The translations under genes and the position numbers were made by a program. A stretch of DNA of 36,873 nt from an uncultured Colwellia sp. (GTDB lineage Bacteria > Pseudomonadota > Gammaproteobacteria > Enterobacterales > Alteromonadaceae): contig CAJXPG010000021.1 of assembly GCA_913057925.1 (NCBI GenBank), positions 1 to 36,873 of the forward strand. The letters are read 5' to 3'. A model generated the notes under the pieces. It did no database searches and was not told the DNA's origin. It was given only the letters and a program-made list of their open reading frames with translations. Shown piece after piece: positions 1 through 36,873 of this stretch (the stretch's first letter is position 1; each line of letters opens with the position of its first letter).

Positions 1-2
1 GA

Positions 3-980
3 CGTAATACGGTTAAAACTGCTGGTTGTTCAGAGTTATTTAAAGCGGGTGTTCGCAATCGCATTGAATTGAATGATTTGTCAGATTCAGGTCACTTACA
101 AAATGATGGCTCGATGATTCAAGTGAGTGTTAAACAGCAACCTGACAGTATTGTGCGATATAACTGGGTTCATGACAGTGTTAAGCAAGGCATTCGTTTC
201 GATAATAAAAACACACCTAATGCCCCTTATGGTCAACACGGCAATGTGTTTAACAATGTTGCTTGGAACACGGATCGAATTTACTTTAAAGGTGACAACC
301 ACTTCATCTTTAATAATGTCAGCTTTGATAATCATCAAAATGACTTAATTATTAGTAGTAATAAAGCAATTCAAGGTCACAATCACGGCACGATAACTCG
401 TAATAATATCAGTAATAAATTTTCTGGGCATCGAAGTAAACCAGGAAAGAAGTACCCAGTACCGGGTATTGTTGAACATAACTGGGATGGCGTTACTTTA
501 GGCTTAGATTTACGTTCACAGCTGCGTGATCCTGACAATTTAGACTTCCGCCCAAAAGCTAATTCATCGCTTATTGATGCGGGTCTAGCTATTAAAAACA
601 AAACTAATTATTTCCTTGGTAAAGCACCTGATATCGGGGCTTATGAATTTGGTGCAACAGATTATTGGATCCCTGGGTTTCAAGCAGAACAGGCATCTCA
701 GCCTATTCCGCCGTTACGTGCTGCTCAGGTAAAACAAGACGCAGACTTAATGTGGTTACACGCATATCAAGCAAGCAGTCACCTAGTTTATTTTGGCGAA
801 AGTAAGCAAGCGCTGCTTTCTGCAACCCAATCGTCACCTCAATATCAAGGAGAGTTTAAGCATAATATTTTTACCCCTAAACAGTTAGTTCAGGGCAAAA
901 CTTATTACTGGCGAGTTGATGCCTTGAAAAATGGGCAACTCGTCAAAGGCAAGGTTTGGTCATTTACCGTGGAAAGTTAA
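3..980 (+). CDS. Right-handed beta-helix protein with C-terminal FN3-like domain, 5'-truncated
   Basis: The reading frame is open from base 3, so the true start lies outside the window; an in-frame TTG at 69 is probably internal. The visible part is Asn- and Gly-rich with repeated short strands (VRYNWVHDS, GNVFNNVAWN, HFIFNNVSFDN, GTITRNNISN), the pattern of a right-handed parallel beta-helix. It then has a motif common at the end of such helices (SLIDAG, APDIGAYEFG). The last ~90 residues resemble a fibronectin-III or carbohydrate-binding beta-sandwich (GKTYYWRVDA, KGKVWSFTVES). Such proteins are usually secreted polysaccharide lyases or glycoside hydrolases. The next genes, a second beta-helix lipoprotein and a sulfatase, support a role in breaking down a sulfated algal polysaccharide. 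No catalytic residue can be assigned and the family (PL6-like or other) is not resolved. A hairpin (arms 999-1006 and 1023-1030) follows the stop. Confidence 0.8.
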   Translation, partial: RNTVKTAGCSELFKAGVRNRIELNDLSDSGHLQNDGSMIQVSVKQQPDSIVRYNWVHDSVKQGIRFDNKNTPNAPYGQHGNVFNNVAWNTDRIYFKGDNHFIFNNVSFDNHQNDLIISSNKAIQGHNHGTITRNNISNKFSGHRSKPGKKYPVPGIVEHNWDGVTLGLDLRSQLRDPDNLDFRPKANSSLIDAGLAIKNKTNYFLGKAPDIGAYEFGATDYWIPGFQAEQASQPIPPLRAAQVKQDADLMWLHAYQASSHLVYFGESKQALLSATQSSPQYQGEFKHNIFTPKQLVQGKTYYWRVDALKNGQLVKGKVWSFTVES

Positions 981-1071
981 TGATAAAAGGTTCTCGCTTG
1001 ATAGCAGAATGTCTTTTGATTGTGCTATCAGCAACATTAATAACAATTAGATCAGTTAGTTTGGAAACATT

Positions 1072-3405
1072 ATGATAAAAAAATATATAAATAAAGGTTC
1101 ATTTTTACTCGCGACATGCTGCACATTAGCATTATCAGCTTGTGGCGGAAGTTCTACCGACTCAAGCGCTCAACAAAGTACATCACTTGAGCTGTATGTA
1201 TCTCCTCAAGGCGAAATTGGCAATGCTGGTAGCAAAGAGGCGCCATTTGCGACAATCGCTTCTGCTCGTGATGCTATTAGAGACCTTAATGCCGAACAAA
1301 GAGCGCAAGATATCACGGTGTGGTTACGTGGCGGCACTTATACATTAACTGATACATTAGTACTCAATAGACAAGATGGCGGCGTGGGTGAATCAGTGGT
1401 TCACTACAAAGCCTATGCAGAAGAAAAACCTGTTATTTCAAGTGGTAAATTGGTTAGTGGTTGGAAAAAACTAACAAGCAAAGTTGAAGGTTTACCAGAA
1501 GTTGCTCAAGATAATGTTTGGGTAGCTGATGTTACTCGCGAAGATTATGGTCGCTTTACTGCCATGTTTACCGGTGACAAACGCTTACCTCGTGCTGCCA
1601 GTGATCGTTTTGATGGGGTTAAACCAACCGGCTATGAAATTGCTGATTCACGTAACGTGATGCATAAAAAAGATCGTCATTTGTTAAAAGAAATTCGTTA
1701 TGTTGAAGGCGCACCAATTCGTGATTGGAAAAACCTTGATGATATTGAAGTATTTTTTAATCCAGTTCCTTGGGCGCTAAACTTTATTCCACTTGAATCC
1801 ATTGATTTAGATGAAAAGTTATTAACCTTAAAGTATGAAGCCAATGCTCCGGCATTTTCACAAAACTCTCCTTGGGCTGTAATCGAAAACGCCGTTGATT
1901 TTATTGATGAAGCAGGGGAGTGGGCACATAACAGTGTTACGGGTAAATTATATTACTGGCCGCATGATAATCAAAAACCATCTAATATCACTATTCCGCA
2001 ACTTAAAGAGTTAGTGCGAGTTGAAGGTGAAATTGATTATGACGGTCCAGTGGACCAACCGGTTAAAAACATTAGTTTTGAAGGGTTGACGTTTACCCAA
2101 GCAAAACGCTCTACATGGCATGAAGAGCATAAAGGTTGGGGCATTCAACATGACTGGGATACTTTCGATACTGGTAATGCAATGTTGCGTTTTCGTGGCG
2201 CTGAAAACATGCAAGTACTTAAGAGTCATTTTACTAACTCAGCGGGCTCAGCTATTCGATTAGATTTACACGCACAAAATATTACTATCAAAGATAACTT
2301 AATTGATTATGTTGGTCATATGGGCGTGTTATTAGCAGGATATGGTCCTGGTACTAAAGATGTAAACCATCACAATACAATTACCAATAATATTATTCAC
2401 CATGTTGGTGAAATCATCTGGCATGGTCACGCTATCTTTGCATGGCAAAGTGGTAGCAATATTATCTCTAACAACTGGATTCATCATGTACCACGTAAAG
2501 CGGTTGGTGTAGCCAGCCCGCGTGTACAAATTTTAATGAAGAAAAATGAAGATTTTGATGAAGCGGCTAAAACCATTCGTTGGAATGAAATGGATTTAGA
2601 TGTTGATTGGACTGATGATACACAAGCGCACTTTATGCCGTATTTACACAGTAAAAACAATGTTATCGAAAATAATAAGGTGACTAAAACATTACTACGT
2701 TTACACGATGGTGCATCAATTAATGTCTCAGGTGCCGGTGAAGGTAATATTATTCGTCATAACTACATTTACGATGTTGATTATATTGGTGCACGTACTG
2801 ATGACTGGCAGCGCGGCACAATTACCACACAAAATATTATTGAAAATGCCGGTACAGGTATTGTTCACAAAGACTATAACCATATTACCAATAACATTTT
2901 TATTAATACCAATGGTGAAGCTATTCGTATGCGCGCATTCCCGCGTCAGTACTTTAAGCCGGGCTCAGTGATTCAAAATAACATCTTTACTAAAGGTCGC
3001 AGACCACCCTATGGCGCTAGAAACCTTTGGAACACTAAAGAGTTCTTCGCCACTAAAAAAGGTACTAAGATGATCCCTTATGAGTATGAGTTAGATAAAA
3101 ATACCTATGCTTTTAAAGGTGCTGAAAAATTCTTAAAAGCGCATCAAAAAAATGGTGTTGAATTAAACTCGGTAACGACAGAGCAGCAACAGTTTGTTGA
3201 TATCGCCAATAAAGATTACCGCTTGGTTGACAATGCTGCAGCGCTGAAAACAGGTTTTAAACCGTTTGATGTTAGCATGGACTCTTTTGGTGTCAGTAAA
3301 GACTACCCTGAGCACTTCTTAAAGCTTGATAGAGATACCATGCAATGGGGCGGTGAAACCTTATTACATGGCGGTATTGAAAAACTGCAAAAGAATGTTC
3401 ATTAA
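1072..3405 (+). CDS. Beta-helix lipoprotein, GH141-like glycoside hydrolase candidate
   Basis: This 777-residue protein starts at ATG 1072 and has a lipoprotein signal peptide with lipobox LSAC (Cys about residue 24), followed by a Ser/Gly-rich linker. It should be anchored to the outer membrane. The region from about residue 40 has the layout of many beta-helix glycoside hydrolases: YVSPQGEIGNAGSKEAPFAT, then ARDAIRDL, VWLRGGTYTL and KPVISSGKLVSGW. A helix of Asn-rich coils follows (NITIKDNLIDYVGHMGV, NTITNNIIHHVGE, NIISNNWIHH). From memory this N-terminal pattern is typical of GH141 and related families, some of which act on fucose-containing or pectic glycans. That assignment is an inference and the catalytic acids were not identified. 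It lies 91 bp after the preceding beta-helix gene and ahead of a sulfatase, consistent with a sulfated-polysaccharide locus. A terminator lies just downstream. Confidence 0.85.
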   Translation: MIKKYINKGSFLLATCCTLALSACGGSSTDSSAQQSTSLELYVSPQGEIGNAGSKEAPFATIASARDAIRDLNAEQRAQDITVWLRGGTYTLTDTLVLNRQDGGVGESVVHYKAYAEEKPVISSGKLVSGWKKLTSKVEGLPEVAQDNVWVADVTREDYGRFTAMFTGDKRLPRAASDRFDGVKPTGYEIADSRNVMHKKDRHLLKEIRYVEGAPIRDWKNLDDIEVFFNPVPWALNFIPLESIDLDEKLLTLKYEANAPAFSQNSPWAVIENAVDFIDEAGEWAHNSVTGKLYYWPHDNQKPSNITIPQLKELVRVEGEIDYDGPVDQPVKNISFEGLTFTQAKRSTWHEEHKGWGIQHDWDTFDTGNAMLRFRGAENMQVLKSHFTNSAGSAIRLDLHAQNITIKDNLIDYVGHMGVLLAGYGPGTKDVNHHNTITNNIIHHVGEIIWHGHAIFAWQSGSNIISNNWIHHVPRKAVGVASPRVQILMKKNEDFDEAAKTIRWNEMDLDVDWTDDTQAHFMPYLHSKNNVIENNKVTKTLLRLHDGASINVSGAGEGNIIRHNYIYDVDYIGARTDDWQRGTITTQNIIENAGTGIVHKDYNHITNNIFINTNGEAIRMRAFPRQYFKPGSVIQNNIFTKGRRPPYGARNLWNTKEFFATKKGTKMIPYEYELDKNTYAFKGAEKFLKAHQKNGVELNSVTTEQQQFVDIANKDYRLVDNAAALKTGFKPFDVSMDSFGVSKDYPEHFLKLDRDTMQWGGETLLHGGIEKLQKNVH

Positions 3406-3420
3406 TTGTTGAGATTACCA

Positions 3421-3452
3421 AAGAGCTACCTTTACCAGGTGGCTCTTTTTTT
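3421..3452 (+). terminator. Rho-independent terminator after the beta-helix lipoprotein gene
   Basis: An 11-bp stem (3421-3431 with 3437-3447, one G-U pair) has a 5-nt loop and runs into seven T residues (3446-3452). It separates the lipoprotein gene from the sulfatase gene, so the sulfatase either has its own promoter or is transcribed by read-through. Confidence 0.8.
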
Positions 3453-3508
3453 CTCTGAATGAAAGCAATAAGCAAAAAGAAAAAAGCACAACACAATGAG
3501 ACTTTATT

Positions 3509-5254
3509 ATGAAAAGTAAGAAAACTAAATCTGCGTTGGGGACAGTAGCTGCACTCGCTATTGGCTTAACATCATCGCTTATAAGTACTGTCAGCGTGGC
3601 TGCAGAAAAGCCCAATATTTTATTTTTATTTGCTGATGATTTTCGTTGGGATTCATTTGGTTATATGAATAAGTTCGAGGTAGAAACACCGAATTTAGAT
3701 AAGCTAGCTGAACGCTCAGTAAACTTTACTAAAAGTTATAATACTACAGCAATTTGCCAAGGCAGCCGCGCAGTATATGCTACGGGCATGTATGAGTATC
3801 GTACAGGTACTAATTTTGCTCACGGTGCTATGGATAAAAATACTTGGGATAAAACCTATTACCATCGCCTTAAAAACAATGGTTATTATACTGGCATGCT
3901 GGGTAAGTTAGGTTTTCATATTCTTAATGAAAAAGGTAAAAAGGCACATCACGATATCGTCACCCCAAGTTTTGATTACTGGGGTGCTTGGTTAGGCCAA
4001 GGTAAATACGATATGGATAAAAACAAAGAGGCAGATGCTTGGTTTGATCATTTTGAAGGTAAAAAAGAACATTCAACTCATGCGTTAGGCCTTATGGCCA
4101 ATGATTTTATTCAAAAAGCCGCTAAGCAAGATAAACCTTTTGCCTTACAAATTAGTTTTAAAGCGCCGCACGGACCTTATGCGGTAGATGACAGGTACAA
4201 AAGCGTTTATGCCGATACCAAATTCAGTAAACCTGAAGATTACGGCTATGACAAAAATGCACCAGATCAGCCTATGTCAGGACGCCCTAAACGCTTAGGC
4301 GAAAAGTGGTTACAAGAGAAGCACTATAATAAAAACATGGCAGGCTACCATGGTTTAATTTATGGCATGGACATGGCCATTGGCAGTATTTTTGATGAGC
4401 TTGAAAAACAAGGTGTTGCGGATAATACCATCGTAATTTTTGCAGCAGATAATGGTCACTTTAATGGTGGTCGTGGTTATTCAGGTAAGCTTTATGCGTA
4501 TGAAGCGGGTGCTCGTTCACCAACGTATATTTACGATCCGCGTAACCCTACAAAGGGTAAGTTTACAAAAACCAGTGTATTAACCGGCAGTATTGATATT
4601 GCGGCGACTATTTATGATTACACCGGCGTAAAACCACCTGCGGATATGCATGGTAAAAGTTTAGTACCGGCCTTAACGCAAATTGCTCAAGGCAAAACAC
4701 CTAAAGATAATATTGCCCATGATTCTATTTTGTTAATGCAAGTGTGGGGTGAAGCAACAGCGCAGTCTTTATCAATAGTGACTCCTGAAGCCAAATATAT
4801 TCATTGGTTTTATGGTGGTACCAACAGAGACGGTAAAACCTTTGAACGTGCTGAAGAGCTTTATGTGGTGGAAAAGGATCCCCAAGAGCGTAATAATTTA
4901 GCCGCTAATCCAGAGCACAAAAAGCTATTAGCTAGCATGCATGAAAAATATGATATGCATCTAGCTCGTTGGGACAAAGAGCAATGGGTTGCTCCTGAAA
5001 CTTTTGATGAAAAAAGCAAAGACCATGGTTACGGAAAGTATGTGACGTTAGCGGATCGCACTATTGAATTTACTAGCAATGATAAATGTACAATCGAGTT
5101 AATGGATAACAAGAAATGTGGTCAATCAGGTAAGAAAAAGAAAAAAGATAAAAATAAAAAGAAAGATAAAAAAGTAAAGAAAGACAAAAAAGATAAGAAG
5201 AACAAGCGCAAAAATCCAGGTGGTAAAAAACCAACGGATGAAGTCGACTCTTAA
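3509..5254 (+). CDS. Secreted type I (S1) sulfatase with lysine-rich tail
   Basis: This 581-residue protein has a cleavable signal peptide (cut probably after SVAA, about residue 32). The S1 sulfatase fold is clear. Calcium ligands lie in ILFLFADDF (Asp43, Asp44). The activation motif is CQGSRAVYATG with Cys83 as the formylglycine precursor. GKLG follows at about residue 133, then the His-containing KAPHGPY, and FAADNGH carries the distal metal ligands. Family members hydrolyse sulfate esters, here probably on an algal glycan in the periplasm or outside the cell. The textbook motif is C-x-P/A-x-R; here the third position is Gly. The last ~40 residues are almost all Lys, Asp and Asn (from about residue 541), an add-on beyond the usual domain. 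It follows a terminator and has its own terminator. The exact sulfatase subfamily and substrate are not resolved. Confidence 0.95.
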   Translation: MKSKKTKSALGTVAALAIGLTSSLISTVSVAAEKPNILFLFADDFRWDSFGYMNKFEVETPNLDKLAERSVNFTKSYNTTAICQGSRAVYATGMYEYRTGTNFAHGAMDKNTWDKTYYHRLKNNGYYTGMLGKLGFHILNEKGKKAHHDIVTPSFDYWGAWLGQGKYDMDKNKEADAWFDHFEGKKEHSTHALGLMANDFIQKAAKQDKPFALQISFKAPHGPYAVDDRYKSVYADTKFSKPEDYGYDKNAPDQPMSGRPKRLGEKWLQEKHYNKNMAGYHGLIYGMDMAIGSIFDELEKQGVADNTIVIFAADNGHFNGGRGYSGKLYAYEAGARSPTYIYDPRNPTKGKFTKTSVLTGSIDIAATIYDYTGVKPPADMHGKSLVPALTQIAQGKTPKDNIAHDSILLMQVWGEATAQSLSIVTPEAKYIHWFYGGTNRDGKTFERAEELYVVEKDPQERNNLAANPEHKKLLASMHEKYDMHLARWDKEQWVAPETFDEKSKDHGYGKYVTLADRTIEFTSNDKCTIELMDNKKCGQSGKKKKKDKNKKKDKKVKKDKKDKKNKRKNPGGKKPTDEVDS

Positions 5255-5296
5255 GTTAACTGCTTAAACAGAGTTATCATAAGTACCTTTGTTATC

Positions 5297-5334
5297 AAAC
5301 GGCTTATATTTTAAAAATATAAGCCGTTTTTGTT
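5297..5334 (+). terminator. Rho-independent terminator after the sulfatase gene
   Basis: A 16-bp near-perfect inverted repeat (5297-5312 and 5314-5329) ends in a T-rich run at 5327-5334, 43 bp after the sulfatase stop. The A/T-rich centre would open to form the loop. Confidence 0.85.
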
Positions 5335-5747
5335 AACACTGAGTATGATAGACAGCGAGTCTTTTGCGAAAACGATATAATGAATCTTTGATGATAAAGC
5401 GTTAAATTTCACCATAAAACGATTTAATTGGTAAATAAATGTAACTTTACCGAGTGTTTTAATTGAAATTTGAACAAGCTTTAACATTCTGTGAAATTCG
5501 TACAGAACAAAGCAATATAAATGATATTGGCTATCCCTCTAGGGCTGTAGCGATTTATTGAAAACATGAAAAGTCACTTATAAATCCAGCGTTGAAAGGC
5601 GCTAGATTTTTTGTGCTTATCACATGTAGTCTGCCTATAAAGGGCATAATTGTTACAATGCTTTACGTGCTTGTTTCAAAGTTGTAACAGTTTTGCTTGG
5701 TGCAATACGTTAATATTTATACAGATTTTTCAACAAAGGTAATAATT
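5335..5747. other. Intergenic region, AT-rich, with a terminator-like hairpin
   Basis: No coding sequence is supported here. The only structured element is a stem-loop at 5582-5612 (AAATC-AGCG pairing with CGCT-GATTT around one mismatch, loop of about 8 nt) followed by six Ts. That looks like an intrinsic terminator with no gene upstream on the plus strand since the sulfatase terminator. A short non-coding RNA ending there is possible (see findings). The tail contains the promoter region of the next small gene. Confidence 0.5.
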
Positions 5748-6011
5748 ATGAACGATATTAACGTCAGTAAAAGTTTAAATAATGAATCACAACGTACCCC
5801 GGTTGAACTACTTTCTATTGTGGCAAAACCAAGTAAATCTGTTCAAATTGATACGTCTTTTAACTCGACTGAAGGAATAAGCATTGTTGAACTTAGAAAG
5901 GTATTAAATCAATTAAATGATAGTGAACTATCAGCATCGTTATTCTATGAGTTTTTGCTTGCTAAAACCAATGAAGAGATGAATTGGCAACATGGTATTA
6001 CTGCCTACTAA
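5748..6011 (+). CDS. Hypothetical small protein, 87 residues
   Basis: The start is taken at ATG 5748, giving MNDINVSKSLNNE. An AAAGG ribosome-binding site lies about 8 nt upstream, while the frame's earlier start at 5697 has none. The protein is soluble and has no signal peptide or membrane segment. Its C-terminal half is probably helical (IVELRKVLNQLNDSELSASL, FYEFLLAKTNEEMNW). I do not recognise the family. A long perfect hairpin follows the stop. It is a single-gene unit between the sulfatase and the hipBA operon. Reality of the gene is supported by the ribosome-binding site and the 3' hairpin only. Confidence 0.6.
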   Translation: MNDINVSKSLNNESQRTPVELLSIVAKPSKSVQIDTSFNSTEGISIVELRKVLNQLNDSELSASLFYEFLLAKTNEEMNWQHGITAY

Positions 6012-6018
6012 AGCAAAA

Positions 6019-6060
6019 TAACTACATCCATGCATTCAAGGGGAAACATGGATGTAGTTA
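6019..6060 (+). terminator. Perfect 14-bp hairpin after the small gene
   Basis: TAACTACATCCATG (6019-6032) is exactly inverted at 6047-6060, with a 14-nt loop. It begins 8 nt after the stop codon. There is no T run after it, so it may act as a 3'-end stabiliser or a factor-dependent terminator. Confidence 0.5.
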
Positions 6061-6464
6061 ATATACAGCATAAGAACAAGAACTTATCAACCACTGCATA
6101 GACAACGTCTTAATATGTAGTAGCTCAAACTTGATTTGACGCTTTTAGATATCAGAGTAAACATAAGCTTATTGCTGCCGTTAAGGTTAGACCTACTTAT
6201 GTCGTTTTAGATACGAAGAGCTTAGCCTTTGCTTATCTAACGATATTTGAATCGATATAAATCCCCCGTGCGTTAGATAACAGAATTGTTCAAAATTCCA
6301 TCAGGAATCTATAAGGTCAAAAATTCTAATTTGATTAAAGACATCAAAAGCGGACGTTCGATTAACATGATTTTAGGTGTTAAATTTTTATAACTCTATC
6401 TCGGTTTTGGGCACTTTGTGAGATAGGTTTAGTGGCAAGTTATAGCGCTCGTTAATTAAAAATT
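6061..6464. other. Intergenic region without a supported gene
   Basis: About 400 bp of AT-rich sequence with stops in all frames. The only structure found is a hairpin at 6396-6426 that shares its loop and 5' flank with one at 24577-24607. No mobile-element gene fragment was recognised. Confidence 0.5.
6396..6426 (+). repeat. Hairpin with GGGCACTTTG loop, copy 1
   Basis: CTATCTC (6396-6402) pairs with GAGATAG (6420-6426) around a loop containing TTTTGGGCACTTTG. It is preceded by TAAATTTTTATAA. A second copy at 24577-24607 has the same flank and loop but a different, also complementary, stem. Confidence 0.45.
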
Positions 6465-6466
6465 TA

Positions 6467-6492
6467 TATAATCACCGTTATTGAATTTTATA
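6467..6492 (+). promoter_or_regulatory. Second, imperfect HipB-type operator
   Basis: TATAATCAC (6467-6475), an 8-nt spacer, then AATTTTATA (6484-6492). The left half equals the half-site of the perfect operator at 6565-6594 and the right half keeps its outer five bases. Spacing is the same (8 nt), which suggests a tandem operator. Confidence 0.4.
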
Positions 6493-6564
6493 TCTGTTTT
6501 AAGATTACTATATTACTTAATTCACCATTATCGGGGATTTAATGTTGCGTTATTCATTCTTTTA

Positions 6565-6594
6565 TCTATAATCACTTTTATTGGTGATTATAGA
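6565..6594 (+). promoter_or_regulatory. Perfect palindromic operator upstream of hipB
   Basis: TCTATAATCAC (6565-6575) and GTGATTATAGA (6584-6594) are perfect 11-bp inverted repeats with an 8-nt spacer, ending 11 nt before the hipB start. E. coli HipB operators are TATCC-N8-GGATA, so the half-site length and N8 spacing fit autoregulation by HipB-HipA. The right arm abuts the ribosome-binding site (GAGGAGAG), so binding would block both transcription and translation initiation. Confidence 0.7.
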
Positions 6595-6605
6595 GGAGAG
6601 GGCGT

Positions 6606-6887
6606 ATGGCAAAGCAAGTGATTCCAACAGAAATGCCGAATGAGTCATGGATAACCGAACCAGCTATTTTAGGTGCTGTGATTAAGGCTAAACGAACGGC
6701 TATTAGGATGAAATTAAGTGATTGTGCAACGCTCTGTGGTATAGGCATTAATACGCTTTCACGTATCGAAAATGGCAACCCCAATAGTACACTTGGCGCT
6801 GTATTTTCTGTCTTGAATGGATTAGGGATAAAGCTCTCTACTTTAGGGAATACAGATAAACCTACCATTAAAAATGATTGGGTATAA
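6606..6887 (+). CDS. hipB: HipB-type antitoxin, XRE-family DNA-binding protein
   Basis: This 93-residue protein starts at ATG 6606 behind a strong GAGGAGAG ribosome-binding site. Residues ~20-80 form an XRE/Cro helix-turn-helix (GAVIKAKRTAIRMKLSDCAT, GIGINTLSRIENG, LGAVFSVLNGLGIKL). The C-terminal strand IKLSTLG is the usual HipB dimer strand. Antitoxins of this type bind and neutralise HipA and repress their own promoter. The next gene is hipA, only 2 nt after the stop, and an operator-like palindrome lies directly upstream. The ~20 residues before the HTH domain are longer than in short HipB proteins. Confidence 0.85.
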   Translation: MAKQVIPTEMPNESWITEPAILGAVIKAKRTAIRMKLSDCATLCGIGINTLSRIENGNPNSTLGAVFSVLNGLGIKLSTLGNTDKPTIKNDWV

Positions 6888-6889
6888 AA

Positions 6890-8203
6890 ATGGCTTATTC
6901 TTTAAATGTGGTTTATGGCCGACAAGTCATTGGACAATTAACCCAGCACAAAGAGTCAGGCTTACTCAAACTATCTTATAGTCAGCAGTGGCAAGAAACA
7001 GGCTTTGCAATTTCTCCTGCTTTAACGTTTGAAAAACATGATAAAACAGCTGCTTATAACTTCTTGGATAACCTACTTCCTGAAGGTGAAGCAAGAAAAT
7101 TACTTGCACAAGATATTGGTGTAAATGAAAAGCAGGTATTTCCTCAAATAAGAGCTATTGGTAACGACCTTTGTGGTGCTTTCACTTTTTTAGCAGAGCA
7201 GTCATCGTCATCAGATAAGGCTATTTTCAGAGTAATTGAAGAAGATGAACTTATTCACCGTCTAGACCATAAAGAAGATATTGGGCTTTTGCATTGGGAT
7301 GAAAAGCCAAGGTTAAGTGTTGCTGGTGTACAAGATAAATTAAATGTCTTTGTGAATGAACATGGGGAAATTGGTCTAGCAGATGGCACACTGAGCTCTA
7401 CGTTTATTCTTAAATTTGAGCGAAAAAACTGCGCTAATTTAGTTATTAATGAATATTTTTGCATGAAATTATCACAACTTGTCGGCTTGCCAACATCAGA
7501 CGTAACGTTAAAACGATTTGGTAAACATCCTGCTCTTTTAGTCAAACGCTTTGATAGGAAACATGATGTTACGAGCAACAGAGTATTAAGAAAGCATGTG
7601 ATAGATGGTTGCCAAGCGTTAAACTTAGCAAGAGATTATAAGTATGAGCGCAATCTTGGTGATGGTCGAGATGTAAAGCATATTCGAGATGGGGCTAGCC
7701 TTGAAAGGTTATTTAGTTTTTGCCGACAATCATCTGAGCCAATTGCAAACATGCAATGGCTAATTAATTGGCAACTGTTTAATTTGCTGATCAGTAATTA
7801 TGATAGCCATGGTAAAAATGTTTCTTTTTTTTATGGTGCTAACGAAAGTATTTTCACACCGGCCTACGATTTAGTTAATGTCGCTATGTTTGATCAGTTT
7901 AAGCATACTTTAGCGATGGCAATGGGAGATGAATTTGAACCTGACACCATCAATACGTATCAACTGGCGGACTTTGCCGATAGTTGCCAGCTTGATAGAG
8001 AGTTAGTCAGTCGAATGCTAATAAAGCTAGTTACAAAGGTATTAAAAGAATTAGCTGCTAATAATATTGCATCCAAGTTAGAAAAAGAGGGGAGCATTTC
8101 TCAAGAAGAAATACAATATCTTAATCAAGTAAGCGAGCATATAAAAATAAGAGCGACTCATCTTTTAGAGCAAGCTGATGAAATGACCTCGATTGAACTA
8201 TAG
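6890..8203 (+). CDS. hipA: HipA-type serine/threonine kinase toxin
   Basis: The start is taken at ATG 6890 (437 residues), 2 nt after hipB; an in-frame TTG at 6878 would overlap hipB. Domains fit full-length HipA: an N-terminal subdomain (residues ~1-110, with FLDNLLPEGEAR), then the kinase. Kinase marks are SVAGVQDKL at ~143-151 (Ser143 aligns with the regulatory autophosphorylated Ser150 of E. coli HipA), FILKFER, VKRFDR, the catalytic SNYDSHGKNVS (NxDxHxKN) and TPAYDLVN for metal binding. E. coli HipA phosphorylates glutamyl-tRNA synthetase and causes dormancy; the target here is not known. All core kinase residues appear intact, so it is likely active. Confidence 0.9.
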   Translation: MAYSLNVVYGRQVIGQLTQHKESGLLKLSYSQQWQETGFAISPALTFEKHDKTAAYNFLDNLLPEGEARKLLAQDIGVNEKQVFPQIRAIGNDLCGAFTFLAEQSSSSDKAIFRVIEEDELIHRLDHKEDIGLLHWDEKPRLSVAGVQDKLNVFVNEHGEIGLADGTLSSTFILKFERKNCANLVINEYFCMKLSQLVGLPTSDVTLKRFGKHPALLVKRFDRKHDVTSNRVLRKHVIDGCQALNLARDYKYERNLGDGRDVKHIRDGASLERLFSFCRQSSEPIANMQWLINWQLFNLLISNYDSHGKNVSFFYGANESIFTPAYDLVNVAMFDQFKHTLAMAMGDEFEPDTINTYQLADFADSCQLDRELVSRMLIKLVTKVLKELAANNIASKLEKEGSISQEEIQYLNQVSEHIKIRATHLLEQADEMTSIEL

Positions 8204-8654
8204 CAATTTATTTGTAGTTTTAAGGCTTTGGGAGGCGATGTTGCCATAGTTCTTATGGTCTAAAAATAATTTATATCTCACTCTGAGCACAAAGCGGAAG
8301 CTAGGAGTTTATCTTTTCGCCAAAATAAGATATTTCTGACCGCATATTAAAGATTAAAATGATGACTAATATGAAACGACTTATTGGTGCTGTAAACGTT
8401 TGTAAGTTTTCATTGTAAACCTCCAAATTTAGTAGCGTAAAATCTCGTGTTATTAATTACCTTTTAAAGATAGGTAAAGCGATTTACTTTGTAGTCGCTG
8501 AAACAGTTGCTATCCGAAAAATTTAGATTAATGACGTATTAAACATCAAATTGATGTGATTTGAATTTGCAGAGTACTCTATCAATTCTTTATCGTATCG
8601 ATGCTTGGTTTATTGTGCTTATTTGTTTAGCAGTAAGTTGTTTAGCAACTAGCC
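8204..8654. other. Intergenic region between hipA and the Sel1 gene
   Basis: About 450 bp with no supported coding sequence or clear terminator. The flanking genes converge here. A GAGCACAAAGCGGAA string (8285-8299) resembles GTGCGCAAAGCGGAA at 24498-24512, but the match is too short to define a repeat. Confidence 0.4.
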
Positions 8655-10196
8655 TTATAATTCACGAATGGTGACGCCACCTCCTGTGGTCCATTTTTGC
8701 AGTTGCTGCTGCCAAGGTGTTACATCCCAATTGAAATCTTCACCACGATCAATAGCTTCACGAATATAGGTCACCGCTTTAGAGAGCTGTCTTGGCTGCA
8801 TTTTTACATGCGCCATTGCTTGTAAATAATGATATTGCGGGTTTGTTTCATAATCCTCACTCAACTCATTAAGGTAAAGCAGGGCACTATCAACATCGTG
8901 TAACGCTTCATCTTTAGCGAGTAACTTCATCTCAACAAGTTTCAATTTTGCATGACGGTGCTTTTGCTCTGTTGCTTGTTCTAACCAAAATAGCGCTTTG
9001 GTTTCATCATTTATAACCCAAGGGCTATCCAGTAATATTCGCGCCAAACGGTATTGTGCCAAACTATTACCTTGTTTAGTCGCCTCAGATAGCCAGTAAA
9101 TAGCCTCTTTGATATCTTTTTGTTCTCGATACAACTTTAAGCCGTATTCGTATTTAGCAACGGTATGACCTTGTTCAGCAGCACTTTTAAGTAGTTTATC
9201 CGCTTCGCCTTCTTCTTCCGCTAACCAAGGGAAACTCATCAGCAGCATGGCATGTCGGTATATGTCTTGAGGTAATTTACTTTTCGAATACTTACTTTTC
9301 CGTTTTTTGATTCGATAATATAAGTTTTGGTGATCTCTTCTTATTCTAAACTTATCGTAGCCAGCCACCCCTAGATATGAACGGTTTACAAAGTGTACGC
9401 CTTTATCATTAAATTTGGGTTTAGGCAGTGGGCTCATACTTAAATTGTAAATGGCATCTTTAGGTACACCGATAGTGCGAATAGGGATGATATTTCTGAT
9501 AGAGCCGTCGGGAGCAATATCATAGTCAGCAATGAGAAAATAAGGGCCATCGAGCAGGCGATTAAAGCTATTGCTGCTTGTCATGTCTTTGAAGTTTACA
9601 TTACTGTCTACCGCTTCGTTTTCACCAGAAAAATCGTTATCCGTAAGAGAGTCTTCAAAACTGCTATCGTTTAAGCTATCAGTGATAGAGAGTTCAGTTT
9701 CAATGTTTTCATCAACAAAAAAATCAGAGCCTTCTAACCCTTCGTTATCACCAAATTGAATTTTATTGCTGATATTTTTTGTAACTAGTTCAGGATAGTA
9801 TTTAGCATTAACTTTGGCTTTTCCATAAGAGACTTGAAATGATTTCACCAAGGCTAAAGTTTGTTCTTTTTTTTCTGGTGCAACATTAGCGAGCAGTTGT
9901 TCGATGAATTCAGCAGAGTTTTCATAATTTTGCTCTAGCGCTAAAGAGAACCAAATTAACGCTTTAAAGTTATCAACTTTAGTGCCTAACCCTTGGTAAT
10001 GCATAACCCCTAGTTGGTAATATGCTCTCGGGTTTCCTATATCTGCAGCGGCTAAATATGCTTTGGTTGCCAAGTCATATTTTTTTTCAACAAAGTAATC
10101 ATCACCGACAAATATATTCGAAGCCAAGCTAACTTGGGCAATTGATAACAGTAATATGGCTATTAATGGCTTAAATTTTCTTGTCTTGAAATTCAT
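8655..10196 (-). CDS. Secreted Sel1/TPR-repeat protein
   Basis: This 513-residue protein has a signal peptide (ILLLSIAQVSLAS, cut near residue 26), so it acts in the periplasm or outside. Sel1-like repeats lie near residues 35-90 (AAADIGNPRAYYQLGVMHYQ, KALIWFSLALEQ). A second block spans ~330-430 (KSAAEQGHTVAKYEYGLKLY, EAIYWLSEATKQGNSLAQYR, ALFWLEQATEQKHRHAKLKL). Between them is a strongly acidic stretch (about residues 150-200, rich in Asp, Glu, Ser) and a region without recognised domain (~205-320). Sel1 repeats are protein-interaction scaffolds; no enzyme is suggested. It stands alone, convergent with hipA. The ribosome-binding site is weak. Confidence 0.85.
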   Translation of the reverse strand: MNFKTRKFKPLIAILLLSIAQVSLASNIFVGDDYFVEKKYDLATKAYLAAADIGNPRAYYQLGVMHYQGLGTKVDNFKALIWFSLALEQNYENSAEFIEQLLANVAPEKKEQTLALVKSFQVSYGKAKVNAKYYPELVTKNISNKIQFGDNEGLEGSDFFVDENIETELSITDSLNDSSFEDSLTDNDFSGENEAVDSNVNFKDMTSSNSFNRLLDGPYFLIADYDIAPDGSIRNIIPIRTIGVPKDAIYNLSMSPLPKPKFNDKGVHFVNRSYLGVAGYDKFRIRRDHQNLYYRIKKRKSKYSKSKLPQDIYRHAMLLMSFPWLAEEEGEADKLLKSAAEQGHTVAKYEYGLKLYREQKDIKEAIYWLSEATKQGNSLAQYRLARILLDSPWVINDETKALFWLEQATEQKHRHAKLKLVEMKLLAKDEALHDVDSALLYLNELSEDYETNPQYHYLQAMAHVKMQPRQLSKAVTYIREAIDRGEDFNWDVTPWQQQLQKWTTGGGVTIREL

Positions 10197-10385
10197 ATCG
10201 TCGCATAGTGGTTACTATAAAGAATAAACATTACCAGTTTTCTCCAACTTAAGTCGACTACTTTTACATAAATTTACTTAATGTGTTGGACGCTATATAA
10301 CGGTACTTTGAAAATTATTTATTTAGATTATAAATCTACTATGCTTAGGTGGTGTTGAGGTAATGCAAGACAGGTCTGCAGTAAT

Positions 10386-11970
10386 ATGTTGTTAATTAAT
10401 CATTTAGTTGGGTTAGTTAGTTCAGTTGTTATATGTGTACTCATGACTTCAAGTCATGCGGTAATGGCGTCTGACCTCAGCTTAGCTGAACTTGATCTGC
10501 TGCATAAAAATGTTTTGATGGATAGAGAAAACACCATAAAAAAAGCTAAAGCCCTCTACTTGAAAGCCAAAAAAAACAAAAACCGTCATGATGAACTTGA
10601 ATATTTGTACCGATACACCTTGGTTGATTTTTATACTGGGGTAGGTAAAAAGTTATTAAACCGTGTTAACAAAGGCATTAAATTAGCTGAGTCAATAAAT
10701 GAGCCAGCTTATTTAGCAGGCTTTTATGCATTACGTTCAAAAATTTATGTTAGCCAAGCTGACGAAAATAAAGCTAGAGCCTCAATTAAAAAAGCCATAT
10801 TACTGGCACAAAACAATCTGAATACTAAGCAAGAATTTACCTTTAAATTGCACTTAGCAGACATTTTTATGCAGCAATATAATGCTAATAGAGCATTACA
10901 ATTGGTGCTTGAAGCTTATAAATTTTTTGAACAAGAAAACCATGACTATGAAATGGCAATATCGCTTAAACACTTAGCGGGCATTTATGAAAATGATCAG
11001 CAATGGGATAAAGCCATAGAGTATTATTTAAGAGCACTAAACCTTAACTCATTTGATAAACGCGGTTATGTAACCGCAATTATTTATCTTGATATTGCCA
11101 AAGCCTATCAGCAAGTTGAAGAATTTGAAAATTCAGATAAGTACTTAAATAAAGCCCTAAAAGTTTTTGATTCATTACAGCTATTCTCAGGGATGGGCGA
11201 TGTTTATTTTCATCAAGCAAAAAATAAGCTGGCTAAATTTTAGTTTATTCAAGCAATTGAATTATATAATAAAGCTACAATTAATTTTAATAAAAAGAAT
11301 CAAAATGATGGTGTTTTCTATAGTCACATAGGTCTAGCATTCGCTTATGGGGAATTAAACAATTTCAGTGATGCGCAAGAGCACATTAAACGGGCTAAAG
11401 TTCTCTATAAAAAGCATAAAAATAAAAGCTTTGAAATTGCTTTGTTGGAGGCTGAAAAACATTATAGCGAGAAGCAAGGCAAGTTTAGAAAAGCTTATCA
11501 ACTTTATCAACAACTAGAAACCTTAAAAAGTACCTTTAAAGAAAAAAAAATAAGCAAGTTTTGCGTAAATTACAATCGAGTTTTGATGGTGAAATTAAGC
11601 AGAAAGAAAATGAGTTGTTAATGAAAATGATTCATACGGGCATGGTGAAGGCGATAAAGTACTCAAAGCTTTTTGTCGTATTACTGAAGAAAACATCCGA
11701 CTTCAAGATAAACTGGGACGTTTTGGCGGCGAAGAATTCATTGTTATTTTTCCACATACCGATATCAATGAAATTGATGCGCTGATCAAGAGGATCAGTA
11801 CACAATTACGTCATTACTCTTTGCCTGATGCTGAACATAAAGTCACTTTTAGTATCGGCGTGACTAAAAAACGCGCAGGCGATGAATCCGTTGACGATAT
11901 GATTAAAAGGGCAGATGAAGCCGTATACAAGGCAAAAGAACAGGGACGAGACCGCCTAGTTGAGTGTTGA
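10386..11970 (+). pseudogene. Decayed TPR-GGDEF diguanylate cyclase gene
   Basis: The first part (10386-11243) encodes a signal/anchor and TPR helices (KAIEYYLRALNLN, YLDIAKAYQQVEEF). An in-frame TAG at 11241 interrupts it, yet the same frame continues with more TPR (AIELYNKATINF, HIGLAFAYGEL, AYQLYQQLE) to about 11550. Near an A9 run at 11542-11550 the frame shifts (KLQSSFDGEIKQKENELL at 11564-11617), then shifts again around 11633-11641. From 11641 to the TGA at 11968 it encodes the C-terminal half of a GGDEF domain, with HGEGDKVL, GRFGGEEF and RADEAVYKAKEQGRDR. The usual membrane helix and the first half of GGDEF (DxLTGLxNRR) are missing between ~11632 and 11641, so there is also an internal deletion. 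At least one nonsense, two frame changes and one deletion mean no functional cyclase. Confidence 0.85.
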
Positions 11971-12123
11971 GATATCGACTTGTCTTGTAGAAAACTCAAC
12001 GATATAAAACGTGAAAAGTCAGTTGTTTAAAATTAATGCTGTTAATCTAGTGCGATTAAATGCTAGTATGTCCTTTAAATATAATACACATCAATGCTGG
12101 TGTTATTCAATAAGGACGTTACT

Positions 12124-13149
12124 TTGCATTTTAAAATAAGCACAACGCTAGCTTTTCTAGTTCTCATTTTGTCGGCTTGTGGTGGTGGGGCTGATAGTAT
12201 TCCTATCGTTAAAGATGATACACCTGCAAAGCCTAATACAACACCCACACCCTCAGAATTTACTATTTCAACGAATAATGTTGAAACAGCTGCATCAATC
12301 GCAATAACTTCCACTTTTAATAACTTCGCATTAAATACTTCAAGCATTTTTACACAAAGCACTATTGAAAAAACTGCTGTGCAATTGCAAATTAATACCC
12401 GTGATCAGGTTCTTAAACCGTTAAAAAGAGCGATTTCTTCTGGAGCTGCCTATAGCGAGGATGTTAATGCTATCACAACAGACTGTGCAATAAGCGGCAC
12501 CTTAACTACCACTATTAATTTTCAAAAAACTTTTAGCTTGTCTCTTGAAGACAGTGTCAAAATTGAAGCGATGAACTGTCATGATGGCAGTAGTATTACC
12601 AATGGTTCGTTCACTTATCAATTTACCCAGTTGACTGATTTTAATGATTTTGACGATTACACCGTTTTAGGTCTAGATATGATTTTTGATAAGTACTCTA
12701 TTAATTTTCTTGAAAAAAATAAAGAAGTTACGGTAACGAGTATGTATTCATTGCTGATCACACAAGATGAGTATTCACAGAAAGTTGATATTTCATCACC
12801 TGTACTTGGTATTGTCGTTAATGATTATCTTCAACTTATTCAAAATTTAGAGATTGAAAAAACATACATTCATAATACTAATATTGAAACCATCACCGCT
12901 AGCAGCGACTTGCACGATAATGCTTTATTTGGCTTGATTAATATCACTACATTAGATGGCTTTGAGTTTTACGGTCAGGATAGTGATGCCCCAACATCAG
13001 GTCGAATAAAAATTACCGCAGAAGATAACTCCTCAATTATATTAACCGTATTAAATACTAACGATGTGCAGTTGGATGCAGATTATAATGCTGATGATGT
13101 TATCGACGAAACGCGAGTAGTTAGCTGGGAAAGTTTGCTTTATCCTTAA
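12124..13149 (+). CDS. Hypothetical lipoprotein
   Basis: The start is taken at TTG 12124 because AAGGA lies 7 nt upstream and the resulting N-terminus is a compact lipoprotein signal (MHFKISTTLAFLVLILSAC). An in-frame ATG at 12094 would add 10 residues and has no ribosome-binding site. After the lipidated Cys comes a Gly/Thr/Pro linker (GGGADSIPIVKDDTPAKP). The mature part is beta-rich with two possible disulfide cysteines (TDCAISG, MNCHDGSS). The C-terminal ~60 residues (SGRIKITAEDNSSIILTVLN, DADYNADDVIDETRVVSWES) resemble short motifs in uncharacterised lipoproteins of marine gammaproteobacteria. Function unknown; probably outer-membrane anchored, single-gene unit. Confidence 0.8.
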   Translation: MHFKISTTLAFLVLILSACGGGADSIPIVKDDTPAKPNTTPTPSEFTISTNNVETAASIAITSTFNNFALNTSSIFTQSTIEKTAVQLQINTRDQVLKPLKRAISSGAAYSEDVNAITTDCAISGTLTTTINFQKTFSLSLEDSVKIEAMNCHDGSSITNGSFTYQFTQLTDFNDFDDYTVLGLDMIFDKYSINFLEKNKEVTVTSMYSLLITQDEYSQKVDISSPVLGIVVNDYLQLIQNLEIEKTYIHNTNIETITASSDLHDNALFGLINITTLDGFEFYGQDSDAPTSGRIKITAEDNSSIILTVLNTNDVQLDADYNADDVIDETRVVSWESLLYP

Positions 13150-13308
13150 TACTTTAGTACTTCAATACTTTTTTGTGCTTCTAAATATGAGTACTTTATT
13201 TGTTTTAAGTCAGTTTGTCTGAGCTATTAAACTCAAAATCGCTAATATGCCTAGAGCAGAAAATACCAGCGCCGCAAGCGGATAATACATTGTAACTTGA
13301 AAGCATAC

Positions 13309-13346
13309 CTCGTCACTTTAGCAATCAGTTAAGCTAAAATGACGAG
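13309..13346. terminator. Hairpin between convergent genes
   Basis: CTCGTCACTTTAGC (13309-13322) pairs with GCTAAAATGACGAG (13333-13346), 14 bp with one mismatch that would be G-U in one transcript. It lies between the convergent lipoprotein and PEP-CTERM genes. T runs are absent, so bidirectional termination is only likely. Confidence 0.5.
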
Positions 13347-13366
13347 AGCCTCGCCGGATTTACTGA

Positions 13367-13975
13367 TTACTTTGGCTTGTTTAACTTCGAAGTTTTTAGT
13401 TGTTTTCGTCTAACAACCATACCAGCTAGAGCAAGTGAAAAAATGGTTACTGTGGCAGGCTCAGCAATGGTTGCATCTACTTTATCATTACTCTGCTCAG
13501 TAAACTTACCATCGAACACAGCCCAAGCATATCGGCTACTTGTCTTGGGTAAAAATATGTTTGAGTCGCCACCGAGTGTAAAAAAGTGGGATTTTAACCC
13601 TGAATTTGTTGCTTTAGTCGTGCTGGTCCATATGTGATCATCATCTAATAACCTATTGCTAAATAAATCGAAATCATTTTTTGATTGCTGTAGTGATAAG
13701 CCTTCATCTAAGCTAGCTAAGCGCCAATCATCATGACCAAAAACTTCAAGCTCTTCAGACCATATTTTTGCTTCAGAAAAAGTTAGTTTTCCGTCTTTAT
13801 CATAACCGCTTGTTTTGACATAAGAGATATTCGCGAGCCAAGTAATGTTGGAGACATCATCATAAATCAAGTTGTGATCCTTGCTAATGATTAAGCCGGC
13901 ATTGGCTGAGCTTGTTATGCTTAACAGTGTTAGCACTGACAGGGATGTAAATAATTTTTTAAATAATAGCTTCAT
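13367..13975 (-). CDS. PEP-CTERM sorted protein with DUF1566-like domain
   Basis: This 202-residue protein starts at ATG behind GGAGAAGAG. The signal peptide is SLSVLTLLSITSSANA. The body carries the Lcl/DUF1566 pattern: LIYDDVSNITWLANISY, KIWSEELEVFGHDDWRLASL and HIWTST, ending in RYAWAVFDG. The C-terminus is a sorting tail (AEPATVTIFSLALAGMVVRR): EPAT motif, hydrophobic helix, basic end. This is the PEP-CTERM signal processed by exosortase in bacteria that make exopolysaccharide. It predicts a surface or matrix protein; no exosortase gene is in the window. The first residue of the motif is Ala rather than the more common Val-Pro. Confidence 0.85.
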   Translation of the reverse strand: MKLLFKKLFTSLSVLTLLSITSSANAGLIISKDHNLIYDDVSNITWLANISYVKTSGYDKDGKLTFSEAKIWSEELEVFGHDDWRLASLDEGLSLQQSKNDFDLFSNRLLDDDHIWTSTTKATNSGLKSHFFTLGGDSNIFLPKTSSRYAWAVFDGKFTEQSNDKVDATIAEPATVTIFSLALAGMVVRRKQLKTSKLNKPK

Positions 13976-14102
13976 GTTCTCTTCTCCGACACGTTTATAG
14001 ACCTGTTTGTTACCGTTATTTATTTCAGTAACTCAAGATTTGGCTTTTATAAATAATAAACCTATGATGTAGTGTGAAGCTAGTCACTTAATCGGATTTC
14101 TC

Positions 14103-14146
14103 GTATCAAGTTGTCGTAAATAACCGGCTTTACGACAACTTGATAC
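14103..14146. promoter_or_regulatory. 44-bp palindrome, copy A (perfect)
   Basis: GTATCAAGTTGTCGTAAA (14103-14120) is inverted exactly at 14129-14146 around an 8-nt spacer, 83 bp before the response-regulator start. Variants occur at 16447-16489 and 20880-20923. The right arm ends in TTGATAC, which could overlap a -35 element. It is probably a regulator binding site, likely for the adjacent OmpR-type regulator. Confidence 0.7.
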
Positions 14147-14229
14147 AATTTAATTTTATTGTCTAAGCTGTTTTAGGTATTCTATTTTCGTTATAGTGAC
14201 CTTAATATATAAAAGAGATTGGTGGTATT

Positions 14230-14940
14230 TTGACTCATATTTTAATTGTGGATGATAACGCAGATATTCGGCAACCACTGCAGCGATATTTAACTGATCA
14301 CGGATTACGAGTTACCTGTGCTGATGGTGGCGTTGCCATGCGTGAAACCCTTAAAAATAGTGCAATTGATCTGATACTACTCGACATCATGATGCCAGGA
14401 GAAGATGGCTTATCTTTATGTCGCTTTGTGCAAGATACTTTAAAAATTCCGGTTATTTTATTAACGGCTTTAGGTGAAGATGCCGATAGAGTTGTTGGCC
14501 TTGAAATGGGAGCCGATGATTATGTACGTAAGCCATTTAACCCAAGAGTTTTACTTGCCAAAATAAAAGCAGTACTTCGCCGCAGTCAAAGCTCCCCAGT
14601 ACAAACACAGCCTATAGAGTCAGACATCTTGTTATTTGCTGATTGGAAATTCGATATAAATCAAAGGGAGCTGATTGATAGTGAGGGCATGGCCGTAGCG
14701 CTAAGCAGTGTTGAATATAAATTGTTGTATGCTTTTCTTTTAAGGCCTAAAACGACATTAAGCCGAGATCAATTATTGGATTTAACCCATGGTCGTGAAG
14801 CAAAAGCCTTTGATCGCAGTATTGACAACTCAATCAGCAGATTGAGACGTAAAGTTGAAGAAGACGCTAGTTCTCCTAAACTAATCAAAACGGTTTGGGG
14901 TGGAGGTTATATGCTAACTGTTGACGTTATACATCAATGA
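14230..14940 (+). CDS. OmpR-family response regulator
   Basis: The protein has 236 residues; the start is TTG 14230 with GGTGG just upstream. The N-terminal receiver (residues 1-120) has every phosphorylation residue: acidic pair Asp8-Asp9 (ILIVDDN), phospho-acceptor Asp52 (LILLDIMMPGEDG), Thr79 (VILLTAL) and Lys101 (VRKPF). The C-terminal winged helix (residues ~130-230) shows VALSSVEYKLLYAFL, LSRDQLLDLTHGR, DRSIDNSISRLRRKV and KTVWGGGYML, as in OmpR. It overlaps the kinase gene by 4 nt (ATGA), so the two are co-translated. A perfect palindrome upstream suggests autoregulation. The regulated genes may include the orphan regulator at 16562 and the surface-protein/receptor pair, which have related palindromes. 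Confidence 0.95.
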   Translation: MTHILIVDDNADIRQPLQRYLTDHGLRVTCADGGVAMRETLKNSAIDLILLDIMMPGEDGLSLCRFVQDTLKIPVILLTALGEDADRVVGLEMGADDYVRKPFNPRVLLAKIKAVLRRSQSSPVQTQPIESDILLFADWKFDINQRELIDSEGMAVALSSVEYKLLYAFLLRPKTTLSRDQLLDLTHGREAKAFDRSIDNSISRLRRKVEEDASSPKLIKTVWGGGYMLTVDVIHQ

Positions 14941-16328
14941 TAAGGCTTATGCCAAAGCGTTTAGCAGGTCAGTTGATATTATTATTATTAACTACGTTAG
15001 TGCTGTCCCAGTTATTTACCTTAATATTTTCGTTGTCTGAAACCGATAGCATGCTCAAACGCGTTGAAGATAATAGAATCTTAAGGAAATCAGCTCTGGT
15101 TGCTAATGCCTTGACGCAAATTCCAGTAGAGAACCACCAAGCGATTGTTAATTTATTAACGACTTTTAGGATCCAATACCATCTTGATGATAAACCAAGG
15201 ATCCCAACTCACTTATTGAACAATGGTCAAGACAATAAAGTTGAATTGTTGAAGGAAACGCTTATTCGTAGCTATGACAAAATTTATGTTCATCAGTATC
15301 CTGCGCCAGAGCACCGGATAATCTTTATTTTTAAAAATATTTTTGGCCATTTTTTTTCTTTTGCAAGTAATAAAAAGCAGACAGAGTTACGTCCTTTGCT
15401 TCTCTCGACCTCGATTATGCTTGAACAAGGGCATTGGCTAAACATGACCGTATATGGACGAGTTTCTTTTCCTAGCTGGGCTTTTTTGGCGCTGACTTCA
15501 TTATTGGTGATGTCACTTGTTGCAACCCTCATTGTTGTTTTTAGTATTAAACGTATAACTCGGCCACTTAAAGAGCTTACAAGCAAAGCACTGCTCTTAG
15601 GCGTTGGTGAAGAGGTTGAGCCTATTAAAGAACGAGGCCCAGAAGATATTAAAGACACTATTTCTGCATTTAATACGATGCAGCTTCGTTTAAAAAATAT
15701 CATTACGCACCGCACACGCTCTTTAGCGGCCATGTCCCATGATTTACGCACACCATTAACATCAATGCGTTTGCATGCAGAGTTTATTCATGACCCTGAA
15801 ACTCAGGATCGCATTGTCGAAAAAATTGATGAGATGGAGCATATTACTAAGGCGACTATTTCATTTGCTAAGCAAGATTCCTGGTCTGAAAAGCGCAGAC
15901 AGGTAGATATTTCTGCTTTGGTAGATAGTTTGTGCCAAGACTTATCAGATATTGGTTTATCAGTAGAATTCGAGCTTACTGACAGAATGAGTTACAGCTG
16001 TCGCCCTAATGCACTAAGACGAGCATTTAGTAACTTGATAGAGAATGGCGTTAAATATGGACATGCCGTTTTAGTAAAAATTTTAGAAGAAGAAGAAACC
16101 CTCAATATTATTATTTCTGATCAGGGACCAGGTATTGAAGATTCGCAGCAAAAGCGAATCTTTGAACCGTTTGAGCGACTTGAAGAGTCTAGAAACAATC
16201 AATCTGGAGGGCTTGGTTTAGGAATGACCATTGCTTTAACCATAATCCGAGGTCACGGCGGTGATATTACTTTGCATAATAGGGCTAACCAAGGCCTAGA
16301 TGTCATGGTTATCTTACCTAAGCAATAG
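14937..16328 (+). CDS. EnvZ-type sensor histidine kinase
   Basis: The 463-residue protein has one membrane helix at ~8-30 (QLILLLLTTLVLSQLFTLIF), a periplasmic sensor region of ~140 residues, and a second helix at ~178-200 (AFLALTSLLVMSLVATLIVV). A HAMP linker follows (RITRPLKELTSKA). The HisKA box is AAMSHDLRTPLTS, with His268 as phospho-acceptor. The ATPase domain shows NLIENGVKYG (N box), DQGPGIE (G1) and GGLGLGMTIA (G2). It phosphorylates the regulator encoded just upstream. The ligand is unknown; the sensor region lacks a family I recognise. A CCAAAA repeat follows the gene. Confidence 0.95.
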   Translation: MIRLMPKRLAGQLILLLLTTLVLSQLFTLIFSLSETDSMLKRVEDNRILRKSALVANALTQIPVENHQAIVNLLTTFRIQYHLDDKPRIPTHLLNNGQDNKVELLKETLIRSYDKIYVHQYPAPEHRIIFIFKNIFGHFFSFASNKKQTELRPLLLSTSIMLEQGHWLNMTVYGRVSFPSWAFLALTSLLVMSLVATLIVVFSIKRITRPLKELTSKALLLGVGEEVEPIKERGPEDIKDTISAFNTMQLRLKNIITHRTRSLAAMSHDLRTPLTSMRLHAEFIHDPETQDRIVEKIDEMEHITKATISFAKQDSWSEKRRQVDISALVDSLCQDLSDIGLSVEFELTDRMSYSCRPNALRRAFSNLIENGVKYGHAVLVKILEEEETLNIIISDQGPGIEDSQQKRIFEPFERLEESRNNQSGGLGLGMTIALTIIRGHGGDITLHNRANQGLDVMVILPKQ

Positions 16329-16377
16329 CGTCACGTCAGAGAGTAAATCCTTCATTTTTCACAATCACACTGCTTAA

Positions 16378-16413
16378 CCAAAACCAAAACCAAAACCAAA
16401 ACCAAAACCAAAA
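16378..16413 (+). repeat. Six perfect CCAAAA repeats
   Basis: A hexanucleotide repeat CCAAAA occurs six times without error over 36 bp, 50 bp after the kinase stop and before the orphan regulator's promoter. Such tracts vary in copy number by slippage; it lies outside coding sequence, so any effect would be on promoter spacing or the transcript end. Confidence 0.9.
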
Positions 16414-16446
16414 GCGCAAAGCAAATATAACAATTCTGTTGATTTG

Positions 16447-16489
16447 TTATCAACTTGTCTCAGACCTCGAAATTGCGACACCTTGATAC
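16447..16489. promoter_or_regulatory. Palindrome copy B (imperfect), upstream of the orphan regulator
   Basis: The left half TTATCAACTTGTC and the right half (inverse of GTATCAAGGTGTCGCAA) match the arms of the perfect copy at 14103, with spacing one base shorter. It ends 72 bp before the orphan regulator start. Confidence 0.6.
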
Positions 16490-16561
16490 AATGTTTTTTA
16501 TATCCAAAATCCATATTAGATACACTATTACCAAACAAAGATTGTTAATAGGAAGTGATTT

Positions 16562-17197
16562 ATGAACATAGAAACTGATATCAGTCGTCAAGCTTTGCTC
16601 AAGCGCTATCTTGGAGATAAAGATATTGCAGAGTTGACATCGCCTAACTTGATATCAACTGCCGGCAAGCTTAAAGGCAAGGCATTTGATTCACTTATGA
16701 TTGATGTTAATAAGTCTAAATCAAATGCTTTTGATGCATTACAGGCTTTAAGGTTGTCTATTGATATTGCGGTTGTTCTGATAGAAAGTGGCATACTTAA
16801 TATTAAAGGACAAAAATCTCATAGTTTGGCTGATCTAGAAAAGGTCATGGATGACAATATTGTTGAGCTATACCACCGCATCGATAATTTTGTAAATATG
16901 GGAGACTTAACCATTATAAAAACAAGTCGCCAAGTATTGATTGAAAATGAGTCGTTGAACCTAACACCAAACGAGTTTAACTTGTTAGTATTATTAGTAG
17001 ATGCTGCAGGCTCTATCGTGACTAAAGAGGTATTAAGTCAGGAAGGGGTTGGTCGAGAATTCCAAGCACATCATCGAAGTGTTGAAATGCATCTTAGCAA
17101 CCTGAGAAGAAAATTAGGCACAGATGATAAAGGTCGAGAGAGAATAAAAACCATACGTGGTATTGGCTATCAATATTTAATTTATCCAGACGCTTAA
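16562..17197 (+). CDS. Orphan winged-helix regulator with degenerate receiver
   Basis: The protein has 211 residues; ATG 16562 follows AGGA. The C-terminal ~90 residues are an OmpR-type winged helix (LNLTPNEFNLLVLLVDAAG, IVTKEVLSQEGVGREF, HHRSVEMHLSNLRRKLG, IKTIRGIGYQYLI). The N-terminal ~115 residues resemble a shrunken receiver: FDSLMIDVNKSKSNAFDALQ keeps an Asp (Asp48) near the phospho-acceptor position, and DNIVELYHRIDNFV matches the last helix. The double-acid pocket and the conserved Thr and Lys are not evident. It is probably not regulated by phosphorylation in the normal way. No kinase is adjacent in an operon, and the gene has its own promoter region (with palindrome copy B) and terminator. 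It may act with, or under, the two-component system upstream. Confidence 0.8.
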   Translation: MNIETDISRQALLKRYLGDKDIAELTSPNLISTAGKLKGKAFDSLMIDVNKSKSNAFDALQALRLSIDIAVVLIESGILNIKGQKSHSLADLEKVMDDNIVELYHRIDNFVNMGDLTIIKTSRQVLIENESLNLTPNEFNLLVLLVDAAGSIVTKEVLSQEGVGREFQAHHRSVEMHLSNLRRKLGTDDKGRERIKTIRGIGYQYLIYPDA

Positions 17198-17212
17198 TCA
17201 ATGAATAACAAT

Positions 17213-17243
17213 AAGGGAGCTATATAAAGCTCCCTTGTCTTTT
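17213..17243 (+). terminator. Rho-independent terminator after the orphan regulator
   Basis: AAGGGAGCT (17213-17221) pairs with AGCTCCCTT (17228-17236), 9 bp with a 6-nt loop, followed by GTCTTTT. Confidence 0.8.
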
Positions 17244-17430
17244 ACTAATCATACTAACGCCAATTAACGAGTTATTCTCACTGAACAATCAAAGCAGCCT
17301 CGTATATACCTTCTTGATAATCACTGTAAAACACACTGAAACCAAGGTGAAATTTAATCACTTCTTTTGTTGCCCCCTAACTTGGTAGCTTCCTATTTCC
17401 TTTTTCATGGTTTTAATTACTTACTAGCCG

Positions 17431-17686
17431 CTGTTGATCTTTCGAGATTGTTTTTGCAGCAACTTGTTTGGTATTTAGACAAGGCAGAGTATGTGACGTG
17501 AAGCTAGCTACTCGAACATACGATAACGCAGTCTACATTTCAAACAAACGCTGCCCGAAGGGTTCGGCTAAAAGCGCTTTTTTCATTGTTGAGTAGTATT
17601 TGCGTAGAATGACTAGGCGACATACTACTCGCCGCGAATAAAACGCTTTTAGCTCGAACAAAATTTCAACCCTGAAAGATCAACAG
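17431..17686. mobile_element. MITE-like palindromic element, about 256 bp
   Basis: CTGTTGATCTTTC (17431-17443) is exactly inverted at 17674-17686. Inside are nested inverted repeats: GCTAAAAGCG (17567-17576) with 17644-17653, and GAGTAGTAT (17591-17599) with 17622-17630. No open reading frame is present. Terminal inverted repeats, small size and nested hairpins fit a non-autonomous miniature transposon or dispersed palindromic repeat. A target duplication was not resolved. The rest of the 17198-17819 gap holds the two flanking terminators and no gene. Confidence 0.65.
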
Positions 17687-17700
17687 GCCCTAAAGGTAAG

Positions 17701-17734
17701 AAAAAAAAAAGCTCCAGGGATATCCCCGAAGCTT
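17701..17734 (-). terminator. Terminator for the GlyGly-CTERM gene
   Basis: Read on the minus strand, AAGCT (17734-17730) pairs with AGCTT (17713-17709) around an inner GGGATATCCC palindrome (17717-17726), and is followed by a run of Ts (complement of A 17701-17710). It lies about 85 bp after the stop codon. Confidence 0.75.
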
Positions 17735-17819
17735 TACCTTTATAAAGTGTCTCGTCCTGAAATGAAGTCTAACCAAAACGAGTGCTGCTATTGATGATTA
17801 GACTCGGTCAATATGCGCT

Positions 17820-20633
17820 TTATAATGTCCGGCGGCGTAATGATAGCAAGCCTAACATGGCTAATAACCCTGCTGAGAAAGAGCCACCTTCACTTGCTCT
17901 AACCTCAGAATCTGTTACAGGAACATTAAAGGTTACTTCATTAGTCGCACCTTTTTCATCAGTCAGTTTAACGGTAATATTATTATCACCAATGTTAGCT
18001 TTAAGTGGTGTACCCGATAAAATGCCACCTTCTGCTACTTTTAACCAGTATGGGCCAGCAATTTTTTCAATAGTATAGCCATCACTTTCTGCGTCATTTA
18101 TCGCTCGTGCAATGTTCTCTCTATAGGCAACATTACGAGCACCAGCAGCTAATTCAATGGTAGACATTTTAGGTGCATTGTTAAATGCTACAGAGACACT
18201 TACCGTTGTTTCGCCTGTTTGTGCTTTGTTATCGTTAAAGCTTACCGTTGCCGTATGTTCACCACTGGTAAGTTTTGATACATCAGCCGTTAACGCACCA
18301 GTTTCTTCTACTGTTAACCAACTTGACTCACCTTCTAGAGCAAACGTAACAGCGCTAACATCAACATCACCTAAATAAGTAGTTAATTCATCTTTAAGGG
18401 TAACTTTACTACCTTCATTTACACTGGCTGCCGGTAAGGTTATTGTGTTTGCACTCCATTGGATTAACTCAAAAGATTCTGCTAATACACCGGGATCTTC
18501 AATTGAGCCATTTTCCATCCCATCAGCATCATAAATACCTCCATCTTTAATGGTTAATTGAATACAACTATCACCAGCGGTTAAACCATCAAGATATAGC
18601 TCATCATTTGGTGCAGGACAGTTGCCCATTTCATCTTTGGCAGCTGAAGCTATGCTATTGTCGGTATCACTAACAAATTTAGTCCAACCAGATGCTGGCG
18701 TGAATTTGCGGTATTCTGTTTCTTCACCAAGAACTACACCTTCAGGTAAAGGGTAAACGACAGGTGCACTATCACCGGCAGCTGCTAAACCATCAAGTGT
18801 GAAGTTAAATAATCTTGCACCTTCAATAGGTAAGAAACCTTCATCAGTAGTATCTGCATCTGGGTAGCTAGATGCTAAATCATCATTACTAATAGTGGCT
18901 GACTTTGCACTAATACCTTGAGCGCTTGTACTAACACTGCCTAATGACAACGTTAATCCTGCTAGGGTTTTTAATGGCGCTTGCTCTTCAGCTAATGGTA
19001 ATTGAGAGGTATCAGCACTATCATCAAGGTAATCAACGATGCCATCACCGTCTGAATCTTTATTACCCTCGTCAATATCATTGATACCATCGCCATCAGT
19101 ATCTATATCAGCGATTAATTCTGGCAGTGGAGTAGCAATTACTCGAACTTGTGCCGTTAGTGTGCTTGATGGGTATTTCTCAATCGTATTGTTCTCGATA
19201 GCTTGTGCACTTAAGGTGAAATCTCCTGATAATTCGGCAGGAGAAAAGACAAAGCTTGTTCCTGAGCCAAGCAAAGTTTCACTGTTGTTCCAAGTAATGT
19301 CATGGCTATCTTCAGCATTAAAGTCAGTAACATTAACGGTAACAGTAACGTCACCTTTGTTAGCATCAATGTAAGGGATCTCATCAGCATTATTGGCGTT
19401 GATGGTAATGTCATCCACACCACTTTGTGTCAGGGTTAAGCTGATACTTGGCTTAGTATTACCTTCAAAAGCAGTGATGGTAATGGTTTCAGAACTTGCC
19501 TGTACCTTAACCGTTTCTGTTAAGGTTAATACTGCTGTTTGATCCGTTGATGCGCTACCAAGTAAGGTAATGTCTACGTATTGTGCTGTCGTTGCTGAGG
19601 CTGCATCTTCAAAGGTTATTGTGCCACTTTCAGCACTCGCCGCTTCACCGGTCACTGTGTAATCAATGATAGCTGGATAGTCTTCTGCTGGTCCTGATAA
19701 AGCAATGCTTGCAGTCGCGGTCGCGCCAGCAGGTAATAAGGTTGTTTCAGGGGCAGTTAATACGATGTAAGGCTTGATTTTTACCGTTACATCTTTAGTT
19801 GACGTATTACCCGCAGCATCGGTAGCTTGTAAAGTAACGGTATGCTTGCCCGATAATAAGCTTGCCTCACCAACAATAGTTGCAGCAATGACGCCGTCAG
19901 TATCATCAGTTGCGTTAATATCCAATGAGCCGCTAACAAGATCCACTTCACCACTAATATCGGTACTTACAGTCGTGGCATTGATGACGATATCTTCAAT
20001 TTCAGCTGGGAATACTGGTTTGGTGGTATCGCCAGTAGGCTCTGGTTCAACGGAACTAGCTTTAGTGGTGATGGTTAATGTTGGTCGGAATTCTGCGCTG
20101 GCTTCACTCGAGTAATATTTGGTAGCTCTGGCATCGGCATCAGCAATGTTAATCATAAAGGTAAAGGTACCATTTCCTTCAATACCTGCCGCAATATCAA
20201 AATCAGCGGTTGCACCAACGGCAATATCTGTTGCCGTAGCGATTGTATCTGTAACGGCAGCGAGAAGATCATCGTCATTTAAATCAGTTAGAGTGGTTTG
20301 ATCCCAGCTAGGAGCGCCAGGAATGGCAGCGATATAAGTGTCGGGAATGTTGCCAGACTTATTGCCTTGGGCTGTAAGGGTTAGAATCGCGGTATCTACA
20401 ACATGACCATCTGGTATTCCAGCCACGGTAAACTGCATAAAAGCACGCATCTTACCTGTGTCGATACGAAGTGTAGTTTGGGTGCCGTAATTAGAGCCTG
20501 AGCCCGCTCCACTGCCATTTGTCCAAGTATCTTGAACTGCGCTTAACGGACCTATATCAGCAGCTAATGCCGTTTGCGTGAAGCTTGAAATAATTGCCGC
20601 AGCAACTAGTGATTTGTAATGCTTTTTGTTCAT
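17820..20633 (-). CDS. Multidomain surface protein with CBM96-like domain and GlyGly-CTERM tail
   Basis: This 937-residue protein starts at ATG behind AGGGGATC. A signal peptide ends in QTALAAD (~25). Residues ~27-190 match the DNRLRE/CBM96-type fold (VQDTWTNGSGAGSGSNYGTQ, LRIDTGKMRAFMQFTV, DTYIAAIPGAPSWDQTTLTD). Next comes a HYR-like Ig domain (~205-290, VTLQATDAAGNTSTKDVTVK) and a Calx-beta-like stretch (~290-390). Calcium-binding thrombospondin-3 repeats lie at ~508-536 (DTDGDGINDIDEGNKDSDGD). A choice-of-anchor-U-like region covers ~565-725, and two Ig-like domains ~735-910 follow. The end, EGGSFSAGLLAMLGLLSLRR, is a GlyGly-CTERM tail, cleaved by rhombosortase and linked to type II secretion in known cases. 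It likely binds a glycan at the cell surface. It is divergent from a CAZyme-type TonB receptor; a palindrome lies in the shared upstream region. Confidence 0.85.
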   Translation of the reverse strand: MNKKHYKSLVAAAIISSFTQTALAADIGPLSAVQDTWTNGSGAGSGSNYGTQTTLRIDTGKMRAFMQFTVAGIPDGHVVDTAILTLTAQGNKSGNIPDTYIAAIPGAPSWDQTTLTDLNDDDLLAAVTDTIATATDIAVGATADFDIAAGIEGNGTFTFMINIADADARATKYYSSEASAEFRPTLTITTKASSVEPEPTGDTTKPVFPAEIEDIVINATTVSTDISGEVDLVSGSLDINATDDTDGVIAATIVGEASLLSGKHTVTLQATDAAGNTSTKDVTVKIKPYIVLTAPETTLLPAGATATASIALSGPAEDYPAIIDYTVTGEAASAESGTITFEDAASATTAQYVDITLLGSASTDQTAVLTLTETVKVQASSETITITAFEGNTKPSISLTLTQSGVDDITINANNADEIPYIDANKGDVTVTVNVTDFNAEDSHDITWNNSETLLGSGTSFVFSPAELSGDFTLSAQAIENNTIEKYPSSTLTAQVRVIATPLPELIADIDTDGDGINDIDEGNKDSDGDGIVDYLDDSADTSQLPLAEEQAPLKTLAGLTLSLGSVSTSAQGISAKSATISNDDLASSYPDADTTDEGFLPIEGARLFNFTLDGLAAAGDSAPVVYPLPEGVVLGEETEYRKFTPASGWTKFVSDTDNSIASAAKDEMGNCPAPNDELYLDGLTAGDSCIQLTIKDGGIYDADGMENGSIEDPGVLAESFELIQWSANTITLPAASVNEGSKVTLKDELTTYLGDVDVSAVTFALEGESSWLTVEETGALTADVSKLTSGEHTATVSFNDNKAQTGETTVSVSVAFNNAPKMSTIELAAGARNVAYRENIARAINDAESDGYTIEKIAGPYWLKVAEGGILSGTPLKANIGDNNITVKLTDEKGATNEVTFNVPVTDSEVRASEGGSFSAGLLAMLGLLSLRRRTL

Positions 20634-21138
20634 GTGATCCCCTATCTCTATTTATTATATATGTTTTTCAGGTTCTTAAACGTTACTTAGTAAAAACACT
20701 TGTTAGATGTTTTTTATTGTTATAAGGCACGTTGTTGGGCGGTAGCCTCATTTTTGCTCAATTTACATATTGTTCGTCTTTATATTGTTGTTTTTTCAAT
20801 ATGTAAAAGTGAAAGAGGTACTCTCTAGCCCTTTCTGTAATTAATATATAGAATAAAACACCTATAAATAATTTAATTTGTATCAAGTTGTCGCAAATGT
20901 CATTTCTTACGACAGATTGATACAATGTTATGTTTTTTCAGGCTAGCGCTCAGTATGTTTTTTACCTTATTGTTACAACATGATTTGTTTGTTATTAACA
21001 AAGTCCACTTTGAGTTTGGGCTGTTGTTTCGAGATGACAGGGGAGTGCCTTTAATTGCCAAGGGCTAAAAGTCACCATTATTAAAATGATCATTCAAAAA
21101 AAAACAATAATTTGATATAAATGTCGTAGGGGAAGAAA
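20634..21138. other. Divergent promoter region between surface protein and receptor
   Basis: About 505 bp with no coding sequence. It contains palindrome copy C at 20880-20923, roughly midway, and AT-rich stretches that must hold both promoters. The ribosome-binding sites are GGGGA for the minus gene and AGGGGAAG for the plus gene. Confidence 0.6.
20880..20923. promoter_or_regulatory. Palindrome copy C in the divergent region
   Basis: The left arm GTATCAAGTTGTCGCAAA (20880-20897) differs by one base from the perfect copy at 14103. The right arm (inverse of GTATCAATCTGTCGTAA) differs by a few bases. Total length is 44 bp, the same as copy A. Confidence 0.65.
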
Positions 21139-24045
21139 GTGCAGAATCAATTTAAAAAAACTAAAATAGCGAGTTATGTATGCTTAGCACTTGCAAGTAC
21201 TACATCAGCTGCAGCTGAAAAAAATAAGAAAGCTGAAGATGTTGAAGTCATTGAAGTTACCGGTGTACGTTCAAGTTTAAACTCAGCATTAAATGCCAAG
21301 AAACATGCTGAAAGTATTTCAGATTCGATTATTGCCGAAGAAATCGGTAAATCTTCTGATGAAAATATAGCCCAAGCACTTTCGCGAGTTTCAGGTGTTT
21401 CATTAGATAGAAACGGTGGTGATGCACAGACTATTACTGTACGTGGTGTAAAAGCGTCACTTAACGATATCAAGCTTAACGGCGTATCGATGACCAGTAA
21501 TACTGATAACCAAGCCGTTGACTTAAGTTTATTCTCAGCTGATATTCTAAGCCGCATTGATGTGGTTAAATCTCCTGCGGCGAACCAAGAAGAAGGTTCA
21601 TTGGGTGCATCTATTAATTTACAAACCCGTGCGCCATTATCAGCTAATAAAAATGTTAACGTTTTCTCAGTTGAAGCACGTTATAACGAATTAGCTGAAG
21701 AAGTTACGCCAAGATTTGCTTATTCTGGCTTATATCAATTTACCGATAGTATCGGTATTGCAGGCTCACTATTTCACGACCAACAAAGTGTACGTAAAGA
21801 AGAGTTTTCAACCAATGGTTGGCGACTAAACAGTGAGCAAACTAACAATAAAGCTTTTGATAATGCCACCAATGTATTAACAGGTGAAAAAATGCCTGAA
21901 GGTACTCCAGGTATGATGCCTGATGGTGCTAAAGCGCGGGTAAACCTTGATGATAAACTCAAACAAGGAGGTACTTTTACTTTTCAAATGCGCCCAGGTG
22001 ATGATACCAATATTCGCTTTGATACCTCTTTTTCTCGTCAAGAAATAGACCATATTCACTCGCAAACACGTTTAAATAATTTAGACCGCGCTGCAGGTAG
22101 TACGCTTGCTGAAATAGGTTTGTTACCGGGTAATAGTGAAGATGCAAGTACAGTGGTAAGTGCTTTTTCTAAAAAACCAGGCACGCAAGCGCAAAATGGT
22201 CAGTGGACAAATACTACAGATACTTTAGTTACCGGTTTAGAAGTCGATCACGCTATTAATGATTACTGGTTAGTAAAAGGGAGAGTAGGTCACTCTAGTA
22301 CCGCGCAAGAGTGGAGTGACAGCAATAAAGTAAACTGGTGGGCAAAAGGCGCAACAACGCCATCAAATAGTCCTTCTGATTGGTGTGGCGTAAATTACGT
22401 TGACGGTCCACAAGGGGACTATTTACCTGAATTTAGTTATTGCTCTAACTGGAATAATGATGATCCTAGTGGCTGGATGATGGGGCAGGCACGCGTAGAA
22501 ATGCGTGAAGTTGATGATAGTAAAACCAGTGCTTATTTAGATGCCAGTCGCTCTTTTGATTCAAGCTTTATTACCTCGGTTGAATTTGGTGTTAAATATA
22601 CCGACCGAACAAAAGCGGTACTTCATGATGAAGCGGTGAAAAAGTGGAAAGAGTTCGATGATCCATCAACTAAAATATTTGCTGATTCTATTGAAGGGGT
22701 CATGGAAAGCTCAATTACCGATGGTCACTTCTTAGGAGGTATTGCACCCGTTGGTATGCCAACTACTTGGTTATCTCCAGACATTGATGCCAGTATCGCT
22801 GCAGCCTTTCCAAATGGTACTGACGGTTTATTTGTATCCAGCCCATTAAAAACTTGGGAAGTAGATGAACAAACCTATGGTGCTTATATTCAAGCAAACT
22901 TTGAATTTTTAGACGGTGATATCAACGGTAACTTCGGTGTTCGTTATGCAAATACCAAAGTTGAAGGTCGCAGTCACTCAGGTTATGAATATCCAAGCGA
23001 TATTATGTTTGAAGTTGATGGCGTTAGTGTACCTGCCAGTGATTATGATGAGCCTGTTGCAGTAACAGAAGAGCATGACTATGCTGAGTTCTTACCTAGT
23101 TTTACCTTAAACTACCTCCTTAATGAAGACATAGTGCTTCGTACTAGCGCGGCACGTGTAATGGCGCGCCCAAGTGTCGATGATCTAAACCCAAGCTTTC
23201 GCCTTAATTCATCAAACATGAATGCAACACCTTATGCTAAAGGCGGAAATACTCAACTTGACCCGTTTTTAGCCGATCAATTTGATTTTTCAGCAGAATG
23301 GTATTTTGAAGAAGGTGCGTTATTATCAGCGGCATTCTTCTATAAAGATTTCCAAAGCTTTAGTTATGACTCGTCAGTCTTTAAAGAGTTTGAGAACCCA
23401 ATTGATGGTAACTGTATTGTTGACCGTTCAGCCATACCTGGTGATGAGCAACTAACCGCAACTGCGCCTTGTGCTTATGTGCCATATAGTACCTCTGTTA
23501 ATGGTGCTTCAGCTGACATTAAGGGTTTAGAGATGGCTTATCAACAAAGCTATGACTTTTTACCAGGTTTGCTAAAACATCTTGGTAGCTCAATTAATTA
23601 TACTTACGCTGATAGTGAAGCGATTGTTGATCCTGATGATGAGAGCAACCCGTATAATGGTTTACCATTTATCAATACCTCAAAACACTCAGCTAACGCG
23701 ACAGTGTATTGGGAAAATGATGATATGAGTTTCCGTTTTGCTTATGCTTATAGAACCAAAGCGTTAGTTGATACCACTTCAGGTAACAGCAGTAAGATAC
23801 GTGACGATCGTGGTACGTTAGATTTTACCGCTAACTTTGATATTACCAAGGCATTAAAACTTAGCTTCTCAGCGACTAACTTAACGGAAAGTTATGACCG
23901 AATCTACAACGTGCTAACTGCGCCTGAAGATACAGGCTTAACGAAAGAGTTTGATGGTGACTTAGGCAGTGTTAATGACACACGTGTAGATCAAATCTAT
24001 AACTACGGTAGAAGTTACCGTTTATCAATGCGTTATAGCTTCTAA
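21139..24045 (+). CDS. TonB-dependent outer-membrane receptor, CAZyme-locus type
   Basis: The protein has 968 residues; the start is GTG 21139 behind AGGGGAAG. The signal peptide ends near SAAA (~25). A TonB-box-like VEVIEVTGVR precedes the plug (residues ~35-170). Plug marks are SLNSALNAKKHAESISDSII, ENIAQALSRVSGVSLDR, ITVRGVKASLNDIKLNGV and DILSRIDVVKSPAANQEEGS. The remainder is a 22-strand barrel ending in SMRYSF with the terminal Phe needed for assembly. This plug style is typical of Xanthomonas/Caulobacter-type receptors found in polysaccharide-uptake loci, so oligosaccharide import is likely. Energy would come from TonB-ExbBD, a set of which is encoded at 29-31 kb. A terminator follows. 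Regulation may be through palindrome copy C. Confidence 0.95.
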   Translation: MQNQFKKTKIASYVCLALASTTSAAAEKNKKAEDVEVIEVTGVRSSLNSALNAKKHAESISDSIIAEEIGKSSDENIAQALSRVSGVSLDRNGGDAQTITVRGVKASLNDIKLNGVSMTSNTDNQAVDLSLFSADILSRIDVVKSPAANQEEGSLGASINLQTRAPLSANKNVNVFSVEARYNELAEEVTPRFAYSGLYQFTDSIGIAGSLFHDQQSVRKEEFSTNGWRLNSEQTNNKAFDNATNVLTGEKMPEGTPGMMPDGAKARVNLDDKLKQGGTFTFQMRPGDDTNIRFDTSFSRQEIDHIHSQTRLNNLDRAAGSTLAEIGLLPGNSEDASTVVSAFSKKPGTQAQNGQWTNTTDTLVTGLEVDHAINDYWLVKGRVGHSSTAQEWSDSNKVNWWAKGATTPSNSPSDWCGVNYVDGPQGDYLPEFSYCSNWNNDDPSGWMMGQARVEMREVDDSKTSAYLDASRSFDSSFITSVEFGVKYTDRTKAVLHDEAVKKWKEFDDPSTKIFADSIEGVMESSITDGHFLGGIAPVGMPTTWLSPDIDASIAAAFPNGTDGLFVSSPLKTWEVDEQTYGAYIQANFEFLDGDINGNFGVRYANTKVEGRSHSGYEYPSDIMFEVDGVSVPASDYDEPVAVTEEHDYAEFLPSFTLNYLLNEDIVLRTSAARVMARPSVDDLNPSFRLNSSNMNATPYAKGGNTQLDPFLADQFDFSAEWYFEEGALLSAAFFYKDFQSFSYDSSVFKEFENPIDGNCIVDRSAIPGDEQLTATAPCAYVPYSTSVNGASADIKGLEMAYQQSYDFLPGLLKHLGSSINYTYADSEAIVDPDDESNPYNGLPFINTSKHSANATVYWENDDMSFRFAYAYRTKALVDTTSGNSSKIRDDRGTLDFTANFDITKALKLSFSATNLTESYDRIYNVLTAPEDTGLTKEFDGDLGSVNDTRVDQIYNYGRSYRLSMRYSF

Positions 24046-24070
24046 AATAAGTTAGATTGTTAATCTGATA

Positions 24071-24098
24071 AAAAAGAGCAGTTAATACTGCTCTTTTT
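24071..24098 (+). terminator. Rho-independent terminator after the receptor gene
   Basis: AAAAAGAGCAG (24071-24081) pairs with CTGCTCTTTTT (24088-24098), 6-nt loop, with further Ts to 24101. Confidence 0.9.
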
Positions 24099-24101
24099 TT
24101 T

Positions 24102-24696
24102 GCCTTAAATTTGATGCTTTATACTTAACCAAGCCTTTTATAATTAAAATTGTTAGGAAAAGTTGTATAGACATAGTCTTTTAATGAATTAAATAGCACT
24201 AACGCTAAGCATTTCAAGCGGATTGTCAATCATCGTTCTATTCATTTTCTGAGCATTCTTGCTCTATTCAATATAGGCAAGCATGAAGTTAGTTGGACAA
24301 TTACATCAGTAGTGCCACTCAGTTGCACTAAGGTTAGCAGTCATTATCATCTAACACGGCCTTCTAATAACAATTAGTTTAACCAGTGAATAACGTTAGG
24401 TTTGTCACTAACAAATTAAGAGCATTTTGTGGTAAAAGTGGGTTTTAGACTTTAGCCATTGAATAGTTAAAAATAGTTCACCCCGAATGACTTCTTGGTG
24501 CGCAAAGCGGAATAAAACCAGTCAAAATCTTAAACGTCAACTCTCCGATCATATAGCGGACATAAATTTTATAATCCTAAGGCGCTTTGGGGCACTTTGC
24601 GCCTTAGAATATATCATGACTTTTTGTGTCTTTTTTATATTAGAATTTCGCCGATTCTTAGCCGTGCATTATGCATTTTTAATATTAATAATACTG
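24102..24696. other. Intergenic region between receptor and RND pump genes
   Basis: About 595 bp between convergent genes. An open frame exists on the plus strand from 24487 but has no ribosome-binding site or family resemblance, so I do not call it. The notable element is a hairpin at 24574-24610. Confidence 0.5.
24574..24610 (+). repeat. Hairpin with GGGCACTTTG loop, copy 2
   Basis: CTAAGGCGC (24577-24585) pairs with GCGCCTTAG (24599-24607), with a few more pairs outside, around loop TTTGGGGCACTTT. It is preceded by TAAATTTTATAAT, nearly as in the copy at 6396-6426. It might also terminate the RND transcript, but no T run follows. Confidence 0.5.
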
Positions 24697-27600
24697 CTAA
24701 CTTGATGCTTTTAATCTTGAGGTATTTATACTCGAATTTATGAGTGATTTACTATTATGACTTTTGGTTTTTAATTGCTCTGATAATGTAAACATAGCCG
24801 GGCTTAATAATAAAATAGTGGCAATAGAAAATACCGATCCAAAACTTAAACTAATGACCATAGGTACTAAATATAATGCCTGTGTGGATGTTTCAAACAG
24901 CATAGGAAATAAACCTGCGGCAGTGGTTACAGCAGTTAGTACAACGGGGCGAAAACGATTTAAAGCAGCTTCAATTACCGCTTCTTTATAATCCATACCT
25001 TCCTTTTTCAAGGTTTTAACTTTAAGTAACATAACGAATGAGCCATTAATCACTAACCCAGAAAGCGCAATCATGCCAAATAAGCTCATCACGCTAAACG
25101 AATAACCCATCACAATATGCCCTAACATAGCGGCTGCTAAACAAAAGGGAATAATAAGTAGTACTAAAATAGCGTCGAGATAACTGCGGAATATTATCGC
25201 TAACATGGCAAAAATAAGCGCGAATGCTAGGCCTACGCCTTTTATTATTTCCGAATTAACTTTAGATTCAATTCGAGCATCACCGCCAAGTTCTACCTCA
25301 AGCTCTGGGTATTTAGCGCTTAATTTGCTTAATAAGTCTTCTTCAACCGTTTTGAGTATCAACGAGGCATTGGCTACTTGCCTTAATATGCTAGCGGTAA
25401 CTTCCACTAACTGAATGCCGTCAACACGGTTAATGCTTGTAGCTGCTTTAGAGGTGGTGATATTAGCCACTTGGCTTAATTCTACACTGTCGCCATTAGG
25501 TGCCGTAATTATTAATCGGTTGAGTTGATTGGCATAATACTGCTGGTTTCTTTGCATCATCACTCTTACTTTTACTTCATCGCCCGCCACTATTTGTCGA
25601 ATGGCTTCGCCGCCAAAAAATCGTAAACGAATTAACTCACCTAAGCTGTCACTGGTAAAACCAAGGTTTTTTCCTAACGGTGTTGGCGTAAGGTTATATT
25701 GTAGTTTGCCATCCATCAATGCACTATCAATATCAGTTACGCCTGATATTCTATTGAGTCCGTTCATTAACTCATTGGTGGCGAGGGTTAGTATGTCAGC
25801 ATCTTTATGGCCCAATTCTATTACCAGTTCTTTGCCACCACCAGGACCAACTTGATAGTCAAAGAAAATTGATTTAACGCCAGGTACTTCACCAATATTT
25901 ATCCGCCAAGCATCGACAAACTCTTTAGCGGTAAAATTGCGTTGATCATCTGCAACAATCATAAAAGTTGACGAGCCACTGCTTGAGCCAATATCTTGCA
26001 TGCGAAACTTATAATCGTCTTGCCCGTTTAAGCTATCAATGGCTTTTATACCTGCCGCTTCAATATAATTAATAATGTCAATTTTATCTTTTAATGGCGC
26101 GCCCGTTGGGAATTCAACCTCGGCATCTATTCGTGTAGATTCAATTTTAGGCACAAAGCTTGAATCAACTCGGCCACTATAAACCCATGAAAAAACCAGT
26201 GTAGCCAGTGATAAGAAGATGATAATTATCGTAACAGGGTTATTGCAACTGGTTCTTAACCACTTAGCATAAATGGCTGTTTTAAAGTGATCGAAACGCT
26301 TAAAGCAATGAGCTTGAACGTTAGATATAACGCGAAAACGCATTGGCTTATCAATATGGCGTAAATGAAGCGGTAAAATTAATAAGGCTTCAATGAGAGA
26401 AACAATAAAAATGGCAAAAATGAGTAAGGTCATGGGTTTATACATAACACCAAGCTCACCCGGTACATACAGCAATGGTATAAACGCGATAATGTTGGTT
26501 GCCACTGAAAATACCACAGGTAAAGTCATCTCTTTCACCCCATCTTTAAGGGCTATATTCATCGCAATACCTTGCTGTACTTTCAGGTAAATGTTTTCAG
26601 CAACAATTACCGCATCATCAACCAGTATTCCTAAGGTAATGATAAAAGCAAAGAGGGTGATCATGTTGATGGGGATATCGAGTAATGGCATGATTCCTAA
26701 GGTGCCGATAATAGAAATAGGTATGCCCATGCTTACCCAAAAAGCTAATCTTAAATCAAGAAAAAGGGATAAGACTAAGATAACCAACAACATGCCAATA
26801 AGACCATTACTGGTTAACAAGTTAATGCGTTGACTAAAAGGCTCCGACTGATCTTGCAGTATGGTTAACGTTAATCCTGCGGGGGTTTTTGATTTATAGT
26901 CTGCAATAAATGCTTGAATGTCTTTGCTTATCTCTATTGGTTTACTGCTTTTATTTTGATAAACCTTTAGTTCTAAGCCTGCTTCACTATTGACTTTAAA
27001 CGGTCTTGTTTGACCTTGAAAGCTATCGCTAATGGTTGCAATGTCAGCGAGTGTCACGCTATTGCCACTGCCGTCAGTAATGATAGTTATGTCTGAAAAC
27101 TGCTCGGATAATTCTTTTCGACCCAAGGTTCTAATTAAAATTTCACCACCTTGCGTATTAATACTTCCTGCAGGTACATCGGTCACCGATGTTTTCACTT
27201 TAGATAAAACTTGCGCTAAAGTGAGCTGATATTGACGTAATTTTACTTGATTAAGTTCAATGACTATTTCAGGGGAACGTGCACCTTGGATGTCAATTTT
27301 TGCTAAATCAAGTGCGTCTAACATCGCTTGTTTTAGTTGTGAGGCTTCACGGTAGAGCAGCAATTCTGATACATTACCATGCAGTCCAATTTCAACAATA
27401 CTGTCAAGCTCCTCAACAAAGGTAATCGTTGGATTTTCCATTTCAATGGGGAAGCTATTTATGCCCTCGATACTGTTTTTAACTTGCGACAATATAGTGT
27501 CAGGATTAACGCCTTCAATTAACTCTACTATGATTTCAGCGGAGCCTTCGTAAGCATTGGCGCTTATTCGATCAATATTAGGGTTGTCTCTTAACTGATG

Positions 27601-27843
27601 TTCGATGCTTAAAATGATACCTTGTTCGATATCTTTTGGCGTGGCACCAGGGTAACTTGCTTCGATTAAAATTTCATTAATCTGAAACGAAGGGCTACTT
27701 TCTTGGTTAATGCTATTAAAGGACAGTAAGCCAAGAATGATAATCGCAAAGGTTAATAAACTTGAAGCGATAGGGTTATCAATCATCCAAAGTGAGGGCG
27801 CTGACAGTATGCTTTTATTTGACGTTATGCTCTTTGCTGTCAT
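24697..27843 (-). CDS. RND-family efflux pump, inner-membrane subunit
   Basis: The 1048 residues match the usual length of AcrB/MexB-type pumps. The N-terminal helix is at ~25-45 (ASSLLTFAIIILGLLSF). The first porter segment has YPGATPKDIEQGI. The TM4 proton-relay Asp pair is in GILVDDAVIVAEN (~409). A second set of helices lies near the C-terminus (AIIFRSYLDAILVLLIIPF, SGLVINGSFVMLL, TAVTTAAGLFPML). The Asp pair places it with the hydrophobe/amphiphile exporters rather than the metal-pump group, though substrates cannot be read. The ATG overlaps the adaptor stop (TAATG), so translation is coupled. No outer-membrane channel gene is present; it probably uses a TolC-like protein encoded elsewhere. 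Confidence 0.95.
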   Translation of the reverse strand: MTAKSITSNKSILSAPSLWMIDNPIASSLLTFAIIILGLLSFNSINQESSPSFQINEILIEASYPGATPKDIEQGIILSIEHQLRDNPNIDRISANAYEGSAEIIVELIEGVNPDTILSQVKNSIEGINSFPIEMENPTITFVEELDSIVEIGLHGNVSELLLYREASQLKQAMLDALDLAKIDIQGARSPEIVIELNQVKLRQYQLTLAQVLSKVKTSVTDVPAGSINTQGGEILIRTLGRKELSEQFSDITIITDGSGNSVTLADIATISDSFQGQTRPFKVNSEAGLELKVYQNKSSKPIEISKDIQAFIADYKSKTPAGLTLTILQDQSEPFSQRINLLTSNGLIGMLLVILVLSLFLDLRLAFWVSMGIPISIIGTLGIMPLLDIPINMITLFAFIITLGILVDDAVIVAENIYLKVQQGIAMNIALKDGVKEMTLPVVFSVATNIIAFIPLLYVPGELGVMYKPMTLLIFAIFIVSLIEALLILPLHLRHIDKPMRFRVISNVQAHCFKRFDHFKTAIYAKWLRTSCNNPVTIIIIFLSLATLVFSWVYSGRVDSSFVPKIESTRIDAEVEFPTGAPLKDKIDIINYIEAAGIKAIDSLNGQDDYKFRMQDIGSSSGSSTFMIVADDQRNFTAKEFVDAWRINIGEVPGVKSIFFDYQVGPGGGKELVIELGHKDADILTLATNELMNGLNRISGVTDIDSALMDGKLQYNLTPTPLGKNLGFTSDSLGELIRLRFFGGEAIRQIVAGDEVKVRVMMQRNQQYYANQLNRLIITAPNGDSVELSQVANITTSKAATSINRVDGIQLVEVTASILRQVANASLILKTVEEDLLSKLSAKYPELEVELGGDARIESKVNSEIIKGVGLAFALIFAMLAIIFRSYLDAILVLLIIPFCLAAAMLGHIVMGYSFSVMSLFGMIALSGLVINGSFVMLLKVKTLKKEGMDYKEAVIEAALNRFRPVVLTAVTTAAGLFPMLFETSTQALYLVPMVISLSFGSVFSIATILLLSPAMFTLSEQLKTKSHNSKSLINSSINTSRLKASS

Positions 27844-28961
27844 TACAAAACTCCCGTCACGATATTTGCTAGCATACCTTCTTGTGCTCCTGCAATTGCA
27901 CTGGTAACAATTGATTCACCTTTGGCTATATTGTTATTAATAATGGCATAGTTCTCGTTTTGCCAAATAATATTTGCAGTTTTTGTCGATAGTTTATTGT
28001 CTTCGTCTACAATCCAGAAAACACTATCGTCAATCGCGCTAAGCGGTATTTTTAAGGTGTTTTTTTGTGGTGTTAATGTTAAATCGGCGGTAATAAACTC
28101 TCCCAAGATGAAGGGCTTTTCTGGATTTTTTATACTGAGGTAGACTTGTTGCAATTGGCTATTATCATGCAAGGTAGGTGATAATTGTGATACCAAGGCT
28201 TGATGACTGTTATTACTATCAGCTGAAATATTAACGACTTGGTTTATGCTTAACACTGTCGCGACATCACTGGGAACAGCGAGTGAAACCCGTAATATTG
28301 AAAGTTGCGCCATTTCTCCCAAATTATCGCCTTTGTTAACAAAACTTCCTTGATATATTGCTTTCGTTAACACAGCATAGTTTCCACTGCTGACGACAAC
28401 ACACCTTTGCAGGTTTTTTTTAGCAATATTCACATTGCTTTGTGCGATAGTAACATTCGCTTTTGCTGTCTCTAATTGCGGTTGACGCAACATCAGTGAC
28501 TTTTGCAAAATGATGTTTTCACCACTGAAATCAGCACTGATTTGCTGATACTCTCTTTCTGCAACCTTTTGCTCGCCAAGTTCTAACTGTAAGTTCGCTT
28601 GCGCTATTTTCAATTCACTTTCGCGTTGCTTTAATCTGTGCCGAAAATCAGCATCATCTATTTGATAAATCACATCGCCTTTTATAAGGTTACCTCCTTC
28701 AATAAATGCTTTATTAATATAGGTTATTTCTCCTTCAACTTGAGCCGTCAATGATAATAGGTGAGGCGACTCAATTTTTCCAAAAGCTTGATAACTTGGC
28801 GTAAACTCTTGTGGTAAAACATCAATAACACTTACCGATAACACCTTTTCCGTTTGTGCGGACAACTCTTGGGTTGGTGATGTTGTTAAAATAGCGGCAG
28901 AGCTAATAAGTGCGACCAAGGCGATGATTGCCGTCCATGGCTTAAAAATGAAATGTTGCAT
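27843..28961 (-). CDS. RND efflux periplasmic adaptor (membrane fusion protein)
   Basis: The start is taken at ATG 28961 (372 residues); an in-frame TTG 12 nt upstream is possible. An N-terminal membrane anchor (TAIIALVALISSAAIL) is followed by the lipoyl/barrel-sandwich half (SLTAQVEGEITYINKAFIEG). A long helical hairpin follows (~95-170; FRHRLKQRESELKIAQANLQ, LETAKANVTIAQSNVNIAKK). The second lipoyl half and beta-barrel domain complete the HlyD-like fold. It joins the pump, encoded immediately downstream, to an outer-membrane channel. It lies 168 bp after tonB on the same strand, so it may share that transcript or have its own promoter in the gap. Confidence 0.92.
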   Translation of the reverse strand: MQHFIFKPWTAIIALVALISSAAILTTSPTQELSAQTEKVLSVSVIDVLPQEFTPSYQAFGKIESPHLLSLTAQVEGEITYINKAFIEGGNLIKGDVIYQIDDADFRHRLKQRESELKIAQANLQLELGEQKVAEREYQQISADFSGENIILQKSLMLRQPQLETAKANVTIAQSNVNIAKKNLQRCVVVSSGNYAVLTKAIYQGSFVNKGDNLGEMAQLSILRVSLAVPSDVATVLSINQVVNISADSNNSHQALVSQLSPTLHDNSQLQQVYLSIKNPEKPFILGEFITADLTLTPQKNTLKIPLSAIDDSVFWIVDEDNKLSTKTANIIWQNENYAIINNNIAKGESIVTSAIAGAQEGMLANIVTGVL

Positions 28962-29129
28962 GCTGTGATCCAATGTATTGTGGTAGATAGCTTGATTGAA
29001 AGGATAAATATTATAGTGTGACGAAGGTCTAATTTATGTCACTAACATCGATGCCAGTTAACGCTAATGATAGGAGATATACCGGCATCATTTTTGACTG
29101 TATTTATGCTGAAACGGTTAGATAATTTG

Positions 29130-29924
29130 TTAGCTAAATTGATAATTTACTTCCAATAAAATAGTTTTAGGAAATTGATTTTTTATTATCTTCGGTGCTA
29201 CGTTAAATCTGAGTTTTGAAAGTAATACTTTAACGCTTTTATTAATGTAACGACTCTTGCAAGACTTAACTATTTTAGATTCCGACACCCGCCCATCGGC
29301 ATCAATAATAAAGCTGATGCTCACACTTCCTTGGTGTCTTCTAATTTTAGCTTCTTTAGGATATCGTTTTTGTTTAGCAATATAATCACGCACTTGCGCC
29401 ATGTATAACTCCATAGCTGATTCCACGCCAGTACTTGTTTGGCTTTCAACACTATGGGTACTTTTAACGAGAGAGGGGGAGTACGATAACTCACTACTAT
29501 TTTCAACCGTTGTCGCTTCGTTATTTTTGTCGTCATCCGTTTCATTAAGGGTTGTATTGGTATTATTATTCACCATTTCTATCTCGACCTTTTTTTCAAG
29601 TACAGATTTGTGAACCGATTCGGAAGCTAAGTGGTTCACCTGTTTTGTCATTGGGGCCACAGGTTTAAGCACTTCAGGCACAGGGGGGTTATTAATTGGC
29701 TCCGGTGGTTTGTGCAACGCTACGGGGGATGGGCTTTGTTGATTGTTTTTTGTGTTTTTATTTACCGGCGGACTTGCAAAGGTCAATTTCATATCAACTA
29801 CTTGCAAGCTTTGATGATTTGTTCTACCGCCTCTTTTGATTTCTTCGCAAAAAATCACGTTAAAATACAGTACACAAATTAACCCTGTCACTATGGTCGC
29901 GATAGGCTTTGCTTGCCAGCTCAT
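29130..29924 (-). CDS. tonB: TonB family energy transducer
   Basis: This 264-residue protein overlaps the second exbD by 4 nt (ATGA). An N-terminal membrane helix (IATIVTGLICVLYFNVIFC) is followed by a Pro-rich periplasm-spanning region (~60-100; SPVALHKPPEPINNPPVPEV). A polar linker comes next. The C-terminal domain (~190-264) shows KRYPKEAKIRRHQGSVSISF, IDADGRVSESKIVKSC and ILLEVNYQF, the TonB_C fold that grips the receptor TonB box. It passes ExbBD-derived energy to outer-membrane receptors such as those at 21139 and 34806. The N-terminal helix carries a Cys and the Pro-rich part is shorter than in E. coli TonB. Confidence 0.92.
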   Translation of the reverse strand: MSWQAKPIATIVTGLICVLYFNVIFCEEIKRGGRTNHQSLQVVDMKLTFASPPVNKNTKNNQQSPSPVALHKPPEPINNPPVPEVLKPVAPMTKQVNHLASESVHKSVLEKKVEIEMVNNNTNTTLNETDDDKNNEATTVENSSELSYSPSLVKSTHSVESQTSTGVESAMELYMAQVRDYIAKQKRYPKEAKIRRHQGSVSISFIIDADGRVSESKIVKSCKSRYINKSVKVLLSKLRFNVAPKIIKNQFPKTILLEVNYQFS

Positions 29925-30337
29925 GACTCATCCTGTTTTGTCGGCAGCGATAGCTGTGTGACTAGTTTGATGTTTTTAACACCCGCTTTACTGAGCTCTT
30001 TGGTTATTTTTTCTAACATTCCTGTCGTTATCTCACTGTCTGCCAGTAATGAAAGCTCTTCTGTATCGTTGAATTTTATTGCTAAGGTATTGATGTCCAG
30101 GGCATTCTTTTTGTAAGTTAATTCACCGTCTTTACTGACAAAAAGCCACTTGTCTTGTGAACTATTTTGGTGTTCCAATGGACTTTCCTTTGACTGGTTG
30201 GGGATCGTAATCTCGGTAATGGGCGTCGCAATATGCGCAGATACCATAAAAAATATCAGCAATAAGAATATAATGTTGATCAGCGGTAACATAGGTTCTA
30301 TTAACGGAGTTCCTGTTACTGTTTTAGTTAACTTCAT
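29921..30337 (-). CDS. exbD: ExbD-like protein lacking the proton-carrying Asp
   Basis: The start is taken at ATG 30337 (138 residues, MKLTKTVTGTPLIEPMLPLI); a GTG 15 nt upstream is possible. The gene overlaps the preceding exbD by 14 nt and tonB by 4 nt. It has one membrane helix near the N-terminus (LPLINIIFLLLIFFMVS) and a periplasmic ExbD/TolR domain (to residue 138). The Asp of the usual LxDxxF motif (ExbD Asp25 in E. coli) is Asn here (codon 30275-30277), whereas the sister ExbD keeps Asp. It may form a mixed pair with that sister. It could be regulatory or structural rather than proton-conducting. Confidence 0.9.
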   Translation of the reverse strand: MKLTKTVTGTPLIEPMLPLINIIFLLLIFFMVSAHIATPITEITIPNQSKESPLEHQNSSQDKWLFVSKDGELTYKKNALDINTLAIKFNDTEELSLLADSEITTGMLEKITKELSKAGVKNIKLVTQLSLPTKQDES

Positions 30338-30734
30338 AGCCAATAAATTCACTGTTAATTTTTCTTATACCTAAATTAGATAAGCTTTCTTTGACGTTAA
30401 TAAACGTTTGTAGCTTTATATTCGCTGCTGGCATCAACAACACTTCAGACACCTTATTTTCGTATAAATATGACGCGAGTTGTGAAAAGTTCATCGCACT
30501 ACGATTAACGCGATAGCTGATAGCCGTTGCATTTTCATTCTTGATGATGTCAATACTGACACTATCCTGTGCTGCGGTAGATGCTTGTCCCATCGTACCT
30601 AAGGGGATGCTCTGTTTTTGTAGTTGCATAAACTGACTGACTAACATAAAGAAAATAAGTAAAATAAACACGACATCAATCAGTGGCGTTAAACTCACCA
30701 TTGGTGAGGATTTAGGTTTTGTTGACAGTTTCAT
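30324..30734 (-). CDS. exbD: ExbD biopolymer transport protein
   Basis: The 136-residue protein has the canonical ExbD pattern: a cytoplasmic tail, then SLTPLIDVVFILLIFFMLVS with the conserved proton-carrying Asp20 (codon 30675-30677), then a periplasmic domain. It works with ExbB to convert proton motive force into movement of TonB. It follows exbB by 3 nt and overlaps the second exbD, so all are one transcription unit. Confidence 0.93.
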   Translation of the reverse strand: MKLSTKPKSSPMVSLTPLIDVVFILLIFFMLVSQFMQLQKQSIPLGTMGQASTAAQDSVSIDIIKNENATAISYRVNRSAMNFSQLASYLYENKVSEVLLMPAANIKLQTFINVKESLSNLGIRKINSEFIGYEVN

Positions 30735-30737
30735 ACG

Positions 30738-31355
30738 TTATTCTTGCCATGGTGTTCTGATTGATATGTCTGTCAGCACTGTTTCTATTTGACGTTGTGC
30801 TTTGGCTAACATACGTTCATAAAGGTGCCAAAGCGTGAGTGCTGGCAGTGCAACAATAAGTCCCGCTGCTGTTGTTAATAAGGCTTGAGATATACCGGCA
30901 GAAAGTATGCTTGGGTCGACTTGCATACCTGAATTTTTTAATTGGTCAAAGGCGTTTATCATGCCTAAAACTGTACCTAAAAGACCGAGTAAAGGCGCGG
31001 TCATACTGATAACTTCAAGCGTTTTTAATCCGCCACGCATTTCTTCTATTTTATTGGTAGCGTATTGCTCCATCACCGCTTCAAAATTACCTTTGTTAAT
31101 ATGAACGTTTGATTGTTCAAGCGCATGTTTTGTGACTTGGTTGAGTAAAAAAGTATCGCAGTGCTTTTTACTATAATTGGTTTCGAACGAATAAGTACTC
31201 AGTTTTGATAACCAAAGTGCATAGTGGCGATTATTAGCGACGCCAAACCAGATGAATTGTGCAAGTTTATAACTCGCGATTGAAACGGAAATAATGGAAA
31301 GTGCGATCAGTACCCATAAGCTCCACCCGCCTTGTTCTAACCATTGAGGAATCAT
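30738..31355 (-). CDS. exbB: ExbB/TolQ/MotA-family proton channel protein
   Basis: The start is taken at ATG 31355, 5 nt after AGGAG, giving MIPQWLEQGGWSLWVLIALS (205 residues); an in-frame start 45 nt upstream has no ribosome-binding site. It has the ExbB layout: a first helix (~10-35), a cytoplasmic loop, and the conserved MotA/ExbB block (GGLKTLEVISMTAPLLGLLG, TVLGMINAFDQL, GISQALLTTAAGLIVALPAL). It is the stator of the TonB energiser. It is first in exbB-exbD-exbD-tonB, downstream of a response-regulator gene. Confidence 0.94.
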   Translation of the reverse strand: MIPQWLEQGGWSLWVLIALSIISVSIASYKLAQFIWFGVANNRHYALWLSKLSTYSFETNYSKKHCDTFLLNQVTKHALEQSNVHINKGNFEAVMEQYATNKIEEMRGGLKTLEVISMTAPLLGLLGTVLGMINAFDQLKNSGMQVDPSILSAGISQALLTTAAGLIVALPALTLWHLYERMLAKAQRQIETVLTDISIRTPWQE

Positions 31356-31446
31356 GATATCTCCTGAAATATTTTCTATGTTTATGAGTTTTATGCTCAT
31401 CAGCTCTTTGCTGTGAGCAATGCTAGGTTCTGTTGCTTAAAGTAAG

Positions 31447-32118
31447 TTAAAACGGATGGGCTAGGTGATATCCTTGGCCATAAACGGTATCGATAATAGG
31501 TTGTCGGAAAGGTTTTTCCATTGCCATGCGTAAGCGATATATATGTGTCCTAAGGGGAGAGCTTGCGGGGGACTCTTCACCCCATATTTCTTGTTCAAGC
31601 ATTTGTCGTGAGACGGTATTTGGATAATGTTGCACTAACACTTTTAAGATATTCATCTGGAGAAAGTGAAGCTTTACCGTGGTTTCATCACAGGTAACGG
31701 TTCTTAAGTTATAGTCAATTTTAAGCTTTGCTACGGTTTGTTTACCAATATCTCTACGCGGCCCTCGAAGCGCTAATGCCTTAATACGACAATGAAGTTC
31801 TTCATAGGATAATGGTTTTTTTATGAAATCATCGGCACCGGCTTTAAATGCTAAAATTTTGTTCTGGGTGTCATCCTTTTCACCTATAAATATAATTGGC
31901 GTGCTAATAAAAAGTTCATTTCTGATTTTATGACACAAAGTCACAGCATTTAATTTAGGTATTTCATAATTAATGATAATCACGTCATATTTATTTATCG
32001 ATGCTAATTTGAAGGCAGAGATCCCATTGAAGGCATAATCAAGTTCAATGTTGTGCATAGTAAAGAAGTTGCCAATAGATTCAGCATAGGGTAAGTCGTT
32101 TTCAATTAATAAGATCAT
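31447..32118 (-). CDS. OmpR-type response regulator with Asn at the phospho-acceptor site
   Basis: The start is taken at ATG 32118 (MILLIENDLPYAESIGNFF, 223 residues); a TTG 30 nt upstream also exists. The receiver is otherwise recognisable: acidic pair region IENDL, GADDFIKKP with the conserved Lys. The phospho-acceptor in YDVIIINYEIPKL is Asn (Asn50 from this start), and the Thr position (PIIFIGEKDD) is Gly. The C-terminal winged helix is intact (VKLHFLQMNILKVLVQHY, TVSRQMLEQEIWGEES, LRTHIYRLRMAM, IDTVYGQGYHL). So it should not be activated by Asp phosphorylation. No sensor kinase is adjacent. It heads the exbB-exbD-exbD-tonB run (91 bp gap to exbB) and may control it. Confidence 0.88.
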   Translation of the reverse strand: MILLIENDLPYAESIGNFFTMHNIELDYAFNGISAFKLASINKYDVIIINYEIPKLNAVTLCHKIRNELFISTPIIFIGEKDDTQNKILAFKAGADDFIKKPLSYEELHCRIKALALRGPRRDIGKQTVAKLKIDYNLRTVTCDETTVKLHFLQMNILKVLVQHYPNTVSRQMLEQEIWGEESPASSPLRTHIYRLRMAMEKPFRQPIIDTVYGQGYHLAHPF

Positions 32119-32137
32119 GGTTGAATAGTAAATGTAA

Positions 32138-32158
32138 ATTGTTATCAATCGTAATTGT
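32138..32158. promoter_or_regulatory. Weak Fur-box-like site upstream of the regulator-exb-tonB run
   Basis: AATTGTTATCAATCGTAATTG lies 20-40 bp upstream of the minus-strand regulator start and shares GTTATCAAT with the strong site at 33731. Only about 11 of 19 positions match the Fur consensus, so this is tentative. Confidence 0.25.
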
Positions 32159-32286
32159 GAGGTGTACTTTACGCGGTTAAATGTCTACAAAATGTCAAAT
32201 CATAAAACTTCTGTAGCATTGATCATTGGGTGAACTTGTTAATGCTATATTTCACTTTTTATGAGTCTTTTTGTTAGTCATATTTT

Positions 32287-32820
32287 ATGAAAGTAAAGAA
32301 CAAACACCTTCGACAGCTGCATATTTATTGCTCTTTAATTTGCTGTACTTTGTTATTGGTTTTTTCATTAACGGGGATCAGCTTGAATCATCGGACGACC
32401 TTTGAAGCTGCGCCAAAACAAAGTATCAGTCAGCATGCCATTAGGGACGTTGATGAGCTGAGCATTAAATTACTCTTAGGTGAAGCTGACCTCTATTTGA
32501 GTGTTAAAGAAATTGACCAACTGCTATTGAACAAAGAAATTTCTTTACCAAGTCCAGGGAAAAGAGTTGAGTTATATATTGAAGATAAACAGTTATTTAT
32601 TGAAAGAAGTGATTTTGGTTTAGTTAGCCAACTCAACGAGTTGCACCAAGGTCGCTATACTAGCACTACATGGAAGATCGTGTCGGATATTACAGCCATA
32701 GTTTTCATATTTATTGCGGTTACCGGAGTTTGGTTGAGCCTGAGAGATACTAAAAAACGCCGGAATTATCTTTTATTTTTATCGCTAAGCCTGACTGTTT
32801 TTATATTATTAATGGAGTAA
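32287..32820 (+). CDS. PepSY-associated membrane protein
   Basis: The 177-residue protein starts with a helix (LHIYCSLICCTLLLVFSLTG) ending in SLNH. A polar periplasmic part of ~75 residues follows. Then comes QLNELHQGRYTSTTWKIVSD, leading into two helices (ITAIVFIFIAVTGVWLSL and YLLFLSLSLTVFILLM). This is the PepSY-associated TM family. The His residues beside the helices (LHIY, LNH, ELHQG) could bind heme, as proposed for related PepSY redox proteins; that is inference. It is followed 4 nt later by a DUF2271 gene, and the pair probably works together in electron transfer to a periplasmic partner in iron metabolism. Confidence 0.75.
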   Translation: MKVKNKHLRQLHIYCSLICCTLLLVFSLTGISLNHRTTFEAAPKQSISQHAIRDVDELSIKLLLGEADLYLSVKEIDQLLLNKEISLPSPGKRVELYIEDKQLFIERSDFGLVSQLNELHQGRYTSTTWKIVSDITAIVFIFIAVTGVWLSLRDTKKRRNYLLFLSLSLTVFILLME

Positions 32821-32824
32821 AAGA

Positions 32825-33310
32825 TTGAAAATATCATCGACGTTTTGCCTAACTTTATTGTGCGGCATACTTTTTATAAATGAATCCTCAGCTAACACAA
32901 AAACCTCTACAAAACAGCAGCTAGTTGTTCAAATTGAACTAACCTCTTTTCTGAAAAAACATCAGAACCCTTATTTTGCTCTGTGGTTAAGTAATAAAAA
33001 CAAGGAGTATAAAACACTCGTTGTATTGAGAGAAAAGGTTAAGTGGTTACGGGATTTGAAAAAATTCTGGCGTAATATTGCTCGAGAAAACAGAAGTGAG
33101 AGTGACGCTGTTACCGGCGCCACAAGCAATAATAAAAAATTTAACTACTTATATGAAATAGAAAGTGTTTGGCAAGATATATCATTAGAAGTGGTACGTG
33201 AAAATGGCAGCAGGGAGTTGATATATTTCCCTCTTTCATCCAAGACAGAATGCATGAAGGGAAAAATTGAAATAGTAAGTTTTTGCGCTCAGTTAGTCAT
33301 GAGTGACTAG
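32825..33310 (+). CDS. DUF2271 periplasmic protein with flavinylation-type motif
   Basis: The 161-residue protein uses a TTG start at 32825; GGAG lies just upstream, overlapping the end of the preceding gene. The signal peptide is about 23 residues (TLLCGILFINESSANT). The DUF2271 signature is present: NPYFALWLSNKNKEYKTLVV, KWLRDLKKFW. It then has DAVTGATS at residues 94-101, matching the D-x-x-T-G-A-T-S/T sequence used for FMN attachment by ApbE. If flavinylated, Thr100 would carry FMN. With the PepSY membrane protein upstream it suggests a periplasmic electron-transfer pair. No ApbE gene is in this window. Two Cys near the C-terminus (TECMKGKIEIVSFC) may form a disulfide. Confidence 0.8.
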   Translation: MKISSTFCLTLLCGILFINESSANTKTSTKQQLVVQIELTSFLKKHQNPYFALWLSNKNKEYKTLVVLREKVKWLRDLKKFWRNIARENRSESDAVTGATSNNKKFNYLYEIESVWQDISLEVVRENGSRELIYFPLSSKTECMKGKIEIVSFCAQLVMSD

Positions 33311-33350
33311 GGGAAAGCGCTATTCCAAATTTTAATTTTTTATTCTAAAC

Positions 33351-33390
33351 GCTAGCGTTACGTTCAGAGGAATGTAACGGCTTTGCTAGC
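33351..33390. terminator. Imperfect hairpin between convergent genes
   Basis: GCTAGC (33351-33356) with GCTAGC (33385-33390) and CGTTAC (33356-33361) with GTAACG (33374-33379) can form a bulged stem between the DUF2271 and DUF2798 genes. No strong T run, so low confidence. Confidence 0.35.
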
Positions 33391-33397
33391 TACTAAA

Positions 33398-33634
33398 TTA
33401 CTCAGTAGGTAATAATTTATTCACTAAGCGTTTTACTACAGGTTGAATAAAAAATGCCGTGGGAAAGGCAATTGGCCAGGCAAAGAGAAAGGCATCACGC
33501 CAAGCATATAAAAACATGATTTCTCCTATATTCATCTGGATCGCCATAATACAGCCACTCATTACCAGCGCCATAAGAAAAGACATTAAGGTTGAACTTA
33601 ACAGTTTATATTTAAGTGAATAGCTCATTTTCAT
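33398..33634 (-). CDS. DUF2798 small membrane protein
   Basis: The 78-residue protein has two membrane helices (LLSSTLMSFLMALVMSGCIM and AFLFAWPIAFPTAFFIQPVV) separated by a short loop with AWRDAF. This matches the DUF2798 family: KYKLLSSTLMSFLMAL at the start, PVVKRLVNKLL at the end. Function unknown. The start may be ATG 33634 or ATG 33628; a GGA lies 5 nt before the latter. It is transcribed against its neighbours and may be unrelated to the iron locus. Confidence 0.8.
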   Translation of the reverse strand: MKMSYSLKYKLLSSTLMSFLMALVMSGCIMAIQMNIGEIMFLYAWRDAFLFAWPIAFPTAFFIQPVVKRLVNKLLPTE

Positions 33635-33730
33635 CCATAAAGTAGTGAATTAGTTAAGTGATCAAGTATATAAGCCTATAAGTCTAAAATTTGTCAGTTC
33701 AGGGTGACAATTCAGTGATCCTGATTGGGT

Positions 33731-33749
33731 GATAATGAAAATCGTTATC
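33731..33749 (+). promoter_or_regulatory. Fur box upstream of the DUF4198 gene
   Basis: GATAATGAAAATCGTTATC matches the 19-bp Fur consensus GATAATGATAATCATTATC at 17 of 19 positions and is itself an almost perfect palindrome. It lies 19 bp before the ATG, so Fur would block transcription initiation or early elongation. Iron repression is expected. Confidence 0.8.
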
Positions 33750-33768
33750 AATTAAAGGAAGTCACTTA

Positions 33769-34572
33769 ATGAAAAAATTTATACTAGCAAGCGCGTTATT
33801 ATCTACTTGTGCTGTTGTACAAGCCCACGATGTTTGGATAAAAGCCGATACCCATGAAATAAATAGTGATGAGCAGAAAGTATTTACTTTAGATGTATCT
33901 CGCTCAGCTCAAGCTTATATCGCCGAAGCTAACCATGAAATTAAATTCCTTAATATGACATCGCCAAGCGGTCAATCGAAAAAGATCACGGCTGATTATT
34001 CAGGTAAGGTAAAAGAAGTTTTTGAAGTAGAATTTAATGAATCAGGTACTTATCATTTTGAAAGCCCTGTGACACAAGTGTTTCTTTCGTTCTATTTTGA
34101 TGAAGAGGGTGAAGAGCATAAAGTTAGAATGCCTAAAACCGATTACCATACCTTACCAAAAGGCGCTAAACCTGAAAAAACAGTGGAAAAGCAAATTGTT
34201 ACCGAAACATACGTAAGCTATAACGGCTTTAGCGAGGTAAAACAAACCAGTAAAGATGGTTTGCAAATCGTATTAATGCAGCATCCTAACAAAGTAAGAG
34301 CAGGTGAACCTTTAAGCTTTAAAGTAACGTTAAATGGTCAACCTATACCTGAAGCCGAAGTTACACTAAAAAGCATGAATGAATTTTATTACCAAGACAG
34401 TGATAAAGTTGAAGTTGATTTGACGGCAAAAGACAAAGGCGAAGTGACTTTTAAACCAACACACCCAGGACGTTACTTATTGAGTGTTGAATACGGTGTA
34501 GAACTGAAAAACAATGCTAAAGCCGACTTTAGATCGATTGAAAAATTTCTAACATTTGAAGTTACCCAATAA
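33769..34572 (+). CDS. DUF4198 periplasmic protein
   Basis: This 267-residue protein has a clear signal peptide (ASALLSTCAVVQAHD, cut after residue ~19). The mature start HDVWIKADTHEI is typical of DUF4198 (the NikM-like or metal-uptake-associated group). A second beta-sandwich follows (~165-265; LQIVLMQHPNKVRAGEPLSF, PEAEVTLKSMNEF, VTFKPTHPGRYLLSVEY). The N-terminal His may bind metal. With a Fur box 19 bp upstream and a TonB receptor downstream, it probably assists uptake or handling of iron or an iron chelate in the periplasm. The ribosome-binding site is AAAGGAAG. Confidence 0.85.
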   Translation: MKKFILASALLSTCAVVQAHDVWIKADTHEINSDEQKVFTLDVSRSAQAYIAEANHEIKFLNMTSPSGQSKKITADYSGKVKEVFEVEFNESGTYHFESPVTQVFLSFYFDEEGEEHKVRMPKTDYHTLPKGAKPEKTVEKQIVTETYVSYNGFSEVKQTSKDGLQIVLMQHPNKVRAGEPLSFKVTLNGQPIPEAEVTLKSMNEFYYQDSDKVEVDLTAKDKGEVTFKPTHPGRYLLSVEYGVELKNNAKADFRSIEKFLTFEVTQ

Positions 34573-34590
34573 AACCCAATAAAGCAAAAA

Positions 34591-34617
34591 TGACGAGTGC
34601 AGCCACTGCATTCGTCA
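34591..34617 (+). terminator. Hairpin after the DUF4198 gene
   Basis: TGACGAGTGCAG (34591-34602) pairs with CTGCATTCGTCA (34606-34617), 12 bp with one mismatch and a 3-nt loop. No long T run; it probably ends the DUF4198 transcript, leaving the receptor gene to its own promoter. Confidence 0.6.
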
Positions 34618-34761
34618 TACTCTCCTTCATATCTAAAGTTAATTCTACTCAACTCAAACCCGTTAACTGTTCTCTTTGTTATTGTAATTAGATCCGCTAT
34701 TTTTAGCACAACTAATGGTGACTTAAGTGCTTAAGTGACAATTGGGTTACAAACCGTAAAT

Positions 34762-34780
34762 TATAATGATTCTCATTTGC
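34762..34780 (+). promoter_or_regulatory. Fur box upstream of the TonB receptor
   Basis: TATAATGATTCTCATTTGC matches the Fur consensus at about 14 of 19 positions and lies 25 bp before the receptor ATG. Confidence 0.65.
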
Positions 34781-34805
34781 AACAACGTATAGAGATCAAA
34801 ACATA

Positions 34806-36858
34806 ATGAATACATCAAAAGTTTCAGTGGCTGTTTGCATAGCATTGAGTAGCCAAATAGCGATAGCAGAAGTTACCGACCAAGATAAATATTTACTCGA
34901 CAGTATTACTGTTATCGCCAGTGACGCAGACGTCGATAAACAAGATATAGTGCGAGCGCCTCAGGCTATTTCAACCGTTAGCGAAGCAACAATAAAGAAT
35001 ATTGCCAGTAAAAACATCCCGGCAGCGCTACGTATTTTACCCAATGTTGATATTTTGGGCGGACCCACGCCAACCAGTGAAAACATTTCAATTCGTGGTT
35101 TACCTCAATCCCACGCTTACATTTCAATTGATGGCATTTATCAAAGTAATTTTGCCACCAAGCGTGGTAGCTGGCACTTAAACCCTAATTTTGTTAAAAA
35201 CATTAAAGTAACGGCAGGGCCAACATCAGGCGCTGCCGCGGGTAAAATAACCATTGAAACCTTATCAGCACTTGATTTGCTCGCTGAGAACGAAACGTTT
35301 GGCGCTAAAGTTGATTTAGGTTACCGCAGTAATAATGCACAAAAAGATTATGGCTTATCACTTTTTGGTAAATCAGATACGCTTGATTATTTAGTGTCAG
35401 GGCAAACAAGTGACCGAGATGGTTATGATATTGGTGGTGTCGGTGGCGTAAATGAAAGAACACGAGGCGATCAAACATCAGGCCTGATTAAAATAGGTAA
35501 GCAATTTAATGCCGATCAACGTTTAGCATTTACACTCAATTACGACGATAGCCGTAGTTACCAAGTAAGAAATGATGTTGGTTACCGTGACTCTAAATAT
35601 ACCGGTAGTTCATTAGTATGGACCGACCATGCCAGTGATAATGATTTAGTCGACTTACAAGCGTCATTGTATTTCAACAATGTTGATTCATTTTCATGGG
35701 AAGAAGAAAGAGGAAATACCGAAGGTACTCAAGATATTCAAGATAAGAGCTGGGGCTACAATATTGGCAATAATTCATTAACAGATTTTGGTTTATTGCA
35801 TTATGGTACTTCAGGGCACTTTACCAATCACACCGGCGCTATTATCAAAACTGACTCAGTAACAGGTGAAATCATTGAAGATGAAAGTGCAAGTAGTGAA
35901 GCATCGAGTAAATCACGTAAGCTGGGTGGCTGGGTAAATATGCAATTACCGGTGGGGGAGTCTTTTGAAGTGATCCCGGGTATTCGTTATGATTCATTTT
36001 ATGTCGAGTCATCTAATGCTATTGGCTTAGAAGGAGAGCCGTTATTAAGAGATGGACGTACCGAGACACGAGTATCAAAATCACTGAATATGATTTATCA
36101 CTTCAATGATGAAATCAAATTTTTTGCCTCATATGCAGAAGCACTTAACAACCCGGGTAATGGCGAATTATTTACTTCTGGTCGAGGTTTTAAACCAAAC
36201 CCAGAGTTGAAGTCTGAGCGTGCTGACAATAAAGAGCTCGGGGTGGTTTTTGACTACCAAAGTGTTTTTTCAAATAATGACTCTTTGGTTACCCGTGTGA
36301 ACCTATTCCAAAACGATATTCAAGACTTTATCACCGACATTTACAGTGCTGACTGGCCTGATGGTGAAAAAGTTAATATTGGTGAAGCACAATTAAAAGG
36401 TTTTGAAGTAACAACCAGTTATCTACTCGGTGACTTTGATTTTTCTGCCAGTTACGGTCGAACACGCGGTACCGATAAAAATACCGGTTGGTATTTACAA
36501 AGCATGCCGTCTGACAAAATTAACTTGCTCAGTAATTACAAGGTCAACGAAGAGCTTGTTATTGGTACTAGTGCCACGTTTGCTTTCAACCATGACAGCG
36601 TACCGACCCATCAACTCATTGAAAATGGTGAACAAGAAGAAATACCAATGGAAGGTTTTAGCGCTTGGTTTAGCATAGATATTTTTGGTACTTATCAACC
36701 CAAAGCTGTTAAGGGCTTAACGGTTAAGTTATCGGCGACTAACCTTTTCGATCGTGGCTATGCTCAGCGCACAGAATATGAAAGAAATGGCGATCCTAAA
36801 AACCCAATCGAGTTTTATGAAGAAGGCCGTAGTGTTAACTTAAACGTAAGCTATGCTT
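34806..36858 (+). CDS. TonB-dependent receptor, heme/hemoglobin type, cut at its last residues
   Basis: The frame runs from ATG 34806 to the window edge with no stop. The signal peptide is VAVCIALSSQIAIAE. The plug (~25-150) has DSITVIASD, AALRILPNVDILGG, SIRGLPQSHAYISIDG and FVKNIKVTAGPTSGAAAGKI. The linker ETLSALDLLAENETFGAKVD resembles hemoglobin/heme receptors, where a similar ETxDAxDLL segment follows the plug. The barrel ends with LKLSATNLFDRGYAQRTEYE and GRSVNLNVSYA. Because receptors end in an aromatic residue just after such a strand, only a few residues seem missing. The last 15 bases are adapter, so coding sequence is trusted only to 36858. A Fur box precedes it, so it is likely an iron-regulated importer. 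Confidence 0.9.
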
Positions 36859-36873
36859 CTGTCTCTTATACAC
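36859..36873. other. Nextera/Tn5 mosaic-end adapter remnant
   Basis: The final bases CTGTCTCTTATACAC equal the first 15 bases of the Tn5 mosaic-end/Nextera adapter. Position at the exact end of the window and interruption of the receptor a few residues before its expected stop show it is a library artefact, not genomic DNA. Confidence 0.92.

Follow-up and report, generated by a model that had tools for sequence, protein, structure and literature searches.

Tandem 10-bp half-sites are described for Escherichia coli OmpR in an excerpt of PMC7380067, which also presents AgrR of Cupriavidus metallidurans as positively autoregulated, with a 6-4-6 inverted repeat as its operator core and direct repeats as an optional addition. 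The RstA box, TACATNTNGTTACA, is given in part of PMC4117788 as a tandem of TACA (TGTA on the other strand) with its copies 10 bp apart. ArcA sites contain additional direct repeats, proposed to serve more than one dimer; the excerpt of PMC3798270 describes neither a conserved position nor a conserved orientation of these sites with respect to the start. Polysaccharide utilisation genes of Bacteroides are controlled by hybrid two-component systems with a sensor kinase and a regulator (excerpt of PMC11253607), and a xylan two-component system of Cellvibrio japonicus is recorded in the title of PDB 2va0 and in a reference entry of PMC10766802. This xylan precedent apart, our search of the open-access literature turned up no account of a two-component regulator governing a gammaproteobacterial sulfated-glycan locus.

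We analysed a 36,873-nucleotide stretch of DNA from an uncultured Colwellia sp. (the window). It carries a repeated palindrome that looks like the control site of a two-component regulator, lying before that regulator's own gene and before genes serving the uptake and digestion of sulfated sugars of the seaweed kind.

Palindrome copies in the window and the assembly

The candidate operators in the window are as follows.

14102..14147, no strand assigned, operator S1, with four half-sites, ahead of the gene for the response regulator
16446..16490, no strand assigned, operator S2, with four half-sites, ahead of the orphan regulator gene
20879..20924, no strand assigned, operator S3, with four half-sites, in the gap separating two divergent genes

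The first-pass annotation had recorded three copies spanning 44, 43 and 44 bp with a common right arm, and its coordinates were exact on recheck. In S1 (14103-14146) both 18-bp arms are perfect (14103-14120 and 14129-14146) around an 8-bp centre; the palindromes of S2 and S3 occupy 16447-16489 (43 bp) and 20880-20923 (44 bp), and the right arm of all three reads TTGATACAAT. The strict pattern, TATCAANNTGTCN{13,22}GACANNTTGATA, matched three times in the window, against a mean of 0.00 and a largest count of 0 in dinucleotide shuffles. Exactly five strict matches were present in the whole assembly (4.38 Mb, 260 contigs), a minimum because the assembly is 93% complete: S1, S2, S3, a site at C13:24920 upstream of a sulfatase gene, and a site at C13:35650 (S5) between two divergent GH29 fucosidase genes. 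All five precede genes for a regulator, a receptor or a glycan enzyme. When the assembly was searched for one arm with two mismatches, 9 of the 10 arm matches fell within the five strict sites (the other was C51:21013), and the reversed control gave 4.

Finding similar 44-bp units in several locations could suggest a mobile palindromic repeat, of the REP or MITE kind, inserted in front of these genes. However, the searched genome and its relatives held at most five strict copies each, at functionally linked genes, rather than many scattered ones; the centres and flanks differ between copies, and the sites follow one regulator across genera. Copy number and location thus contradict a mobile repeat, and we give this explanation almost no chance of being right.

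Genes of the locus

14230..14940, + strand, OmpR-type response regulator (receiver + Trans_reg_C), proposed reader
14937..16328, + strand, EnvZ-like sensor histidine kinase, paired with the regulator
16562..17197, + strand, orphan regulator with a CpxR-like DNA-binding domain behind a decayed receiver, proposed target and not reader
17820..20633, - strand, surface protein of the DNRLRE/CBM96 type, proposed to be controlled from S3 (left promoter)
21139..24045, + strand, TonB-dependent receptor (TIGR01782), proposed to be controlled from S3 (right promoter)

The earlier calls of an OmpR-type regulator, a histidine kinase, an orphan Trans_reg_C protein and a TonB receptor were all borne out. The 14230 protein matched PF00072 (97 bits) and PF00486 (74 bits), placing it in the OmpR/PhoB family by domains. 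Against the model of OmpR proper (NCBIfam NF007005) it scored 249.8 bits, below the cut-off of 331, and a separate protein of the same genome exceeded that cut-off with 447 bits. In fold searches the full-length kinase matched through its catalytic part; its sensor domain alone, considered as a possible PAS/PDC-type periplasmic sensor (as in EnvZ, WalK and RisS), gave weak matches. The surface protein had been called a CBM96-like GlyGly-CTERM protein: its DNRLRE (CBM96-type) domain was found at 48 bits (cut-off 34), while NCBIfam gave no GlyGly-CTERM model at E<=0.01, leaving that part to the look of the C-terminus.

The palindrome and the regulator across genomes

In a family scan of 395 genomes, the strict palindrome was found in five and the regulator, at 65% identity or more, in eight. 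The palindrome occurred in 5 of the 8 genomes with the regulator vs 0 of the 387 others (Fisher 7e-10, with genomes counted as independent), and the reversed pattern matched 1 of the 395 (G035). Relaxed sites lay upstream of the regulator in G041 (20/24) and G227 (21/24). In G085, whose regulator is 66% identical, a weak site (18/24) was found at a neighbouring sulfatase and none upstream of the regulator itself. Further relaxed sites in G212 (four, 19-21/24) and G227 (two, 19 and 21/24) adjoin sulfatase, GH10 and TonB receptor genes. Mononucleotide shuffles totalling 2.4 Mb gave 11 sites scoring at least 18 and none scoring at least 20; the real sequence scanned was 217 kb. From the relaxed scan we dropped the 18/24 matches of L044 and L045, which fall within an ORF near position 17500, along with two readings in L047 that were frame-shifted versions of true sites. 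Single arms with two mismatches were mostly background in seven relatives (49 vs 59 for the reversed pattern), and only those near the regulator were kept for follow-up.

When one genome per species was searched (84,980 species), the strict pattern occurred in 14 stretches. It lay directly upstream of a regulator relative in four (L036-L039); the other ten (L030-L035, L040-L043) contained no match to nine window proteins at E<=1e-10 and were taken as chance matches.

The orphan at 16562 had also been offered as the protein that binds the palindrome. It, or intact CpxR-like relatives, would then read the sites, and the OmpR-type system would be merely one target. The orphan does sit inside the cluster and has a copy to itself (S2), and in G265 the locus retains two orphan relatives, of which one adjoins the second palindrome. 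However, the best family match of its DNA-binding part is CpxR and not OmpR, the L036 and L038 sites sit directly at regulator relatives, and genomes without the orphan carry strict (G010, G018, G212), relaxed (G041, G227) or weak (G085) sites. The orphan was absent (E<=1e-20) from 6 of the 8 genomes with the regulator; it was ruled out as reader on this ground, and we regard the idea as very unlikely. Because the orphan is so often missing and the palindrome tracks the OmpR-type regulator, the 14230 protein is the likely reader of the sites and would control both its own gene and a sulfated-glycan regulon. Co-occurrence and conserved upstream position lend, for this protein, good support to the earlier proposal that a regulator of the cluster reads the sites and is linked with the receptor and the surface protein.

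Half-site layout

Each 18-bp arm is composed of two TGTnnCAA half-sites 10 bp apart, and the full palindrome is two such tandems face to face, with four half-sites in all and the inner ones 9-10 bp apart. The facing tandems would offer room for two regulator dimers, which fits one of two suggestions made earlier for the long arms. The other suggestion, a new recognition mode, is not needed because each arm is simply a tandem repeat with the usual 10-bp spacing. What is new is the pairing of two tandems and its deployment at a glycan locus; the recognition chemistry needs nothing new.

The tandem was then scored upstream of 72 regulator relatives (70 loci from three genome scans plus L036 and L038), the relatives having been matched in 13/395, 67/394 and 29/369 genomes at cut-offs of 1e-70, 1e-65 and 1e-70, with the own genome in each. 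TGTNNCAA at offset 10, the spacing of OmpR/PhoB tandem half-sites, reached at least 11 of 12 in 46 of the 72 stretches and in 39 of 65 when the 7 stretches chosen by the palindrome pattern were left out. Ten other offsets gave 0-2 of 72, and 20 shuffles gave 0.1. At this threshold the tandem was absent upstream of 26 of the 72 relatives, and its score was at most 10 at seven other OmpR-type loci of the Colwellia genome. A second arm (at least 8/12) accompanied the tandem in inverted orientation at 35 of the 46 sites and in direct orientation at 30; site by site, the inverted form was better at 28 and the direct form at 7, with 11 ties. A direct second arm was set aside on this basis, a choice not decisive beyond close relatives, since the half-site TTGnnnCAA is nearly symmetric and the two forms are hard to tell apart in distant ones. 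The tidy alignment of the arms is no separate proof, because they were placed using the tandem model itself. The gene-facing arm was the stronger in 5 of 6 sites labelled one-directional, or in 4 of 5 without S1, which was so labelled even though a minus-strand ORF (13367-13975) lies to its left. In G212 the weaker arm faces the TonB receptor.

Proposed promoter geometry

Hexamers resembling a -10 element are proposed near the window copies.

14178..14183, + strand, TATTCT, 29 nt past the CAA in the S1 arm that faces the gene
16521..16526, + strand, TACACT, 29 nt past S2
20843..20848, - strand, TATATT, 29 nt past the left arm of S3
20954..20959, + strand, TATGTT, 28 nt past the right arm of S3

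Twenty flanks were scored with approximate E. coli -10 frequencies as weights. At 28-30 nt past the gene-facing arm, a range picked after viewing an earlier distance scan, the mean best score was 2.0 vs -0.27 (sd 0.54), and none of 1000 shuffles reached the mean of the flanks. Scores were above zero in 14 of the 20 flanks and 3 or more in 10; one GH29 side of S5 scored -3.0. In the own genome alone, a range at 42 nt did almost equally well (2.42 vs 2.88). Among distant relatives the best distance was 20 nt after TTGnnACA, one turn nearer than the 30 nt of close relatives; at that distance the mean over 35 non-redundant sites, among them those of close relatives, was 2.92, against -4.53 (sd 1.77) for all distances together. 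The hexamer position fits activation, short of proof.

The same regulator might instead be mainly a repressor that covers or blocks the promoter until a signal releases it. Control in that direction finds some footing in weak promoter-like matches overlapping S2 (both strands) and S3, which do not use the proposed -10 hexamers and of which two take TTGATA of the arm as first hexamer. These matches do not recur at S1, however, and the whole scan gave 18 vs 20.7 in shuffles. Given the fixed distance to the -10-like hexamers, the site lies around -42 and farther upstream, as expected of an activator, and repression is in our judgement unlikely.

The same hexamers bear on the possibility that the palindrome acts as RNA, folding after transcription into a terminator or leader hairpin. 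S1 scores as terminator-like with its 18-pair stem, and in 7 of 15 operators at least 15 of the 18 pairs could form. The other 8 keep 10-13, however, and 60 of 270 pairs are broken overall; the -10-like hexamers are downstream of the palindrome, which would leave it outside the transcript. S3 and S5 lie between divergent genes, and the 10-bp tandem within the arms has no role in a hairpin. An intrinsic terminator, with a GC-rich stem and a T run at each copy, was rejected: S1, itself between divergent ORFs, was the only one of the three window copies flagged. An RNA element is thus extremely improbable.

Proposed mechanism and implications

The sites, their four-half-site layout, the link to the regulator and the group position relative to the -10-like hexamers were computed. 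On this sequence evidence, the palindrome is very probably the operator of the two-component system formed by the 14230 regulator and the 14937 kinase, where two dimers would bind and most likely activate the system's own operon and glycan genes. Each arm, a tandem of half-sites at 10-bp spacing (TGTATCAA-2-TGTCGYAA), would take one dimer and the full site two. We infer phosphorylation, binding and activation, as well as a sulfated glycan (here fucose-containing) as the signal. With the gene-facing arm ending about 29 nt before the -10-like hexamer, an OmpR-type activator could reach RNA polymerase, and since each side has an arm, a single site could act on two divergent promoters, as at S3 and perhaps at S5. 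The regulator would control, and most likely activate, its own operon and the degenerate orphan regulator; its glycan targets would be the TonB receptor, the DNRLRE/CBM96 surface protein, the sulfatase and the GH29 fucosidases.

The locus offers a test case in which a motif names the regulator, targets and promoter geometry of a gammaproteobacterial sulfated-glycan locus. The 10-bp tandem may make regulons of this OmpR-like subfamily readable in other families, and it raises the question why the operators are a facing pair instead of one tandem. More tentatively, and with the odds somewhat against it, the palindrome could represent a class of operators that is old and belongs to a single OmpR-like subfamily. 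If so, two tandem-bound dimers facing across 9-10 bp would lock into a four-protein switch that could fire two divergent promoters at once, and sulfated-glycan loci would have captured the system, as a portable module, in Colwelliaceae and Paraglaciecola relatives. Gammaproteobacteria would then have a classical two-component counterpart to the Bacteroides hybrid systems.

Comparison with known systems

The system resembles OmpR/EnvZ and the OmpR/PhoB family, as far as the excerpts describe them, in its receiver and Trans_reg_C regulator, its EnvZ-like kinase and its tandem 10-bp half-sites, but the palindrome is two facing tandems and the targets are glycan genes. The 10-bp tandem of the RstA box, as excerpted, is similar to the TGTA/TGTC half-sites of the palindrome, but it is a single tandem and not a facing pair. 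The palindrome does not have the AgrR-type form of a 6-bp inverted repeat with a 4-bp spacer; compared with the excerpted AgrR operator, it has two full tandems whose inner half-sites are separated by 9-10 bp. ArcA likewise represents multi-repeat sites of the OmpR/PhoB family with more than one dimer proposed, although its sites in the excerpt have direct repeats only. The Cellvibrio japonicus system, AbfS, concerns xylan rather than sulfated glycans. Finally, the Bacteroides hybrid systems, in the part of the source cited, share a sensor kinase and regulator with polysaccharide utilisation targets; the hybrids join both in one polypeptide, whereas here the kinase and regulator are two separate classical proteins encoded by two genes (14230-14940 and 14937-16328).

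Palindrome copies and the regulator predicted to read them

The three palindromes reported in the window by the first-pass annotation were borne out by a sequence check. S1 has two perfect 18-bp arms with 8 bp between them, S2 (43 bp) and S3 (44 bp) are imperfect copies, and the right arm ends in TTGATACAAT in all three. Shuffled windows gave no match to the palindrome pattern. When the whole Colwellia assembly was searched with the strict two-arm pattern, five matches were found (S1-S5); this is a lower bound, since the assembly is 93% complete and lies in 260 contigs.

Palindromes and neighboring genes
14103-14146: S1
14230-14940 (+): OmpR-type response regulator
14937-16328 (+): partner kinase
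16447-16489: S2
16562-17197 (+): orphan regulator
17820-20633 (-): DNRLRE/CBM96-type surface protein
20880-20923: S3
21139-24045 (+): TonB receptor
Contig C13, 24920: S4, upstream of a sulfatase gene
Contig C13, 35650: S5, between two divergent GH29 fucosidase genes

The hexamer AACCAA is repeated in 6.3 perfect copies at 16376-16413, between the kinase stop and S2; the length of this repeat could change.

The search was extended to relatives, as the first-pass annotation had suggested. The strict pattern was present in 5 of 395 family genomes, and a reversed control pattern matched one. Relatives of the regulator at 14230 (E<=1e-70) were found in 13 of the 395, with at least 65% identity in eight; all five strict-pattern genomes fell among these eight and none among the other 387 (Fisher 7e-10, the genomes being related and hence non-independent). 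The palindrome lay immediately upstream of the regulator gene in G010, G018, G212 and G265, and a relaxed site, from a scan for four half-sites scored out of 24, was upstream of it in G041 and G227. The same scan found no site upstream of the regulator gene in G085, and a weak one (18/24) at the sulfatase gene adjoining the kinase gene. A one-genome-per-species scan with the pattern matched 14 stretches. The site was just upstream of the gene for a regulator relative in a gammaproteobacterial MAG (L036, 52% regulator identity) and in Pseudomaricurvus (L038, 59%), and likewise directly upstream of the regulator relative in Paraglaciecola arctica and Colwellia sp. 75C3, the counterparts of G212 and G018, respectively; window proteins had no match in ten of the 14. 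On sequence grounds, the palindrome is a real predicted operator linked to the regulator.

The first-pass annotation had named either the OmpR-type protein or the orphan as reader of the palindrome; the analysis favored the former and rejected the latter. The orphan (E<=1e-20) occurred in only two of the eight genomes with the at least 65% identical regulator, and its DNA-binding part is CpxR-like. Its front part can be aligned to a receiver domain: Asp is kept at the acceptor place, the conserved Lys is lost to a gap and Thr is replaced by Asn; the Pfam search detected no receiver domain there. Co-occurrence, upstream position and these features of the orphan together indicate that the 14230 protein is most likely the reader and the orphan most likely a target. 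The G265 locus (L047) carries an intact full-length orphan relative with its own kinase (4442-6541). Decayed receivers with intact CpxR-like DNA-binding parts, each adjoining a palindrome, were seen both at L047 12088-12831 and at window 16562-17197.

Tandem half-sites within each arm

Alignment of 32 arms from 16 operators, placed by the tandem model itself, gave two half-sites per arm spaced 10 bp apart, TGTATCAA on the outer side and TGTCGYAA on the inner side; the inner half-sites of facing arms are separated by 9-10 bp. Pairs of TGTNNCAA at offsets 6-16 were then counted in 72 stretches lying ahead of genes related to the regulator; 70 of these came from the searches for such relatives, and L036 and L038 supplied the other two. 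With a threshold of 11/12 matching positions, the offset-10 pair occurred in 46 of 72 stretches, the ten other offsets in 0-2, and mononucleotide shuffles (n=20) gave 0.1 for offset 10. Without the seven stretches picked by the pattern itself the count was 39 of 65. Matches were spread over 14 of 31 groups; at this threshold the tandem was absent from 26 stretches and from 17 groups, and none of seven other OmpR-type loci of the Colwellia assembly reached 11/12. A second arm about 26-29 bp away (at least 8/12) was inverted in 35 and direct in 30 of the 46 stretches, compared with 2 of 46 at a control distance. The offset-10 tandem and the common second arm thus argue that the arms are tandem sites of the ordinary kind, with one dimer predicted per arm, and that the long palindrome of close relatives is, by prediction, two such sites face to face.

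Genes adjoining the sites

The four-half-site scan covered 217 kb. In G212, sites lay between the regulator and a sulfatase and upstream of a GH10 gene, a sulfatase-like gene (assigned by look) and a TonB receptor gene; G227 had one site ahead of the regulator gene and another separating GH10 and sulfatase genes; in G265, one site separates the receptor gene from the regulator gene, and another has a degenerate regulator gene on one side and a GH29 gene on the other. Two sites of this Paraglaciecola set (G212/G227) scored 19; in 2.4 Mb of shuffled sequence, 11 sites reached 18 and none reached 20. Sulfatase genes were common to G265, G212, G227 and the Colwellia assembly, and GH29 in the latter and G265 points to fucose. 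In G010 the site separates a pump operon from the regulator gene, beyond which come genes for an MFS transporter and a glucokinase-like protein (pump and kinase identified by look). Among 18 other loci listed, some had pump parts or small exported proteins adjoining the regulator, again by look. From these neighbors we infer that an envelope/efflux type system may have come first, to be captured later by the glycan regulon.

Downstream of the window's receptor (24697-32148) are RND pump genes, TonB, a second OmpR-type regulator and, by look, ExbB/ExbD-like genes; the strict palindrome is absent from this stretch. An ORF at the contig start (69-980), probably truncated by the contig end, shares 34% identity with the CBM96 protein encoded on C13 (L018 12234-13166). 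An HTH_3/HipA-type pair at 6606-8203 (HipA_C 151 bits) is probably a toxin-antitoxin module.

Promoter geometry

A -10-like hexamer 28-30 nt past the arm's CAA, a distance picked after viewing a broader distance scan of the relatives' upstream stretches, had a mean best score of 2.0 over 20 flanks as a group (shuffles -0.27, sd 0.54; 0 of 1000 as high). The score was above 0 in 14 of the 20 flanks and at least 3 in ten; for Colwellia flanks alone, in six and five of seven. Of the 66 three-wide windows compared, the two at 29 and 28 scored best for the 20 flanks; for the Colwellia assembly only, the window at 42 was nearly as good. If these hexamers serve, the arm's end would lie near -42, the region where OmpR-type activators act. 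A consensus promoter scan gave no more total matches than shuffles; weak matches overlapped S2 and S3 and did not use the proposed hexamers. Regulation is thus likely to be by activation.

S3 has a -10-like hexamer on either side, and its neighbors (20633-21139) start about 180-210 nt past their respective hexamers; both genes would have long leaders if these were used. In 35 non-redundant sites (L048-L117, L036, L038) the -10-like peak was 20 nt past the arm, one helical turn closer than the 30 of close relatives.

Comparison with known systems

The open-access literature searched yielded no description of a two-component regulator of gammaproteobacterial sulfated-glycan loci; the sections of PMC6262041 consulted mention a two-component system solely in a different context. 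Three common controls of such enzymes appear in portions of a review (PMC10766802): hybrid two-component systems, ECF sigma systems and catabolite repression. Regulation of the large Paraglaciecola hydrolytica locus is called complex and not yet understood in a passage of PMC5943477. OmpR-type tandem sites, RstA boxes, AgrR mixed-repeat operators and ArcA multi-repeat sites are described in parts of PMC7380067, PMC4117788 and PMC3798270. The operator reads as a variant of the known OmpR-type tandem-site kind, the variant itself being new.
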